Assembly: GCF_000179555.1 (NCBI RefSeq)
Contig: NZ_AECZ01000009.1
Span: forward strand, 62,001-126,000
DNA: 64,000 bases
From: Solidesulfovibrio fructosivorans JJ]
Lineage (GTDB): Bacteria > Desulfobacterota > Desulfovibrionia > Desulfovibrionales > Desulfovibrionaceae
Direction: 5' to 3'
Every line of letters starts with the position of its first letter. Position 1 is the stretch's first letter. The notes beneath the pieces were generated by a model. That model searched no databases, had not been told where the DNA came from, and was given only the letters and a program-made list of their open reading frames with translations. Both the position numbers and the translations under genes were made by a program. This document shows, in pieces, positions 1 through 64,000 of this stretch.

Positions 1-1
1 G

Positions 2-1549
2 TGGCTGACCGTGGCCGGGGCCTTGCTGGTCATGGTCTCGCTTGGGGTGGGGGAGTTTTCCAAGGCCGGCTGGTCGGGCTACGCGCCCCTGACCGAACGG
101 GCTTTCAGCCCGGGCACCGGCGTCGATTACTGGTTGTGGTCCCTCCAGATCGCCGGCGTGGGTTCGGTTCTGACCGGCGTCAACTTCCTGGTGACCGTCC
201 TTATGATGCGCGCCCCGGGACTGAGGCTCATGCGCCTGCCGCTTTTCACCTGGACGTCGATCTTCACTAACGTGCTGCTCATTTTCTCCTTCCCGGTCCT
301 GACCGTGGCCCTGGCCCTTGTCGCGCTCGACCGGTACCTGGGCATGCACTTTTTCTCCAACGGCTTCGGCGGCAACATGATGCTCTATACCAACCTCTTT
401 TGGACCTGGGGCCATCCCGAGGTGTACATCGTCATCCTGCCGGCCTTCGGCGTTTTTTCCGAAGTCGTGGCCACCTTTTCGAGCAAGCGCATCTTCGGCT
501 ACACCTCGCTCGTCTATGCCACGGCCGCCATCATGTTCCTGTCGTTCGCCGTGTGGGTGCACCACTTCTTCACCATGGGCGCGAGCGTCAACGTCAACAT
601 CTTTTTCGGCATCTCCACCATGCTCATCGCCATCCCCACAGGGGTGAAGGTCTTCAACTGGCTTTTCACGATGTATCGAGGCCGAATACGCCTGACCACG
701 CCGCTGTACTGGACCATCGGCTTTTTGACGACCTTCGTGCTCGGCGGCCTCACCGGCGTCCTCATGTCCATTCCGCCGGCCGACTACGTGGTCCACAACA
801 GCCTGTTTCTCATCGCCCACTTCCACAACATGCTGATCCCGGGCACGCTGTTCGGCTTTCTGGCCGGCTACGTCTACTGGTTCCCCAAGGCCTTTGGCTT
901 CACCCTTGACGAAACCTGGGGCAAGCGCACCTTCTGGTGCTGGTTGATCGGCTTCTACCTGGCCTTTGTGCCGCTTTACATCCTGGGTTTCATGGGCATG
1001 CCCCGGCGCCTGCAACACTATGACAACCCGGCCTGGCAACCGCTGCTCATCATCGCGGCCGTGGGCACGCTGATCATTTTATGCGGCATCGGCTGCATGC
1101 TGATGCAACTCGTCGTGAGCCTGAAAAACCGCCAGGCCAATCTGGACGTGACAGGCGATCCCTGGGACGGCCGCACCCTGGAGTGGGCCACGTCCTCGCC
1201 GCCGGCCATCTACAACTTCGCCACCATCCCCGTGGTGCACGACATCGACGCCTTCTGGGACATGAAGGAAAAGGGCATCGCCTATGCCCGGCCGGACCAT
1301 TATGAAGACATCGAGATGCCGAAGAACACCGGATACGGCTTTATCATCGGCATTCTCGCCTTTCTGTTCGGCTTCGCCATGATCTGGCACATCTGGTGGC
1401 TGGCCCTGACCGGCCTGCTCGGCATCGTCGTGGCCGTGATCGCCCGGGCCGGCGATGACGACATCCACTACGTCATCCCCGCCGCCGAGGTCGAACGCAT
1501 CGAGAACCAGCGCCGCCAAGCCATGGCGGCCGCGCCGGCGGGTTCGTAA
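2..1549 (+). CDS. cyoB: Cytochrome bo-type quinol oxidase subunit I (5' partial)
   Basis: Heme-copper oxidase catalytic subunit, an inner-membrane proton pump reducing O2 to water. The reading frame is open from the left edge, so the start lies outside. Counting from the in-frame GTG at 11, WGHPEVY puts the CuB ligand at H135 with its cross-linked Y139, HH at 184-185 are the other CuB ligands, H270 and H272 the heme ligands, and K213 the K-channel lysine. Every one is offset by 149 from the E. coli CyoB numbering I remember, so about 150 N-terminal residues (including the first low-spin heme ligand) are missing. Close wording to CyoB ([23 protein letters not shown]) and the downstream cyoC-cyoD-cyoE order favour a quinol rather than a cytochrome c oxidase, but the subunit II gene that would settle this is upstream and unseen. 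Confidence 0.93.
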
Positions 1550-1589
1550 GGACCATGCTTCCTACCGGGATCTTTTACGAGGTGACACG

Positions 1590-2204
1590 ATGACCACGGA
1601 CACAGCGACCATGACCGGGCCGGTCGGACACGGCGCCGATCACGACGCCCCGGGCCTGCACGCCCTGGGCTTCTGGCTCTATCTCATGACCGACCTGATC
1701 GTGTTTTCGGCGCTTTTCGCCACGTACGTGGTGTTGGCCCCCAACACGGCCGGCGGTCCCTCGGCCAGGGAGCTCTTCCACCTGCCCGAGGTCTTCGTCG
1801 AAACCATGCTGCTGCTGACGAGCAGCGTGGTTTTCGGCTACGCCTCGCTGGCCCTTGGGGCCGGGAAAAAAGGCCTGGGTCTGGCCGGATTGGCGCTGAC
1901 CTTCCTGCTGGGACTGGGCTTTATCGTCATGGAACTGGGCGAATTCCACAGGCTGATCCTGGCCGGGGCCGGACCGCAGCGCAGCGGGTTTCTTTCGGCC
2001 TTTTTCACGCTGGTCGGCACCCACGGCGCCCACGTGACCGTGGGGTTGCTGTGGCTGGCCGTCATGATGGGGCAGATCCTGACCAAGGGCCTCACCGTGC
2101 CCGTGCGTTCCCGTCTGGCCCGCCTGGGGATGTTCTGGCACTTCCTGGACATCATCTGGATCGGGCTTTTCACCGTCGTCTACCTGATGGGGGTCATGTC
2201 ATGA
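1590..2204 (+). CDS. cyoC: Cytochrome bo-type quinol oxidase subunit III
   Basis: Subunit III of the heme-copper oxidase, 204 residues, the same length as E. coli CyoC. Five hydrophobic segments are visible, beginning with the HALGFWLYLMTDLIVFSALF stretch near residue 25 and ending with WHFLDIIWIGLFTVVYL. The ATG at 1590 follows a GAGGTGAC ribosome site; the frame is open further upstream but that part is arginine-rich and overlaps cyoB, so it was rejected. Its stop overlaps the cyoD start, indicating translational coupling inside the oxidase operon. Confidence 0.93.
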   Translation: MTTDTATMTGPVGHGADHDAPGLHALGFWLYLMTDLIVFSALFATYVVLAPNTAGGPSARELFHLPEVFVETMLLLTSSVVFGYASLALGAGKKGLGLAGLALTFLLGLGFIVMELGEFHRLILAGAGPQRSGFLSAFFTLVGTHGAHVTVGLLWLAVMMGQILTKGLTVPVRSRLARLGMFWHFLDIIWIGLFTVVYLMGVMS

Positions 2205-2533
2205 GCCAGACGCACGCCTCCGGCGACAATGACGTCCGGGCCGGCAGCGGTTCCTTTCGGACCTACACCCTGGGCTTTGTCCTCTCCCTGGTCCTGACCG
2301 TCATCCCCTTTGCCCTGGTCATGACCGGCGCCTTGCCGCATGGTGCCACGTTGGCGTGTCTCTACGCCGCCGCCGTGATCCAGATCGTCGTCCACCTGCA
2401 CTACTTCCTCCACCTGGACAGATCCTCGGGCATGTACTGGAACATGCTGTCGCTGCTGTTCACCTTCTTCATCATGTTCCTTTTCATCGGTGGATCGTTA
2501 TGGATCATGTACAGCCTGCACTCCCGTATGTAA
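2201..2533 (+). CDS. cyoD: Cytochrome bo-type quinol oxidase subunit IV
   Basis: Small accessory subunit of the bo-type oxidase, 110 residues (E. coli CyoD is 109). It has three membrane segments, with the family-typical IQIVVHLHYFLHLD stretch in the middle and a final FLFIGGSLWIMYSLH segment. It starts in an ATGA-type overlap with cyoC and its 3' end overlaps the start of cyoE by 34 bases, so the four genes form one tightly coupled transcript. Confidence 0.92.
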   Translation: MSQTHASGDNDVRAGSGSFRTYTLGFVLSLVLTVIPFALVMTGALPHGATLACLYAAAVIQIVVHLHYFLHLDRSSGMYWNMLSLLFTFFIMFLFIGGSLWIMYSLHSRM

Positions 2534-3402
2534 GGCCATACGGCCGGCTGCGGCGGTATGTGCTGGTTGCCAAGCCCTGGATCGTCGTCGCCAACCTGAT
2601 CTCAGCGTTCGGCGGATTCGGCCTGGCCGCGAGAGGGCATCTGGAGTCGGGATTGTTGCTGGCCGTCCTGGCCGGCGTCGCCCTGGTCGTGGCCTCGGCC
2701 TGCGTCGTCAATAACGTCATCGACCGGGAAATCGACCGCAAGATGGCCAGGACCTGGAATCGGGCCCTGGCCATCGGGGCCATGTCGGGCCGGGCCGCCA
2801 TGGTCTATGCCGGGGTGCTTGGCGCGGCCGGGCTGGCCGTCCTGTGGGTCGGGACCAACGCCCTGGCCACGGGGCTTACGGTTCTGGGATTCGCCGTCTA
2901 CGTCGGGGCCTACAGTCTGGCCCTCAAGCGCATCTCGCCGTTGAGCACCCTGGTCGGGAGCCTGGCCGGCGCGACGCCGCCGCTTGCCGCCTACTGCGCC
3001 GTGAGCCAGCGTTTCGACCTCGGCGCGCTGCTCGTGTTGGCGCTTTTTTGTTCCTGGCAGATGCCGCACTCCTACGCCATCGCCATAAGCCGTTACGACG
3101 ACTACCGCGCCGCCGGCATCCCCGTGCTGCCGGTCGCTTGCGACATCGCCACCACCAAGCGGCATATCGCCGGCCATATCCTGGTCTTCATGGTGGAGGC
3201 CCAGCTGCTGACCGTATGCGGGTATGCCGGGATGCGGTTTTTCGCGCTGGCCACGGCGCTTTCCCTGGTCTGGTTCGGTCTGGCCCGCTTCGGCGCGGGC
3301 GACGACAGGCGTCAGGCCAGGGCTGTCTACGTCTTTTCCATCCTGGTCATCGTGGCGGTCAGCCTCATGCTGGCCGTGGACGCCGCGCCTATCCCTGCCT
3401 GA
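2500..3402 (+). CDS. cyoE: Protoheme IX farnesyltransferase (heme O synthase)
   Basis: UbiA-family prenyltransferase that adds a farnesyl group to heme b to make heme O, the cofactor of bo-type oxidases. About 300 residues with many membrane segments. The first aspartate-rich motif NNVIDREIDRKMARTWNR (about residue 70) and the second, YDDYRAAGIPVLPV (about residue 195), are both intact; the family uses them to bind Mg2+ and prenyl diphosphate. The ATG at 2500 lies inside cyoD. The 3' end overlaps the convergent membrane protein gene by 14 bases, and there is no obvious terminator between them. Confidence 0.93.
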   Translation: MDHVQPALPYVRPYGRLRRYVLVAKPWIVVANLISAFGGFGLAARGHLESGLLLAVLAGVALVVASACVVNNVIDREIDRKMARTWNRALAIGAMSGRAAMVYAGVLGAAGLAVLWVGTNALATGLTVLGFAVYVGAYSLALKRISPLSTLVGSLAGATPPLAAYCAVSQRFDLGALLVLALFCSWQMPHSYAIAISRYDDYRAAGIPVLPVACDIATTKRHIAGHILVFMVEAQLLTVCGYAGMRFFALATALSLVWFGLARFGAGDDRRQARAVYVFSILVIVAVSLMLAVDAAPIPA

Positions 3403-4018
3403 AGCAGAACATCACCATCTCTTCGCCGGTCGCGTCCTTGTGGGATTTGAAAAGGGCCGCAGCTGTCTCCTGGGTCAGGTAGAGGGCCACATTGACGAAG
3501 TGGCAATCGGTAAACGTCCCGTCCACGAAGTGGGCCGCCGTGTTGACCTTGTCGCCCTCGTTGACCACGATGACGTCGCACAGGGTGAAGCGGCAGCGTT
3601 CCAGGCGGCTTGTGCCCCGGAACAACAGGCCGCCCGGGCCCTGGATCTCGCAGTGGGTAAACGTCTTGCCCTCGTTGGGAACGAGGTAGGGGGAGTAAAA
3701 GTCGCCAAGGCGGACTTTCTCGTTCTCGAAGCTGGCGCGCAAGGTGCTTGCGCCGTTGGGTTCGTAGGTAATCAGCCGCAGGTGTCTGGCCTTTTGCACC
3801 GCCGCCACGGCCAGGACCACCACCAGGGCCACGCCGGAAAAAAGCAGCGACGTCAGAATGCCGACCACCACCCAGGCCCCGACGACATAGGGCTTGAGGT
3901 GGTTGGTCAGATAGCCGATGAGCACCAGGCAGATGACCGTGGCGATGACGAAGATGGTCATCGAGTGCTTGATGAAAAACGAACTCAGCGCATTCCAGAG
4001 GCCTTCGGTCTTGCTCAT
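3389..4018 (-). CDS. Membrane-anchored protein with pentapeptide-like C-terminal domain
   Basis: Function unknown. The 209-residue product has two membrane segments near residues 20-40 and 45-75, then a soluble domain of short beta-like repeats rich in patterns such as THCEIQG, ERCRFTLC and FTDCHF, reminiscent of pentapeptide-repeat or right-handed helix proteins. MSKTEG at 4018 is preferred over the upstream GTG because it gives a compact N-terminus before the first membrane segment. It converges on cyoE and shares 14 bases with it; no partner gene is evident. Confidence 0.75.
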   Translation of the reverse strand: MSKTEGLWNALSSFFIKHSMTIFVIATVICLVLIGYLTNHLKPYVVGAWVVVGILTSLLFSGVALVVVLAVAAVQKARHLRLITYEPNGASTLRASFENEKVRLGDFYSPYLVPNEGKTFTHCEIQGPGGLLFRGTSRLERCRFTLCDVIVVNEGDKVNTAAHFVDGTFTDCHFVNVALYLTQETAAALFKSHKDATGEEMVMFCFRQG

Positions 4019-4273
4019 AACACCACCATTTCCCGGAGTTACCACATTTCATGGCACGGAGCCCGGACCAAGTCAATCAACGCGGTTCCGGGCGGTCGCG
4101 TCGCTACGCCTCTGTGAACTTCCGACGGCTGGTTCACTTTGTCGCGCCGCCTTGTCCCCGCTTCCCTAAAAATGCTACGCACTGTCATGCTCAAAAATAG
4201 AGAAACGGGAAAAGCCGTGGCCCACACTGCGGATGGCAAAATTTGCATTATTTATAAGTCTCGAGGAACGATA

Positions 4274-4627
4274 ATGGCAACGTTCAGACACGAAACCCGA
4301 ATTTTTGTCGGCAAACTCAGGCGACTGTTCGCGGTCCATTTCCGCCAGGGGTATGTGGCCCGACAACTGCGCAACCGTCAGGGTGACTGCCACCAGTGCG
4401 GCACCTGTTGCCATTTCACGATAGCTTGCCCGATGCTGACAAAAGACCAATTGTGCCGCGTGTATGGCAAATGCCGGCCCAAAGCCTGCCGGGTCTTTCC
4501 CCTCGACCAGAAGGATATCGACGACGTGACCCGATGCGGCGGCACTTGCGGATATATTTTTGACGACGTTTCCGGAGTTCATACGGGAACAACGAGTGGA
4601 AAGAGCCGAACCGGCCGCACGCCGTAG
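4274..4627 (+). CDS. Small cysteine-cluster protein (YkgJ-like)
   Basis: A 117-residue protein with ten cysteines (39, 42, 45, 46, 52, 61, 67, 72, 88, 92). The CxxCGxCC motif followed by CP, CRVYxxCRPKACRxFP and CGGTC matches the pattern of YkgJ-type cysteine cluster proteins, thought to bind zinc or iron; no enzymatic role is established for the family. An arginine-rich stretch precedes the cluster. ATG at 4274 follows an AGGAA ribosome site. Family members are often somewhat longer, and the last 20 residues (TSGKSRTGRTP end) look unstructured. It stands alone between longer intergenic stretches. Confidence 0.7.
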   Translation: MATFRHETRIFVGKLRRLFAVHFRQGYVARQLRNRQGDCHQCGTCCHFTIACPMLTKDQLCRVYGKCRPKACRVFPLDQKDIDDVTRCGGTCGYIFDDVSGVHTGTTSGKSRTGRTP

Positions 4628-4860
4628 AACCACGCTCCGCGCCCGCCAGAGCCGCCAGGTTTGGGGCGGTATCTGTCCACAAAAATGGACCCACTCCGAA
4701 AGTTGAGAATTGTCGACTTTGCGCCTCGCGCCATATCCACCCACAAGGAAAACGAGAGACCGACTCGTGACACGTTGCCCGGCCCGGACGCCATGACCCG
4801 GGAGATGGGCGCTCCATGCGGCGGGATGACAAGCTCCGGCCAGACTGCTACCGCCATCCC

Positions 4861-5040
4861 ATGGAATGGATCATAGGCATTGCCCTTGGTATGGTCGTCG
4901 TCTTTGCCCTTGCGGCAGTCTTCGCATTGACGGCAAAGAGGCGCGGTGACGGGACGGTTCGGGGGTGGTTCGAGTTCGACAAGTACAAGGCCGGCGAAAA
5001 TTCTAAGCGCAGCCTCCACGATAAGACCCGATGGCGATGA
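4861..5040 (+). CDS. Possible 59-residue single-span membrane protein
   Basis: A short frame encoding one strong membrane segment (GIALGMVVVFALAAVFAL) and a basic, hydrophilic tail ending in KTRWR. It sits in the roughly 630-base stretch between the cysteine-cluster gene and the GntR gene, which has no other convincing gene. The upstream sequence has no clear ribosome site at the ATG at 4861, so this remains a tentative call based only on protein character. Confidence 0.3.
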   Translation: MEWIIGIALGMVVVFALAAVFALTAKRRGDGTVRGWFEFDKYKAGENSKRSLHDKTRWR

Positions 5041-5254
5041 CCCGGTTGCATCTGGTGGGCCGCTACGGTCGGGTACGAATTCTTCCTCCACCCTTGGCGG
5101 CCTCGCAGGAATGGGTAAAGGGTCCTGTACGGGGGGGCCAGGCGGTTGGTCCGGATGGACAAGAGAAAAGCCCGCGCGGCGGCGGCGCCAGTTTGGCGCC
5201 TCGGGCCTGTAAGTCAATTGCAGATATGGTGGGATTCTTCGAAAAAGCGCCGGG

Positions 5255-5941
5255 TCAGCGCCGCAGGCGGAGGGTGCTTTTTTGCGAAAGGATGTGCCTG
5301 ACGACGAAATTTTTCCCGTTGGGGATGTAGTCCTCCACCCACTTTTTAGCGCCCTGTACGTCGCCGGCCATGACCATCCGCGTCATCGCGCGGTGATTGG
5401 CGATTTCGTTTTGCGTGTCGTCCCGGTCGTTTTCGATGCAGGCGATAATGACTTGCAAGGTCCGCATCAGGCTTTCTTCCAGCTCGGCAAGTTTCAAACT
5501 GCCCGTAAGCCCGACCAGCGCCTTGTGATAGTTGATATGGGCATTGGCTATGGCGACCGGATCATCGAGGTTGGCCTGGGCTTCGTAGGCGACCGTGCTC
5601 TCCTCCAGGGCGCGCAACAGGCGCTCGGGCGCCGTGGGGATGCATTCGCAGGCCCTTATCTCCAGAATCTGACGCGTCAGGAAGATATCGTCGATTTCCT
5701 CGAGCGTAAGCTTGCGCACGGACGCCCCCTTGTTCGGCAGGTGCGCCACAAGCTCTTCGGTCGCCAGGATGCGCAGGGCCTCCCGCACCGAACTGCGGGA
5801 AACGCCGAGCGAATGCGACAGCGTCATCTCCTTGAGCTGGTCGCCGGGCAGAAAGGTCCCGTCGAAAATGGCGCGCCGCAATGTCTCCGCAATCATGGCC
5901 ACGCTGCTGGACTTCGCCCCTTCGGTCTCTCGGATCGTCAT
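5255..5941 (-). CDS. GntR-family transcriptional regulator, FCD subfamily
   Basis: A 228-residue repressor-type regulator. Residues about 15-75 form the GntR winged helix (LRRAIFDGTFLPGDQL, then SRSSVREALRILATEELV), and about 90-215 the all-helical FCD effector domain with its metal and ligand histidines in NAHINYHKALV and ANHRAMTRMVMAGD. AGGAAGAG precedes the ATG. It is the last gene of the minus-strand unit with the amidohydrolase, AroM-like protein and amino acid ABC transporter and most likely controls that unit through the palindromes at 10669-10693; the ligand would be a transported substrate or its breakdown product (inference). Confidence 0.92.
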   Translation of the reverse strand: MTIRETEGAKSSSVAMIAETLRRAIFDGTFLPGDQLKEMTLSHSLGVSRSSVREALRILATEELVAHLPNKGASVRKLTLEEIDDIFLTRQILEIRACECIPTAPERLLRALEESTVAYEAQANLDDPVAIANAHINYHKALVGLTGSLKLAELEESLMRTLQVIIACIENDRDDTQNEIANHRAMTRMVMAGDVQGAKKWVEDYIPNGKNFVVRHILSQKSTLRLRR

Positions 5942-5956
5942 GACTCTTCCTGGACG

Positions 5957-7210
5957 TTATTTTCCCGCTTCCCAAACGACGCGGCCCCGGGAAAGGGACA
6001 CGTCCACAAGCGGGGCGCCGATGGCCGTAGCCAGCTGGCCCGGATGTTCGCAATCGAAAATGGTCACATCGCCGCGCTTGCCCACATCCAGGGAACCCCG
6101 GTCGTGGCTCTTCCCCAAGGCGTAGGCGGCGTTGAGGGTCGCGCCGACAATGGCCTCGGCCGGGGTCAGCCTGAACCACGAGCAGGCCAGCGCAATGGTC
6201 AAGGGCAACGACGTGGCCTGAAACGACGAACAATAATCCGTGGCCACGGCGACAGGCACGTTGTTTTTGATAAAAAGCCTTGCGTTGGCTTTTTGCGCGT
6301 CAAGATAAAACTGTTCCGCCACCGGCAAGAGCACGGCGACGGTCGTGGTGGCGCCCACGGCGTTGATCTCGGCATCCGGCGTATAGGTGAGGTGGTCGGC
6401 GGAAAGCGCCCCCCCCGCGACCGCCGTGCGCCATCCCCGCGAATCGGAGGACGCATCCGCGTGGACGCGGACAGGTAATCCCAAAGAGGTCGAAATATCA
6501 ATCAGTTCTCTGGCCTGCTCGGCTGAGAAGTCGCCATTTTCACACGAAAGGTCCTGCGACTGGGCAATGCCTTGGGCAAGCACCGCCGGGAGCATCTCGT
6601 TTTTGACGACAGCGACGTATTCTTCCGCGCTCCGTCCATCCTGGGGCGCGATATGCGCGCCGAGAAACGTGCAGACGATATCCATGGCCGTATGCGAGGC
6701 GGCCTGATGCAGCAGGCGCAGCAGGCGCAGCTCCCCACGCGTATCAAGGCCGTAGCCGGACTTGACTTCAAGGGTGGTCACTCCTCCCGCCGCGATCCGC
6801 TCAAAGGCCCGGGCGACGTTGCGCAAAAGCTCGTCGTCGCCGGCCTGGCGCGTCTTGACGATGGTGGACCAGATGCCGCCGCCCTCGGCGCGAATCTCCC
6901 TGCCGTCGGCGCCTTCGAGCCGGCGCACGTACTCCCAGTGCCGGTTGCCCGCGAAAATGGGGTGCGAATGGCATTCCACAAGTCCGGGCAGCACCGTTTT
7001 GCCGGAGGCGTCCAGCACCGGGGCGTCGTCCCCGTAGGCGCGCAGCACCTCCCGCGAATCGCCCACGGCCACGATGACGCCGCCGCGAATGGCCAGCGCG
7101 CCGTCGTGGATGATGTTCAGTTCCCCTTGCCCCCGGCCCGCCCTGGGGCGCTTCGCATCCGTAACCCGCGCGAGGCTGGCCGCGTGCGCAATGGTGATAT
7201 CGCCGTTCAC
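5957..7210 (-). CDS. Imidazolonepropionase-like amidohydrolase (HutI family, divergent)
   Basis: A 417-residue amidohydrolase whose whole length follows HutI. H81 and H83 (CHSHPIFAGNR), H250, H273 (SADHL) and D325 (ATD) match the metal and catalytic positions I recall for Bacillus HutI (80, 82, 249, 272, 324), and GGGIWST and LEVKSGYGL are typical. However, the HADEI motif reads HADAS, losing the substrate-site glutamate, and the NPGSSP loop after the catalytic aspartate is replaced by CSSFQATS. No hutH, hutU or hutG is nearby. I infer hydrolysis of a related cyclic amide, not necessarily imidazolonepropionate. The GTG at 7210 has AGAGGAAG just upstream; the frame continues open to 7975 but only as an arginine-rich shadow of the next gene. 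Confidence 0.87.
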   Translation of the reverse strand: MNGDITIAHAASLARVTDAKRPRAGRGQGELNIIHDGALAIRGGVIVAVGDSREVLRAYGDDAPVLDASGKTVLPGLVECHSHPIFAGNRHWEYVRRLEGADGREIRAEGGGIWSTIVKTRQAGDDELLRNVARAFERIAAGGVTTLEVKSGYGLDTRGELRLLRLLHQAASHTAMDIVCTFLGAHIAPQDGRSAEEYVAVVKNEMLPAVLAQGIAQSQDLSCENGDFSAEQARELIDISTSLGLPVRVHADASSDSRGWRTAVAGGALSADHLTYTPDAEINAVGATTTVAVLLPVAEQFYLDAQKANARLFIKNNVPVAVATDYCSSFQATSLPLTIALACSWFRLTPAEAIVGATLNAAYALGKSHDRGSLDVGKRGDVTIFDCEHPGQLATAIGAPLVDVSLSRGRVVWEAGK

Positions 7211-7272
7211 TGCTTCCTCTTTTCCGCATCCGGCGGCGCCAGGAAAAGGCCATCCTGGGCTGGAGCGCCGGC

Positions 7273-7956
7273 TCATACGAGTTCCTGGAGAATGCGCGCC
7301 GTAATGCTCGTGGCGCTCAGGGTCGGCAGTCCGGACGTGTCGCGCACCGTCCGGCGCTGCAGCTCCGTAAACCCCATGTCGTCGAGTAAAACATAGTCCG
7401 CGCCCGCCTCCCGCGCGCGCAACGCCGCCCGGACAAGGGCCTCCCGCCCGCCGTAGGGCGAAGCCGCCGCCGTGGAAACCCGCGCCGCAGAGGAGCGCCA
7501 CTGCGCCGGCGCCGCTTCCATGTCTGACGCCGGGCCGATGACGCACAGATGCCCGTGGCCCGCCAGGGCGGCGACCACGGACCGGATGACCGTTATCGGT
7601 TCGATAAGCCTGGGGATGGCCCGCTTGAGCTCCGGAAACCGCCCTGAGCAAAGCAGCAGAAGGGCGTCGCACTCCGCTTCCAGCTTCCGTCCGGCGGCGA
7701 TAAGGCGGGGCAGCAGAAGACGCTTGGCGACAAGCACGCCCCTTACGACCCCATCCTGCTTGCGCAGGCAGGTCTCGATGCCGGATTCTCCATCCTCCGG
7801 GACCAGCCGCGCGCACTCGCCAGCGCCCAGGCCGTCCAGGGCGCCGCGTTGCCTGAAGGCGATGCGATCCCCCAGGATGGCGCGAAACGTGGGTTCGATA
7901 TCCGTGCGGGGCGCCTGCCCCAGGGTGAGTATGCCGAGAGTGATCATGTGCGTCAT
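7273..7956 (-). CDS. AroM-family protein
   Basis: About 227 residues, matching the roughly 225-residue AroM family. Recognisable are the N-terminal LGILTLGQAPRTDI strand, the central DALLLLCSGRFP segment and the C-terminal ADYVLLDDMGF motif, which corresponds to ADVIMLDCLGF in E. coli AroM. The family has no proven activity; its fold resembles the Asp/Glu/hydantoin racemase group (my inference from layout). It lies 62 bases upstream of the amidohydrolase gene and downstream of the ABC transporter genes. There is no good ribosome site; ATG 7956 and 7947 are both possible starts. Confidence 0.8.
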   Translation of the reverse strand: MTHMITLGILTLGQAPRTDIEPTFRAILGDRIAFRQRGALDGLGAGECARLVPEDGESGIETCLRKQDGVVRGVLVAKRLLLPRLIAAGRKLEAECDALLLLCSGRFPELKRAIPRLIEPITVIRSVVAALAGHGHLCVIGPASDMEAAPAQWRSSAARVSTAAASPYGGREALVRAALRAREAGADYVLLDDMGFTELQRRTVRDTSGLPTLSATSITARILQELV

Positions 7957-8028
7957 GCCTGGGAGGCCAGGACAAAGAGGAGCCACTCCCCCCTCGGGGA
8001 GTGGCTTCTTTTCGCGATGGCCGGGACC

Positions 8029-8880
8029 CTAGTTCACGGCTTTGCCATTGATGAGGGGACGCGGCAGCGCGCCGGTTTCAGCTCCCCATTTCTTGAGGAT
8101 CTTACTGTAGGTGCCGTCGGCGAAAACCTTTTGCAAGGCCGCGTACACCGCATCGCGGAGCTTGGCGTTGTCCTTGCTGAAGGCGATGCCGTAAGGATTG
8201 GATTCCAGCAGCGGCCCCACGGCCACGAAGGCGCCCTTTTGCTGCACATTGGCCCAGCCCAGGGCCTCGGGGCTGAGGGCGGAAGCCTGGGCCCGGCCCT
8301 GCAGCATCTGCATGCGCGCGGAGGCCGCGGAATCCACCGCCATGATGTTGATGCCGGGCTTGCCCTTGTCGAGCAGGTTTTCCTTGTTCCACTTCTGCAT
8401 GGTGGTCAGGTAGTCCGTGGAGGCGGACACCGCCAGGGTCTTGCCGCTCAGGTCTTCCAGGTTCTTGATTTTTCCGGCCAGCGCCTTGGTGGTGAAACAT
8501 TGGGTGCCGGAGTTGAAGTAGTCGATGAAGTCCAGGGACTTGCGACGTTCCGCGCTGTCGGACATGCCGGAAAGGACCATGTCCACGCGCTTGGTGTTGA
8601 TGGAATTGATCAACTGGTCGAAATTCTGGTCGTCAAATTCGATCTTGATGCCCAATTCCTTGGCAATGGCCTGGGCCAGTTCCACGTCGATGCCGTCCAG
8701 GGTGTCGGAGCCGGGGGCCTTGAATTCCATGGGGGGGAATATGCCGTTGACGCCGATGATGATCTTTCCGCTTTTCTGGATGGAATCGGGCAACATGTCG
8801 TGCAGCGATGCGGCAAAGGCCGTTCCGGAGAACAGCAGGGCAAAACCACACAACAACGAGGCGAGCTTTCTTTTCAGCAA
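8029..8880 (-). CDS. Polar amino acid ABC transporter, periplasmic binding protein
   Basis: A family 3 solute-binding protein of about 283 residues with a signal peptide (LKRKLASLLCGFALLFSGTAFA, cleaved before ASLHD), then the lobes starting at GKIIIGVNGIFPPMEF and the DGIDVELAQAIAKELG segment typical of polar amino acid and opine binders. I place the start at the TTG at 8880 because GGAGG lies eight bases upstream and the product then begins directly with the signal peptide; the ATG at 8904 has no ribosome site. It follows the ATPase gene in the same unit. The ligand is unknown. Confidence 0.9.
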   Translation of the reverse strand: MLKRKLASLLCGFALLFSGTAFAASLHDMLPDSIQKSGKIIIGVNGIFPPMEFKAPGSDTLDGIDVELAQAIAKELGIKIEFDDQNFDQLINSINTKRVDMVLSGMSDSAERRKSLDFIDYFNSGTQCFTTKALAGKIKNLEDLSGKTLAVSASTDYLTTMQKWNKENLLDKGKPGINIMAVDSAASARMQMLQGRAQASALSPEALGWANVQQKGAFVAVGPLLESNPYGIAFSKDNAKLRDAVYAALQKVFADGTYSKILKKWGAETGALPRPLINGKAVN

Positions 8881-8949
8881 CGTCTTTTCCTCCAAATGAT
8901 TCATGCCGCGCTTGGCAGACGGCAACCCGCGTAAAAAAACCGCAACAGC

Positions 8950-9720
8950 CTATGCGATCGCTCCAAGGAACGCCTTGGTGCGCTCGTGTCGGGGGTTTTC
9001 AAAAACCTCCGACGGAGTTCCCTCTTCCACCACGCGGCCGTGGTCCATAAGCGCCACCTTATGGGCCACGTTTTTCGCGAACTCCATTTCGTGGGTCACG
9101 ATGACCATGGTCATGCCGCTTTCGGCCAGGTCGCGCATAACGGTAAGCACCTCGCCCACAAGCTCGGGGTCCAGTGCGCTCGTCGGTTCGTCAAAGAGCA
9201 TCAGCTCGGGCTCCATGGCCAACGACCGGGCAATGGCCACGCGTTGCTGCTGTCCGCCGGAAAGTTGTTTGGGAAAACGATCCGCCCAATCCCGCAGCCC
9301 GACCTGCGTCAGGAGCGCATAGGCGCGCTGCCGCATTTTGCGGGGATCTTCCTTTTTGACGGTGACGGGGCCCTCGATGATGTTTTCCAGGACAGTCATA
9401 TGCGGGAACAGGTTGAAGTTCTGGAAAACCATGCCGATGCGTGTGCGTATTTTGCAGAGCTCTTTTTCGCTCTGCTCGTACAGCCGCCCCTTGCGTTCAT
9501 TGAATCCGATCAGCGATCCGTCGACGTAGATGCGCCCGGCATTGATCGTTTCCAGATGATTGATGCAGCGCAGGAAGGTGCTTTTTCCGGAGCCCGAGGG
9601 GCCGAGCAGGCACAGCACTTCGCCTTTTTCCACGTCGATGTTGATGCCTTTGAGGATTTCGTGGTCGCCGTACGACTTATGGACGTTGACCGTATGCAAC
9701 ATGGGGACATCCTGTCGCAT
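8950..9720 (-). CDS. Polar amino acid ABC transporter, ATP-binding protein
   Basis: A 256-residue ATPase of the GlnQ/HisP type. The Walker [11 protein letters not shown]-loop, signature [16 protein letters not shown], Walker [15 protein letters not shown] and switch histidine THE are intact. An insertion-like segment ([14 protein letters not shown]) near residue 75 is common in the polar amino acid class. ATG 9720 has GGAG seven bases upstream and lies just after the permease stop; ATG 9702 is a second possibility. The gene couples to the permease at 9723 and the binding protein at 8029. Confidence 0.93.
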
Positions 9721-9722
9721 GG

Positions 9723-10601
9723 CTAGGCTCCGCACCGTTGTCTTTTGCCGAAGGTGTTTTCCCGGAGGGTCTCCAGGAAACCGCGTTGGGTGGCAAAGGC
9801 ATGGCCGCGGGCGAAGCGCCGCTCGATACCGACCTGCACGACGCTGAGGATGGTCACGACAATCAGATACCAGCCGGTGGCGACGATAAGCAGCTCCATG
9901 ACCTTGGCATTGACGAAATAGATGATCTGGGCCTTGTGCAACAGCTCGGTGTAGGCGATGGCGCTGGCCATGGAGGACGTTTTGAGCAGGCCGATGAATT
10001 CGTTGCCGATGGGCGGCACGATAACGCGCATGGCCTGCGGCAGGACGATGCGGCGCATGGCCATAAGACGGGTCATGCCGAGGGACGTGGCGGCGTCTAT
10101 CTGGCCCTTGTCGACGGAGAGGATGCCGCCGCGCACGATTTCCGTCAGATACGCGCCCTCGTTAAGGCCCAGCCCGAGCAGGGCGGCCATGAAGGGCGTC
10201 ATCACGTCCACCATGCGGTATTGCGCGAAGCCCAGATTCACCACGGGAAAGATGAGCGCCAGATTGAACCAGATCAGCAGCTGCAAATAGACGGGGGCCC
10301 CCCGGAACAGCCAGATGTACCATCCTGAAAACATGCGGGAAACGGGGTTTTGGGAAAGGCGCATGATGGCGAAGATCACGCCCAGCGCCATACCCATGAG
10401 CATGGAGCAGGCCGTGATGAGGATGGTGTTTGCCAGTCCCTTGAGAAGCGCGGTCGAAAAAAAGAACTCCTCCACCACGGACCAGTCGATTTGGCCCACG
10501 ATGAAAGCGTTCACGATAAGTCCCATCAGGCCTATCAGAAGAATGCCGGAAACCCACCGTCCGTAATGGCGGAGAGGAATGATTTTGTCGTTGGTCACCA
10601 T
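9723..10601 (-). CDS. Polar amino acid ABC transporter, permease
   Basis: A HisM/GlnP-type membrane permease of 292 residues. Membrane segments begin near residues 18 and 55; the EAA loop that contacts the ATPase is seen in [27 protein letters not shown], followed by [15 protein letters not shown], both hallmarks of the family. MVTNDK at 10601 is preferred to the upstream start at 10679 since the extra 26 residues overlap the operator region. It is the first gene of the minus-strand unit that ends with the GntR regulator. One permease gene is present, so the channel is probably a homodimer. Confidence 0.9.
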
Positions 10602-10668
10602 GTTTTTTCCAAATCCAAAAGTCAAAAAAGCCGCTCTCCGCTTGGTCGCCGAGGGGAAACCGCAAAGA

Positions 10669-10693
10669 ATGTCCGACAATTTTTGTCGGACAA
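10669..10693. promoter_or_regulatory. Tandem GntR-type operator palindromes
   Basis: Two palindromes of the form TTGTC-N-GACAA lie side by side: ATGTCCGACAA at 10669-10679 and the perfect TTGTCGGACAA at 10683-10693, with centres 14 bases apart; together they also form a larger inverted repeat (GTCCGACAA, three T, TTGTCGGAC). FCD-type GntR proteins commonly bind TNGTNNNACNA-like sites. The pair sits just upstream of the permease gene that opens the unit encoding a GntR regulator, at the expected place for a repressor site. Confidence 0.65.
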
Positions 10694-10722
10694 TTTCTGC
10701 CCCGCGATGCGGCTGCCGTCAA
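10694..10722 (-). promoter_or_regulatory. Candidate sigma-70 promoter of the ABC/AroM/amidohydrolase unit
   Basis: On the minus strand TTGACG (10722-10717) is followed after 17 bases by CAGAAA (10699-10694), a good -35 with a poor -10. The tandem palindromes begin immediately downstream, where a bound repressor would cover the start of transcription. The poor -10 makes the exact position uncertain. Confidence 0.35.
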
Positions 10723-10807
10723 GTCAAATTACGGTGCGATGACAAATATGACAAAACCGGACGGATTCTTTTCTCGACGTGCCGGCTCGGCTCCGGCCCC
10801 GGGCGCC

Positions 10808-10856
10808 GTCAAATGAAATGGGCTGTCGCATCAAGCGACAGCCCATTTCATTTGAC
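10808..10856. repeat. Perfect 22-bp inverted repeat with 5-base loop
   Basis: Two exact 22-base arms (GTCAAATGAAATGG... and its complement) flank the loop ATCAA. It lies between the minus-strand ABC unit and the 3' end of the minus-strand outer-membrane protein gene at 10975. It could act as the terminator of that gene, but there is no T-run on either side, and the arm is longer and less GC-rich than usual for terminators. Confidence 0.85.
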
Positions 10857-10974
10857 GTCCCAGGTCCCTTTGCTCGCTCCAAGGCTGTGGCGCGACAGGG
10901 GAGGGGCGCGACGTCGTATCCCCGGCCCCTTTCCCCAAGGGATCGGGTCGGGATGCCCCGGCTGGATAAAATTC

Positions 10975-11871
10975 TTAGAACCGCTTCGTCAGCGTCAGCG
11001 TGCCAATGCTTCCCTGCGAACTGTTTTGTCCGGAGAATTCTTTTAAGAAGCGCAGGGAAACGGAAGTGGTGTACGCCGGAATGTCAAAGGCGACTTCCGG
11101 CCCGATGCCATAGATCGTCGTGCGATCATCCGTTGCGCCGCTGCCGCTGTCATCGGTCGTTTGCCAGGAGCAGTAGCCCGCGGCGCCGACCGTCATGGTC
11201 TTGTTGAAGGTTTTTCCGACACCCCATTCGAAATGGAAATCATTTCCAGGGGTAATGTTCGTTTCGTTTTGCTCCGTGTTCACTTCGTACCGGGACAGGA
11301 TGGACGCGCTCCAGGTCCTTTCCGTGTCGAAATAAACGGTTGCGCCCGCAGTGAACATCACCGTGTAAAACCCCTTGCCGGGACTAGCCGGATGATTCTT
11401 GCTGAAATAACCGGTCGGGATGTACAGGCCCGCTCCAATGGCGGCGTCATACCTGTCCCCATGCCAACTGAGAAGCAGGGGTTCAATCAGGATGTCGCCC
11501 AGGCCGAACATGTCCTCACTGGTGCGCGGGGAGGATTGCCCTGTTTTGAAGGAGCTGTCGGTATATTGAAAAGGCACGACGGCATCGAAGAGGAGATTGC
11601 CTCCAAGCACCGAAATATTCGATGAGTATATGAGACGCGTGACCTGGCAATAAACATTGAGCTTGAAGTCGTTGTTGACAATTTTATTGTTCTTGTCCCG
11701 GTACTCCGGCGCGTTGTAATAGACGGAATACTCTCTGACGTAAAAACCTTCGGGAGGCAATGTGGCCGCTTTGATCCCTTCGACGCCGTTGACATAGTGC
11801 CCGGTGCTGGCAAACGCCAAGCCGCACGATAAGGAATACACCACAAGAAAAAGAAAACATGCCCGTTTCAT
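10975..11871 (-). CDS. SphA / MetA-type outer-membrane protein
   Basis: A 298-residue exported protein: signal peptide MKRACFLFLVVYSLSCGLAFA, then HYVNGVEGIKAATLPPEGFY, the characteristic opening of the SphA-like group found in aromatic degradation clusters (MetA/SphA, Phenol_MetA_deg). The rest alternates aromatic and polar residues as in a beta barrel and ends in a terminal phenylalanine (LTLTKRF), the usual signal for outer-membrane insertion. GGAGGG precedes the ATG at 11871. Its role is probably uptake or sensing of a small hydrophobic compound (inference). The codon use is visibly lower in GC than that of its neighbours. Confidence 0.85.
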   Translation of the reverse strand: MKRACFLFLVVYSLSCGLAFASTGHYVNGVEGIKAATLPPEGFYVREYSVYYNAPEYRDKNNKIVNNDFKLNVYCQVTRLIYSSNISVLGGNLLFDAVVPFQYTDSSFKTGQSSPRTSEDMFGLGDILIEPLLLSWHGDRYDAAIGAGLYIPTGYFSKNHPASPGKGFYTVMFTAGATVYFDTERTWSASILSRYEVNTEQNETNITPGNDFHFEWGVGKTFNKTMTVGAAGYCSWQTTDDSGSGATDDRTTIYGIGPEVAFDIPAYTTSVSLRFLKEFSGQNSSQGSIGTLTLTKRF

Positions 11872-12046
11872 AAATATCCCTCCAGTGTTTTTCCGCAATA
11901 GGGAACAAGCCGTCCTCCGCTTCCCACACGACAGGCTTGTTGCCGCAATGGTCCCCTGATCCGGCGGCATTCCGACTTCGAAGCGGAATCCAAAGCGCCA
12001 TGCGCCTGCAAGCTGTGCCGTCCGCCCCCCTTGCCGGCATGCCGCC

Positions 12047-12334
12047 TCAGCCTTCGCGGAAGGCGATGCCGAACCCGCCGTTCGGGTAATGCCAAGTGAG
12101 CGCGCCGGGGCTGGCCAGGGCGCGGCAGGTGCCGCATTCCAGGCAGGCCGCGAACAAAACGCCGATGGTGCCGTCCTCGTTTTCGGAATAGACGTGGGCG
12201 GGGCACACCCGGACCAGCAATTTCCCCGTGCCGGTCTTTCGGGCGATTTCCTGGTTGACTTCTATGTGCGAGTGCTCGTCGACGACGTACGTGTTGCCCG
12301 CCAGACGTTGCGTGACATCTCCAAAGATCGTCAT
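12047..12334 (-). CDS. fixX: FixX-type ferredoxin
   Basis: A 95-residue ferredoxin-like protein that passes electrons between the ETF and the FixC quinone reductase. The cysteines CPA at about 44 and CLECGTC at about 68-74 give the one-cluster pattern of FixX/YdiT, and the RVCPAHVYSENEDG and YPNGGFGIAFREG segments are typical. It is the last gene of the fixAB-flavoprotein-fixC-fixX operon and starts 11 bases after the fixC stop. Confidence 0.92.
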   Translation of the reverse strand: MTIFGDVTQRLAGNTYVVDEHSHIEVNQEIARKTGTGKLLVRVCPAHVYSENEDGTIGVLFAACLECGTCRALASPGALTWHYPNGGFGIAFREG

Positions 12335-12345
12335 GTCCTTTCTCC

Positions 12346-13653
12346 CTAAAGCGCCCTGACGGCCTTGAGCATGTCCCCGAGGGCCGTAAGCAGCTTGATC
12401 TTCGAGCGCTTGAACGCGCTTGTCGCCGTGGCCGCGATGTGTTTGCGGGGCGTGGTGTCGCAGCTGTAGATGTCGTGGAAGATGTCGGTGAGCAGCAGGC
12501 CGTAGTCCTGGTACATGCGCGGCACTTCGAGGACGTTTGGCGCCTTGGCGTAGGTCTTCATGTCGGCGCCCACGAACGTGGCGTCGAGCTGCTTGCGATA
12601 GTCGTCCATGTCCTGCTGGCCGTAGCTGCCGCGCTTAAGCGCCTTGACGATGGTCTTGGCGGCGGCGATGCCGGAGCCGGCGGCCAGGTCCATGCCGCGG
12701 ATGGTCAGGCCGGTGTTGAGCGTGAAGCCGGCGGCGTCGCCGATGATGAGGAACCCCGGCCGGGCGAGGTCGTGGGAGGTCATGGCCGGGCCGTTTTCGA
12801 TCGTCAGGTGGCAGCCGTATTCCAGCAGCTCACCGTCGCGCAAAAGCGGCGCGATGGCCGGGTGGCCCAGAAAATTGTCGTGCACCTCGCTCGACGTGAG
12901 CCCCTTGGCCTCCAGGTCGTCGAGGCGCAGCACCACGCCGACGCTGATCGACTCCTTGTTGGTGTAGAGAAAGCCGCCGCCCGCCGCCGTCTTGGTGCAG
13001 TCGCCGACGAGGGCGTAGGCGACCCCGTCGTTGCCGGTGACGTTGAAGCGGTCCTCGATGACTTTGACGGGCAGGCCGATCACGCTTTTGACGCCGACGG
13101 CCAGGTTCTGGGCCGGCTCCTTGGCGCGGATGCCGGCCTGCTGGGCGATAAACGAATTGACGCCGTCGGCGGCGACCACCACATGGGCGTGGAGTTCGTC
13201 CTCGCCGGCCTTGACGCCGACCACCTGCCCGTTCTCGAACAGCAGGCTGTCGACCCGGATGCCCGGCATCACCATGACGCCGGCATTCTCGCATTGCTCG
13301 GCCAACCAGGCGTCCAGCTTGGCGCGCAGCACTGTCACCGCGTTGACGGGATCGCCCAGGCGCTGGTCCCAGTAGTCGACATTGAAGTGCGACGTCGGGT
13401 TGAGGAAGGAGAGCACATTGCGCGTGATGCGGCGCTCCACCGGGGCCTCCCCGACAAAATCCGGGAAGACCTGTTCCATCACCCGGCAGTAGAAGATCCC
13501 TCCCGAGAGGTTTTTTGCGCCGGGCTGCCCGCCGCGTTCGATCAAAATGACTTGCTTGCCCGCTTGCGCCAGTTGGTGGGCGCAGACGGTGCCGGCCACG
13601 CCGCCGCCGATCACGATGACGTCGGCATCGACCTCGAGTGCTTCTTCAGCCAT
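12346..13653 (-). CDS. fixC: FixC-type electron transfer flavoprotein-quinone oxidoreductase
   Basis: A 435-residue membrane-associated flavoprotein that links ETF to the quinone pool. It has the FAD-binding Rossmann motif DVIVIGGGVAGTVCAHQLAQ at residues 8-27, the conserved GAKNLSGGIFYCR stretch near 48, and GFLIIGDAAGFTLNTGLTIRGMDLA near 315, all standard in FixC/YdiS. GGAGAG precedes the ATG at 13653; the frame upstream reads through the intergenic space. FixC lacks its own cluster and depends on FixX, encoded next door. Confidence 0.92.
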   Translation of the reverse strand: MAEEALEVDADVIVIGGGVAGTVCAHQLAQAGKQVILIERGGQPGAKNLSGGIFYCRVMEQVFPDFVGEAPVERRITRNVLSFLNPTSHFNVDYWDQRLGDPVNAVTVLRAKLDAWLAEQCENAGVMVMPGIRVDSLLFENGQVVGVKAGEDELHAHVVVAADGVNSFIAQQAGIRAKEPAQNLAVGVKSVIGLPVKVIEDRFNVTGNDGVAYALVGDCTKTAAGGGFLYTNKESISVGVVLRLDDLEAKGLTSSEVHDNFLGHPAIAPLLRDGELLEYGCHLTIENGPAMTSHDLARPGFLIIGDAAGFTLNTGLTIRGMDLAAGSGIAAAKTIVKALKRGSYGQQDMDDYRKQLDATFVGADMKTYAKAPNVLEVPRMYQDYGLLLTDIFHDIYSCDTTPRKHIAATATSAFKRSKIKLLTALGDMLKAVRAL

Positions 13654-13740
13654 CAGGTTTCTCTCCCCCAAAACCGTCATTGAAACGGGTGGGCCGGGCC
13701 GCCCGGTTTCGCGCGGCCCGGCTTTCAAACGCATACGGAA

Positions 13741-15213
13741 TCAGAGCGCGCCGGCGTTGACTTTCTCGGCGATGTCGTCGGCCGACAGCCAGCCCGATGT
13801 CAGGGCGAAGCCGTTGGCCGAGCCCGGAATCGTCAGTTGGTAGCTTTCGCCGAACAGGCCGCCCGCGTCGCAACCGACGCTGTAGAGGCCTGGAATGACC
13901 CCACCATTGGCGTCGAGGACCTGCATGTATTCATTGATCTTGATGGCGCCGACGCTGACCATGATGCCGGGTTCCATCTTGATGGCGTAAAAGGGGCCAC
14001 GATTGCAGGGAAAGAGATACTTCGGGTCCTTGCGGTACTTCTTGTCCTCGCCGGCACTGACGTAGCCGTTGTACTCCCCGACTTCCGAGCGCAGCACCTC
14101 TGGAGCGACACCGATCTTGCCGGCCAGCGCCTCGAGGGTCTCTCCCTTGTAGACGTTGGTGCAGCTGTCGTTTGCGGCGTCAGCCTCAAGTTCCCCGGGC
14201 AGATGGATCAGTTTTTCGTAGTTGCGGACGTAGATGCCGAGACCGACAAAGTTGCCCTTGTTGACCAGCCTGTCGATGAAGTCCTGATCGAGGATGCACC
14301 AGAACATCGCGTCCGGCAGGCCCACCATGAGGTCGCCGGCATTGCCGAAGTTGAGCCCCACGGTCTCGTTGGTGAAACGCCGGCCGTGCTTGTCGACCCA
14401 TAACGAGGGCTGCATGCCGGCGTTGTTGACATGGCTGGTGACGGTTTTGTCACGCATCAGAGGAAAGAACACCATGGTGCCGATATTGGAGTTCTCGACG
14501 GCGCCGACCTCCTGCATCATCTTGAGGCCGTCGCCGGTGTTCCCTTTCCCGCCGGCATTGATGACGTGCTCGCCGATCTTGAACTTGCCGTACTTGTTGA
14601 TCAGCGCGGGATTGGCGGCGTAGCCGCCGGAGCCGACCACGACGGCCCTGGCCCCGAGCCTGACGGTCTCGCCGTCGGCGTCCTTGGCGACCACGCCCTT
14701 GATCTTGCCGTCCTCGCCCCGCAGGATCCTGGTCGCGGGGGTGGACAGGAAGATGTCGACGCCGCGGCGGCGGGCGTCCGCTTCGAGCAGCTCGAGCAGA
14801 TGCGCGACCTCGCCTTCGGGCAGGTGCCAGGTGACGAGTTCGCCGGGCTGCTCGGGCGCGGTGATGGTGACGTCCTCATAGACGGCTCCCACCTCGTCAC
14901 GCATTTTCGTGATGGTGGTGGCGGCGTTCTCGACGAAGCGGTTTACCAGCGCCGAATCGCAGCGCCAGTGCGAGTAGTCGATGTAGGCCGTGTAGGCTTC
15001 TTGCTTGGTGACCGTGATGCCGCGTTTTTTCTGTTCGTCGGACTCGAAGGCCGCGTGGCCCTCGGCAAAGGCCGAGCTGCCGCCGAGTTGCTCTTCCTTT
15101 TCGAGCACGGCGCAGGTCAGGCCGTTTTTGGCGGCCTGCACGGCGGCCGACAGGCCCGAGCCGCCGCCGCCGATCACGATGACGTCGTAGTGGGAATCGA
15201 ACTCTTCAGCCAT
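13741..15213 (-). CDS. Fumarate-reductase-fold FAD-dependent dehydrogenase of unknown substrate
   Basis: A 490-residue FAD_binding_2 protein: dinucleotide motif DVIVIGGGGSGLSAAVQ (10-26), GSSAFAEG (45-52), GSGGYAANPALI (195-205), GRRFTNE (277-283) and PGLYSVGCDAGGLFGE (441-456). It has no heme, FMN or export domain, like TcuA- or KstD-type enzymes. Compared with flavocytochrome c fumarate reductase as I recall it, the proton-donor arginine after the RFxNE motif aligns to L287, the PGVHH histidines align to M418 and V419, and the GANR arginine aligns to Y458. Fumarate is therefore an unlikely substrate. Its place between fixB and fixC suggests it exchanges electrons with this ETF. GGAGGAG precedes the ATG. 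Confidence 0.88.
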   Translation of the reverse strand: MAEEFDSHYDVIVIGGGGSGLSAAVQAAKNGLTCAVLEKEEQLGGSSAFAEGHAAFESDEQKKRGITVTKQEAYTAYIDYSHWRCDSALVNRFVENAATTITKMRDEVGAVYEDVTITAPEQPGELVTWHLPEGEVAHLLELLEADARRRGVDIFLSTPATRILRGEDGKIKGVVAKDADGETVRLGARAVVVGSGGYAANPALINKYGKFKIGEHVINAGGKGNTGDGLKMMQEVGAVENSNIGTMVFFPLMRDKTVTSHVNNAGMQPSLWVDKHGRRFTNETVGLNFGNAGDLMVGLPDAMFWCILDQDFIDRLVNKGNFVGLGIYVRNYEKLIHLPGELEADAANDSCTNVYKGETLEALAGKIGVAPEVLRSEVGEYNGYVSAGEDKKYRKDPKYLFPCNRGPFYAIKMEPGIMVSVGAIKINEYMQVLDANGGVIPGLYSVGCDAGGLFGESYQLTIPGSANGFALTSGWLSADDIAEKVNAGAL

Positions 15214-15247
15214 GTCACTTCTCCTCCTGGCTTGGGTTGACCGGACG

Positions 15248-16162
15248 TTATTTGCCAAGGGCCGCCCGCAGGGCGGGGACGACCTCGTAGAGATCGCCCA
15301 CGATGCCGAAGTCGGCGGCCTTGAAGATCGGCGCGTCGGGGTCGTTGTTGATGCCGACGACGACCTTGGTCCCCCGGATGCCTTCCAGGTGTTGCGGGGC
15401 TCCCTGGATGCCGACGGCGATGTAGAGCCGGGGCGTGATATGCTGGCCGGACCGGCCCACATAGCGCTCCTTTTCGACCCAGCCCAGGTCGTCGGCGACG
15501 GGCATGCTGCAGCCGATTTCGGCGCCGAGGGCCGTGGCGAGGCCCTGGATGAGCGTCAGGTCGTCCTTTTTCTTCAGACCGCGTCCGACCGAGACGACCA
15601 CGCTGGCCTTGGTGATGCCCGCATCGGCGCCGGCGGCCGGTTCGGTCTTCTCGAGCCTGATGTCGGCGACGCCATCGGCGGCGACCGTCTCGATGGGAGC
15701 CGGGGAGCAGGGCGTCCGCTCGACATCGCCTCCGGCATAGAAGGTGACCACGGGCCCGGCGGACGCGATCGTCTCGATGACCCGGCCGTCCAGGTCCGCG
15801 CGCTCCAAAAGGGTGGTCTCGCCAGCGGCTGACAGCTTCAGGCCGCGCGGGATCATGGCCGCGCCGAGCTTCACCGCTGTCGCGCCGGCAAGGACGCGTC
15901 CCGCGGCGGAAGCGCTGGCGACGACCGCCCCGGGCGCGTCGGCCGCGATCAGACGGGCGACCGGGCCGGCGTAGGCTTCGGCCGGACGCCCCTGTTCCGT
16001 CTCGACCCACTTCACCGCGTCGGGGCCGGCGGCCGCGGCGGCCTCGGCCAGGGCGCGCGGTCCGATAACGGCCGCGATGACCTTCCCGCCCAGTCCCTTG
16101 GCCATGGCCACCAGGGCGGGCGTCTGCTTTTCCTCCGTCACGATGATCCATGCCTGGCTCAT
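15248..16162 (-). CDS. fixB: Electron transfer flavoprotein alpha subunit (FixB)
   Basis: A 304-residue ETF alpha subunit. The N-terminal half is a variable alpha/beta domain; the C-terminal FAD domain carries GRGLKKKDDLTLIQGLATALGAEIG (about 192-216), ERYVGRSGQHITPRLYIAVGIQGAPQH (about 230-256) and INNDPDAPIFKAADFGIVGD (about 272-291), the family signature. It lacks an N-terminal ferredoxin extension. GGAGAGG precedes the ATG. It is encoded just after fixA and pairs with it; the flavoprotein and FixC/FixX are the likely partners. Confidence 0.93.
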   Translation of the reverse strand: MSQAWIIVTEEKQTPALVAMAKGLGGKVIAAVIGPRALAEAAAAAGPDAVKWVETEQGRPAEAYAGPVARLIAADAPGAVVASASAAGRVLAGATAVKLGAAMIPRGLKLSAAGETTLLERADLDGRVIETIASAGPVVTFYAGGDVERTPCSPAPIETVAADGVADIRLEKTEPAAGADAGITKASVVVSVGRGLKKKDDLTLIQGLATALGAEIGCSMPVADDLGWVEKERYVGRSGQHITPRLYIAVGIQGAPQHLEGIRGTKVVVGINNDPDAPIFKAADFGIVGDLYEVVPALRAALGK

Positions 16163-16205
16163 TTGGCCTCTCCTTTCTCGCTGTCCGCGTAAGTGCCCAT
16201 CATGC

Positions 16206-16934
16206 TCACAACACCCCTTCGCCCCGCAGGGCTTCGACGAGCTGCGCGGCCGCCGCGGGAGGCGCGCCCTCGAAGAGACGGGCGGCGGTGGTTTCGGGCA
16301 ATCTGGTGGCCCGGCTCGAAACCGCCTCGGCTCCACCGGCCCCGATGTCGGCGAGGGTCAGCTTGCTGACGGGCCGCTTGCGGGCCATCAGCTGCTCCTT
16401 CATGCCGGGGACTTTTTTCTCGGGGGAGGCGGCGCTGACCGCGACGACGGCTGGAGCGGCAAGGCTTACGGTCTCCACGTCCTTGCCCAGCTTGCGGGTG
16501 ATGCGCACGCGCCCGTCGACGGCTTCGGCGCTGTCGACGTGGGCGACGGCCGGCCAGCCCAGCAGTCCGGCGAGGGCCGCCGGGACGCCGGCGTATTCCT
16601 CGGAGTCGCCGATCGTGACGATGTCCACGTCGCCGATCTTTCTGACGGTGGCGGCAATGACCGCCGCCGTGGCCGCATTGTCGACGAGGTTGGGCGCGTC
16701 GGCGATCGAGACGGCCTCCTTCACGCCGCGGGCCAGCACCCAGCTGGCGTCGCCGTCGCCGATGGTCAGGCCGATGATCTCTCCCCCGTCCGCAATGGCC
16801 TTGGCGGCCTCGAGCGCGGCGAAATCGTCCTCGCCGGGGCTCATCTTCGCGTTGCGCCAATCCACGGATCCGTCGTTTCTGACGGCCGCGTCCTTGGCAT
16901 CCCTGGCCCACTTGTAAACAATGACTGTTTTCAT
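16206..16934 (-). CDS. fixA: Electron transfer flavoprotein beta subunit (FixA)
   Basis: A 242-residue ETF beta subunit, first gene of the fix operon. It opens with KTVIVYKWARDAKDA and has the nucleotide-binding GLTIGDGDASWVLARGVKEA segment near residue 52, and VSLAAPAVVAVSAASPE near 160. Bifurcating FixA proteins bind a second FAD; whether this one does cannot be judged by eye, and the protein is short (about 250-260 is usual). ATG 16934 is chosen over ATG 16952 because it gives the standard N-terminus, with GGAGG 13 bases upstream. Confidence 0.9.
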   Translation of the reverse strand: MKTVIVYKWARDAKDAAVRNDGSVDWRNAKMSPGEDDFAALEAAKAIADGGEIIGLTIGDGDASWVLARGVKEAVSIADAPNLVDNAATAAVIAATVRKIGDVDIVTIGDSEEYAGVPAALAGLLGWPAVAHVDSAEAVDGRVRITRKLGKDVETVSLAAPAVVAVSAASPEKKVPGMKEQLMARKRPVSKLTLADIGAGGAEAVSSRATRLPETTAARLFEGAPPAAAAQLVEALRGEGVL

Positions 16935-17611
16935 CCTTGCTGATGCCTCCATGGCGAAAGCCAATGTGCAGGTTGCTCTCGTGATTTCGTGATGAAAGTG
17001 ACGTCTTGTACGCACGGATGCTTCTAAAGAAACGCACACTGTCCAGGTTTGTCCTTAGCCATTGGTGTAAAAGTGCTAGCATGAATTGTTTGTTGCAGTC
17101 CTATACTTTGTGTGGTAGTGATTTATTCACGAGCATTATTAATTGTTTTATTGTCATTGATAGATTCAATTTATGAATTGCCGGCGAGCGCACCTTTGCC
17201 AAAGTGCAACCATCTTTCGGGGGGGGCAGGAGTATGGACATTCAAAGAGGCGCATCGCGTCCGGGCCGATGTTAACGCCAGCCGCAACCGCAGGAGCCGC
17301 CTTGCCGCGTCGCGCTGTGACGAGGGTTTCTTTCCGGCTTCTTCGCCAACGCCGGACGCGCCTCGGGGCGGGCGCGCGTCCTCCCGTGTCCGCCCCGGCA
17401 CGCGGCAACAGGGCCACGCCAGCGAACGGGGCTGTCGCCTTGTGTGTTCTTTTCCCCGGGCGTATGGCTGAAGCCTTGGTTCTTGCGGGATGCGCGGTTG
17501 GCCGGAGGCTCTTTCCCGGGGGCTGTGGGGAGGAAGCGGTTTTACGAGGGGAATTTCTGTCTATTTAATTGTGAAAAAAAGCACATAAAACATGAAGTCG
17601 CGGAGGTCGCT
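16935..17611. other. Divergent intergenic region between fixA and the LysR gene
   Basis: 677 bases without a convincing gene. 17040-17180 is markedly AT-rich for this genome and should hold the fixA promoter and regulator sites. 17200-17560 is GC-rich and has only frames with no protein character. Confidence 0.6.
17164..17178. promoter_or_regulatory. Candidate LysR-type operator (T-N11-A palindrome)
   Basis: ATTCA-ATTTA-TGAAT is a perfect palindrome containing the T-N11-A pattern used by LysR regulators. It lies in the AT-rich part of the divergent region between the fix operon and the LysR gene. The distance to the LysR start (about 430 bases) is large, so regulation of fixA, 230 bases away, is more likely. 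Confidence 0.3.
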
Positions 17612-18481
17612 ATGTTTGACTTTCGTCAACTGCGCTGTTTCATAGCCGTTGCGCGGCAGCTGCATTTTAACCGCGCGGCAAATGAACTCCATATAACGCA
17701 GCCGTCATTAACGCACACTATAAAACAACTTGAGCAGAGCCTTGGCGTTGTCTTGTTCGAGCGAACGACACGAACAGTAGGGCTTACAGCTGCGGGGCGC
17801 GCTTTTTATAAAGAGGCCATTCGCATGCAGGAGCAGATGGAACTGGCCTGCCAGGCCGCCAGACGGGCCGCACAGGGCGAACAAGGCCGTTTGACCATCG
17901 GCTTTGTAACGACAGCGATCCTGTGTGATCTCAAGCGCATGATCCGCCTGTTTCATGAGCGGTTTCCGCATGTCGAGCTGGTGCTGCGGGAGATGCTCAT
18001 TGGTGATCTTCTGGACAAGTTGCATTCGGATTCGCTGGATTTGATCTGCAGCGACGGGGACGTGACAGACGAAGCCTTTGACTCGTGCCCGATCGCCAGC
18101 CCATCGATGGTCTTGGCCGTCCATCGCTCCAATGCCCTGGCGTCTTGCCGCACGGTCACCCTTGCCCAGGCGATGCATCAGCCTTTTGTCGTGGCCACCG
18201 ACCACCCGGCGCACAACCTGCAACGCAGGATGATCCAGGCGTGCCAGAAGGCCGACTTTACTCCGGCCATACGGGAATGCGCCGACAGCGTGCCCTGCGC
18301 GGTGGCTTTGGTGGAAGCGAAGCTGGGGGTGGCGATGGTCTACAATATTCCGACCTGTCGCCCGGCCGACGTGGTCTACAAAAAGCTCCTGAACAGCGAC
18401 ATGGAAGACGTCCGCATGCATTTGTGCTGGCGTCGTGGGGCATTAAGTCCGGCGGCGGCCAATTTCGTGCAGCTGGGCTAG
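17612..18481 (+). CDS. LysR-family transcriptional regulator
   Basis: A 289-residue regulator: winged helix at residues 1-60 (FRQLRCFIAVARQLHFNRAANELHITQPSLTH as the recognition region) and an effector-binding domain from about 90 (GRLTIGFVTTAI) to the end. GGAGG precedes the ATG at 17612; the open frame upstream of it is GC-rich filler. It points away from the fix operon, the usual arrangement for a LysR activator of the divergent unit, so it probably senses a substrate of the flavoprotein pathway (inference). Confidence 0.93.
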   Translation: MFDFRQLRCFIAVARQLHFNRAANELHITQPSLTHTIKQLEQSLGVVLFERTTRTVGLTAAGRAFYKEAIRMQEQMELACQAARRAAQGEQGRLTIGFVTTAILCDLKRMIRLFHERFPHVELVLREMLIGDLLDKLHSDSLDLICSDGDVTDEAFDSCPIASPSMVLAVHRSNALASCRTVTLAQAMHQPFVVATDHPAHNLQRRMIQACQKADFTPAIRECADSVPCAVALVEAKLGVAMVYNIPTCRPADVVYKKLLNSDMEDVRMHLCWRRGALSPAAANFVQLG

Positions 18482-18722
18482 GGCCTGGTCCAGCCATCGT
18501 CGCCGGGAGGACGCGATGGGACGGGAACCACGGCGGGATGGAGAGTCATCCGGGCCGCTTCCCGTCCGCGGCCGGGAGCTTCCCCGTGCGGCGCCGATCC
18601 TTTGCGCCTAGCCTCATGGGCCGTTCCCAAGAATCCGGCTGGGAATAGAACCGCTTTGCAACATGGCCTTTTTTTGGCATTTTCAGGGACCGGGGCTGCG
18701 CGCCCCTGCCAAGGAGTTTCCC

Positions 18723-19397
18723 ATGTTGCCCCCTGCGCTGCATTTCCTTTCGCCACGCCGCCAAACATACCTGACAGGCCTGCTCGAGCATTACCGGCCC
18801 GTTGCCTGGGGCATGTCCCTTTTGAGCGAAGCCCTCAAGCACGCCATCACCAAACGCCCGGACAAGGGATTTCGCGTCCTGACCGGCGAGATCGACAACC
18901 TCGAGGCCGAGGCCGACAAAGTCAAACGCCACATCCGCAACCATCTGCCGGTCGCTTGGTTCATGGTCGTCGACAAGACGCTCTTCCTGGACTACACGCG
19001 CCGCCAGGACAACATCCTCGATGCGGTCCAGGAAGCCACGACCTGGCTCGCCTTGTCTTCCTTGGAGGTGCCCGGGCCTCTGGCAGAAGCCATGATGACC
19101 AGCGTCGCCGAAGCGGCCGAGACCGTGGCCCTGTTGCATGCGGCGCTTTCCGCCACCATCGAGGGGATCCTGCACAAGCGCGGCGATCGCGGCGCCATCA
19201 AGGCCCATATCCAGACCGTGCGCCAGCAACATCTGAAAGTGGTCAAGGCCAAGCGTGGCCTGATCGCCGCCGCCTACGCCTCGGACATGGAATTCGGGGC
19301 CGTCTACCGGATCATCCGCTTCGTGGAATACGTCTTCCGGGCCAGCCACAACGCCGAAAGCTGCGCCGATATCCTGCGGGCCATGCTGGCGCGTTAA
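18723..19397 (+). CDS. DUF47 (PhoU-like) family protein
   Basis: A 224-residue all-helical protein of the DUF47/YkaA group, related to PhoU and usually a partner of Pit-type phosphate transporters. Typical features are FRVLTGEIDNLEAEADKVKRHI near residue 60 (acidic metal-binding helix), TLFLDYTRRQDNILDAVQEA near 90, and the AEAAETVALLHAALSATIEG helix near 135. Here no pit gene is adjacent, so the partner is elsewhere. AAGGAG precedes the ATG at 18723. Confidence 0.85.
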   Translation: MLPPALHFLSPRRQTYLTGLLEHYRPVAWGMSLLSEALKHAITKRPDKGFRVLTGEIDNLEAEADKVKRHIRNHLPVAWFMVVDKTLFLDYTRRQDNILDAVQEATTWLALSSLEVPGPLAEAMMTSVAEAAETVALLHAALSATIEGILHKRGDRGAIKAHIQTVRQQHLKVVKAKRGLIAAAYASDMEFGAVYRIIRFVEYVFRASHNAESCADILRAMLAR

Positions 19398-19418
19398 GCA
19401 AGGGCGCGCGACAGCGTG

Positions 19419-19449
19419 GCTGGGACCCCCTGTGACAGGGGTTCCCAGC
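19419..19449. terminator. Bidirectional terminator-like hairpin
   Basis: Two 15-base arms (GCTGGGACCCCCTGT and its complement with one mismatch) around a single base. It lies in the 57-base space between the convergent DUF47 and acyltransferase genes. T-runs are absent on both sides. Confidence 0.6.
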
Positions 19450-19454
19450 GCGCA

Positions 19455-20477
19455 TTATCCCGGGAAGAAATATTTCAGCCCGGGCACGCGCCGGGCGATG
19501 GCGTACAGGAGCAGGCAGGCGGCGAAGGCCAGGGGCGTGTGGACGCACACGCTCATGAAGAGCGTCGTCGGGCCGATGAAATGGGTCAGGCGGGAGAGCG
19601 CCAGGATGTGGTAGATGTAGACGGAAAAGGTCGCCCCGGCCAGGAAGCGCAGCGCCTTGGGCGAGTTCCCGGTCAGGCTTTGAAGGCATAGCTTGAAGAG
19701 ACAGGCGCATAAGAGCAGCACGAGGGGCGCGTCCGGATCGTAAAAGCGCACGTCCAGCCGGTCGAAGGGAAGGGAGAAATCGGCCGTGAGCCCGGCCGTG
19801 GCGACGATGGCGACCACCATGCCGCAGAGGAGAAATAGCGGCGGAACGCGTCGGGGCGAGGCGGCAAGCACGTAGCCCAGGACGAAATAGCCGGTGTGCG
19901 GGAGAAAAAGCATGTTCGCCACCGGAATCGTCACATCCAGGAAGCGCAGCCAGGGAGCGACGACGCGATACGCCGCCCACAAGGCCACGAACAGCCACGC
20001 CGCGCGTTTATCGGCGGCGACCGGCCGCAGGATCGGGGCCACGAGCGCCAGCCCCAGAAATTCCCACATGAACCACAGGTGAAAGCCCAGGTTGGCCCGC
20101 ACGTTGTAAAGGACGGTGTTGAAAAGTTCCGTCGGGTCGCCCTGGCTGATGGCCAGCGCCTTGTAGGCGGCAAGCCCGCCCAAAAGCGGCAGGCCGTAGC
20201 GCACGGCCACCCGGCCGAAATGGGCCGGCAGGGACGGGAAATCGCGGCGCAGCATCAGCGCCCCGCTGATCATGAAAAAAAGCGGCACGGCCTGGCGCGT
20301 GGCGGCGCTCAAGAGGTTGGCCGCCATCCAGGTCAGGGAATCGTCCACCCGCTCGACGTTCGGCACCAGGGCATGCAGCAGCACGACGCTGACGCAGCCG
20401 ATGACTTTCAAGGCGTCCAGGGAACACAGACGGTTATGCGGTCCCGTGGTCGGGGCGGCGGAGATGGATGGCTGCAC
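19455..20477 (-). CDS. Acyltransferase 3 family membrane protein
   Basis: A 340-residue integral membrane O-acyltransferase with about ten hydrophobic segments. The family-typical start LCSLDALKVIGCVSVVLLHAL contains the conserved histidine at 35, PLFFMISGALMLRRDF follows near 65, and FLAGATFSVYIYHILALSRL near 283. Such enzymes (OafA, WecH) acetylate surface sugars. No polysaccharide genes adjoin it, so the substrate is open. The ATG at 20477 leaves a short polar N-terminus before the first segment. Confidence 0.88.
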   Translation of the reverse strand: MQPSISAAPTTGPHNRLCSLDALKVIGCVSVVLLHALVPNVERVDDSLTWMAANLLSAATRQAVPLFFMISGALMLRRDFPSLPAHFGRVAVRYGLPLLGGLAAYKALAISQGDPTELFNTVLYNVRANLGFHLWFMWEFLGLALVAPILRPVAADKRAAWLFVALWAAYRVVAPWLRFLDVTIPVANMLFLPHTGYFVLGYVLAASPRRVPPLFLLCGMVVAIVATAGLTADFSLPFDRLDVRFYDPDAPLVLLLCACLFKLCLQSLTGNSPKALRFLAGATFSVYIYHILALSRLTHFIGPTTLFMSVCVHTPLAFAACLLLYAIARRVPGLKYFFPG

Positions 20478-20600
20478 GCGGTGGTCGTCGGGCTGCTTGA
20501 CGGACGGCCGGCATGGACGTCCAAAGTGTATGCCCGGCGCGGCGCACGGTAGGGCATGCCCGCCGAGGCGTCAAATGAGGGGGGGGAGGGGATGAGGATG

Positions 20601-20765
20601 CCGGGGGGAACCCTTTTCTGAAGAAAAGGGTTCCCCCCGGACCCCCTTCCCAAAAGACTTTCAATAATAGTCACTAGTTGGATGTGTCAGGCTCGACCAG
20701 TTATAAACTTTAGGAGGGGAGAGCGCGAGAGGGGAGAACCCTTTTTAAAGGGTTTCCCCTCTCGC
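20601..20765. repeat. Composite two-hairpin intergenic element, copy C (inverted orientation)
   Basis: Hairpin at 20601-20640 (19-base GGGGGGAACCC-type arms, two-base loop) and hairpin at 20725-20765 (GCGAGAGGGG-type arms) flank an 84-base middle. The linker next to each hairpin (CCCCCTTCCCAAAAGACTTT and AGGAGGGGAGAGC) matches the copies at 39852-39996 and 44096-44258 in reverse. The second hairpin lies 26 bases past the peroxiredoxin stop and probably ends that transcript. Confidence 0.8.
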
Positions 20766-20790
20766 ACTGTCTTCCTTAATCCTCTCCTAG

Positions 20791-21435
20791 TTATCCCTTA
20801 AGCGCGTCGTAGACGTTGCCCACGATTTTTTCCGAGGGGGTCAGGGTCTTTTCGCCCGGGGTCCATTTGGCCGGGCAGGCTTCGGCCGGGTGTTCGCGCA
20901 GGTGCAGGTTGGCCTGGCATTTACGCAGCAGTTCGTCGGCGTTGCGGCCCACGTTGTAGAAGTTGACTTCCTTGGACACCAGCACCCCGTCGGGGTTGAT
21001 GATGAAGGTGCCGCGAAGGGCCAGTCCCGATTCCGGGTCGTAGACGCCGAAGTAGCGCGAAACCTGGCCGGTGGGGTCGGCGGCCATCTTGAACTTGACG
21101 TTTTCCAGCAGCTTTTCGCTGTTGCGCCAGGCCAGGTGGGCGAATTCGGTGTCCGTGGACACGGAGAAGACTTCGAAGCCCATCTTGGCCAGTTCCTCGT
21201 GCTTGGTGGCGAGGTCGGCCAGCTCGGTCGGGCAGACGAAGGTGAAGTCGGCCGGGTAGAAGACCAGGATGGTCCATTTGCCGGCCTTCTGGATCGCCTC
21301 CATGGACATCTCGCCGAACCCGCCTTCGGTCGGGTCGTAGACCTTCATGGAAAAGTCGACCACTTCCTGGCCGACGCTGGCCTCGGGCACTTCGATGCAG
21401 CATTCCTCGTCGTATTCGTGATCGTGATCGTGCAT
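20791..21435 (-). CDS. 2-Cys peroxiredoxin (AhpC/Prx1 type)
   Basis: A 214-residue thiol peroxidase that reduces H2O2 and organic peroxides in the cytoplasm. Peroxidatic C68 lies in DFTFVCPTE, resolving C187 in EACPAKW, and the GGxG-like and YF features of the typical 2-Cys class follow. The N-terminus is unusual, with a His/Asp/Glu-rich stretch and CC at 12-13 that may bind metal. An oxygen-defence role fits the oxidase at the left end of the window. AAAGGACG precedes the ATG. Confidence 0.93.
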   Translation of the reverse strand: MHDHDHEYDEECCIEVPEASVGQEVVDFSMKVYDPTEGGFGEMSMEAIQKAGKWTILVFYPADFTFVCPTELADLATKHEELAKMGFEVFSVSTDTEFAHLAWRNSEKLLENVKFKMAADPTGQVSRYFGVYDPESGLALRGTFIINPDGVLVSKEVNFYNVGRNADELLRKCQANLHLREHPAEACPAKWTPGEKTLTPSEKIVGNVYDALKG

Positions 21436-21618
21436 TGGGTACGTCCTTTGTGTTTGGGGTTGCCGAAAACGGTCCGGTTCTCTTTACAGCTTATGGACCG
21501 GCCGGGGACAAAAGGCAATATATAACGGTTACGGGCGGGGCCGTCTCTGGACAAGGCCCGCCCGAGCCGCTAGTTTTTAAAAATACGCCACTCCAGGTCT
21601 ATACCCCAGGGAGGAACC

Positions 21619-21984
21619 ATGTCGCATCCGCTTCTGTCGCCAAGGCGTGTTTTGTTCGCGGCGATCCTGTGCGCCCTGGCCACGGTCGCCGCGCCGTCCT
21701 CCGCGTCGGCCCAGCAGGTCAATCCATACGGGAACTGCTGCGTGGCCCAGGTGACCATGGACAATGACTCCGCCAACGCCTGGACCGTCATCTGCGGTTC
21801 CTGCGCCACCAATCCCGGCCGCTACACCGTGACCCAGCCGGACCCGGCCAAGCTCGTTTTTCTCGGGCCTAACGGGGTTTCGGCCGGCAGTCCCTATGAC
21901 GCGGCCGTGGCCATCTGCCGCTGTCCCTCCCAGGATGCCCGCCGGGCCTGGGAGAAAAAAATGCGGACGTTCGACGGCAACTAG
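21619..21984 (+). CDS. Small exported protein with six mature cysteines
   Basis: Not recognised. The 121-residue product has a signal peptide (basic start, then VLFAAILCALATVAAPSSASA) and six cysteines after cleavage (40, 41, 59, 62, 100, 102) that could form three disulfides in the periplasm. GGAGG sits six bases before the ATG, which supports it as a real gene. It is divergent from the peroxiredoxin gene and followed by the SH3-domain lipoprotein gene in the same direction. Confidence 0.75.
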   Translation: MSHPLLSPRRVLFAAILCALATVAAPSSASAQQVNPYGNCCVAQVTMDNDSANAWTVICGSCATNPGRYTVTQPDPAKLVFLGPNGVSAGSPYDAAVAICRCPSQDARRAWEKKMRTFDGN

Positions 21985-22255
21985 CCCGGCGCTTTTTGGG
22001 GAAGAGACAGGCGCTGCGTCGATGGAAAAAAAGTGTTGCCGCATGTCGTGCCAAGGGGTTCGCGGTCGTTTCGTGGAGGCTTGGCCGGGGTGCTTCGGAA
22101 GCGGCCCGGCCGGGCGGGTGTCGTTCATGGGCACACCATGACCATTTTTTCAGAGAAAGGCAATAGGATTGATTCCTATTTTCATTTAAAAGTAATTTTC
22201 CCGTAACGGGCGCGGCGCGGCGCGTGGCGTCGCCGTCCCGATCGTCGGAGGAGTC

Positions 22256-22555
22256 ATGCGTATTGTCGTGTCGCGTTTGGTGGTTGCCGCGCTTGTGGCC
22301 GCAAGCCTGGGGCTTGCCGGTTGTGCCGGGCGTCCGGTTCCGGCCGCGCCCGCCGATGCCCGGTCCGTGCGCACGGTGCGCGCGGCGCTGCTCAATGTGC
22401 TCACCTGCCCGAGCGTGAATTGCTCGGTGGTCGAAGACCTGCACGCCGGGGAAAAGGTGTCGTTGCTCTCTCCCGAAATCAACGGCTGGCACCAGGTCCG
22501 GGTGCTCAAGGACGGTCAGGAAGGGTATGTGCAGGCCCGGTTCCTCGGGCGGTAG
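22256..22555 (+). CDS. SH3-domain lipoprotein
   Basis: A 99-residue lipoprotein: signal peptide with lipobox LAGC (lipidated C23), a short proline-rich linker, then a bacterial SH3 domain (SH3_3) running from TVRAALLNVLTCPSVNCSVV to GYVQARFLG. Such domains often bind peptidoglycan or other envelope ligands. GGAGGAG precedes the ATG. The exact role is not known. Confidence 0.85.
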   Translation: MRIVVSRLVVAALVAASLGLAGCAGRPVPAAPADARSVRTVRAALLNVLTCPSVNCSVVEDLHAGEKVSLLSPEINGWHQVRVLKDGQEGYVQARFLGR

Positions 22556-23157
22556 GCGGGATGGGAGAAAAGAGAACGTTCCTTATGGAAAATAGGTAAT
22601 TGTATTTCGCCTCCGGCATGCGCGAGCATGTTTCGGGGGGACGCTCGGGAATCCCCGCGGGTGCGTTCGCCCACATGTCGCCATCCAGTGGCGGGCTGGG
22701 CGGACTGTGCCGCCGGTGCTTCCCCGTGCGGTTTCCGGGGTCGGCCTCAATGACGCGCTTCCGTTTTGATGCGGCGGGGCGCGGTATGGAGTCTTGTCCG
22801 TGGTGTTGGCTGCATGCCGCGCGTTTGCCCGCCGTTGTTCCGCCCGCAACCTTCTTGTGTTTCAAAAAATACCACGTTCCCTTCCTTTTTGTCGTCTTCT
22901 TTCTCTTTTGCCGGCCGGGCAGGCCGTTGCCCTTGTCGCATGGCGTTATCTCGGATGTCGTTGTGTCCGAAATTTGACGCTATTTGTAAAAATGCGATTT
23001 TTGGCGCGTCGAAGGAGTGCGAAATTGCGCGCCAGAGCCCGAACCATCTTTGCAAGAACCCTCTTTTCCATTACGGTGCATTCGTGTTGTAACAATGAAT
23101 AGTTCGTTTTCCACGAATGAATCTCCCGGGCCCTCCCGGCGGCTATCGGAGGTGTGT
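22556..23157. other. Intergenic region without recognisable gene
   Basis: 602 bases between the lipoprotein and the chemotaxis receptor. Frames here (for example 22600-22977) are cysteine- and phenylalanine-rich without ribosome sites and look spurious. The last 170 bases are less GC-rich and probably hold the receptor promoter; I could not pick one out. Confidence 0.5.
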
Positions 23158-25188
23158 ATGCGACTGTCCCTCACAGGTAAGATCATCGCCTTGCTTCTGT
23201 TTACCGTCCTCCTGCTCACGTCGACCATCGCCCTGACCGCGCACCATTACCTCTCCGCCGGGCTCAACCGCATCAGCCAGCAGCAAATCAACAGCCAGGC
23301 CGATGCCGTGAATTTCATGCTCAAGCAGGCCGGGCAGGAGGTCAAGGGCGCGACGTATATGCTGGCCACACGGCCGGACGTGGTGGCGGCCGTGGAGGCC
23401 GGGGACAAGGCGCGGCTGGTGGAGATCGCCAAAGAGGCCCAGCGGGAATTGCGCATCGAATTCGTGACCATCGCCAATGCCCAGGGCGTGGTGCTGGCCC
23501 GCAGCCATTCGCCGCGATCGGGCGATTCCATCAAAAAACAGATCAACGTGCAAAAAGCCCTGACCGGACAGGCCTCGCTTGGCCTGGAAGAAGGCACGGC
23601 CGTCAAGTTTTCGCTGCGTGCCGGGTGTCCCGTCAGGATGGACGGCAAGGTGATCGGCACCGTGACCACGGGCATCAACCTTTCCTCCAGCAACGCTTTC
23701 GTGGATGAGATCAAGAAGGTTCTCGGCACGGAATGCACCATCTTTTACGGCGACACCCGCGTGGCCACCACCATCGAGCGGAATGGCAAGCGGGCCATCG
23801 GCACCCGCATGGACAACCCCGAGGTCCTCGATACGGTCATCACCAAGGGCAACCGTTTCCTCAAGATCAACAAAATCCTCGGCCGGGCCTACAACACCGC
23901 CTACTGGCCCATGGTCGGAGCCGACGGCAAGATCACGGGCATGCTTTTCATCGGCAGCGAGCGCGAGGGCATCGCGGCCACGGAGCGCACCATCTTTTAT
24001 TCCGTGCTGGCCGCGTCCAGCGTGGCGGCCCTGGTGGTGATGATTGTCGGCTTCTTCACCGCCAGGGGCATGACGTCGCCGCTGCGCCGGGTCATCGATC
24101 TGGCCCGCAAGGTGGCCAAGGGCGACTTGGAGGCCAAACCCCAGGGACGCTTTGCCGGCGAGATGGCCGAGCTGTCCGGGGCCATCGAAAAGATGGTGAC
24201 CGGGCTTAAGGCCAAGATCGCCGAGGCCGAGATGATGAGCCAGGAAGCCGGCGAGGAGGCGGCCCTGGCCGAGACCGCCCGCAAGGAGGCCGAACAGGCC
24301 CAGGAACAGGCCGAGGTGGCCAAGCGGGAAGGCATGCTCGAGGCGGCCGAACAGCTCGGCCATGTGGTCGAGAGCATCATCGACGCCTCGGGCGAGCTGG
24401 AAAACCAGGTGGAGCACGTGCGCACCGGCGCCGACCACCAGCGCGACCGCCTGCGCGAGGTGGTGGAAGCCATCTCCCAGATGACGTCCACCGTGCTCGA
24501 CGTGGCCAAGAACGCCTCCCGGGCCGCCCAGTCCGCCGACGACACCAAGTCCAGGGCTTCGGCCGGAAGCTCCGTGGTCGAAAACGCCGTGCGCTCCATC
24601 GACCGGGTCAACACCGTGTCCACGGACCTCAAGGCCGCCATGAGCGAACTGGGCGAACAGACCCAGGCCATCGGCCGCGTCATGTCCGTCATTTCGGACA
24701 TCGCCGACCAGACCAACCTGCTGGCCTTAAACGCCGCCATCGAGGCGGCCCGGGCCGGCGAGGCCGGACGCGGCTTCGCCGTCGTTGCCGACGAGGTGCG
24801 CAAGCTCGCCGAAAAGACCATGACCGCCACCAAGGAAGTGGGGCAGGCCGTGGTCAGCATCCAGCAGTCCGTGGCCGGCAATATCGAAAATGTGGACAAG
24901 GCGGCCGTGGCCGTGTCCGAGGCCACGGAACTGGCCGAGAAGTCCGGCGGCGTGCTGCGCGAGATTCTCGATCTGGCCGAGACCAGCGCCCGGGAAGTGG
25001 CCGGCATCGCTGCCGCCGCCGAACAGCAGTCCGCCGCGGCCGAACAGATCAACAAGGCCATGAGCGAGGTCAGCGAGGTGGTGGAATCCACCAGCTCCGG
25101 CATGCATGAGTCCGCCCAGGCCGTGCATGCCCTGGCCGACCTGTCCGGTGATATGGACCAGATCATCGAGAAGCTGCGCCAGGCCTAG
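23158..25188 (+). CDS. Methyl-accepting chemotaxis protein with periplasmic Cache-type sensor
   Basis: A 676-residue receptor: membrane segment at about 8-30, a periplasmic sensor at about 31-277 with Cache-like features ([20 protein letters not shown], then [16 protein letters not shown] near 105, and [25 protein letters not shown] near 240), a second membrane segment at 279-301, a HAMP domain to about 355, a long charged coiled coil, and the signalling domain whose hairpin tip [20 protein letters not shown] is near 520. There is no C-terminal CheR pentapeptide. GGAGG precedes the ATG at 23158. Ligand unknown; no che genes adjoin. Confidence 0.95.
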
Positions 25189-25216
25189 GCGCGCTGAGCG
25201 GAAAAAGCCGCCGGAG

Positions 25217-25244
25217 GAGGGGACTTTTTGGCGAAAGTCCCCTC
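25217..25244 (+). terminator. Rho-independent terminator of the chemotaxis receptor gene
   Basis: Perfect 11-base arms GAGGGGACTTT and AAAGTCCCCTC around TTGGCG, followed by TTCTTATTTA, 28 bases past the stop codon. Confidence 0.8.
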
Positions 25245-25587
25245 TTCTTATTTACGGCATGACTTTCCTTTTGCCCGCGGCGACGCGGCGCTCTCGGAGA
25301 ACGGTCCGCGCCTGGGCCTGACCTTTCGGCCCGAGCGCTCCCTGCTCTGTTATTTTCAATATCGGCAAAATGACTTGACCTTTGCGCGCCAGCGGGCGTA
25401 CTTCCCCACAATCCAAGCAACTTGTCGACAGAGCCAGTGGTTATGCTCCCCAATATTTGCGTGAGGATAACCGGGAGTCGGTTTCGAGACGCATTCGGAC
25501 GGGTTCGCATGTATCTTGATTCCGCTTATGGGACCACCGCGCAAAGCAACAGCGTGTCGTTTGCCGCCGCGCTCCTGAGAATCGCAT
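25245..25587. other. Intergenic region before the methyltransferase gene
   Basis: 343 bases; the middle is AT-richer than the surroundings (TTATTTTCAATATCGG, ATGACTTGACC) and could contain a promoter, but no clear -35/-10 pair or gene is visible. Confidence 0.4.
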
Positions 25588-26259
25588 ATGACCTACGGAA
25601 GGCGTACTTCATTCCCTCATGGCCAGGATGAAAAGGATCAAAACTTTTGGAAGGCGACGGCCGAAGGCTATGACGCCTGGATCGCCAGTGACTTTCAGGA
25701 CCAGTACGAGGTCAACTGGAGCATTCTTGCGAAACACGTGACCCCGAATAGCCGGCTTCTCGATGTCGGGTGCGGACCGGGGACCCTCAGCATCCGTCTT
25801 TCGCGGCGGTGCCGTGAGGTCTGGGGCGTGGACGTGACGCCGGAGATGATACGGGTCGCGGAAGAGAAGCTGGCCTGCGAGCCAGCGAACGTGTGTTTCC
25901 AGGAGGCCGACGCCTGTGATCTGCCCTTCGAAAACCACACCTTCGACACCGTGATAAGCGTCAATGCCCTCCAGACGATGGACCGGCCGGAGACGGCCAT
26001 AAGCGAGATGCACCGCGTGCTCAGGCCCGGCGGGGAGCTCCTGCTCATCACCTATTGTTATGGCGAGGCGACGCTCGCGGAGCATAATGCCTTGTTGGAC
26101 TGGGCGGTCCAGTATGATGGCCGGGCGATGTGGCACAGCTTCACGTTCGCCCAGCTTGACGCGCTGCTTGCGGCCAAAGGGTTCGAAGTGGCCGAGGCCG
26201 AGAGGATCTGGGATGGGCCGGTTGTCGCTTTTCTGCGCGGAAAAGCGATCAATGTCTGA
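25588..26259 (+). CDS. Class I SAM-dependent methyltransferase
   Basis: A 223-residue cytosolic methyltransferase. SAM motif I is LLDVGCGPGTLSIRLS near residue 58, motif II VWGVDVTPEMIRVAEEK near 79, then QEADACDLPFENHTFDTVIS near 107 and VLRPGGELLLITY near 145, as in the UbiE/Methyltransf_11 group. The substrate cannot be named. No strong ribosome site precedes the ATG. It converges with the DUF362 ferredoxin gene. Confidence 0.87.
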   Translation: MTYGRRTSFPHGQDEKDQNFWKATAEGYDAWIASDFQDQYEVNWSILAKHVTPNSRLLDVGCGPGTLSIRLSRRCREVWGVDVTPEMIRVAEEKLACEPANVCFQEADACDLPFENHTFDTVISVNALQTMDRPETAISEMHRVLRPGGELLLITYCYGEATLAEHNALLDWAVQYDGRAMWHSFTFAQLDALLAAKGFEVAEAERIWDGPVVAFLRGKAINV

Positions 26260-26338
26260 TTGAGGCCTTCCCCCCGTCTCCTTGAGGGGGAGGGGGAGGC
26301 GCTCGTCGTTTGGGATATCGCTGGTCCGGGGCGAGGCC

Positions 26339-27598
26339 TTACCGGCCCGGGCGGCCGAGGGTCCGGACCAGGGCGTCGTATTGGCGCAGCTGTTCGGCCA
26401 AGAAGCCTTGTTCCCCATGGAAGGCGAGGGCTTTTCGCGGGCAGGTCAGAAAGCAGTACAGGCAGCCCAGGCAGTCCGGATGCCCGCCCATCGCGGCCAC
26501 ATCCGCCGGATCGAGGCCGGACGGGCAGAAATCCCGGCACACCCCGCAATCGTCGCAGGCCGCCCGGTCGAGGGTGAGCCCGTCGCAGCGCATCTCCTCG
26601 CGGCAGAAAACGTCCTGCCGCAGTCCCGTCTTGAAAAGCAGTGCCCCGAACCAGTCCGTGCCGGCCAGGTAGCGGAAAAGGGCCGTGTTGCGCACGGCCA
26701 GGAAATACTTCTGCCGGGCCGGACTGTGGATGAAGCTCGCGATCCGGCCGGCGACCGGCGGGGCCAAAGGCCGCCCGGCCAGAAGCGGCAGGGAAAGCCC
26801 GTCGCAAAAGGCGTCCATCTCCGGCGTGACCAGGCCCCGCCGCCGGGCTTCGGCCAGGGGCCGCACCTTTTCCGGCGGAAAGCCGGCCATCCTGGCGCAG
26901 GCCAGGTCGATCAGATAAGGATTTTCCCCAAAAATCAGCGTGTCCAGGCGCAGCGGCGTGCCGCGCGTGGGGCCGAGCCCCTCCATGGCGATAAGCGCGT
27001 CCACGATGTGGAGGCCCGGGCGCACGGCGAGGTTCAGGTTGACGATGTTGGCGGCCAGGCTCTGGTGGGTTTTTTTCTTGTTTTCCTGGCCGACCAGGCA
27101 GCCCATGAGGTTTTTGAGGCACACGGACATGCCGGCCTCGAAATGGGTCTTGAGCTTGGGCAGGTTGATGACGAGCGCCGCATCCGCCACCGGCGCGGCG
27201 ACCATGGCCGTGACCCCGTTTTCGAAGGCCACGGGCTTACCCGGGACGTGGTTGAGGTCCACCACAGGACAGCCGAACCGCGCCGCCGCCTTGTCCACCA
27301 TAAGCCGCCCGATCACGCCGATCTTGTTGCGGTAAAAGCCGGAATTGGTCCCTTCGCCGACCGTGACGTCGCTGTAGCCGGCGTCGCGCAGATGCCCGAG
27401 CAGGGCGCAGAGCAGGCGCAAATCCGTGGTGTTGCCGGTCAGCGCGTTCATGTTGGCGTTGAGATTGGGCTTGACCAGGATGGGCGCGGCCGTATCAGCG
27501 GGGAAGACGTGGGCGTAGGCGGGCAACACGTCGGCCAGGGCCTTGGCCGTTTCGGCCAGGGAGGCGGCCCGGCGGATGTCCAGGCGAAATGCGGTCAT
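26339..27598 (-). CDS. DUF362 protein with C-terminal 2[4Fe-4S] ferredoxin domain
   Basis: A 419-residue protein. Residues about 35-235 form the DUF362 domain (ILVKPNLNAN, VGEGTN, VINLPKLKTH, GLHIVDALIAMEG), of unknown chemistry. The C-terminus binds two 4Fe-4S clusters: C348/351/354 with C358, and C376/379/382 with C386, each followed by P or preceded by the usual spacing. This fusion is common in anaerobes and is sometimes annotated as an iron-sulfur oxidoreductase. It stands alone; cmk lies 106 bases upstream on the same strand. Confidence 0.88.
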   Translation of the reverse strand: MTAFRLDIRRAASLAETAKALADVLPAYAHVFPADTAAPILVKPNLNANMNALTGNTTDLRLLCALLGHLRDAGYSDVTVGEGTNSGFYRNKIGVIGRLMVDKAAARFGCPVVDLNHVPGKPVAFENGVTAMVAAPVADAALVINLPKLKTHFEAGMSVCLKNLMGCLVGQENKKKTHQSLAANIVNLNLAVRPGLHIVDALIAMEGLGPTRGTPLRLDTLIFGENPYLIDLACARMAGFPPEKVRPLAEARRRGLVTPEMDAFCDGLSLPLLAGRPLAPPVAGRIASFIHSPARQKYFLAVRNTALFRYLAGTDWFGALLFKTGLRQDVFCREEMRCDGLTLDRAACDDCGVCRDFCPSGLDPADVAAMGGHPDCLGCLYCFLTCPRKALAFHGEQGFLAEQLRQYDALVRTLGRPGR

Positions 27599-27704
27599 GC
27601 GCGCTCCGGAGCGGGGGTTGGCGTTTCGGGGACGGCCAAAGGCCGTCCGGAAGCCATAACGGGTCCGGAGCGCGAGGGGAAGGGGCGTGTCGTGCCGGCG
27701 GGCG

Positions 27705-28373
27705 TCAGACGGCGGCCGCAGCCACGATGCGGGCCACCACCGCGTCCTCGGTCAGGTCCGAGGTGTCGATGACCAGGGCGTCCTTGGCGGCGACGAGCGG
27801 CGCTTCGGCCCGGTTTTGGTCCTGGGCGTCGCGGTGGCGGATAGCTTCCAGAATGGCCTCGTAGTCGGCCGGCTTGCCGAGGGATTCAAGCTGGAGCACG
27901 CGGCGTCCGGCCCGGACCTCGGGACTGGCGGTGAGGAAAAACTTGTGGCGCGCCTCGGGGAAGACCACCGTGCCCATGTCGCGGCCTTCGGCCAAGAGGT
28001 CCGTGGATGCGCCAAGCGCCTGCTGGGCCAGACGCAGCCGACGCCGGACCACGGGTAAAACGGCCAGGTTCGAGGCCCAGCCGCCGACCCGCTCGGTGCG
28101 GGCTGCGTCGGGCAGCGGCGCGCCGTCGACCAGGAGCAGGGTGTCCGCGCCGGAGCCTTCAAGGGCGAAGGTCATGGCGGCGAGCCGGGCGTCGATGGTC
28201 GCTTCGGGGAGCCGATGCCCGCCCTCGCCCAAGGCCAGAGCCAAGGCCCGGAACATGGCCCCGGTGTCCAGGTAGGCCACGCCGAGTTCCCCTGCCGCCC
28301 GGCGGGAGACGGTGGTCTTGCCCGCCCCGGCCGGGCCGTCGATGGTCACGATGCGGCGCGACTCAGCAGCCAT
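27705..28373 (-). CDS. cmk: Cytidylate kinase
   Basis: A 222-residue CMP/dCMP kinase in pyrimidine nucleotide metabolism. The P-loop GPAGAGKTT is at residues 14-22 (TT rather than the usual ST), followed by AYLDTGAMFRALALA, the GRDMGTVVFPEA loop near 135 and FFLTASPEVRAGRR near 151. It overlaps the end of hisC by 11 bases, so the two are translated from one transcript. Confidence 0.93.
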   Translation of the reverse strand: MAAESRRIVTIDGPAGAGKTTVSRRAAGELGVAYLDTGAMFRALALALGEGGHRLPEATIDARLAAMTFALEGSGADTLLLVDGAPLPDAARTERVGGWASNLAVLPVVRRRLRLAQQALGASTDLLAEGRDMGTVVFPEARHKFFLTASPEVRAGRRVLQLESLGKPADYEAILEAIRHRDAQDQNRAEAPLVAAKDALVIDTSDLTEDAVVARIVAAAAV

Positions 28374-29472
28374 GTTCGATGGCGTCCTTCATTGCGGCCA
28401 GAAACATGGCGTTTTCCTCGTCGTTGCCGATGCTCACGCGCAACAGCTCGGGCAGGCCATAGCTTTTCAGCGCCCGCACGATGATGCCGCGCTTCAAAAG
28501 CGCCTCGAAGAGCTCCAGGGCGGGGACCGGGGGCTTAAGCATCAGGAAGTTGGCCTGGGACGGATAGACATGGCAGCCAAGCCGCGTCAGCTCTTCGGCC
28601 ATCAGCTTGCGGCCCCGGACGACGGTCTCGAGGCTCGCCTGCAAAAAGGCGGTGTCCTCGAGGGCGGCCATGCCGGCGGCCTCGGCCAGCAGGTTGACGC
28701 TGAAGGGGAGCCGCACCCGCAAAAGGTGATCGGCCAGCCAGTCCGGCATGATGCCGATGCCGAGCCGCAACCCGGCCAGGCCGAAGAGCTTGGAAAAGGT
28801 GTGCAGCACGACCACATTGTCGCACTGGGCGAACCGGGGCAGCATGGAATAGTCGGCCGCCGGCTCGGCGAATTCGGCATAGGCCTCGTCGACCACGAGC
28901 AGCGTCCTCGGCGGCAGGGACCGGGCGAAGGCCAGAACTTCCTCGGCCGGTATGGCGTGGCCCGAGGGATTGTCGGGATTGGTCAGGAAGACCATGGCCG
29001 TATCGTCGTCGCAGGCCGCGCGCAGCCCCGGCAGGTCGAAGCCGAAATCGGGCGTAAGCGGCACCTGGCGCAAGGTGACGCCGCAAAGCTTGGTCTGCTG
29101 CACGTAGATGGAAAAGCAGGGCGAAAAGGCCACCACATTGCTTTTGCCCGGTTCGCAGGTGACGCGCACGAGCAGGTCGATGATCTCGTCCGAGCCGTTG
29201 CCGGCCACCACACACTCCTTGGGCACGTGGTGATAGGCGGCCAGGGCCGCCACCAGGGCCGGGTTGCCGGCTCTGGGGTAGCGGAAGACCATATCGCCCT
29301 TTCTGGCCAGCACGCGCTTGACGAGCGGCGAGGCCCCGAGGGGATTTTCATTGCTGGCGAGCTTGACCACGCGGGTCAGCCCGTAACGCTCCCTGATCTC
29401 TTCCATGGACAGTCCGGGAGCGTACGGGGTGAATCCCCGCACCGCTTCGCGGACACGGTCGCTTGGCTGCAT
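28363..29472 (-). CDS. hisC: Histidinol-phosphate aminotransferase
   Basis: A 369-residue PLP enzyme of histidine biosynthesis. N-terminal YAPGLSMEEIRERYG and KLASNENPLG are the HisC signature; the PLP lysine is in HTFSKLFGLAGLRLG near residue 225; NPDNPSGHAIP near 160 is the aminotransferase class I/II core motif. It could also act on phenylalanine or tyrosine precursors, as some HisC proteins do. It precedes and overlaps cmk. Confidence 0.93.
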   Translation of the reverse strand: MQPSDRVREAVRGFTPYAPGLSMEEIRERYGLTRVVKLASNENPLGASPLVKRVLARKGDMVFRYPRAGNPALVAALAAYHHVPKECVVAGNGSDEIIDLLVRVTCEPGKSNVVAFSPCFSIYVQQTKLCGVTLRQVPLTPDFGFDLPGLRAACDDDTAMVFLTNPDNPSGHAIPAEEVLAFARSLPPRTLLVVDEAYAEFAEPAADYSMLPRFAQCDNVVVLHTFSKLFGLAGLRLGIGIMPDWLADHLLRVRLPFSVNLLAEAAGMAALEDTAFLQASLETVVRGRKLMAEELTRLGCHVYPSQANFLMLKPPVPALELFEALLKRGIIVRALKSYGLPELLRVSIGNDEENAMFLAAMKDAIEHGC

Positions 29473-29576
29473 GACCGACGGCTCCGTATGCGATAGGCGG
29501 TAGAGTGGTTGCTTCTGTCGGGTCCGCGACGTCCGACCGGGCGGATTTCGCGGACAAACCGTTCAACTGGCGGCTT

Positions 29577-29608
29577 CCCGGAAGAAATACCGCTGTATTT
29601 CCTCCGGG
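29577..29608 (-). terminator. Terminator-like hairpin after uspA-type gene
   Basis: 14-base arms (CCCGGAGGAAATAC and its complement with one G:T) around a four-base loop, seven bases past the universal stress protein stop. No T-run follows. Confidence 0.5.
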
Positions 29609-29615
29609 ACCGAGG

Positions 29616-30065
29616 CTAGGCGGCCGCGTGCGGTTTGATGGTGAGCACGGGGCAGGTGGCGGTCTTGACCACCTTTTCGGCCACCGAGCCGAAGATGATC
29701 CGGTCGATGCCGGTGCGGCCGTGGGTGCCCATGACGATCATGTCGGCCTGCTGGCTGTCGGCGGCCTTGAGGATTTCCTCGGCCGGGTAGCCGGTCAGGA
29801 CCATGCCGCGCGCCGGCAGGTCCTTGAAGTTTTCGGTGGTGAAATCGTTCATGGTCGTTTCGGCCGAGGCGACCACGTCGCCGACGAAGGTGTCGAGCGC
29901 GGCCTGGGGCACGTTGAAGCCCACGTATTCGGCCAGGGACGGGGCCACGTAGACGCAGATGATCTCGGCCTTGGCGGCCCGGGCCAGCGTGGCCGCGTAT
30001 TCGGCCACGAGCGGGGAGCCCTCGGAGAAATCCACGGCGCACAAAATTTTTTTCAGGGCTGGCAT
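29616..30065 (-). CDS. Universal stress protein (UspA family)
   Basis: A single-domain 149-residue Usp. It begins LKKILCAVDFSEGSPLVAEYA and ends with the ATP-binding pattern G-x2-G-x9-G-S (GTHGRTGIDRIIFGSVAEKV) near residue 115-135, followed by CPVLTIKP, so it is of the nucleotide-binding kind. AGGAGG precedes the ATG at 30065. Single-gene unit. Confidence 0.92.
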   Translation of the reverse strand: MPALKKILCAVDFSEGSPLVAEYAATLARAAKAEIICVYVAPSLAEYVGFNVPQAALDTFVGDVVASAETTMNDFTTENFKDLPARGMVLTGYPAEEILKAADSQQADMIVMGTHGRTGIDRIIFGSVAEKVVKTATCPVLTIKPHAAA

Positions 30066-30308
30066 GGCAGCGCCTCCTTGGTTTGACCTGGCTTGTTTCC
30101 GCTTAAGTTCCGGCGAGATCGTCCGAAAAGCATGGGGCAAGCCCGGTCGGTCCAGGATGCCAAAGTGGATGGCAATAGACAAGGCGTTTCACCTGTCTTA
30201 TGCAATGAAACGAAGATGCCTGCGAGAGAAGGACCACGGGGCAAATTTTGCCTGGTTACGAAAATATAATGCGTAATGATATTGGCATGTTCATGGAAAA
30301 CTGGGAGC

Positions 30309-30324
30309 TGGCAGGCTCCTTGCA
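30309..30324 (+). promoter_or_regulatory. Sigma-54 promoter
   Basis: TGGCAGGCTCCTTGCA matches the consensus TGGCACG-N4-TTGCA at all but one position, with GG and GC exactly 10 bases apart as required. It ends 35 bases before the ATG at 30359, giving a leader of about 20 bases with AAGG ribosome site. An enhancer site for the required activator was not identified. Confidence 0.75.
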
Positions 30325-30358
30325 TGCCGAAAGGAAACGTTAACGCGGGGGAAGGCCG

Positions 30359-30847
30359 ATGAAAATCCAAAACGACCAATTGACCGCCCTGCAGCAGGCC
30401 GCGGCCAATAAGTCCGCTGAGAAGAAGGACGGGTCGGACGCCTTCGCGGCGCTTTTGGCCAAGGAAGTCGGCGAAGGCCAGTCGTCCCAGTCGGGGTTCG
30501 CGGCGCCTCCCCTGGCCGGCTATGCCGCCCTGGATGTGTCCGGATCGCAAGGCGCGGACGCTGCCGCGGCTTCGGGTCAACTCAGCGAAGAAGAGCAGGC
30601 GGTTATGAGAAACATGGACTCCCTGCTGGCCAAGTGGGAAGACTATGCCGACCAGCTGGCCTCGGGTTCCGGGGGGGATTCCCTCAAGCAGGCCTACGGG
30701 GTGCTGGAAAACATTGAAACCGGCGTCAAGCAGCTCAAGGACGACCTGCCAAGCGACGCCAACACGGGGCTCGGTTCCCTGGTCAACGAACTGGAAGTCA
30801 TGACCGTAACCGAAAAGATCAAGTTCAACCGGGGCGACTACATCTAA
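30359..30847 (+). CDS. Conserved-looking small acidic protein under sigma-54 control
   Basis: Not recognised. 162 residues, no signal peptide or membrane segment. The N-terminal 80 residues are Ala/Ser/Gln-rich and probably flexible; the rest is helical (EEEQAVMRNMDSLLAKWEDYADQL, then a second helix to DDLPSD) and ends in KIKFNRGDYI. The layout resembles small flagellar or secretion accessory proteins, and the sigma-54 promoter fits flagellar regulation, but no flagellar gene is in view. Confidence 0.75.
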   Translation: MKIQNDQLTALQQAAANKSAEKKDGSDAFAALLAKEVGEGQSSQSGFAAPPLAGYAALDVSGSQGADAAAASGQLSEEEQAVMRNMDSLLAKWEDYADQLASGSGGDSLKQAYGVLENIETGVKQLKDDLPSDANTGLGSLVNELEVMTVTEKIKFNRGDYI

Positions 30848-30877
30848 GTCGCGCCGGCGCATGTTCCCCTGCAGGAC

Positions 30878-30903
30878 GGAGCCGGCGTGCCGCCGCCGGC
30901 TCC
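30878..30903. terminator. GC-rich hairpin between convergent genes
   Basis: Ten-base arms GGAGCCGGCG and CGCCGGCTCC with a six-base loop, 31 bases past the sigma-54 gene and 70 before the thpR stop. No T-run. Confidence 0.5.
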
Positions 30904-30972
30904 GCTCCGCCTCGCGACCACGGCACTTCGTCGGATGGCCGCCGTACATCTCGCCGTAGACCTCGCTTCGAT

Positions 30973-31551
30973 TCAATCCAGAGCAGCCGGAAATTCCCGC
31001 AGCGCTTCGTGGCGCGCGCCATGATCCGAAAGCACCGAACGCCAGAGCGTCATGGCGGCAACGGGCACGGACGGCCACTGCGCCTTTGCCAAAAGCGCCA
31101 GCATGGCCGGCCAGTCGCCGCCGCGTTCCGGTTCGCGCACCCGGGCCAGGGTCAGGTGGGCGGCGAAGGGTTTTCCCTCCGGCGCGATGCCGAGCGGGGC
31201 CAGGGCCGCGTCCACGGCGGCGGCGAGTTCCCGGCAGGCCGACGCGCCTTCCCGCAGTCCGGCCCAGATCACCCGGGGACGGTTCGGGCCCGGGAAAAAA
31301 CCGCCGCCGGCGAAACCCAGGCGAAAAGGCGCGAACCGTATGCCGGCCAGCGCCTCGCCAACGGCCTCGATGCCGGCCGGTCCCGTAACGGGTGTTTCCC
31401 CGAGGAATTTGAGAGTGATATGGGCCTGTCCGGTCCGCACCCGGCTTATGCGGCCGCGGCACAGCGGCGCAAGCGCCGCCCCGAGCCGATTGGCCATATC
31501 CTGGCAGGATTGCGGCAGGGCAAGGCCCACGAACGCGCGGACATGATCCAT
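30973..31551 (-). CDS. thpR: RNA 2',3'-cyclic phosphodiesterase (2H family)
   Basis: A 192-residue 2H phosphoesterase. The two catalytic HxT motifs are H44-I-T46 (HITLKFLG) and H132-L-T134 (HLTLARV), and it starts with RAFVGLALP as ThpR/LigT proteins do. The family opens 2',3'-cyclic phosphates on RNA and was first seen as a reversible tRNA 2'-5' ligase. The frame is open far upstream but the ATG at 31551 gives the standard N-terminus. It follows the AlgX-like gene by 20 bases, probably co-transcribed. Confidence 0.9.
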   Translation of the reverse strand: MDHVRAFVGLALPQSCQDMANRLGAALAPLCRGRISRVRTGQAHITLKFLGETPVTGPAGIEAVGEALAGIRFAPFRLGFAGGGFFPGPNRPRVIWAGLREGASACRELAAAVDAALAPLGIAPEGKPFAAHLTLARVREPERGGDWPAMLALLAKAQWPSVPVAAMTLWRSVLSDHGARHEALREFPAALD

Positions 31552-31571
31552 GGCGGCCTCCCGGCCGGGCG

Positions 31572-32756
31572 TCACTTCTTGGGCGGTTGTTCCTGTTCCT
31601 TCTTGGGCGGGAACTCGGTGAAGTAGCGCTCCACGAACTCGTCGATGACCAGGGCCGGCTTTTCCTTTTCGATCAGCTGCTTGTCGAAGTAGCGGACAGC
31701 GCGTGAGGTCGAAGGGTAGGGCCACATGTAGATGGATTTGTCGAAGTGTTCGGCCAGGAAAGGGACCAGCTCGTGGGCGAAGGAATCCCGGAAGATCACG
31801 GCGTTGGGCCGGGAGGGATCATGGGTGTCCATGACCACGGTGGGCTGGAAGTAGGGCGGCGTGGGCCGGGTATCGGTCGTGTTCACGGCCTTGCGCTTGA
31901 AGCGCGGCGTGAAGGTCACCCGGCTTTCGGGGAAAAAGTCTCCTAGGGCCAGCATGCTGGCCAGGCCGCCCTGGAGGTCGGGGGTGATGGTGATATCGAA
32001 ATCCCCGCGGATTTCCGGTTCGAACTGCGGGAACCACTGGCTTAAGCGCTTCATGATCGCCACGTACCCGGCAAAGGCCCCGAACGTCGTCCAGTGGGTG
32101 TCGGTGCGGTAGTAGGCCAGGGCCTGCCGTTTGACCTTGTCCATGACCGGGCGCAAGTCGAGGATGTTGACGCCGGCCCCGGCAAGGGCGTTCACGATCT
32201 GGTCGGTGCGGCTTATGGGGCTCACCTTGTTGTACTGCGGCGGCAGGAATTCCGGGTACACGGTGTGCTTGTTGGGGGCGACCACGATCAGGTAGTGGAT
32301 GCCGCGCTTGGCCAGCCAGTCCTGGCGATCCTTGTAGACCTTGACCCAACGGGTCAGTTGGGCCGGCGTGAAGAGCTTCACCGACCGGTAGTCCTGGATG
32401 ACGTTGAGCTCGTTGTTCTCCTGGGACAGGAACAGCCAGTCGCCCCGCCCTTTGATGACGTTCTGGTACTGGTTGGAGGAGCGCAACAGGAAGATGTCGA
32501 GGATGTTTTCCAGCCGGACCAGCATTTGGCGGAAGCCGAACGTCTTTTCCAGGTAGCCGCGCTGGAGCACGTTGAAGGATTTAAATATCGACCCAATGGA
32601 AAACTCCGGCAACGGGTTCGGATCGGTTTCCATCATGTAGACGTTCGGGGCCAGGTCGAAGATATGGTCCGCCACGGGCAGACAGATCATACACAAAAAC
32701 AAGGCGACGCCGAGGGCGATGACGAACTTGTGGGCAGACGTAGGAGCCACGCTCAT
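31572..32756 (-). CDS. AlgX/AlgJ-type SGNH-like protein for polymer O-acetylation
   Basis: A 394-residue periplasmic protein anchored by an N-terminal segment (about 10-30). It matches the AlgX/AlgJ (DHHW) family: RGDWLFLSQEN near 104, APNKHTVYPE near 160, the catalytic D219-T-H221-W, and the serine S325 in FRDSF. These enzymes pass acetyl groups from a membrane MBOAT partner to alginate or a similar exopolysaccharide. The partner MBOAT gene is immediately upstream (8 bases apart). The C-terminal 15 residues are Lys/Glu/Pro-rich. Confidence 0.87.
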   Translation of the reverse strand: MSVAPTSAHKFVIALGVALFLCMICLPVADHIFDLAPNVYMMETDPNPLPEFSIGSIFKSFNVLQRGYLEKTFGFRQMLVRLENILDIFLLRSSNQYQNVIKGRGDWLFLSQENNELNVIQDYRSVKLFTPAQLTRWVKVYKDRQDWLAKRGIHYLIVVAPNKHTVYPEFLPPQYNKVSPISRTDQIVNALAGAGVNILDLRPVMDKVKRQALAYYRTDTHWTTFGAFAGYVAIMKRLSQWFPQFEPEIRGDFDITITPDLQGGLASMLALGDFFPESRVTFTPRFKRKAVNTTDTRPTPPYFQPTVVMDTHDPSRPNAVIFRDSFAHELVPFLAEHFDKSIYMWPYPSTSRAVRYFDKQLIEKEKPALVIDEFVERYFTEFPPKKEQEQPPKK

Positions 32757-32764
32757 GCAAGACC

Positions 32765-34297
32765 TTAGAACTGGAAGTAAATGAAGGGATTATGCGTGCC
32801 GCTGGCCAGGGACATGGCGCACAGGATAAAGACCGCCGGCATCACGACGAGGCTGACCAGCGCCTCCACGCCGTCGTCCAGGGCCACGGGACCAAGTCTG
32901 CGCATGGCCAGCACGCGGGTGCGCAGGCCCTTGATCCAGGGAATGACCGGGGTCGCGCCGATAAGGGCCGCCGCCAGCACGATGGCCACCTTGGGGTTGA
33001 GGAAAAGGCCCACGTGCCATTCCACGCCCGATCCCTGGGCGAAGCCGGCCATGGCCTTGATGTAGCTGAGGGCCACCGGCAGCGATTCGGCCCGGAAAAA
33101 GACCCAGGCCACCATCACCACCAGCAGGGTGTAGGCATGGGCGATGAGCCGCGGTCCCTGGGTCACGCGCTTGGCCAGGGGAAAGCGCTCGATCACCGAG
33201 AACAGGCCGTGGAACATGCCCCAGATCACGAAGTTCCAACTGGCCCCGTGCCACAGGCCGCACAGGAAAAAGACCGTGACCAGGTTGAAATACATCCGGG
33301 ACTGGCTGCAGCGGTTGCCGCCGAGCGGGATGTAGAGGTAGTCGCGAAACCAGGTGGACAGGGAGATGTGCCAGCGCCGCCAGAATTCCTGGATGGAGCG
33401 CGATATGTAGGGATAATTGAAGTTTTCCATGAACTTGAACCCGAACATGTGGCCGAGGCCGATGGCCATGTCCGAGTAGCCGGAAAAGTCGAAATAGATT
33501 TGCAGCGTGTAGCACAGGATGCCGAGCCAGGCCACGGGCGTGGTCAGGTGCTCGGAGGGAATGGCGAAAATCTTGTCCGCCGGCAGGCCCACCACGTTGG
33601 CGATGAGCACCTTCTTGCCGAGGCCGATGACGAACCGGTTGATGCCTTGGGAAAAGCGCTCCAGGCCCACGGTGCGGTGGGTGATCTGCGAGGCGATGTC
33701 CTTGTAGCGGATGATGGGGCCGGCCACGAGTTGGGGAAAAAGCGAAATATACAGGGCCGTGTTGGGCAGCGACATCTGTGGCGGCGTCTGCCGACGGTAG
33801 ATGTCCATGAGATAGGAAATGCAGTGGAAGGTGAAAAACGAAATGCCGATGGGCAAATGCACGGCTCCGACCGTCATGGTCGGCAGCCCGAATTCGCTTA
33901 ACACCGTGTTGCAGTTGGCCACGAGAAAATTCGTATACTTGAAGATGATGAGCAACAGCAGGTTGAAGGTGATGGCCACGGCCATCTGGCGTTTGGCGTT
34001 GCTGCGCTCATGGGCTTTGTAGATCCATATGCCGAACAAATAGTTGGCCAGGATCGAAACCAGCATGATGACGACGTATTCGCCTTCACCCCAGGTATAG
34101 AAAAAAAGGCTCGCCGCCAGCAGGATCCAGTTGCGCAGCCGTCCGAAAGTCACACACGAAAAATACAACGCCAGCACGACCGGCAAAAAATAAAAAGAAA
34201 TGAAGCGGAGCTGAATACCATGGTGGGTGTAGGGGTAGGGGGTTACGGCGCGGCCGCCAAATCGCGGCCTCGGCGCGGAGGGCGAAAACCGCGTCAC
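32765..34297 (-). CDS. MBOAT-family O-acyltransferase (AlgI-like), apparent 5' frameshift
   Basis: Polytopic acyltransferase that moves acetyl groups across the membrane for the AlgX-like partner. Conserved features: FISFYFLPVVLALY, LPIGISFFTFHCISYLMD, ISRSIQEFWRRWHISLSTWF, and the catalytic histidine in CGLWHGASWNFVIWG. As written, the frame starts at a GTG at 34297 with about 28 odd, Pro/Arg-rich residues. The canonical AlgI start MVFSSASFLFIF is encoded from the ATG at 34221, but in another frame; one extra T in the T6 run at 34190-34185 would join it to the main frame and give a normal 485-residue protein. Either a sequencing error or a real frameshift. Confidence 0.85.
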   Translation of the reverse strand: MTRFSPSAPRPRFGGRAVTPYPYTHHGIQLRFISFYFLPVVLALYFSCVTFGRLRNWILLAASLFFYTWGEGEYVVIMLVSILANYLFGIWIYKAHERSNAKRQMAVAITFNLLLLIIFKYTNFLVANCNTVLSEFGLPTMTVGAVHLPIGISFFTFHCISYLMDIYRRQTPPQMSLPNTALYISLFPQLVAGPIIRYKDIASQITHRTVGLERFSQGINRFVIGLGKKVLIANVVGLPADKIFAIPSEHLTTPVAWLGILCYTLQIYFDFSGYSDMAIGLGHMFGFKFMENFNYPYISRSIQEFWRRWHISLSTWFRDYLYIPLGGNRCSQSRMYFNLVTVFFLCGLWHGASWNFVIWGMFHGLFSVIERFPLAKRVTQGPRLIAHAYTLLVVMVAWVFFRAESLPVALSYIKAMAGFAQGSGVEWHVGLFLNPKVAIVLAAALIGATPVIPWIKGLRTRVLAMRRLGPVALDDGVEALVSLVVMPAVFILCAMSLASGTHNPFIYFQF

Positions 34298-34405
34298 GCC
34301 CGCGCGTCCTCACGCGGGTGATCGCTCTTACCCAAGCAGGCGAGGTTTGACAACTCCCGGACCTCGCACCCCTTGCATTGGGCCGTAAGTCCGCTACAAC
34401 AAACC

Positions 34406-35086
34406 ATGGAAACGGAAATTTTCCGCCTCGAAGTCGCCCGCCGGTTGCTGGCCGGCCTCGATCCGGCCTGTGTCTGGCGTCCGGTCTACGGCCCCGACGG
34501 GACCCTCCTCGCCCCTGGGCACGGTCCCGGCCCGGACGAACTCGAAAGCTACATCGGCAACCTCGACGTGGTCGGCAAGTCCGTCGTCGATCTCGGCTGC
34601 AACCTGGGCTACTTCGCCTTCCGGGCGGCCTGGCGCGGCGCGACCCGGGTGCTCGGCTGCGACGTCGACCCCGATGTCATCCGCACCGCCAGGGAGCTGG
34701 CCCGCCTGCACGGCCTGGACAACGTGGATTTTTCCGCCTGCGATTTTTTGTGCGGACCGCCCGCCGCGCCGCCCTGCGAAATGGCCATGCTCATCGATTT
34801 CATCGGGCGCGGCGTCATCTCCAAAGGCCGGCTCGAAAGTGTGGCCAAAGCCGCCGCCGCCTGGGCCTCGAAGGAACTTTTTTTCACCCTGCGCCCCGCC
34901 TACCGCCTCGACGACCTGCCCGCATCCCCGGCTGAACTCGAACGCCTCTACCCCGGCCATGTGCGTGGCGGCCACTTTCATTTGGCCGATGCCCTGGCCG
35001 AGCGCCTCGGGCCCGACTGGTCGCCGCGACGTCTCACCGGCAGCGGCCGGGTCAAGGCGGCGCTGCTTTTTACGCGCGTCGGATAA
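34406..35086 (+). CDS. SAM-dependent methyltransferase
   Basis: A 226-residue protein with SAM motif VGKSVVDLGCNLGYFAFRAA near residue 55 and VLGCDVDPDVIRTARELARLHG near 83, resembling tRNA-mo5U34 or rRNA methyltransferases in arrangement, but the substrate cannot be named. The usual third motif is weak (LIDFIGRGVISK). ATG at 34406 is taken over the upstream ATG at 34373 because METEIF starts the compact domain. It faces away from algI and converges on the flavin oxidoreductase. Confidence 0.8.
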   Translation: METEIFRLEVARRLLAGLDPACVWRPVYGPDGTLLAPGHGPGPDELESYIGNLDVVGKSVVDLGCNLGYFAFRAAWRGATRVLGCDVDPDVIRTARELARLHGLDNVDFSACDFLCGPPAAPPCEMAMLIDFIGRGVISKGRLESVAKAAAAWASKELFFTLRPAYRLDDLPASPAELERLYPGHVRGGHFHLADALAERLGPDWSPRRLTGSGRVKAALLFTRVG

Positions 35087-35093
35087 GGCGGAA

Positions 35094-35133
35094 CAGGGGC
35101 AGCGCCCCTGCCGGGGTCTGGGGCGGAGCCCCA
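35094..35133. terminator. Tandem hairpins between convergent genes
   Basis: CAGGGGC-AGC-GCCCCTG (35094-35110) and TGGGGC-GGA-GCCCCA (35119-35133). They lie between the methyltransferase stop and the oxidoreductase stop and could serve both. No T-run. Confidence 0.5.
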
Positions 35134-35147
35134 CCCCTCCCGCCTCT

Positions 35148-36242
35148 CTACCGGCGAAAAAGCCCTTTCAGCCCGTGCGGTTCGCAGCGCAGGTACTGGT
35201 CCGGCGCGTCGACCTTGTCGCCCAGGGCGGCGGCGGCGTGCCAGGGCCAGCGCGGATCGTAAAGCATGCCCCGTGCCAGGGCGACCATATCGGCCTGGCC
35301 GGTGACGACGATGGTTTCGGCCAGGGCCGGGTCGGTGATGAGCCCCACGGCGATGGTGGGCAGTCCGGTTTCGCGGCGGATGCGTTCGGCGAAGGGGGCC
35401 TGGTAGCCGGGGGCGAGGGGAATTTGTTGTTTGGGGGACAGGCCGCCCGAGGAAACGTGGATGTAGTCGCAGCCGAGTTTTTTGATTTCGCGGGCAAAGG
35501 CGACGCTGTCCTCGATGTCCCAGCCGCCAGGGACCCAGTCCGTGGCCGAGATGCGGATGCCGAGGATACGGTTTCGGGGCAGCGCCTTGCGCACGGCTTT
35601 GACGATGCGCAGCGGGAAGCACATGCGGTTTTCGAGGCTGCCGCCGCAGTCGTCGTCGCGGGTGTTGGAAAGCGGCGAGAGGAACTGGTGCAGCAGGTAG
35701 CCGTGGGCGCAGTGGATTTCCACGCCGGCCAGATCCAGGGCGTCGGCGCGCTTGGCGGCGTCGACGAAGGCTTGCTCGATGCGGTCGAGTCCGGCGGCGT
35801 CAAGGGCGTGGGGCGGGATTTCTTCCGGTTCGTAAGGGATGGCCGAGGGGGCTTCGGGCGCCCAGCCGCCATGGTCCGGGGGGATTTGCGCGCCGCCTTC
35901 CCAGGGGTTGGCCGTGGAGGCCTTGCGGCCGGCGTGGGCAAGCTGCACCAGGATGGGGATGGACGCGCAGGCCCGCACGGCGGTCAGCGTGCGGCGCAGG
36001 GAGTCTTCGTGGGCTTTGGACCACAGGCCCAGGTCCTGGGCCGAGATGCGGCCCTGGGGTTCCACGGCCGTGGCTTCGATGATGAGCGCGCCGGCCCCGG
36101 ATATGGCCAAATGGCCGAGGTGCATGGCGTGCCAGTAGGTGGGGTGGCCGTTTTCGGCCGAGTATTGGCACATGGGCGCGATGATGATGCGGTTTTTAAG
36201 CGTTCGCGGCCCGATTTTGACGGGAGAGAAAAGAACACTCAT
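35148..36242 (-). CDS. NADH:flavin oxidoreductase, old yellow enzyme family (YqjM-like)
   Basis: A 364-residue FMN-dependent ene-reductase. It starts LFSPVKIGPRTLKNRIIIAPMCQYS, with the flavin-tuning Cys typical of the YqjM/XenA class; HYFG-type substrate histidines appear as VEIHCAHGYLLHQFLSP near residue 178; SLENRMCFPLRIVKAVRKALP near 208 and VGLITDPALAETIVVTGQADMVALARGMLYDPRWPW near 315 complete the barrel. GGAGG precedes the ATG. Physiological substrate unknown. Confidence 0.92.
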   Translation of the reverse strand: MSVLFSPVKIGPRTLKNRIIIAPMCQYSAENGHPTYWHAMHLGHLAISGAGALIIEATAVEPQGRISAQDLGLWSKAHEDSLRRTLTAVRACASIPILVQLAHAGRKASTANPWEGGAQIPPDHGGWAPEAPSAIPYEPEEIPPHALDAAGLDRIEQAFVDAAKRADALDLAGVEIHCAHGYLLHQFLSPLSNTRDDDCGGSLENRMCFPLRIVKAVRKALPRNRILGIRISATDWVPGGWDIEDSVAFAREIKKLGCDYIHVSSGGLSPKQQIPLAPGYQAPFAERIRRETGLPTIAVGLITDPALAETIVVTGQADMVALARGMLYDPRWPWHAAAALGDKVDAPDQYLRCEPHGLKGLFRR

Positions 36243-36320
36243 GGGTAGGCCTCCGGATGTTTGCCTTTTTGTAGCGCCGGCGGCGGCGGGCAACAAGGGG
36301 AGGACGCGTTTTTTGCGGGG

Positions 36321-37427
36321 CTACAAAATAAGCAGGGCGGAGAGCAGCGCCAGGCCCAGGGCCGCGCCGCACAGGGCGGGCGTATTGGGAACGAGGCCGC
36401 GCCGGATGTCCCGCGAGGGATAGAGGGCCAGGGCGTCGCCGACCAGCCAGGCCGCGGCCAGGGCCGGAAGATGGGGAAAGAGGTTTCCCGCCACGCCCTG
36501 GTAGGCGAGCAGCAGCCCCAGGAACGCGCCGGCTTCGGCCATACCGATGGCGAGGTCCCGGGACTGGTCTTCGCGCAATCCCGGCAACGTGACGCGTCCG
36601 GCCAGGGCGGCGACGGCCGCGATGCAAACGGCCAGGTAGGTGAGCGCCGTGGCCACCGCCCGCGCGCCGCCGCCGAGGACCGTGCCGATGGCCGCCGGAA
36701 CGGCGGGGACGGCCGACACCGGGCATTGCCATTGCCAGGCGGCCAGGCGCGTTTCGAGAAGCCCCGATACGGGCAGCAGCAGCACGAAGCCGAGGGCCAT
36801 GACCGACAGCCATGTTTCGGGTCCCCGGCCGCCCGGCGATCCGGCGGCGCAGAGGATGCCGGCCACGCAGCAGGCAAGCCCCATGTCCAGGCTGGCGTTG
36901 AGCGGCGTGAGCTTGGGGATGGCGACGAACTGGACGAAAAGCGCGCCCAGGGCGGCCGCGCCGGCCAGGGCGGCGGGCAGGCGGGCGGCATTTTTTCCTT
37001 CCTGGCGGCAGCCGACCGTGCCGGTCAGCATCCAGACGAGCCCAAGGCACAGCCCCGAGGGCACGAACGCGCCGATGGCGGCGCCGCTTACGGCCAGGGG
37101 CGAGAGGGCGGTCGCGCCGCCGACGATGGCGCCCGGCCGGGCCAGGCGCGGCAACAGCAGGGAAAGGGGCAGGATGATGGCGAGAAACCCCAGCGCCGGC
37201 CCGAGGCTGTCCGCCGGGTCGCGGTCGGGCCAGAGCCGGCCGGGCAGGGCCGCGCCCACGGCGATGGCCAGGGGGAGCAGGGCCATGGCCGCCCCCATGG
37301 CGGCTTCGTTGCCGCAGTAGGCGAGCAGCAGTTCGCGCAGAAGCAGGCAGGTCGCGCCGGCCCCGGCGAATCCCAGGGCCAGGGCGGCGGGCAGGGGCCG
37401 TCCGGTGTGAGGCGTTTGGGTCGTCAT
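36321..37427 (-). CDS. Polytopic membrane protein of unknown function
   Basis: A 368-residue protein with roughly ten hydrophobic segments and no soluble domain. Its opening (LLLRELLLAYCGNEAAMGAAMALLPLAI) resembles the membrane half of MFS/spermidine synthase fusion proteins, but the catalytic half is absent; this likeness is from memory and weak. The start shares an ATGA overlap with the mechanosensitive channel gene upstream, so the two are translationally coupled. Confidence 0.75.
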   Translation of the reverse strand: MTTQTPHTGRPLPAALALGFAGAGATCLLLRELLLAYCGNEAAMGAAMALLPLAIAVGAALPGRLWPDRDPADSLGPALGFLAIILPLSLLLPRLARPGAIVGGATALSPLAVSGAAIGAFVPSGLCLGLVWMLTGTVGCRQEGKNAARLPAALAGAAALGALFVQFVAIPKLTPLNASLDMGLACCVAGILCAAGSPGGRGPETWLSVMALGFVLLLPVSGLLETRLAAWQWQCPVSAVPAVPAAIGTVLGGGARAVATALTYLAVCIAAVAALAGRVTLPGLREDQSRDLAIGMAEAGAFLGLLLAYQGVAGNLFPHLPALAAAWLVGDALALYPSRDIRRGLVPNTPALCGAALGLALLSALLIL

Positions 37428-38917
37428 AAAAAGAGCTTGCAGAAGCGGGCAAAGAGGGTTGTCGCTTCGTCCGGCGTCCCGGGCGCCCTGGCGGAGCGGT
37501 TGGCGGCGGCGCGGGCGGTGAAAATCTCCCGCACACGGTCGATGATCTCGGGATGGCGGGACAGGACCATGCGGAATCCCTCCCGGTCCACCTCCAGGCC
37601 GCGCGTGGCCTCGACGGCGCGCACGTCGGCCTGGCGCGGCTCGCCGGTCAGAAGCGCCATTTCGCCGAAAATCTGGCCCGCCGCCAGCCGGGCCACTTCC
37701 TTGCCGTCAATGACCACGGCCACAAGCCCGGACAGGATGAAGCACATGGTCGTGCCCTGTTCGCCCCTGGCCACGATGGTCTGTCCCGGGACGAACTGGC
37801 GGATCACGGACACCCTGGCCAGCATCTCCATTTCGGCGTCGGTCAGTCCGGCGAGCAGCTCCACCTCGCTTAGGGCGGCCAGACCCTCGGGGCGGCCGCG
37901 ATCCGGGGCCGGAGCGTCCATGATGACGCGCCGCGCCGGGGCCGGAATCTCGATGCCGCGTTCCAGGAACTCGTACCAGACGGTCGAGAGCACGGCATCG
38001 GCGGCGGCGAGGCGTCCGTTGAAGGCGCGGATGTAGTAAATGGCGGAGTAGACCAGCCGGTCCGATTCGATGCTGTACAGCCGGGCCACGGGCGACGGGT
38101 TTGCCACCACGCCCTCGGCCCGGGACAGGGCCGTCTGGATGGCCGACTTGACCTTGACCGGCGGCGCGTCGAGGGGGGCCGGCACGTGGAGGATCTGGCG
38201 CAGGTATTTTTCGGGCCGGCTGTAGTTGACGAGCCGGTCCTTGGCCACGGCGTTGTTGGGCAAAAGCACCTCGTTGGCCTCGAGGGTCACCACCTTGGTG
38301 TAGCGCCAGGTGACTTCCGTGACCCGACCCTCGATGTCGCCGGCCTTGATCCAGTCGCCCTCGACGAAGGGCTTTTCCATCTGCAGGAGCAGGCCGGAGA
38401 AAAGGCTGCCGATGGTGTCCTGCATGGACAGGCCGACGACGGCGGTGAGGATGGCCGAGGAAGTGAGCAGGGAGCCGAGCTGGATGTCGAGCAGTTGCCG
38501 CAGGCCCCAGCCGACGAGCACGGCCAGGATGCAGAATTTGAGCAGGTCCTGAAGGATGTGGCGTCCGGGCCGGCCGGAGCCGCGCGCGGGCGCGAGCTGC
38601 GCGTAGACGAAGTCCACCCCGTTGCAACCGGCCAGCCAGAGCATGGCCAGTGCGGCCAGGGTCATGGCTGTTTCGCCGGAGTCGGCGGCGTTGGGCGGCA
38701 GCAGCCAGGACAGGCCCCATAAAAGCGCCAGGCCGCAGAGCCACTTGACGAGGCCCCCCAGAGGGCGGCTAATGACGCCCCGGCGCCACAGCCACCGCAG
38801 CAGGGCCGTTACGAGCAGAAAAACGGCGACGGCCGCGCCCAGCCGCCAGCCGACGCCGATGGTCACGCGGCCAAGTTCGGGCAATGATGCGGGCAGGGAA
38901 ACGGCGGACGCGGGCAA
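37424..38917 (-). CDS. MscS-type mechanosensitive channel with cyclic-nucleotide-binding domain
   Basis: A 497-residue channel: four or so membrane segments to about residue 190, with the pore/gate segment SAILTAVVGLSMQDTIGSLFSGLLLQ, then the MscS beta domain (DWIKAGDIEGRVTEVTWRYTKVVT, NNAVAKDRLVNYS) to about 330. Residues about 350-465 form a cyclic-nucleotide-binding domain (FVPGQTIVARGEQGTTMCFILSG, GQIFGEMALLTGEPRQADVRA), with the GEMALL-R phosphate-binding cassette present. Such fusions suggest gating or modulation by cAMP or cGMP. It overlaps the downstream membrane protein gene by four bases. Confidence 0.9.
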   Translation of the reverse strand: MPASAVSLPASLPELGRVTIGVGWRLGAAVAVFLLVTALLRWLWRRGVISRPLGGLVKWLCGLALLWGLSWLLPPNAADSGETAMTLAALAMLWLAGCNGVDFVYAQLAPARGSGRPGRHILQDLLKFCILAVLVGWGLRQLLDIQLGSLLTSSAILTAVVGLSMQDTIGSLFSGLLLQMEKPFVEGDWIKAGDIEGRVTEVTWRYTKVVTLEANEVLLPNNAVAKDRLVNYSRPEKYLRQILHVPAPLDAPPVKVKSAIQTALSRAEGVVANPSPVARLYSIESDRLVYSAIYYIRAFNGRLAAADAVLSTVWYEFLERGIEIPAPARRVIMDAPAPDRGRPEGLAALSEVELLAGLTDAEMEMLARVSVIRQFVPGQTIVARGEQGTTMCFILSGLVAVVIDGKEVARLAAGQIFGEMALLTGEPRQADVRAVEATRGLEVDREGFRMVLSRHPEIIDRVREIFTARAAANRSARAPGTPDEATTLFARFCKLFL

Positions 38918-39008
38918 GCGGACGGCTCCTTTTTGGCGTTGGCATGTCCCTACGTGTCCCGTGCTCCGGCGTCAACGCGGCGCGCAAACGACAAAGGAAG
39001 CGTATACG

Positions 39009-39836
39009 GTGTCGAGAAAAAAGAAGCGTGAACGCCCCGATCCGGCCAGCCTCGGCCTACCGGCCGGCGGGGTGGAGAGCCATGCCCACCTGGACGTGGA
39101 GGAGTTCGCCCCGGAGGAGATCGGGCCTGTGCTCGACCGGGCGGCGGCGGCCGGGGTGTCGGCCGTGGGCAACGTGTTTTTGGGGCCGGCCGCCTATCTG
39201 GCCCATCGGGACTTCTTCAAGGACCGGCCGGAAGTCTTTTACATCCTGGGCGTGCATCCCTGCGACGCGGACAAGATGGCCGCCGGAGACATGGCGGCCA
39301 TGGAAGCGGCCTTTCGCGACGAGGCGCGGCTTCGGGCCGTGGGCGAGATCGGGCTCGATTATTACTGGGACGTGTCCACCTCCGCGACGCAGCAGCGCGT
39401 GTTCCGGGAGCAGCTGGAACTGGCCAGGAGCCTCGACGTGCCGGTGGTCATCCACAGCCGCGAGGCCGAAAGGGACACCCTGGCCATTCTCGACGACATG
39501 GGGTTCAAGGACCGGCCGCTGGTGTGGCACTGCTTCGGCGGCGGAACCTGGCTGGCCGGTGAGGTCTTTTCCCGGGGCTGGCTGGCCTCGATCCCGGGGC
39601 CGGTGACCTACGCCAAGAACACCGATCTGGCCGAAGCGGTGGCGGCCATGGATTTGTCCCGCATCCTCCTGGAAACCGATACGCCCTACCTCGCGCCCGA
39701 ACCCTGGCGCGGCAAGCGCAACGAGCCGGCGCTGATCGCCTTCACCGCCCAGCGCGTGGCCGCGCTCATGGAACGCGACCCGGCCGAGGTCTGGCTCACG
39801 ACCGGCGACAACGCACGAAGGTTTTTCGGGGTATAG
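39009..39836 (+). CDS. TatD-family metal-dependent hydrolase
   Basis: A 275-residue TIM-barrel nuclease/deoxyribonuclease. Metal ligands H25 and H27 are in ESHAHLD; GEIGLDYYWD near 115, VIHSREAERDTL near 145, VWHCFGGG near 170 and ETDTPYLAPEPWRGKRNEP near 221 are all TatD signatures. The start is a GTG at 39009 after AAGGAAG; the open frame before it reads through the promoter of the divergent channel gene. A composite two-hairpin element follows the stop. Confidence 0.92.
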   Translation: MSRKKKRERPDPASLGLPAGGVESHAHLDVEEFAPEEIGPVLDRAAAAGVSAVGNVFLGPAAYLAHRDFFKDRPEVFYILGVHPCDADKMAAGDMAAMEAAFRDEARLRAVGEIGLDYYWDVSTSATQQRVFREQLELARSLDVPVVIHSREAERDTLAILDDMGFKDRPLVWHCFGGGTWLAGEVFSRGWLASIPGPVTYAKNTDLAEAVAAMDLSRILLETDTPYLAPEPWRGKRNEPALIAFTAQRVAALMERDPAEVWLTTGDNARRFFGV

Positions 39837-39851
39837 GAAGGGGAAGGAGAT

Positions 39852-39996
39852 GCGAGAGGGGGACCCTTTTTGAAAAAAGGGGCCCCCTCTCGCGCTCTCC
39901 CCTCCCAAAAACTTCTTACGGTGACAGGCTGTTACCGATAAAAGTCTTTGGGAAGGGGGTCCGGGGGGAACCCTTTCTACAGAAAGGGTTCCCCCC
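39852..39996. repeat. Composite two-hairpin intergenic element, copy A
   Basis: Hairpin one at 39852-39893 (GCGAGAGGGGG-type arms), conserved linker GCTCTCCCCTCCC, a middle with a small palindrome (CGGTGACAG-G-CTGTTACCG, 39919-39937), conserved linker AAAGTCTTTGGGAAGGGGG, then hairpin two at 39963-39996 (16-base GGGGGGAACCC-type arms). It fills the space between the convergent tatD and transporter genes and presumably terminates both. Confidence 0.8.
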
Positions 39997-40001
39997 AGCT
40001 C

Positions 40002-41435
40002 TTATCCACCCATGGTCAGCATCCAGGGGATGCCGACGGCCAGGAACACGCCCAGGAAGATCAGGCCGAAGATGAATCCCAGCCGCCAGAAGTCCTTGGC
40101 CGGGATGTAGCCGCTGCCGTAGTAGATGGGCGAGGGGCCGGTGGCGAACGGCGTCAGGATGCCCATGATGCCGAGGCTTGTGCCGAGCATGAGCGCCATG
40201 ACCTTCATGTTCATCCCCGGCACCGCCGCCGCGGCCGTGAGGAACACCGCCATCAGCGCCGTGACGTGGGCCGTGACGCTGGCGAAGATGTAATGGATGG
40301 CGAAAAAGACCACCACCAGCGCCACCATGACCGTGGTCAGGGAGTAGCCGGCCAGGTGCGCGGCCACGCCCTGGGCGAACCAGGTGAGAAAGCCCGTCTT
40401 GGCGAGCCCCCCGGCCAGGGCCACCAGGGTGGCGAACCACATGAGCACGTTCCAGGCCTGCTTGTTGGCGAGCAGGTCGTCCCAGGTGATGACCTTGAAA
40501 AGGAGCATCAGGCACAGGGCGATGAAGGCCGTGGTGGTGGAATTGAGGAACTTGCCGCCGAATATCCACAACAGCAGGGCGAAAAGCGCCAGCCCGGCCA
40601 TGGTCAGCTCTTTGCGGCTGATCGGGCCCATGGCCTCGAGTTCCTTGCCGGCCCAGATCGGGGCGTCGGCGCTTTCCTTCTGGGTCGGCGGGTAGATGAA
40701 GTAGGACAAAAGCGGCACGGCCAGGAAAAGGATGATGCCCACCGGCGCGATGGCCACGAACCAGGTGGTCCAGTCCAGGCGGATGTTGGCCGTTTTTTCG
40801 ATCACGGACACGGCGAGCAGGTTTGGGGCCAGCCCGGTGAGGAACAGCGAGCTGGTCACGCAGGTCGTGGCCAGGGCCACCCACATGATGTAGGAGCCGA
40901 TCTTGCGCGGCTCGTTGTCCGGGGTGGAGCCGTACAGCGGCGGGATGTTCTTGATGATGGGAAAGATGGTGCCGCCGCTTCGGGCCGTGTTGGAGGGCAT
41001 GAACGGGGCCAGGACGGCGTCGGCGCAGGCCACGGCGTAGCCGAGTCCCAGGGTCTTTTTGCCGAGCACCTTGATGAGCGTCAGGGAAATGCGCCGGCCG
41101 AGGCCGGTTTTTTCGTAGCCCAGGGCGAACATGAAGGCGATGAAGATCAGCCAGACCGTGCCGTTGGAAAAACCCGACAGAGCCCAGCTGATGGCTTGCG
41201 ACGTCGTGGGCGGGGTCGGCGGCTTGACAGGCACCAGCCGGAACAGCGCGGCCAGGGTCACGCCCATGACGCCGATGGCCGCCGCCGGAATCGGCTCGAA
41301 CACGAGCCCCACCACCACGGCGGCGAAAATGGCGAAATAGTGCCAGGCATACGGAGCCAGACCGGCCGGAACCGGCAGGGCGGCCAGCGCCAGACCGACG
41401 ACCACGGGGAGCAGGGCTTTAAGGGGCAACTTCAC
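40002..41435 (-). CDS. Divalent anion:Na+ symporter (DASS/SLC13 family)
   Basis: A 477-residue, 11-12 segment carrier of the CitT/SODiT type for di- or tricarboxylates. Typical: PIPAAAIGVMGVTLAAL near 48, the substrate/sodium motif APFMPSNTARSGGTIFPI near 144, and the second half motif near 425 (FATGPSPIYYGSGYIP). The start is GTG at 41435 with GGAGG nine bases upstream. The substrate (malate, 2-oxoglutarate, sulfate or similar) cannot be told from sequence; dicarboxylates are most likely for this subgroup. Confidence 0.92.
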   Translation of the reverse strand: MKLPLKALLPVVVGLALAALPVPAGLAPYAWHYFAIFAAVVVGLVFEPIPAAAIGVMGVTLAALFRLVPVKPPTPPTTSQAISWALSGFSNGTVWLIFIAFMFALGYEKTGLGRRISLTLIKVLGKKTLGLGYAVACADAVLAPFMPSNTARSGGTIFPIIKNIPPLYGSTPDNEPRKIGSYIMWVALATTCVTSSLFLTGLAPNLLAVSVIEKTANIRLDWTTWFVAIAPVGIILFLAVPLLSYFIYPPTQKESADAPIWAGKELEAMGPISRKELTMAGLALFALLLWIFGGKFLNSTTTAFIALCLMLLFKVITWDDLLANKQAWNVLMWFATLVALAGGLAKTGFLTWFAQGVAAHLAGYSLTTVMVALVVVFFAIHYIFASVTAHVTALMAVFLTAAAAVPGMNMKVMALMLGTSLGIMGILTPFATGPSPIYYGSGYIPAKDFWRLGFIFGLIFLGVFLAVGIPWMLTMGG

Positions 41436-41463
41436 GGGGAGCCTCCTTGTGTTGGCTGGGGCA

Positions 41464-41483
41464 CCCGAATCCGATCATTCGGG
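41464..41483. promoter_or_regulatory. Palindrome upstream of the DASS transporter
   Basis: CCCGAAT-CCGATC-ATTCGGG, a perfect 7-base palindrome located 29 bases upstream of the transporter start, in a position suited to an operator or to a short leader hairpin. Confidence 0.3.
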
Positions 41484-41704
41484 AGGATGGTTCCATGATA
41501 ACGGGTCCATCCTGTTGATACAATCTGATTATGGCATGTGGTTAGCAAAATCGCGACAAGCGGGGCGAATAGGCGGCGAAGCACGCCGGCCCGGGGTGTG
41601 GGAACGGTTTTTTACCCTGGGACGGCAAGGCGTTTTCCGGTAAAACGGCGACGGGACGTCGGGGAACTGCATTTGGTTCCTCCGGGGAGCGTAAGGAAGA
41701 ATGT

Positions 41705-42829
41705 ATGGAAAACCTCAAAAGAAGGTTGATCGACGACCCGCGTTACAGATGTCGGCGGGAGGCGTGTCTTAAGCGCCCCACGGTCTTCATTGCCCTGACC
41801 GGGCATTGCAATCTGGCCTGCGCCTACTGCTCGACCCGAAACGTCCGCCGGGAGCACCGCAACATGGATACGGCCCTGGCCCGGCGTATCGTGGACCAGT
41901 GCCTGGCCAACGACTGGCCCTTTTCCTTCGGCCAGACCTACGAGCCGTTCCTGCATCCCGAAGTGGAGCGGGTGATCGCCCATGTCGCGGCCGGAGGGCA
42001 GCTTTTTTCCTGCGCCACCAACGGATTGGCCATCAGGAAAAGCGCCTACGACCTGCCCATGCGCCTGCTTTTAAGCTACAGCGCCACGCCGGAGGATTTT
42101 GCCCTGCGCGGGGCGCGGCTGTCCTTTGCCGCCTACCGGGAGAAGATCCTGGGCTTTTTGCGCCACCGCATCCGCCGTCGCGTGTCCGGTACGATCGCCG
42201 TGCAGATCGCCGATTACGGCATCTTCAGGGACGGGGTGGACTATTCCAAGGCCATCGGCGATGTGGACGGGATCGTGGCCAAGACGCGTGAACTCGCCGC
42301 GCTGCTCGGCCTGGATGACGCGGCCGCGCCGGACTTCAGGCGGGAGGACATCGCCGCGCGAAGGCCTCTGGTGCTTTTCGCGGACGGGGAGACCGTCATC
42401 CAGGTCCAGCCGACCAAGATCATGCCCAACAGCTACGACGCCTTCGTTCCCCTGGAATCGACCGCCGCGCCGCGCGGGTATTGCGACTCCTGCCACACCA
42501 TGCTTTCGATCCAGGCCGACGGCACGGCGGCCTTTTGCTGTTGCGACCCCACGGCCCGGGCCACGGCCGGGCGGATCACGGCGGAGACGGACCTGCGCGA
42601 ATTCTGGCTCGGGCCGTCCATGTCGCGCATACGGGCCGCCTTCGACGCCTTTGCCCCGGCGCATCCCTTTTGCACCCAATGCCTGGCCAACGTTTCGGAA
42701 CACATAAAGCCGCTTCTGACCGTGGTCGATCCCGGGCTGGTGGCGGCCATTTTGCGCGACCAGGGCGTCACGGACGATCTGCCCTGGTTTTCCTTTCCCG
42801 GAGAGGCACCCGGCGCGCACGGACAATAG
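41705..42829 (+). CDS. Radical SAM protein with SPASM-like C-terminal cysteines
   Basis: A 374-residue radical SAM enzyme. The cluster motif CNLACAYC gives C35, C39, C42. After the barrel comes a cysteine-rich tail: C260-x2-C263, CCC near 279-281, and CTQC near 328-331, as in SPASM or twitch domains that hold auxiliary 4Fe-4S clusters; the SIQADGTAAFCC segment is typical of that region. The N-terminal 25 residues are basic. The product of the reaction is unknown. An unrecognised 213-residue protein is encoded 74 bases downstream in the same direction. Confidence 0.88.
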   Translation: MENLKRRLIDDPRYRCRREACLKRPTVFIALTGHCNLACAYCSTRNVRREHRNMDTALARRIVDQCLANDWPFSFGQTYEPFLHPEVERVIAHVAAGGQLFSCATNGLAIRKSAYDLPMRLLLSYSATPEDFALRGARLSFAAYREKILGFLRHRIRRRVSGTIAVQIADYGIFRDGVDYSKAIGDVDGIVAKTRELAALLGLDDAAAPDFRREDIAARRPLVLFADGETVIQVQPTKIMPNSYDAFVPLESTAAPRGYCDSCHTMLSIQADGTAAFCCCDPTARATAGRITAETDLREFWLGPSMSRIRAAFDAFAPAHPFCTQCLANVSEHIKPLLTVVDPGLVAAILRDQGVTDDLPWFSFPGEAPGAHGQ

Positions 42830-42903
42830 GCCGCCGGGTTGCCCAAAAGCCGCGCCGGATGTAGGGTCTCCGGCAACCCGCAACCCCCCGGAGGCGCACC
42901 GCT

Positions 42904-43545
42904 ATGGCCCTTGTCATCACCACCCGCGGCGATATCGACCAGATCATTGTGACCTCGCTGCCCCGCGCCTTCGTGCAGCGGATCTACCGGCACTGCTGGG
43001 GCAAGAACAACACGCCCTATTTCGCGAACAACTGCTTCCGGGGCGTGCTCTATTTCGACGAACGGCTGGCGGCGAAATATGCCGAGGACCAGGGGCTGCC
43101 CTGGCACGGCTGGCTGGCCGCGCCGAAATTCTACCACCGCACCGGCGCGGTCTACGAGCATGGGCTGGGCTTGCGGCTGACCCTTGGCGACGCGGCCGAG
43201 ACGATCACCTCGGTCGGGGTTCCCGTGGTCGAGGAGCGGCCGAAACTGGCGGACTACACCGCGCGTCTGGCCGAGGACGAGGTGCTGTGCCTGTTCGGCT
43301 CGGTGGACAAGGGGGAAATGGTTTTCACCCTGGATGACGTCGAGGGCCCTTTTGATCCGGAAAAGCTGGCCATCCATATCGACCGGCTTGCCGACCTCTA
43401 TTGCGAGGAAACGGTCATCACCGGCATGACCTACGACGGACGGACGCTGTCCATGGAAACCGGCGAATCGCGGGGCAAGAACATGATCGACCCGCTGCTT
43501 GTGAGCGCCGACGGCCGTCTGCTCGACATGTACGATTTCACCTGA
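42904..43545 (+). CDS. Protein of unknown function downstream of radical SAM gene
   Basis: Not recognised. 213 residues, soluble, no signal or membrane segment, rich in acidic residues with conserved-looking patches RIYRHCWGKNNTPYFANNCFRG (about 26-47) and VGVPVVEERPKLADY (about 104-118). GGAGG precedes the ATG at a long spacing of 12. The position after the radical SAM gene suggests a shared transcript, perhaps a substrate or accessory protein, but there is no direct evidence. Confidence 0.75.
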   Translation: MALVITTRGDIDQIIVTSLPRAFVQRIYRHCWGKNNTPYFANNCFRGVLYFDERLAAKYAEDQGLPWHGWLAAPKFYHRTGAVYEHGLGLRLTLGDAAETITSVGVPVVEERPKLADYTARLAEDEVLCLFGSVDKGEMVFTLDDVEGPFDPEKLAIHIDRLADLYCEETVITGMTYDGRTLSMETGESRGKNMIDPLLVSADGRLLDMYDFT

Positions 43546-43693
43546 GCCCCGCGCCGGCTCCCTTTTCTCTCCTGGTGTGGACGGTCGGATCGCGCCCTTG
43601 CTTGACGGCGGCGCGCCTCGTTTCTATACAATACGCGGTATCCTTTTCACGCCATGCGCCGTACGCGGCACGGCATCACCCGGGAGGCAGCTC

Positions 43694-44068
43694 GTGAAAA
43701 CCGTACTGGTCGTGGACGACGACCCGAGTATCCGGGCGCTCATCCGGCTGTACCTGGAAGGCGCGGGCTACGTGGTCATGGAGGCCGCCGACGGCAAGCT
43801 GGCCATGCAGTCCCTGTCCGGGCAGCCGGCCGACCTCGTGGTGCTCGACATCTTCATGCCGGAGATGGACGGGCTGGAGGTCTTGCAGGTGCTGCGCGAG
43901 ACCTGCCGGACGTGCAAGGTTATGGCCATCTCCGGCGGCTCGGCCAAGGTCGGCATGGACCTGCTGGGCCACGCCACCATCTTCGGCGCCGACGACGTGC
44001 TGCAAAAACCCTTCAGCTCCGAAACCCTGCTGGAAAAAGTCGAAGCCCTCATCGGCTTGGCTGCGTAG
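43694..44068 (+). CDS. Single-domain response regulator
   Basis: A 124-residue CheY-like receiver without output domain. Acidic pocket DDD at 8-10, phospho-acceptor D52 in VVLDIFMPEMDG, the switch position in MAISGGS (S80) and K105 in LQKPF are all present. The start is GTG at 43694 with GGGAGG seven bases upstream. No kinase is adjacent; the nearest two-component gene is the receiver-HPt protein on the other strand at 44241. Confidence 0.92.
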   Translation: MKTVLVVDDDPSIRALIRLYLEGAGYVVMEAADGKLAMQSLSGQPADLVVLDIFMPEMDGLEVLQVLRETCRTCKVMAISGGSAKVGMDLLGHATIFGADDVLQKPFSSETLLEKVEALIGLAA

Positions 44069-44095
44069 CATCCCAAGAAGTTAGGAAAAGACAGT

Positions 44096-44258
44096 GCGAG
44101 AGGGGAACCCTTTTTGGAAAAAGGGTTCCCCTCTCGCGCTCTCCCTTCCCAAAAACTTTTTACGGTTAGGGATGTTCTAACGGTAACGCTCCGTAACCGT
44201 TAAAAGTCTTTGGAAGGGGGGCCTGGGGGGAAACTTTTCTTCAGAAAAGTTTCCCCCC
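44096..44258. repeat. Composite two-hairpin intergenic element, copy B
   Basis: Hairpin one at 44096-44137 has perfect 20-base arms (GCGAGAGGGGAACCCTTTTT) with a two-base loop; then GCTCTCCCTTCCC, a middle with further short palindromes around ACGGTTA/TAACGGT, AAAGTCTTTGGAAGGGGG, and hairpin two at 44225-44258 (16-base arms). It lies between convergent response regulator genes, and hairpin two contains the stop codon of the minus-strand gene. Confidence 0.82.
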
Positions 44259-44981
44259 GGCTTCTTGCAACAGCCGCGCGGTCCGGTCCAGGGCGGTCGC
44301 GGCGTGGGGCGCGTCGCCCGCCTCGCCGGCCAATTCCAGGTCCTTGGCCGCCAATCCGATTTCCTCGAATCCGTAGGACAGCGCCGATCCCTTGAGCTTG
44401 TGTCCCTGCCGGCGCGCGGCTTCCAGATCGCCCTGGTCCAGGGCCAGGCGCGCCGCCTCCAGGGTCTTTGCGGCGGTGTCGAAAAAAAGCGGCAGCAGTT
44501 GGCGCAGGCGTTCCCTGTCCACAAGGAGGGGGCACGCGGCCGGTTCGGCGGCCCGGTCGGGCGCGGAAACCGGCGTGTCGGGGGCCGCCGTGTCGCGGCC
44601 GAGGAATCGCCGCAACGCGGCCAGGATGGCGGCCTTGCGCACCGGCTTGACCAGAAAGTCCGAGCAGCCGGCCTCCCGGCAGCGGTCCCGCTGCTCGTCC
44701 AGGGAGTGGGCGGTGAGGACCAGGATGGGCGTGGGGGGCCGGTTTTCCCGCGACTCCAGGGCCCGGATGGCCCGGGTGGCGTCGTGGCCGTCGAGAACGG
44801 GCATTTCCAGGTCCATGAGAACGAGGTCGTAGGTCGCGGCGGCGAACCGGTCCACCGCCTCGCGGCCGTTGGCGGCTTCGTCGATGCGGTAGTCGCTGTC
44901 GAGGAAAAGCCGCATCAGAACCAGATTGTCGGCATTGTCGTCCACCAGCAGGATGCGCGGTGGCGCGGATACGGAAGGCAT
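44241..44981 (-). CDS. Response regulator with C-terminal HPt domain
   Basis: A 246-residue signalling protein: receiver domain at about 8-130 (DD at 14-15, phospho-acceptor D57 in LMDLEMPVLDG, T90, K112), a Pro/Ala linker, and an HPt domain with H194 in GHKLKGSALSYG. It can therefore receive phosphate at D57 and at H194, like relay modules split from hybrid kinases. ATG 44981 is preferred to the upstream start at 45029. The last five codons lie inside a repeat hairpin. Confidence 0.9.
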   Translation of the reverse strand: MPSVSAPPRILLVDDNADNLVLMRLFLDSDYRIDEAANGREAVDRFAAATYDLVLMDLEMPVLDGHDATRAIRALESRENRPPTPILVLTAHSLDEQRDRCREAGCSDFLVKPVRKAAILAALRRFLGRDTAAPDTPVSAPDRAAEPAACPLLVDRERLRQLLPLFFDTAAKTLEAARLALDQGDLEAARRQGHKLKGSALSYGFEEIGLAAKDLELAGEAGDAPHAATALDRTARLLQEAGGKLF

Positions 44982-45044
44982 GGGCACGCCGCCTGTTGCA
45001 GTTGTGTCCGTGAGCCGGCCTGGCTTCAAACCCTTATTGGCGTA

Positions 45045-45350
45045 CTATGTAGAGGAGGCGCGCCCGGTTGGCAATGGGAAAGGCGAGTTTGGCCGCAGGC
45101 AGACCGTGGCTTCCGGGCACATGGCGGTCAGGTCGCGCACGAACCCTTCCACCCGGGCGGCCGCCTGCGGCGCGTAGGCGAGGCGCACCACGGCGGCGAA
45201 TCGGTCGACCACCGTGGGCAGGGCCAGATTATCCTCGGCCTCGAGCAGAAACTTGAGCAGGGCCACATGGCGCGCGTCCAGGCGCACGTACAGGCGGGCC
45301 GAGGCCGTGGCCGGGCGGTAGGGGGGCTGGCGGCGACGGCGGCGCTTCAC
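45045..45350 (-). CDS. DUF4911 protein
   Basis: A 101-residue protein matching the small DUF4911 family of deltaproteobacteria: a basic head (KRRRRR), then ASARLYVRLDARHVALLKFLLEAEDNLA, TVVDRFAAVVRLAYAP and VEGFVRDL. Function unknown. The GTG start at 45350 overlaps the peptidase stop in a GTGA arrangement, so translation is coupled to the peptidase. Confidence 0.8.
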   Translation of the reverse strand: MKRRRRRQPPYRPATASARLYVRLDARHVALLKFLLEAEDNLALPTVVDRFAAVVRLAYAPQAAARVEGFVRDLTAMCPEATVCLRPNSPFPLPTGRASST

Positions 45351-46423
45351 AGCGTCTCGCAGCCGTCTTCGGTGATAAGCGCCATATGTTCCCAACGCGC
45401 CCCGCCCCATTCGGGGTAGTAGAGCCCCGGCTCCACCGTGACCACCATGCCCGGTTCCAGAACGCCCCGCGAGGCCGGATTGAGGCTCGGCCCTTCGTGG
45501 GTTTCCAGGCCGACGCCGTGGCCCAGGGAATGGGTGAAACGGTCGGCCACCCCGGCCTTGACGAAGACGTCCCGGGCCAGGGCATAGGCGTCGCGAAAGG
45601 GCAGTCCCGGCCGCAGTCCGGCCAATGCGGCGGCCTGGGCCTCCTGGACCCGCTCGAGCATGGTCCGGAAGCGTTCGGGAGGATTGTCGCCCACCCATAC
45701 GGTGCGGGTCTGGTCCGAGCAATAGTCGTCGCGCCGGCCGCCCACGTCGATCAGCACCATGCAGCCGTCGGTGATGACGGTGTCGCCCGGTATGGCGTGG
45801 GGCAGGGCCGCGTTGGCGTCGACGGCCACGATGGAGGAAAAGGCCAGTTCGCTGGCCCCGAATTCCCGGAAGAGCTTTTCGATTTCCCAGGCGGCTTGCG
45901 CCTCGGTGCGGCCGGGCGTCAGCACTTCGGGCAGGCGCTCCATGACGGCGTGGTTGACGGCTGCCGAGCGGCGCATGCGGGCGATCTCGTCCGCGTCCTT
46001 GATCAGGCGCAGCGGCTCCACCGCCCCGGTGACCGGGGTGAGCCGCATGTGCTCGGCCAGCTTGGCGTGGGTGTCGAAGGAGATGGCCGTGGCCTCGAAG
46101 GCGGCCTGGGTGATGCCGCGCTGGGCCAGAAACGAGGCGATGGTGGCGAAGCGGTTGCTGCCGTAGATGCACAAATCCCTGGCCGGCCAGAGGCGTAGCG
46201 CCGCGTCGCGGTAGCGGGCGTCGGTGAAAAGCGCGTCGTGGCCGTCGGCCGTCACGCACAGCCAGCCGGCCGATTCGTTGCATTGGGGGTCGTGCAGCTC
46301 GAAGCCGCTCAAATAGTAGCGATTGGCCGCATGGGTGACGAGCAGGGCGCGGTGCCCCATTTCCGCCAGGCGCTGGCGCAACCGGTCGCGCCGGGCCGCG
46401 TAGGGGGGGATGGTCGTAATCAC
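45347..46423 (-). CDS. M24 family Xaa-Pro peptidase
   Basis: A 358-residue metallopeptidase of the PepP/PepQ kind. The creatinase-like N-terminal domain runs to about 125; the pita-bread catalytic domain carries metal ligands in LIDVGGRRDDYCSDQTRT (two aspartates), HSLGHGVGLETHE, VTVEPGLY and RWEHMALI. It splits a residue from the N-terminus when proline follows. The gene is coupled to the DUF4911 gene downstream. Confidence 0.92.
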   Translation of the reverse strand: MITTIPPYAARRDRLRQRLAEMGHRALLVTHAANRYYLSGFELHDPQCNESAGWLCVTADGHDALFTDARYRDAALRLWPARDLCIYGSNRFATIASFLAQRGITQAAFEATAISFDTHAKLAEHMRLTPVTGAVEPLRLIKDADEIARMRRSAAVNHAVMERLPEVLTPGRTEAQAAWEIEKLFREFGASELAFSSIVAVDANAALPHAIPGDTVITDGCMVLIDVGGRRDDYCSDQTRTVWVGDNPPERFRTMLERVQEAQAAALAGLRPGLPFRDAYALARDVFVKAGVADRFTHSLGHGVGLETHEGPSLNPASRGVLEPGMVVTVEPGLYYPEWGGARWEHMALITEDGCETL

Positions 46424-46462
46424 GGTGAAACGTTGCTCCTTAAGGAAGAGGGCGAAGAGGAT

Positions 46463-46503
46463 GCGAGAGGGGAAACCCTTTAAAAAGGGTTATCCCCTCT
46501 CGC
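46463..46503. repeat. Half copy of the composite intergenic element, copy D
   Basis: Only the GCGAGAGGGG-type hairpin and its linker GCTCTCCCCTTCCTAAAG are present; the second hairpin is missing. It lies between the minus-strand flavoprotein (ends 46616) and the peptidase gene start at 46423, where it may terminate the flavoprotein transcript. Confidence 0.75.
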
Positions 46504-46615
46504 GCTCTCCCCTTCCTAAAGTTTATAACAAGGCGGGAGCTGTGTATAATACTTTGTCTTTGTTGCAAACACATTGGAAAGAGCGGTGAGGACCGTTGCC
46601 CCCTGGAACGGTCCC

Positions 46616-47995
46616 TTACAGCGTATACACCGTTTCCGGGGCGCCGGTGAGCATCCGGTCGGCCCACTGCGCGCCCTGCATGAAGGAATGGTCCATGTTG
46701 CCGACCTCGTATTTCCAGCCGCCGAAGCGTCCCCGGGAGAACACGCCCCGGGCCTCGAGTTCCGGCTGGATGACGGCTAGCGCGGCGTCGCGCTCCAGGC
46801 AGGGGATGGGGTAGGCGTAGTCCACGCGCATTTCCCAGGTGGAGACGAGGCGGTCGCGGTCGTCCGGAGCGATGAGGGTGGTGGCGGCGAGGCCGTCCAC
46901 GGTGCGCCCGGTCAGGTCGTCCAGATTCTCGGGTTTGTGTTCGGAGTAGCTCGTTTCGGTCATGATCGCCCGCTTGCGGGGGCGCGGCCCGTCCGGGTCC
47001 GGGGTGTTGTTGTAGGAATAGTTGTGGAAATTGGTGACCCGGTAGAAGGGGCAGTCGGATTCGGGAAAATACATCCAGCAGCGGGGATCGGGCGGCGCGC
47101 CGTTAAATCCCAGGCCGTGGATGGCCGAGCCGCTGTGCTTGAGCCGGCCGGCGGCGGCGATCATAGCCGGGGTCGCGCCTTCCAGCACGTCCACGACCAG
47201 CCGGTCGAGGGCCATGGTGGAAAGCAGGTGGTCGTAGACCACGGTGTCGCCGGAGGCGGTACGCAGGGTCTTGGCGGCGGCGTCGAGCCGGGCCGCGCCG
47301 TCGCCGCAGCGCACACGGTCGGAAAAGCGCGCGGCCAGGCGGCGGTAGATTTCGCCGGTGCCGCCGTGAAGCGGGAAGGAAAACGTGTTGTTGGGACCCC
47401 AGGCCACGTCGTCCTGGCCGAGGATGATGTTTTTGATCACCCGGTCGGCGTCCACCACGGACACGCGTTCGCCGATCCAGCGGTGGGACATGAGTTCGCC
47501 CGGATGGGCCCAGACCTTGAAGTTGTAGGGCACCATGAAGAGCCGGGCGATGCCCGGGCCGAACACCCGGTCGATCCACTCCCGGAAATGGGCCGGCGGC
47601 GTCTTGTAGGTATCGGCGGCGGCGGCCCGCCCGGCCGCGAGCAGCCCTTCCACGCATTCCCAGGCGAGTTCGGGCGGCAGGCGGCGGATATTGTTCTGGA
47701 AGGGGTAGGGCACGAAGGTGCCGGCCACGCGGATCCAGGATTCGCGCTGGTGCTTGAGCACGTCGTCGCCGAGGAGGTCCTCGAGGAGGGTGTCGAAGGC
47801 CGGGTAGTGGGAAAAGACCACATGGCCGCCCACGTCCCAGGTGAACCCCGCGTTGTCGGTGAAACTGGCGGACAGTCCGCCGACGTAGGGATGGCGTTCG
47901 AGGACGAGAAAGTCGTTTTCGCCGCTTTGGTGCAACTGCCAGGCGGCGCCGAGCCCGGTGGGACCGGCCCCGATGATCAGATATTTGACGCGCAT
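46616..47995 (-). CDS. FAD-dependent oxidoreductase of the UDP-galactopyranose mutase / protoporphyrinogen oxidase type
   Basis: A 459-residue flavoprotein. FAD motif KYLIIGAGPTGLGAAWQL at 4-21, VLERHPYVGGLSASF near 31-45, and a strongly conserved WDVGGHVVFSHYPAFDTLL segment near 55. PYNFKVWAHP near 156 and the C-terminal RFGGWKYEVGNMDHSFMQG are typical of UGM-like amine-oxidase-fold enzymes in sugar clusters; heme synthesis is the alternative role. AGGAGG precedes the ATG at 47995. No glycosyltransferase is adjacent, so the assignment stays at fold level. Confidence 0.85.
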   Translation of the reverse strand: MRVKYLIIGAGPTGLGAAWQLHQSGENDFLVLERHPYVGGLSASFTDNAGFTWDVGGHVVFSHYPAFDTLLEDLLGDDVLKHQRESWIRVAGTFVPYPFQNNIRRLPPELAWECVEGLLAAGRAAAADTYKTPPAHFREWIDRVFGPGIARLFMVPYNFKVWAHPGELMSHRWIGERVSVVDADRVIKNIILGQDDVAWGPNNTFSFPLHGGTGEIYRRLAARFSDRVRCGDGAARLDAAAKTLRTASGDTVVYDHLLSTMALDRLVVDVLEGATPAMIAAAGRLKHSGSAIHGLGFNGAPPDPRCWMYFPESDCPFYRVTNFHNYSYNNTPDPDGPRPRKRAIMTETSYSEHKPENLDDLTGRTVDGLAATTLIAPDDRDRLVSTWEMRVDYAYPIPCLERDAALAVIQPELEARGVFSRGRFGGWKYEVGNMDHSFMQGAQWADRMLTGAPETVYTL

Positions 47996-48060
47996 GCAGG
48001 CCTCCTGTGGGGGTGTCGCATGAATAGCAAGAATGGGGCCAGAGGTCGGGAAAAAAGAAA

Positions 48061-48092
48061 CCCGGGGCCGCCTGCCAGCTGACGGCCCCGGG
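48061..48092 (-). terminator. Rho-independent terminator of the RRM gene
   Basis: Ten-base arms CCCGGGGCCG and CGGCCCCGGG around a 12-base loop; on the minus strand followed by TTTCTTTTTT, 24 bases past the RRM stop. Confidence 0.85.
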
Positions 48093-48116
48093 AAAAAGGT
48101 TGCTGTGGGGGGGGGA

Positions 48117-48395
48117 CTACCAGGCCGGACGACGCGGGGGCCTGGGGGCGCGGGGCTTGGCCTCGTTGACCTTGAGGCTGCGGCCCTCGAACTCCGTCCC
48201 GTCGAGCGACCGGATCGCCTCGTCGGCGGCGGCGTCGTCATCCATCTCCACGAATCCGAAGCCGCGCGGTTTGCCGGTCTCGCGGTCGGAAATCAGTTTA
48301 ACGGATTGAACTTCGCCGTATTGGGCGAACAGATCACGGACGCTTTCCTCGGTGGTGCGGAAGGGCAGGTTGCCAACATAGATGTTCTTGGACAT
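48117..48395 (-). CDS. RNA-binding protein with single RRM domain
   Basis: A 92-residue glycine- and arginine-tailed RNA-binding protein. RNP2 is IYVGNL (5-10), RNP1 is KPRGFGFVEM (42-51); the tail is PRAPRPPRRPAW. Such single-RRM proteins occur in cyanobacteria and deltaproteobacteria, some induced by cold. The ribosome site is GGGAG upstream of the ATG. Monocistronic, with its own terminator. Confidence 0.93.
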   Translation of the reverse strand: MSKNIYVGNLPFRTTEESVRDLFAQYGEVQSVKLISDRETGKPRGFGFVEMDDDAAADEAIRSLDGTEFEGRSLKVNEAKPRAPRPPRRPAW

Positions 48396-48897
48396 GAGAC
48401 ACGGACTCCCAAACGGTTGACGTCAAATGCGAACGCGAAGCGTGTACGGAGGTCCGTCTGGCAACAAACCGCCGGCTACGCTCCTTCCCAGGACGATCCC
48501 ATCGGCCGTACGGCCGGAATGGCCCGATAGTTGGAGTGCATCCGTCGGGTTCGACAACGGGAGGGTAATGGCAAACAGTCGGCGCGCACTCTGTATTGAC
48601 TCCCCAGCGAGCCATTCGCGCAAATTGCCGCGCCGCCGTATCCTGCCACGGGCGAGGTGACCGCACGGGTTTGAGCGAAGATGTCAAACGATATCGGAAC
48701 CCGAAATAGGGGGCAAGAAAAAATTGTTCGTATTCGTCGTTTCCCCTTGAAATAATACTTGGTTTATTTTCAATCGCCCGAATATGTTTTCCGATAAACA
48801 GCTTGGTAGGGATTTCGCCGGATGCCGGGCGACGGAAAATAGTGTAAGCGCGAAGGCGCGGCGAGGAGCCTTTCACAGTGGTGGAGTGGAGGTGGAA
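48396..48897. other. Divergent intergenic region between RRM and TPR genes
   Basis: 502 bases. 48690-48790 is AT-rich (TTGAAATAATACTTGGTTTATTTTCAA) and likely holds a promoter for the TPR gene; 48396-48660 is the leader of the RRM gene, a long one as in cold-shock genes. No convincing gene. Confidence 0.5.
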
Positions 48898-49689
48898 ATG
48901 GCCGAAGCGTTGCAGGCCGAGCGGTTCGCCGTGGCGGTTTCCCAGCGGGAATCCTACAAGACAGGTTTCGGCGGGACCACCCAGGCAAGCGAGCGCGTGC
49001 TCTATTATTACGCGGAGAAGACGCCGGAGGCCGGTATTTCGGTGCAGGCTTTAAACGCCAACAGCGTGCCGAGCGGCGAGAAGACCTCGGTGTCCGAACC
49101 GGAGTTTCTGGAGAAGTTCAAGCCCGAGCCGCTGATCTATTACAATCAGGTCAAGCCGCGCATGGACGAGATGCTTGCCGAGCTCGAAAAGGGTGAGAAG
49201 CATCTCGAAGCCGGGCGCATGGACAAGGCCGAGAAGTCCTTCCAGAAGGCCCTGGAATACGACGCGGAGAACCTGCGGGCGATTTTCGGCCTGGGCAATG
49301 CCTATCTCGCGGCCGGCAAGATGGTGGAGGCGGGGGAGATCTTCGAGAAGATCATGTCCATCGAGCTGGCCTTCGGGCCGGAGAACAAATTTCTGTTCAA
49401 TGAATTCGGCATCCGCATGCGCAAGCATGGGCTCCTGGACATGGCCAAGGTCTACTATGCCAAGGCGCTGACCGTATCCGAGGCTGACGAGAACCTGCAT
49501 TTCAACCTGGGGCGGGTGCTTTTCGAACTGGGCGAGTTCGCGGCCGCCGCCACCGAGGCCGGCAAATGCCTGGCCATCAATCCCGGCTTCCTCATCGCCA
49601 AAAAGCTGAGGGCGGCGGCGGAGAAAAGAACCGTCCCCGCGCCCCCGGCCGCGCCGCCGGCCGCACCGACGGCAACGGACGCCGGCTGA
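48898..49689 (+). CDS. TPR-repeat protein
   Basis: A 263-residue cytosolic protein. After a 70-residue polar head (FEKF-type SEPEFLEKFKPEPLIYY), three to four tetratricopeptide repeats run from about 90 to 235 (KGEKHLEAGRMDKAEKSFQKALEYDAENLRAIFGLGNAYLAAGK and LHFNLGRVLFELGEFAAAATEAGKCLAINPGF in two runs), followed by an Ala/Pro-rich tail. TPRs mediate protein contacts; the partner is unknown. GGAGGTGGAA precedes the ATG at 48898; the frame extends upstream to 48784 without a ribosome site. Confidence 0.85.
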   Translation: MAEALQAERFAVAVSQRESYKTGFGGTTQASERVLYYYAEKTPEAGISVQALNANSVPSGEKTSVSEPEFLEKFKPEPLIYYNQVKPRMDEMLAELEKGEKHLEAGRMDKAEKSFQKALEYDAENLRAIFGLGNAYLAAGKMVEAGEIFEKIMSIELAFGPENKFLFNEFGIRMRKHGLLDMAKVYYAKALTVSEADENLHFNLGRVLFELGEFAAAATEAGKCLAINPGFLIAKKLRAAAEKRTVPAPPAAPPAAPTATDAG

Positions 49690-49704
49690 CCGCCCGTCGC
49701 CGCC

Positions 49705-50562
49705 CTACCGAAACACCACCGTCTTGTTGCCGAAAACGATGACCCGGTCCTCCAGGTGCCACTTGACCGCCCGGGCCAGCACCGTGCGCTCCAGCTCGCT
49801 CCCCGTGGCCTTGAGGTCGGCCACCGAAAACCGGTGCGTCACCCGGGCCGTGTCCTGCTCGATGATCGGCCCGGCGTCCAGCTCGGCCGTGACGTAATGG
49901 GCCGTGGCCCCGATCAGCTTGACCCCGCGCTCGTGTGCCTGCCGGTACGGATCGGCCCCGACGAAGGCCGGCAAAAACGAATGGTGGATGTTGATGACCC
50001 GGGTGTCGTAGGGCCGCAGAAAATCCGCCGACAGGACCCGCATGTACCGGGCCAGCACGACCAGGTCCGTGGCGTCGCCGAGCAGCTCGGCCATGCGCGC
50101 CTCGGCCTCGGGCATGCCGCCGTCGCCGACCGGCACGCAGGAAAACGGTACGCCGAAACTCTCCACGCTCGTCCGCGCGTCCTCGTGGTTGCTGATGACC
50201 ATGGCCACCTCGCAAGGCAGCTCGCCCCGGGCATGCCGCCACAAAAGCTCCATCAGGCAGTGGTCGTGGCGCGAAACCAGGATCACCGCGCGCTTTTTCA
50301 CGTCGGAATACGACAGCCGCCAGTCCATGCAAAACGGCGTTCCCACAACCTCGCCGAAGGACGACTCCAGGGCCGGGCGCGACATGTCCATATAAGGCGT
50401 GTAAAATTCGAGCCGCATGAAAAACGTTCCCCCCTCGGGGTCCGTGGAATGCTGGTCGAGATCGACAATATTGGCCCCATGGGCGTGCAGGAAGGTGGTG
50501 ACGGCCGAAACGATGCCGGGGCGGTCGGGGCAGGTGATGCGCAAACGGGCGGTGTGGGTCAT
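49705..50562 (-). CDS. purU: Formyltetrahydrofolate deformylase
   Basis: A 285-residue enzyme that hydrolyses 10-formyl-THF to formate and THF, supplying formate for purine synthesis and balancing folate. An N-terminal ACT domain ([22 protein letters not shown], 3-24) is followed by the formyltransferase-fold domain with [10 protein letters not shown] near 223 and [12 protein letters not shown] near 255 (catalytic His and Asp). ATG 50562 gives the standard start; the frame upstream is non-coding. It is divergent from ald. Confidence 0.93.
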
Positions 50563-50652
50563 GGTGACGGGATCCTTTCCGAATATTCTTGCCGGCGGCT
50601 GATCACCGGGGGAAAGGCCATAACCCAGAACGGTTTTTGAGGCCAGTCGACT

Positions 50653-50675
50653 TTGTCCAAAGATTATTCGGACAA
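50653..50675. promoter_or_regulatory. Inverted repeat TTGTCC-N11-GGACAA in the purU/ald divergent region
   Basis: Perfect six-base arms with an 11-base spacer, in an AT-rich stretch between the divergent purU and ald genes; the two arm centres are 17 bases apart, enough for a dimer on adjacent faces. The half sites resemble those in front of the ABC unit at 10669-10693. Confidence 0.4.
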
Positions 50676-50798
50676 TATTGTCATTTTTCGAAAATTCGTT
50701 TACGGATGGGCGTCCTTGTCGAGCGCGCCCCCGCTTCGAGCGCGCCATGACCGAAGGGAAGCCCAACTTTTAAAAAAAGTACCCAATGAGGTAGGTGT

Positions 50799-51905
50799 AT
50801 GATCATCGGTATCCCCAAGGAAATCAAAACGCTGGAAAATCGGGTCGCCATGACTCCCGGTGCAGTGGAAACCCTTGTGCGGCGCGGTCACAAGGTGCTG
50901 GTCGAGGCCGGAGCCGGTCTGGGTTCCGCCCTGCCCGACGAGCAGTACGCCGCCGCCGGGGCTTCCCTGGTCAGCGCGGCCGAGGCCTGGGGCGCGGAAA
51001 TGGTCATCAAGGTCAAGGAGCCCATCGCCGGCGAGTACAAGTTCCTGCGCAAGGACTTGCTCCTTTTCACCTACCTGCATCTGGCCGCCGACCGGCCGCT
51101 GACCGAGGCCCTGCTCGGCGCGGGCACCATCGGCGTGGCCTACGAGACGGTGCAGCTCGACAGCGGCGCGCTGCCGCTTCTGGTCCCCATGAGCGAAGTC
51201 GCCGGCCGCATGGCTCCCCAGGTCGGCTCCCACGCCCTGGAGAAATCCCAGGGCGGGCGCGGCATCCTGCTTGGCGGCGTGCCCGGCGTGCCCCAGGCTT
51301 CGGTGGTCATCGTCGGCGCGGGCGTGGTCGGCGCCAACGCCTGCAAGATCGCCGTGGGCATGGGCGCCCAGGTCACCGTCCTCGACGTCAACCACGCCCG
51401 GCTCCAGTATCTCGACGACATCTACCAGGGCCGCGTGGTCACCGTGGCCAGCAACGAGGCCAACATCCGCAAGGCCGTCACCTACGCCGACCTGCTCATC
51501 GGCGCGGTGCTCATCCCCGGCGCCAAGGCCCCGCACCTGGTCACCCGCGACATGCTGCCCACCATGAAGCCCGGCTCGGTCATCGTGGACGTGGCCGTGG
51601 ACCAGGGCGGCTGCGTGGAAACCATCAAGGCCACCACCCACGCCGTTCCGACCTACGTCATCGACGGCGTGGTGCACTACGGCGTGGCCAACATGCCCGG
51701 CGCGGTGCCGCGCACCTCCACCTTCGCCCTGTGCAACCAGACCCTGCCCTATGCCCTGAAGCTCGCGGCCAAGGGCGTGGGCGCCCTGCGCGAGGACGCC
51801 GCCCTGGCCAAGGGCCTCAACACCTACGAAGGCAAGCTGACCTTCGCCGGCGTGGCCGAGGCCTTCGATATGCCGTTGACCCGGGTGTCCGAGGCGCTGG
51901 CCTGA
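50799..51905 (+). CDS. ald: Alanine dehydrogenase
   Basis: A 368-residue NAD-dependent enzyme converting L-alanine to pyruvate, NADH and ammonia. [21 protein letters not shown] is the standard start with catalytic K and [14 protein letters not shown] holds the substrate histidine region; [28 protein letters not shown] near 170 is the NAD site; [12 protein letters not shown] near 267 follows. GAGGT precedes the ATG. It lies upstream of the branched-chain amino acid transporter, consistent with amino acid use, though with its own terminator-like hairpin. Confidence 0.95.
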
Positions 51906-51922
51906 TTTCGGAATAATCCAGT

Positions 51923-51955
51923 GGGGGAGGGATGTTGCGGACGGTCCCTTCCCCC
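51923..51955 (+). terminator. Terminator-like hairpin after ald
   Basis: GGGGGAGGGA pairs with TCCCTTCCCCC (one bulge) around a 12-base loop, 18 bases past the ald stop. The following sequence is TGCAAAATTT rather than a T-run. Confidence 0.5.
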
Positions 51956-51989
51956 CTGCAAAATTTCACAAAAATGTGGTTTGATGTCC

Positions 51990-52007
51990 GAAGGGGATTC
52001 CCTTCGC
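51990..52007. promoter_or_regulatory. Palindrome upstream of the liv operon
   Basis: CGAAGGG-GATT-CCCTTCG, perfect 7-base arms, 79 bases before the livJ ATG. Could be an operator or leader hairpin; the neighbouring CACAAAAATGTG (51969-51980) is another short palindrome. Confidence 0.35.
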
Positions 52008-52085
52008 CCTGAAGTTCATGTATTTCAAACGGAACCGAAATTTTTCGTGTAAGTTGTTGAAATTGACTGCAAACAGGAGGCGTTC

Positions 52086-53252
52086 ATGAAAAGGTCTTGG
52101 CTCATTGCCCTTTTTCTCGTGCTCGTGGCAGCCGCTCCGGTCCGGGCCGCAGACACCATCAAACTCGGGTTCAACATCCCGCTGACCGGCGACATCCCGG
52201 ACGTGGGCGAGTCCTCGAAGAACGCCGCCGAGATGCTCAAAAAGAAGATCAACGATGCCGGCGGCATCACCGTCGGCGGCAAGAAATATCTGGTGGAATT
52301 CGTCTACGAGGACAACGAGTCCAAGGCCGAGTCCGCCCTGTCCGCCGCGCGCAAGCTCATCACCCAGGACGACGTGCTCGGCATCGTCGGCCCGCAGTCC
52401 AGCAAGCAGGCCGTGCCCGCCGCCGAGGCCTCCAACGACCTCAAGGCCCCGATGATGGCCCCCTGGTCCACCAACCCCAATACCACCAAGGATCGCCCCT
52501 ACGTCTTCCGCGGCTGCTTCCTCGACACCTTCCAGGGTCCCACGGCGGCCAAGTTCGCCACCGAGGAATTCAAGGCCAAGAAGGCCGCCGTGCTCTACGA
52601 CATCGCTTCCGACTATCCCAAGGGCCTGGCCGAGGACTTCAAGGCCGCCTTCGAAAAGATCCACGGCCCCGGCTCGGTTGTCGCTTTCGAGACCTTCACC
52701 ACCAAGGACGTGGACTTCTCGGCCCAGCTGACCAACATCGCCAAGTCCGGCGCGGACGTGCTCTTCGTGCCCCAGTACTACAACGAGGTGCCGCTGATCG
52801 TGAAGCAGGCCAAGTCGCTTGGTTTCGACAAGCCCATCATGGGCAGCGATTCCTGGGGCTCGGGCGATCTGATGGGCCTTTGCGGCGATGACTGCAAGGG
52901 CTACTTCTTCGTCACCCACTACGCCGCCGCCGGCGCCAAGGGCAAGACCAAGGAATTCATCGACGAGTACACCAAGCTCTACAACAAGACCCCCGACGAC
53001 GTCGCGGCCCTGACCTGGGACGGCGCCAACCTGATGCTCGACGGCGTCAAGGCCATGCCCGCCATCACCGGCGATATGGCCAAGGACCGCGAGGCCCTCA
53101 TGAAGGCCATGGCCGGCATCAAGAAGTTCGAAGGCATCACCGGCAATATGTCCTATCCCGCCACCGGCCCCCACGATCCCATCAAGTGCGCCGTGGTGGT
53201 CAAGATCGACGACAACGGCAAGTTCGCCTTCTACAAGTCCGTCTGCCCGTAG
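52086..53252 (+). CDS. livJ: Branched-chain amino acid ABC transporter, substrate-binding protein
   Basis: A 388-residue periplasmic LivJ-type protein. Signal peptide MKRSWLIALFLVLVAAAPVRA, mature start ADTIKLGFNIPLTGDIPDVG; the type I periplasmic fold continues through IVGPQSSKQAVPAAEAS near 102 and SGADVLFVPQYYNEVPLIVKQAK near 220. A CGDDC pair near 262-266 may form a disulfide. AGGAGG precedes the ATG. First gene of livJHMGF. Confidence 0.94.
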   Translation: MKRSWLIALFLVLVAAAPVRAADTIKLGFNIPLTGDIPDVGESSKNAAEMLKKKINDAGGITVGGKKYLVEFVYEDNESKAESALSAARKLITQDDVLGIVGPQSSKQAVPAAEASNDLKAPMMAPWSTNPNTTKDRPYVFRGCFLDTFQGPTAAKFATEEFKAKKAAVLYDIASDYPKGLAEDFKAAFEKIHGPGSVVAFETFTTKDVDFSAQLTNIAKSGADVLFVPQYYNEVPLIVKQAKSLGFDKPIMGSDSWGSGDLMGLCGDDCKGYFFVTHYAAAGAKGKTKEFIDEYTKLYNKTPDDVAALTWDGANLMLDGVKAMPAITGDMAKDREALMKAMAGIKKFEGITGNMSYPATGPHDPIKCAVVVKIDDNGKFAFYKSVCP

Positions 53253-53286
53253 CATCCGCCCGGCAACCGCCGGTCGTCACGCCTGT

Positions 53287-53315
53287 CCGGGACGCTCCGA
53301 AGCGGGGCGTCCCGG
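53287..53315 (+). terminator. Intercistronic hairpin between livJ and livH
   Basis: 12-base arms (CCGGGACGCTCC and GGGGCGTCCCGG, one G:T) with a five-base loop, 35 bases past livJ. No T-run. In many ABC operons such a hairpin stabilises or separates the highly expressed binding-protein message from the rest. Confidence 0.5.
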
Positions 53316-53394
53316 GCGGAGCGCCGAAGCATTCCGTCCGGTACGGGTCCCAAGCCCGGCCGAGTGGCCGAAAGTCGCGCCAAGGGGGTCTCCG

Positions 53395-54318
53395 TTGCTG
53401 CAAAGCCTTCTGCAAAACATCCTTAACGCCCTGCAATGGGGAAGTTTCTATTCCCTGATCGCGCTTGGCTACTGCCTGGTGTACGGCGTGCTGCTCCTTA
53501 TCAACTTCGCCCATGGCGACATCTTCATGGTCGGGGCCTACATCGCCTTTTTCGTCTGTACCTTCCTGCTCGGCAAGTTCGGCCTCATCCCGGGCCTGCC
53601 CGGCTGGTTGGTGATGACCCTGGCCGTGCCGCTGACCATGATCCTGACCGCCGTGGTCGGCGTGACCCTCGAGCGGGTGGCCTATCGACCCTTGCGGCGC
53701 AAGGGCGTCAACCGTCTCTACGTGGTCATCACCGCGCTCATGTGCGGCCTGATCCTGGAAAACGGCAACCTGGCCCTGCTCGGCGCCAGCCGCAAAAGCT
53801 TTCCCACCCTGATCCCCACCCATGTCTATCATGTCTTCGGGGTCGCGGTGACCAACATCAAGCTCATGGTCATCGGCGTGGCCATCCTGGGCTTCCTGCT
53901 CTTGCAGTTCATCGTCACCCGCACCAAGATCGGCATGGCCATGCGGGCGATTTCCTACGACCGTTTCGCCGTGCCGCTCATGGGCATCCCGGTCGATACG
54001 GTCATCGTGTTCACCTTTGTCCTGGGATCGGCCTTCGCCGGCCTGGCCGGCATCTTCTTCGCCATGACCTATCCGGTGCTCGATCCCTACATGGGGGCGC
54101 TGATCGGCTGGAAGGCGTTCATCGCGGCCGTGGTCGGCGGCATCGGCTCCATCACCGGGGCCTTTGCCGGAGGGTTTCTGCTGGGGTTCGTGGAGATCAT
54201 GGTGGTGGCCTTTTTCCCTTCCACCTTCCGCGACCTCATCGCCTTCTCGATCCTGCTGCTTATCTTGGCCATCCGGCCGACTGGCCTGTTCGGCGTGGCC
54301 AAGTCGACGAAAATCTAG
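53395..54318 (+). CDS. livH: Branched-chain amino acid ABC transporter, permease LivH
   Basis: A 307-residue membrane permease with about eight segments; opening ALQWGSFYSLIALGYCLVYGVLLLINFAHGD is the LivH signature, and the EAA-like loop AMRAISYDRFAVPLMGIPVDT near 180 contacts the ATPases. The start is a TTG at 53395 with AAGGGGG ten bases upstream; there is no nearby ATG or GTG giving the standard N-terminus. Confidence 0.93.
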   Translation: MLQSLLQNILNALQWGSFYSLIALGYCLVYGVLLLINFAHGDIFMVGAYIAFFVCTFLLGKFGLIPGLPGWLVMTLAVPLTMILTAVVGVTLERVAYRPLRRKGVNRLYVVITALMCGLILENGNLALLGASRKSFPTLIPTHVYHVFGVAVTNIKLMVIGVAILGFLLLQFIVTRTKIGMAMRAISYDRFAVPLMGIPVDTVIVFTFVLGSAFAGLAGIFFAMTYPVLDPYMGALIGWKAFIAAVVGGIGSITGAFAGGFLLGFVEIMVVAFFPSTFRDLIAFSILLLILAIRPTGLFGVAKSTKI

Positions 54319-54339
54319 GACCAGCCGGGGAGTTTCCGC

Positions 54340-55356
54340 ATGAAACGTCTGTCCGTTCCCGCCCTGCTGGCCGTGCTTTTCGCCGTGCTGGTCTGGGTAT
54401 CGCAAACTGGAACCCTGAACATCTACTGGCAGTCCGTGATCATGTTCATGGGCGTCAACATCATCCTTTCCTCGAGCCTCAACATCATCAACGGCAACAT
54501 GGGCGAGTTTTCCTGCGGCCATGCCGGATTCATGGCCGTTGGCGCCTACGTGTCCTCGGTGCTGTCGGTGGCGCTGTTCGCCAAGTCGGCCGCCTTCGGC
54601 CAGCCGCTTCTGCCGCCGTCGCTGGCCGTGTGGTTTTTCCCGGTGATCCTGCTCATCGGCGGCCTGGCCGCCTCGGTGGTGGGGCTGCTCGTGGCCATCC
54701 CGTCCTTCAAGACCCGGGGCGACTATCTGGCCATCATCACCATCGCCGCCGCCTACATCGTCAAGTCCACCATCGAGAACATCAACATCATCGGCGGGGC
54801 CAGGGGCTTTATGGGCATGGGGTCGGTCATGAACGCCATGACGAACACGGCCAACCTGCCCTGGATGATGATCTGGGTGTTCGTCGGCACGGTCTTTTCG
54901 GTCTGGCTCATCCGCCGCTTCATCTACTCCACGTTCGGCAAGGGCGTGGACGCCATCAGCCAGGACGAGATCGCGGCCGAGATCATGAGCGTGGACACCA
55001 ACCACATCAAGCTCGTGGCCTTCATGGTGTCGTGCGGCCTGGCCGGGGTGGCGGGCGGGCTTTTCGCCCACATCCTCGGGTACGTGAACCCGGGATCGTT
55101 CACCATCCTCAAGTCCACGGAAATCATGGTCATGGTCTATCTGGGCGGCATGGGGTCGCTGACGGGCTCCGTGCTCTCGGCCATCCTCGTCACGTTGCTC
55201 ATGGAGGCGCTTCGCCCCTTGCAGATCATCAAGTGGGTGGCCATTCCGCTTTTGCTCGTGCTGCTCATGCAGTTCCGGCCCGAGGGCATCATGGGCCGGC
55301 GGGAACTGGCGGACGTGTTTCCGGGGCTTCGCAAATTCTACAAGTTCAAGGGGTAG
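54340..55356 (+). CDS. livM: Branched-chain amino acid ABC transporter, permease LivM
   Basis: A 338-residue permease with eight to ten membrane segments. SSSLNIINGNMGEFSCGHAGFMAVGAYVSS near 45-75 and the coupling loop AISQDEIAAEIMSVDTNHIKLVAFMVSC near 205 are typical of LivM. It lies 21 bases after livH, and GGGGAG precedes its ATG. Confidence 0.93.
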   Translation: MKRLSVPALLAVLFAVLVWVSQTGTLNIYWQSVIMFMGVNIILSSSLNIINGNMGEFSCGHAGFMAVGAYVSSVLSVALFAKSAAFGQPLLPPSLAVWFFPVILLIGGLAASVVGLLVAIPSFKTRGDYLAIITIAAAYIVKSTIENINIIGGARGFMGMGSVMNAMTNTANLPWMMIWVFVGTVFSVWLIRRFIYSTFGKGVDAISQDEIAAEIMSVDTNHIKLVAFMVSCGLAGVAGGLFAHILGYVNPGSFTILKSTEIMVMVYLGGMGSLTGSVLSAILVTLLMEALRPLQIIKWVAIPLLLVLLMQFRPEGIMGRRELADVFPGLRKFYKFKG

Positions 55357-55359
55357 GCC

Positions 55360-56127
55360 GTGGCGCTTTTGGACGTACAGGAAATGACCCAGTACTTCGG
55401 CGGGCTGTGCGCCGTGTCGGAGTTTTCCGTGTCCCTGGAGGAAGGGCAGCTGGCGGCGCTTATTGGTCCCAACGGGGCCGGCAAGACCACGGTGTTCAAC
55501 CTCGTCAGCGGCTTTTACAAGCCCACGCGCGGCGAGATCCTCTTTAACGGCGAGTCCATCAAAGGCTTGAAGCCCCACCAGGTGACGAGCAAGGGCATCG
55601 CCCGCACCTTCCAGAACATCCGGCTGTGGTTCGACATGACGGTGCTCGACAACATCCGCATCGCCCAGTACCACGCCCTCGGCTATGGGCTGCTCGACTG
55701 CTTTTTGCGCACCCCGCGCTATATGCGGCGCGAGCGCGAGATCGAGGATCACGCCATGGAGGTCCTCACGCGCCTGGGGTTGCGCGAGGTGGCCGGCGAG
55801 TTCCCCAAAAACCTGCCCTACGGCGTGCAGCGCCTGGTGGAGATCGCCCGGGCGCTTTCCATCCGGCCGGCGCTGCTCATGCTCGACGAACCGGCCGCCG
55901 GGCTCAACTCCGCGGACGTGGAAGGGCTCATCAAGCTCATCACGGACATCCACAAGGATTTCGGCCTGACCATCTGGATGATCGAACACCAGATGGACGT
56001 GGTCATGAGCTTGTGTTCCTGGATCAAGGTCATCGACTTCGGCGCCACCATCGCCGAGGGCACGCCGACCGACATCCAGAACAACCCCGAAGTCATCAAA
56101 GCCTACCTGGGAGACGATACAATCTGA
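55360..56127 (+). CDS. livG: Branched-chain amino acid ABC transporter, ATPase LivG
   Basis: A 255-residue ATPase. Walker A GPNGAGKTT near 35, the LivG-type segment VTSKGIARTFQNIRLWFDMTVLDN near 74, Walker B LLMLDEPAAGLN near 170 and the switch EH. The signature motif is altered: the usual LSYGQQRRLEIARAL reads LPYGVQRLVEIARALS, with the leading S lost, though this variation occurs in LivG proteins. Start is GTG at 55360, three bases after livM. Confidence 0.93.
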   Translation: MALLDVQEMTQYFGGLCAVSEFSVSLEEGQLAALIGPNGAGKTTVFNLVSGFYKPTRGEILFNGESIKGLKPHQVTSKGIARTFQNIRLWFDMTVLDNIRIAQYHALGYGLLDCFLRTPRYMRREREIEDHAMEVLTRLGLREVAGEFPKNLPYGVQRLVEIARALSIRPALLMLDEPAAGLNSADVEGLIKLITDIHKDFGLTIWMIEHQMDVVMSLCSWIKVIDFGATIAEGTPTDIQNNPEVIKAYLGDDTI

Positions 56128-56855
56128 TGCTGCTCTCCGTTGAAAACCTCCGGGTCAAGTATGGGAACATCGAGGCCCTGCACGGCATCTCCTTCCATGT
56201 GAACAAGGGGGAGATCGTGACCCTTATCGGGGCCAACGGCGCGGGCAAAACCACCACGCTGCTCTCCATCATGCGTCTGCCGCCCCCCGAAGCCCCCAAG
56301 GTGGTGGAAGGGGACATCAAGTACGACGGGAAATCCATCCTCGGGATGGAGCCGCATGATGTCGTGCGCAAGCTCCACATGGACCTTTCGCCCGAGGGCC
56401 GGCGCATCTTCGGCAACCTGACCGTGATGGAAAACCTGGTGCTCGCCACCTACGCCCGCAAGGACGACGAGGACGCCATCGAGCGCGACCTCGACCGGGT
56501 GCTGTCGCTTTTCCCGCGCCTGTCCGAGCGGCGCAAACAGCGCAGCGAATCGCTCTCCGGCGGCGAGCAGCAGATGTTGGCCGTGGGCCGGGCCATCATG
56601 ACGGGGTGCGACTTCATCCTGCTCGACGAGCCGAGCATGGGGCTCGCGCCGCTGCTCATGTACGAGATGTTCCGCACGCTCAAAAAACTCAACGAGCAGG
56701 GGCTCACCATCCTGCTCATCGAACAAAACGCCAAGGTGGCGCTGTCGTTCGCCCACCGGGGCTACGTGCTGGACACCGGCGAGATCAAGACCTCCGGCAC
56801 GGCCGACGAGCTCAAGCGCGACCCCGAGGTCAAGAAGGCCTATCTCGGCGGTTAG
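56127..56855 (+). CDS. livF: Branched-chain amino acid ABC transporter, ATPase LivF
   Basis: A 242-residue ATPase, last gene of the liv operon. Walker A GANGAGKTT near 35, SPEGRRIFGNLTVMENL near 90, signature LSGGEQQMLAVGRAIM near 145 and Walker B FILLDEPSMGLAP are intact. Starts in a TGATG overlap with the livG stop. The insertion PPPEAPKVVEGD near 50 is slightly longer than usual. Confidence 0.94.
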   Translation: MLLSVENLRVKYGNIEALHGISFHVNKGEIVTLIGANGAGKTTTLLSIMRLPPPEAPKVVEGDIKYDGKSILGMEPHDVVRKLHMDLSPEGRRIFGNLTVMENLVLATYARKDDEDAIERDLDRVLSLFPRLSERRKQRSESLSGGEQQMLAVGRAIMTGCDFILLDEPSMGLAPLLMYEMFRTLKKLNEQGLTILLIEQNAKVALSFAHRGYVLDTGEIKTSGTADELKRDPEVKKAYLGG

Positions 56856-57021
56856 GGACGCAAGCGCAAGAGAGCGAAGGCGGCCGCGGAAGGGAAACCT
56901 CTCAAAAGGGGCGGGGGCCCCTTGTTCGCGGCCTTTTCCGGGGAGGCGGGTGTTTCGGGGCAAGGCCTGTCGTGTTGCCCCGGAAAAGCTATCCCCCGCG
57001 CCCGGTTGGCGGGAGAACCTC

Positions 57022-57061
57022 CGAAAAGCCCGGTTCGACGATTGTCGGACCGGGCTTTTCG
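57022..57061. terminator. Strong terminator-like hairpin downstream of livF
   Basis: Perfect pairing of CGAAAAGCCCGGT with ACCGGGCTTTTCG plus an inner CGAC/GTCG step. A/T-rich stem ends on both sides (AAAA and TTTT inside the arms). 167 bases past livF. The space 56856-57275 holds nothing else except a candidate promoter at 57101-57129. Confidence 0.7.
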
Positions 57062-57100
57062 CGGTTGCGGTCTCCTGTCGCCAGGGATGCCTTAAATAAA

Positions 57101-57129
57101 TTGACGTAGACTATTTGATATAATATCGA
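57101..57129 (+). promoter_or_regulatory. Candidate sigma-70 promoter for the NlpC/P60-like gene
   Basis: TTGACG, 17 bases, TATCGA, inside a distinctly AT-rich island (TTAAATAAATTGACG ... GATATAATATCG). A better -10 (TATAAT at 57119) is present but too close to the TTGACG. About 150 bases before the ATG at 57276. Confidence 0.4.
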
Positions 57130-57275
57130 ATCATGCTATGGCGAAAAGTGCGCTTTGCCGGGTAGCCCGGCCGGGCCGCCGGCTTCCCGCCGCCAGCGGG
57201 ACGGAGACCGGGGAGTCTGGAATTTACGGGGACAAGTCTTTTCAAAAGGAGCTGCGATCGAAAAAGGAGGACGGT

Positions 57276-57893
57276 ATGCAATACCAGGGCGTTCGGGAGC
57301 GGTTGAAGACGGGCGATATTCTTCTTTTCTCGGGAAAGAGCAGGATTTCCGAAGGAATCAAGTTTTTTTCCAAAAGCAAGTGGTCCCATGTCGGCATGGT
57401 TTACCGGTTTTGCAGCCCACTGGACCCGCAGGGGTCGGTCTTTTGCTGGGAGGCGACAACGCTTTGCAACGTCAAGGATGCCGACACGGGCAAGCTCACC
57501 AAGGGCGTGCAGCGCGTGGAGCTCTCCGAGCGCCTGGAGCGCTGTTTCGCCCAGGGCTACGAGATCGCCGTGCGTCCGCTCAGCAAACCCCTCGAAGACG
57601 ACATGGTGTTCGCGCTCAACGCCTTCCGGCACGAGGTGAGCGGCAGGCCTTACGAAAAGCACCTCATCGAATTGATCAAATCCCTGTACGACGGGTTCTT
57701 TGGTGAAAACAAGGAAGACCTGAGTTCGCTTTTCTGCAGCGAACTTGTCGCCGAGTGCTATCAGCGCATGGGGCTGTTGCCCGAGGCGCCAGGCTCCAAC
57801 GAGTACACGCCCAAGGATTTTTCCTGCGAAAAAGGCTTGTGCCTGGGGCGTGGCTACGGGCTCGAATACGAGATCGAGATCGACAGCCTCTAG
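57276..57893 (+). CDS. Permuted NlpC/P60 (YiiX/YaeF-like) family protein
   Basis: A 205-residue papain-like protein of the circularly permuted NlpC/P60 group. Histidine H38 sits in KSKWSHVGMVYR, E59 in CWEATT, and the nucleophile C154 in SLFCSELVAECYQRMGLL, the order His then Cys expected for the permuted fold. There is no signal peptide, so it is probably cytoplasmic, unlike many YiiX relatives. The substrate may be a lipid or an amide; unknown. AAAGGAGG precedes the ATG at 57276. Confidence 0.85.
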   Translation: MQYQGVRERLKTGDILLFSGKSRISEGIKFFSKSKWSHVGMVYRFCSPLDPQGSVFCWEATTLCNVKDADTGKLTKGVQRVELSERLERCFAQGYEIAVRPLSKPLEDDMVFALNAFRHEVSGRPYEKHLIELIKSLYDGFFGENKEDLSSLFCSELVAECYQRMGLLPEAPGSNEYTPKDFSCEKGLCLGRGYGLEYEIEIDSL

Positions 57894-58122
57894 GCTTGAT
57901 GGTGAAAAAGCGGGGGAAGGGCCTTGCCGTCGCGGGGTCCTTCCCCTTTGGCGTTATGGCCTTCCCACGGGCGGCGAAACAGGCTCTGGCCCGCACGTTG
58001 CTTGTAACCGTTTGACGCCGCCAGCGTCGGAAGCCCTTTCCTTTTTCAGGCACGGCTTTTGCCTATCTCACGGCGGGGAGCGATGCACCCGGCAAAAAAT
58101 TCCGCCCCCCGGGAGGTTTGGC

Positions 58123-59250
58123 ATGAGCGTCCAGTCCATTGGGCAATCATCCGGCGACAATTGGCTCCAGCAGCTGCTTGCCAGCTACGGGCAGACCCGT
58201 TCCAGCCAGTCGTCCATCCTGAGTCTCCTGTCGCAGGGAAGCGACGCCACCGACGGCACGTCGGCAACTTCTTCCGACGCCTCCGCGTCCACGACCAGCT
58301 CCGTCGGAAGCTTCAACGACATCCTTACCGCGCTTCTAAACGGCACCGGATTGTCCTATGATATGGAAACCGGTTCCCTTACCGCGTCCGGCCAGGCCGA
58401 GGCGTCGGGGGAAGCCGGCATGCCGCCTCCCCCCTTCATGCAAGGGACCGGTCGGCCCGAACTGACCCGCAGCGCGACTGAAACCAAAAATGACGACGGC
58501 AGCACCACGCGCAACGTCACCATGACCAATGCCGAAGGCAAGGTGGTCGGCACCGAAAAAACGACCGAAAACGCCGATGGTTCGTTCACCACGGTCATGA
58601 CCATGACCGACCCGGGGGGCAACACGTCCACCCGGACCATCAACGGCGAGAACACCGATGACGGCTTCAAGGTCACGGACACCCTCACCAATGCCGATGG
58701 CAACGTCCTGGAACGCCGCACCCACCTTACCGCCGCCGACGGCAGCGTCACGAGCTCCGTCACCCGCAACGGCCCCGACGGCGGTTCCGTGGCTGAAAGC
58801 GAAAGCTACGATGCCGACGGCAACCTGTTGTCCACCACGTCTTCGACCACGTCGCCGGCAACGAGCGTCGCCTCGGCCGACTCCACGTCGGGCGGCGCCG
58901 GCGCGTCGGGCGGTTCCTCCGCCTCCGGGGCGTCGTCCTCCGGCGGCTCCGAGTCGTCCGACAACGACAGCACCACGACCACCGTGACCACGACGTTCAC
59001 TTCCGAGAGCATGCAGGAGACCATTACGGTCACGGACGTCAATGGCAAAATTGTAAGCCAAAAGACCAAGGACATCCCCTTTTCGCGCTCGGCCAAGGGC
59101 AGCAGCTTCGGCTCGAATGTGCCGGATGCGGACAGCCTGGCCGACATCACCGGCCAATACCTCCACCGTTATGGCGCGAACCGCTACGGTTCCGCGCAAT
59201 CGCAAACGAAATCCGATTCAGGCAGCGGCGGGCTTTCCGTGGAGGCCTAG
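58123..59250 (+). CDS. Ser/Thr-rich protein with YD-like repeats
   Basis: Not recognised as a family. 375 residues. After a Ser/Thr/Asp-rich head come five to six degenerate repeats of about 22 residues at 120-240 in which a strand ends in a DGS, AEGK, ADGN or PDGG turn (for example TMTNAEGKVVGTEKTTENADG, LTNADGNVLERRTHL), similar to YD/RHS beta repeats. A Gly/Ser linker (250-285) and a final strand-turn pair (TITVTDVNGKIVSQ) follow. No signal peptide; the N-terminus (SVQSIGQSSGDNWLQQLLASYG) resembles those of flagellar hook-length or type III-like exported proteins, which is only a suggestion. GGGAGG precedes the ATG. Confidence 0.75.
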   Translation: MSVQSIGQSSGDNWLQQLLASYGQTRSSQSSILSLLSQGSDATDGTSATSSDASASTTSSVGSFNDILTALLNGTGLSYDMETGSLTASGQAEASGEAGMPPPPFMQGTGRPELTRSATETKNDDGSTTRNVTMTNAEGKVVGTEKTTENADGSFTTVMTMTDPGGNTSTRTINGENTDDGFKVTDTLTNADGNVLERRTHLTAADGSVTSSVTRNGPDGGSVAESESYDADGNLLSTTSSTTSPATSVASADSTSGGAGASGGSSASGASSSGGSESSDNDSTTTTVTTTFTSESMQETITVTDVNGKIVSQKTKDIPFSRSAKGSSFGSNVPDADSLADITGQYLHRYGANRYGSAQSQTKSDSGSGGLSVEA

Positions 59251-59398
59251 GCGGAAGCGGGACATGCGGGGGAAGGATGCTTCTCCCGGACAGGCAAGAA
59301 GGGCGACCCGGCGGTCGCCCTTCTTGCCTGGAAAAGGGAGGCGGGCAGGCGTCGGCAGCGAGCCTGGGAGAAGGGGAGGGGAAGCCCGGGACCTCTTC

Positions 59399-59686
59399 CT
59401 AAAATTTGCTTCTGGCCCGGCGCAAGGCCGCCTTGAGGTCGCCGAGGGCGGATTCGAAACCCTCGCGCAATTCGGCCAAAGCGTCGCCGCCGCCCTTGCG
59501 CAAAAGGGTCAATTTGTAGCGGGCCTTGTCGTAGGTGTCGAGTAGATGCTCGAGCTCCCCGGTCCAGCGATCGAAAGAATCCGGACCCTTGCCCTGGGCT
59601 TCCTTCTTCGCTTCCTCGATTTTGGTCTTGTACGTGGCAAGCTGCTCTTCCAGATCGACCCCGAAGGGCTTTTTGGCTTTCGGCAT
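59399..59686 (-). CDS. Small coiled-coil protein
   Basis: Not recognised. 95 residues, highly charged, predicted almost wholly helical (LEEQLATYKTKIEEAKKEAQ, then LEHLLDTYDKARYKLTLLRKGG and ALGDLKAALRRARSKF). GGGAG precedes the ATG. Convergent with the repeat protein gene. Confidence 0.7.
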   Translation of the reverse strand: MPKAKKPFGVDLEEQLATYKTKIEEAKKEAQGKGPDSFDRWTGELEHLLDTYDKARYKLTLLRKGGGDALAELREGFESALGDLKAALRRARSKF

Positions 59687-59994
59687 CGTGCGTTCTCCCT
59701 GGCTGCGCTCCTGGTTAAGGAATACCCAATGCCGGAAGTGAGGGCAAGGTTTTGGGGGCGAGAAGGCGGCTCTTGCGCAACGTCATGGGGTTTGTTAGAA
59801 GGCAAAACGTGAAGTCCGGCAGGGGAAAGAAATTCCGGGGAGGAAATCGCCCGGTCCCCCTGGCCAATCCGGCAAGGCGACTTATGTCTAACTTCAGACA
59901 AGCCCCGCGTCGAAACAGCCCGCCCATAGGGCGTGTAGGGGAGCGCGCGAGGTCGCAAACGCCACTGTTTAAGGACCAGACAAGGAGGAAGGCC
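59687..59994. other. Intergenic region before the beta-barrel gene
   Basis: 308 bases. Contains a small palindrome TGTCT-AACTTC-AGACA at 59885-59900 that could be an operator; no gene or clear promoter seen. Confidence 0.4.
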
Positions 59995-60612
59995 ATGAAC
60001 GCGCGTGTGCAAAAATTATTGGTACTGGCTATGGCCGTGATGATCGGCTTGGCCGCTGTGCCGTCCCGTTCATTTGCCATGGGCGAGGCCGGCACGGCGT
60101 ATGTCACGCCGGAATTCGGTTTTTATGGCGTGAGCCAGAAGGAAGTCGATTCCTATCTCACCTTCGGCGCCAGCGGCGGCTACTTCGTGATGGACGGCCT
60201 GTCCATCGGCCTGGAAGCCCTGGCCTATTCGTTCAACCAGCGCAAGATCGACCATAACACCCCGGCGGGGAACTTCGCCTACGCCGTGGCCCGCAACGAC
60301 GGCTACACCCAGAATCCCTGGGCCTTTGGCGCCAACGCTCTGATCCGCTTCTACCCGGTGCACACCGAGAAGGCCGCCTTCTACATCGGCACCGGCATCG
60401 GCGGCCTCTTCTCCGGCGACCGGGTGCCGTTCTACAGCAACGGCGGTCGCGGCAACTTCTCCAACCCGACCCTTCCCGTGGACCTCGGTTTCACCGTCAA
60501 CCTGTCCCAGAACGTGGCCTTCGAGCTGGCCGGCCGCTACCAGCGCATCGGCTTCGACAACCACGGCCTGGACGGTTGGGGTGGCCACGGCGGCATTCGC
60601 ATCACTTTCTAG
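59995..60612 (+). CDS. Outer-membrane beta-barrel protein
   Basis: A 205-residue exported protein: signal peptide of 28 residues (MNARVQKLLVLAMAVMIGLA..., cleaved after SFA), then about eight amphipathic strands rich in Gly, Phe and Tyr, ending in GGIRITF with the terminal phenylalanine needed for outer-membrane insertion. Size fits OmpW/OmpA-like eight-stranded barrels. AAGGAGGAAGG precedes the ATG at 59995. Followed by a strong terminator. Confidence 0.87.
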   Translation: MNARVQKLLVLAMAVMIGLAAVPSRSFAMGEAGTAYVTPEFGFYGVSQKEVDSYLTFGASGGYFVMDGLSIGLEALAYSFNQRKIDHNTPAGNFAYAVARNDGYTQNPWAFGANALIRFYPVHTEKAAFYIGTGIGGLFSGDRVPFYSNGGRGNFSNPTLPVDLGFTVNLSQNVAFELAGRYQRIGFDNHGLDGWGGHGGIRITF

Positions 60613-60647
60613 CTGACAAACGTCGGCGACTAGGGTAATTAGTCAGG

Positions 60648-60673
60648 CCCTCCCGCCCACAGGAGCGGGAGGG
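60648..60673 (+). terminator. Rho-independent terminator
   Basis: Arms CCCTCCCGC and GCGGGAGGG with an eight-base loop, followed by TCTGTTTTTTT, 35 bases past the beta-barrel stop. Separates it from the str operon promoter. Confidence 0.9.
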
Positions 60674-60705
60674 TCTGTTTTTTTCACGGAGCGTCCCATC
60701 GCCGC

Positions 60706-60734
60706 TTGACATGGGTAGGTGATGGGTCTATATG
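60706..60734 (+). promoter_or_regulatory. Sigma-70 promoter of the str operon
   Basis: TTGACA at 60706-60711, a 17-base spacer, and TATATG at 60729-60734: a near-consensus housekeeping promoter about 45 bases before the rpsL ATG, as expected for highly expressed ribosomal genes. Confidence 0.85.
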
Positions 60735-60780
60735 CCTCTGTCTTTGCCATACACTACGATTTTTTTGAACGGAGACGGCT

Positions 60781-61152
60781 ATGCCCACGATCAACCAGCT
60801 TATCCGCAAGGAGCGGGCCCAGGTGACCAAGCGCCGCAAGACGCCCGCCCTGCAAGCCTGCCCGCAGCGTCGGGGTGTGTGCACCCGTGTGTACACCACC
60901 ACGCCGAAAAAGCCGAACTCGGCTTTGCGTAAGGTCGCCCGCGTGCGCCTGACCAACGGCATCGAGGTGACCTCCTACATCCCGGGCGAAGGCCACAACC
61001 TGCAGGAACACTCTGTGGTGATGATCCGGGGCGGCCGCGTCAAAGACCTTCCCGGCGTCCGGTATCATATCATCCGCGGCACGCTCGACACCGCCGGCGT
61101 TGCCGACCGCCGTCAGGGCCGTTCCAAGTACGGCGCCAAACGGCCCAAGTAA
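60781..61152 (+). CDS. rpsL: 30S ribosomal protein S12
   Basis: A 123-residue decoding-centre protein. [23 protein letters not shown], the [18 protein letters not shown] loop and the [15 protein letters not shown] segment are all standard. The streptomycin-related lysines in PKKPNS and the position after GRVKDLPG look wild type. First gene of the str operon. Confidence is near certain from sequence. Confidence 0.98.
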
Positions 61153-61169
61153 GTTAAGGAGAGACGCGT

Positions 61170-61640
61170 ATGCCGCGTAAAGGTCCGGTTTCCAAGCGTT
61201 CGGTGCTGCCCGATCCCAAGTTCGGCAGCCATCTGGTGACCAAGTTCATCAACCGTCTGATGTACGACGGAAAGAGGGGCGTGGCCGAGGGGCTTTTCTA
61301 CAAGGCCGTGGACGTGCTGGCCGAGAAGTCCGGCGAAGATCCGCTGAAGGCCTTCGAGAAGGCCGTGGCCAACGTCAAGCCCCATATGGAAGTCAAGCCC
61401 CGTCGGGTCGGTGGCGCCACCTATCAGGTGCCCATGGAAGTCCGGCCCGAGCGGCAGCTCACCCTGGCCCTGCGCTGGCTGGTGGGCAATGCCCGGTCCC
61501 GGGGCGAGAAGGGCATGGCGGAGAAGCTTTCCGGCGAGTTGCTGGATGCCTATCACAATCGCGGCGGAGCCGTGAAAAAGAAAGAGGATACGCACCGCAT
61601 GGCCGACGCCAACAAGGCGTTTGCCCATTACCGGTGGTAG
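61170..61640 (+). CDS. rpsG: 30S ribosomal protein S7
   Basis: A 156-residue 16S rRNA-binding protein that nucleates assembly of the 30S head. [30 protein letters not shown] and [22 protein letters not shown] are diagnostic; the C-terminus [15 protein letters not shown] is full length. 17 bases after rpsL with an AAGGAGAG ribosome site. Confidence 0.98.
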
Positions 61641-61658
61641 TCGCACAAGGATAGCGTC

Positions 61659-63731
<2,073 letters not shown>

Positions 63732-63732
63732 C

Positions 63733-63784
63733 GCCCGTAGCGAGACGGGCGAGGTGGAACATTAACGATCCGCAAGCGCGGATG
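63733..63784. other. Two short hairpins between fusA and tuf
   Basis: CGCCCGT-6-ACGGGCG at 63733-63752 and ATCCGC-AAGC-GCGGAT at 63769-63784 fill most of the 67-base space. No T-run; likely RNA processing or stability elements rather than terminators. Confidence 0.5.
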
Positions 63785-63798
63785 TTCAGGGGGACGAC

Positions 63799-64000
63799 AT
63801 GGGCAAGGCGAAATTCGAGCGGAAAAAGCCGCACGTCAACATCGGCACCATCGGGCACATCGACCACGGCAAGACCACGCTGACGGCCGCCATCACGCGT
63901 CTGGCCAGCCTCAAGGGTTTTGGCGAGTACATTCCTTTCGACCAGATCGACAAGGCGCCCGAGGAAAAGGAACGTGGCATCACCATCGCCACGGCCCACG
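63799..64000 (+). CDS. tuf: Elongation factor Tu (3' partial, runs off the window)
   Basis: The first 67 residues of EF-Tu: [30 protein letters not shown] with the P-loop (GHIDHGKT rather than GHVDHGKT), then the switch I region with [21 protein letters not shown] precedes the ATG at 63799. The rest of the gene is outside the window. Confidence 0.96.

Follow-up and report, generated by a model that had tools for sequence, protein, structure and literature searches.

A HutI-like amidohydrolase from a six-gene cassette with an AroM family protein and an amino-acid-type importer probably opens a hydantoin-like ring acid and not imidazolonepropionate

Imidazolonepropionase (HutI) is captured by the NCBI equivalog model TIGR01224 and by solved structures (2bb0/2g3f, 2oof/2q09, 2gok, 2puz), among which entry 2q09 presumably holds a hydantoin-propionate inhibitor. 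Ring hydrolases that stand beside a racemase-group protein and an importer are found in hydantoin utilisation systems (racemase, hydantoinase, carbamoylase) and in the ergothioneine-related ErtD/ErtE setting. The locus described here resembles these systems in outline. Its hydrolase, however, is HutI-like and does not belong to the hydantoinase/dihydroorotase subfamily, and no carbamoylase is encoded in the gene cluster. The cluster also contains a full-length member of the AroM family (PF07302), which is described in parts of one published study as experimentally uncharacterised, as nearly identical in predicted structure to hydantoin and Glu/Asp racemases, and, in cyclodipeptide-oxidase clusters, as enriched alongside genes for hydantoin racemase and DUF917 proteins (PMC11055893). 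For Synergistota, a second article notes hutI in the vicinity of genes resembling GrdB (PMC10838667). A cassette combining a HutI-like enzyme, AroM and an ABC transporter was not reported among the literature matches listed, which came from queries not naming such a cassette and from a coverage that leaves out most subscription journals.

The stretch of DNA that we analysed (hereafter the window) comprises 64,000 nucleotides of a contig of Solidesulfovibrio fructosivorans JJ. The open reading frame at positions 5957 to 7210, singled out by the initial annotation, is real and its coordinates are correct; we add that it lies on the minus strand, where it starts with GTG and encodes a protein of 417 amino acids. 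This protein scores 345.6 bits with TIGR01224, above the cut-off of 298.15, and aligns with profile positions 2-377 of 377. The HutI model is its sole full-length match above a cut-off, with a guanine deaminase model (46.6 bits) and an Xaa-Pro dipeptidase model (55.5 bits) as secondary weak matches. TIGR01224 was matched at E ≤ 1e-20 by all 18 members of a mixed alignment, and its cut-off may not discriminate, because an odd HutI from Desulforhopalus singaporensis (discussed at the end) passes it as well with 346.0 bits.

Alignment with the B. subtilis HutI (2bb0; phmmer) places H81, H83, H250, H273 and D325 of the window protein opposite H80, H82, H249, H272 and D324, respectively, just as the initial annotation had it when it matched these residues to the HutI metal and catalytic positions. 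Six further sites in this alignment concern residues that we take to be substrate contacts in HutI: at R89, Y152 and H185 the window protein has the same residues (R90, Y153 and H186), and Y102, E252 and N326-P327 are replaced by G103, A253 and C327-S328. The kept zinc ligands, His273 and Asp325, together with Arg90, Tyr153, His186 and the full-length homology, make up the likeness to HutI, while the replaced sites set the window protein apart from it. Three segments of the minus strand, with coordinates derived from residue numbers, carry these features: the stretch from H81 to Gly103 (6902..6970), which includes H83, R90, H91-W92 and the lost Tyr102 position; the HADAS motif at residues 250-254 (6449..6463); and residues 325-332, in which the catalytic Asp325 is followed by Tyr-Cys-Ser-Ser-Phe-Gln-Ala (6215..6238). 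The replacement of the NPGSSP loop behind the catalytic aspartate by CSSFQATS had been recognised correctly before, and the loss of Tyr102 is a further change. The exchange of HADEI for HADAS, also noted previously, is present in the window protein, but the HADE motif taken as its point of reference is not universal in HutI, since the E252 column of 46 HutI-like sequences contains Glu in 25, Gln in 20 and Ala in one.

We collected relatives of the window protein by a contig scan, which yielded three loci from Desulfospira joergensenii, Desulforhopalus singaporensis and a Holophagaceae metagenome-assembled genome of another phylum (L007, L008 and L009), and by whole-genome searches of the order and the phylum. 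With the own genome counted, 10 of 199 genomes of the order matched at E ≤ 1e-60 and 43 of 395 genomes of the phylum at E ≤ 1e-40; among 396 genomes of Acidobacteriota a single one contained a clade member, namely the one already known, and a scan of viral sequences gave nothing beyond three short N-terminal matches. Scoring was limited to the top candidates of each genome (four in the phylum and Acidobacteriota searches, up to nine in the order search), so that a clade member may have escaped detection, although this is unlikely. The sequences fall into two groups with a clean gap between them: eight proteins from two phyla (the window protein, those of genomes G115, G099, G108 and G113, and L007 to L009), in which identity to the window protein ranges over 64-95% for the other members and pairwise identity within the group over 62-95%, and all remaining sequences, none of which exceeds 41% identity to the window protein.

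The eight clade sequences were aligned with the 46 HutI-like ones, of which 35 stem from whole genomes, four from the genomes of L007 to L009 and seven from annotated plasmid records in which hutI stands beside at least one other hut gene; one locus cut by a contig end (L021) and 13 HutI-like matches without a locus were kept out of the alignment and the tree. All eight clade members retain the metal and catalytic residues as well as Arg90 and Tyr153. The Tyr102 position is Tyr in 45 of the 46 HutI-like sequences and Gly (seven) or Ser (one) in the clade, the E252 position is Ala in every clade member, and the Asn-Pro pair, present in 46/46 HutI-like sequences, is Cys-Ser in 8/8. Residues invariant only in the clade include H91, W92, W260, E299, Q300, Y302, F330, Q331 and W345, and in addition R107, D227, S254 and Y326. 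In the phylogenetic tree, the clade forms one side of a branch supported by 100/100, its stem measuring 1.37 changes per column. The separation from HutI for which the initial annotation had suggested a phylogeny is thus borne out in part, as a distinct clade on a long stem, but the family root is not fixed (in the outgroup-rooting tree, the outgroup branches reached about 5, three intended outgroup sequences were omitted and four long HutI-like sequences were dropped), so that the clade may have arisen either beside HutI, as its sister group, or inside it. By alignment and tree, the window protein is placed in a distinct amidohydrolase subfamily that is new within a known superfamily.

The earlier remark that no histidine-utilisation genes are near extends to the entire S. 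fructosivorans genome (rated 100% complete), in which the models for hutH (TIGR01225) and hutU (TIGR01228) found no match at E ≤ 0.001. Profile searches of genomes G115, G099, G108 and G113, all rated at least 99% complete, did not detect hutH or hutU either, which brings the carrier genomes without a match for either gene to five of eight. Of 47 other genomes with HutI-like genes, 37 gave a match to hutH and 41 to hutU, and 45 gave a match to one or both; the two genomes with neither are 85% and 89% complete. A Fisher test on the absence of both genes (5/5 versus 2/47) gave p = 8e-6, a value that ignores the relatedness of the genomes. The genomes of the remaining three carriers (G585, G586 and G587, corresponding to L007, L008 and L009) possess hutH and hutU, and each of them encodes at least one further HutI-like protein that is 34-39% identical to the window protein; their clade copies are located 206 kb away from these genes or on a contig without hutH and hutU. 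A match to hutH or hutU lies no more than 15 kb away from 38 of 52 other HutI-like genes, a count that does not include genome G368, which was not part of the hutH/hutU search, but from none of the eight clade loci. At the level of gene content, these distributions show that the clade enzyme is independent of the genes for histidine breakdown.

We considered and rejected the identity of the window protein as the HutI imidazolonepropionase on three counts: its residues, the content of the carrier genomes and the further HutI-like copies. Despite passing the NCBI HutI model, it is almost certainly not HutI. The clade hence represents a coherent subfamily that the standard model would misname, and genomes would therefore be credited with a histidine-breakdown step that they seem not to have. 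In contrast to HutI, the clade enzymes have no hut context and are tied to a cassette with AroM and an ABC transporter.

This cassette comprises six closely packed genes, all on the minus strand of the window. It begins with the permease gene of an amino-acid-type ABC transporter (9723..10679; BPD_transp_1, 67.6 bits), followed by the gene for the cognate ATPase (8950..9735), whose closest models (EhuA, TcyN, GlnQ) all remain below their cut-offs, a periplasmic substrate-binding protein of family 3 (8029..8925; SBP_bac_3, 116.1 bits), the AroM family protein (7273..7986; 159.3 bits, profile positions 1-219 of 219), the HutI-like hydrolase and, as the last gene, a GntR/FCD transcriptional regulator (5255..5941; Pfam GntR 56 bits, FCD 53.6 bits). 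The same six genes occur in the same order at all eight loci. No carbamoylase or other product-processing enzyme, and no hydantoinase of the cyclic-amidohydrolase subfamily, is found among them. A scan of positions 4700 to 12400 for promoters and terminators gave one promoter-like site (mean of shuffled sequences, 2.1) and 14 terminator-like sites (9.0 in shuffled sequences, sd 3.4).

Outside the cassette, the flanks of the loci differ. When ten other genes of the window were compared with the flanks of the other loci, a LysR-type regulator was the sole match (34% identity over 71 residues in L052, 26% in L054), which we take as a family-level resemblance; the flanks compared extended 2.8-6.1 kb on the permease side and 0.9-8.7 kb on the regulator side, so that the EtfB gene and the LysR-type gene are located at or beyond the reach of most of them. 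The cassette is found in two phyla and its surroundings differ, which points to mobility as one unit.

Two neighbouring features of the window were considered as partners of the cassette, and the comparison of loci supported neither. The FAD reductase, FixC and ETF genes (12346-16970) were not found in the compared flanks of the other seven loci, including the G115 locus with its 95% identical hydrolase, and the same holds for the gene of an outer-membrane protein at 10975-11970. The former genes form a single run. Besides EtfA and a second ETF subunit, they encode a FixC-like protein and an FAD protein of the vinylphenol-reductase/flavocytochrome type (355.4 bits, cut-off 600), and this run is an electron-transfer-flavoprotein-fed reductase cluster adjoining the cassette. 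Near the start of the window (11-3402), we observed genes for COX1 (cytochrome/quinol oxidase subunit I, 381.7 bits) and for a UbiA-type prenyltransferase (170.3 bits), with further oxidase-like open reading frames recognised by eye between them; the nearest named relatives of this genome are sulfate reducers. In the Holophagaceae genome, an argininosuccinate lyase gene (argH, 527.4 bits; L009:1348-2778) lies directly upstream of the cassette permease gene, and it may be an extra pathway gene or a housekeeping copy.

The importer offers weak hints about the type of ligand. The best solved matches of the binding protein are AncQR and glutamine-binding proteins. In GlnBP, we presume that an Arg holds the carboxylate of the ligand and an Asp its alpha-ammonium group; the cassette protein keeps this Arg and seems to have lost the Asp, at a site where the alignment contains a gap and near which an invariant Glu220 could substitute for the GlnBP Asp. 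The ATPase scores best with the model of the ectoine importer protein EhuA (320.4 bits, cut-off 345.4).

For the AroM protein, phmmer found no solved relative at E ≤ 0.1. A comparison of an AroM profile (14 sequences) with one of the PF01177 Asp/Glu/hydantoin racemases (24 sequences) gave an hhalign probability of 94.7 and, for one template, an E value of 5.6e-8; in this alignment the two catalytic-cysteine positions coincide. At the profile level, AroM is thus a remote relative of the Asp/Glu/hydantoin racemases. All eight cassette AroM proteins contain the first cysteine (Cys113); unlike those racemases, seven of them carry Asp at the second catalytic-cysteine position, where only L009 has Cys, and racemase activity is therefore not assured.

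AroM is present in eight of the 395 genomes sampled from the phylum (own genome counted), and in five of the seven other AroM loci it has a hydantoin- or cyclic-amide-type neighbour. Genes resembling S-methyl-thiohydantoin desulfurase (DUF917/PF06032) are found near AroM in G494 and G262, and a gene of the Asp/Glu racemase family in G368. Upstream of AroM in G056, at a distance of 18 bases as judged from the open reading frames called, lies a gene resembling dihydroorotase (TIGR00857, 333.9 bits, cut-off 279.05). In G229, AroM is accompanied by a cyclic amidohydrolase closest to the hydantoin-5-propionate amidohydrolase ErtD (508.6 bits, cut-off 650) and by an M20 protein that is related to ErtE (345.8 bits, cut-off 520) and falls into TIGR01879, the hydantoinase/carbamoylase family (342.2 bits, cut-off 204); the two recall the ergothioneine pair ErtD/ErtE. 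The ErtD-like protein groups with allantoinase and dihydroorotase models and hence with an amidohydrolase subfamily other than that of the HutI-like enzyme. No neighbour of the hydantoin or cyclic-amide type was seen among the translated open reading frames of the G547 locus, which is cut by a contig end, and of the G232 locus. In G229, the AroM, ErtD-like and ErtE-like genes form one run (L114:317-8154) with a branched-chain-type ABC transporter recognised by eye, which likely constitutes a hydantoin-acid pathway. With one importer, one AroM and one hydrolase, the cassette of the window represents a compact setting in which to find a function for the uncharacterised AroM family.

That the window protein has a substrate different from that of HutI, as the initial annotation proposed, remains the best reading. 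All eight clade members, from two phyla, share the altered positions; five of the eight carriers gave no match to hutH or hutU; extra HutI-like copies are present in the other three; and AroM and the amino-acid-type ABC transporter accompany the enzyme in the six-gene cassette at every locus. The cassette probably imports and opens a ring-shaped, hydantoin-like acid. The substrate would be a chiral cyclic amide or ureide acid, possibly one resembling hydantoin-5-propionate. In this scheme, the importer would bring in a small carboxylate whose alpha-nitrogen is perhaps locked in a ring; AroM, as a one-cysteine member of the racemase group, would interconvert the stereoisomers of the substrate or isomerise it otherwise; and the HutI-like enzyme would cut the ring amide bond with zinc-bound water, most likely in a five-membered cyclic ureide, amide or amidine acid. 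Enzymes encoded outside the cassette would finish the ring-opened product, and the GntR/FCD protein would regulate the cassette.

The pocket can be argued along similar lines. Since Arg90 and Tyr153 are kept, the carboxylate of the substrate would be held as in HutI; since Glu252 and Asn326 are lost, the ring would present a different edge, and their removal might open space for an additional group, for example the C2 oxygen of hydantoins. Hydantoin carries an oxygen where imidazolone carries a hydrogen, imidazolones having no C2 oxygen, and would fit the altered ring edge of the pocket. AlphaFold2 models of the hydrolase were unusable (mean pLDDT 38.0 for the sequence alone, 45.9 with four rows), and this argument therefore builds on the alignment and on the presumed HutI contacts.

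How well do other functions account for the same observations? An imidazolonepropionase with a relaxed active site, supplied with imidazolonepropionate from outside, would agree with the TIGR01224 score and with the complete conservation of the metal and catalytic residues; we nevertheless consider it very improbable, because Tyr102, Glu/Gln252 and Asn-Pro are replaced throughout the clade, three carrier genomes already contain other HutI-like genes and the five others have no hutH or hutU match. Imidazolonepropionate is, moreover, chemically unstable, so that a dedicated importer for it would be odd. It is likewise improbable that the enzyme opens no ring and is instead a superfamily member of the deaminase, iminohydrolase or carboxypeptidase type: the low guanine deaminase and Xaa-Pro dipeptidase scores would fit, but they stand against the full-length HutI match, the only one above a cut-off, and against the retention of part of the HutI residues that we take to hold the imidazolone acid.

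A different ring substrate handled by the same cassette logic, for instance a lactam acid, an ectoine- or creatinine-type cyclic amidine, a hydroimidazolone amino acid or a modified cyclic dipeptide, has a real chance of being correct, albeit one clearly short of even. The preference of the ATPase for the EhuA model points in this direction, as do the first nine of the clade-only residues listed above, which suggest a pocket unlike that of HutI, and the link of AroM to cyclodipeptide-oxidase-like clusters drawn in parts of the published study (PMC11055893). Against this, the conserved Arg90 and Tyr153 favour a carboxylate placed as in HutI, insofar as the presumed contacts hold, and the AroM contexts with named enzymes are of the hydantoin or dihydroorotase type. 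On balance, we give an even chance to the combined proposal, drawn from sequence comparisons, that the six genes form a self-contained cassette for scavenging in which the window protein serves as the hydrolase, that this protein is no imidazolonepropionase, and that its substrate is a cyclic ureide, amide or amidine acid, the first candidate being hydantoin-5-propionate or a closely related compound. More tentatively, and with a good deal less confidence, the hydantoin-type reading can be extended to a HutI-derived hydrolase of hydantoin acids (or of similar cyclic ureide or amidine acids) that would cooperate with an AroM racemase; the uptake cassette encoding both would be of an undescribed kind, spread by horizontal transfer mainly among anaerobes. 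If true, this would represent a second evolutionary route to hydantoinase activity and the first function for the AroM family.

The odd HutI of D. singaporensis mentioned above is a second unusual enzyme of this type in that organism. The protein of 450 amino acids has Gln at the Tyr102 column and HTDAY in place of HADE, and it keeps the Asn-Pro pair. Its gene lies in a run (L117:7254-11890, on contig C32 of G586) with genes for a cyclodeaminase (FTCD_C), FtcD, a branched-chain-type ABC transporter and a urocanase-like protein, for which the model of S-methyl thiourocanate hydratase gives a higher score (646.5, cut-off 880) than the hutU model does (628.2); this run may represent a modified-urocanate pathway.
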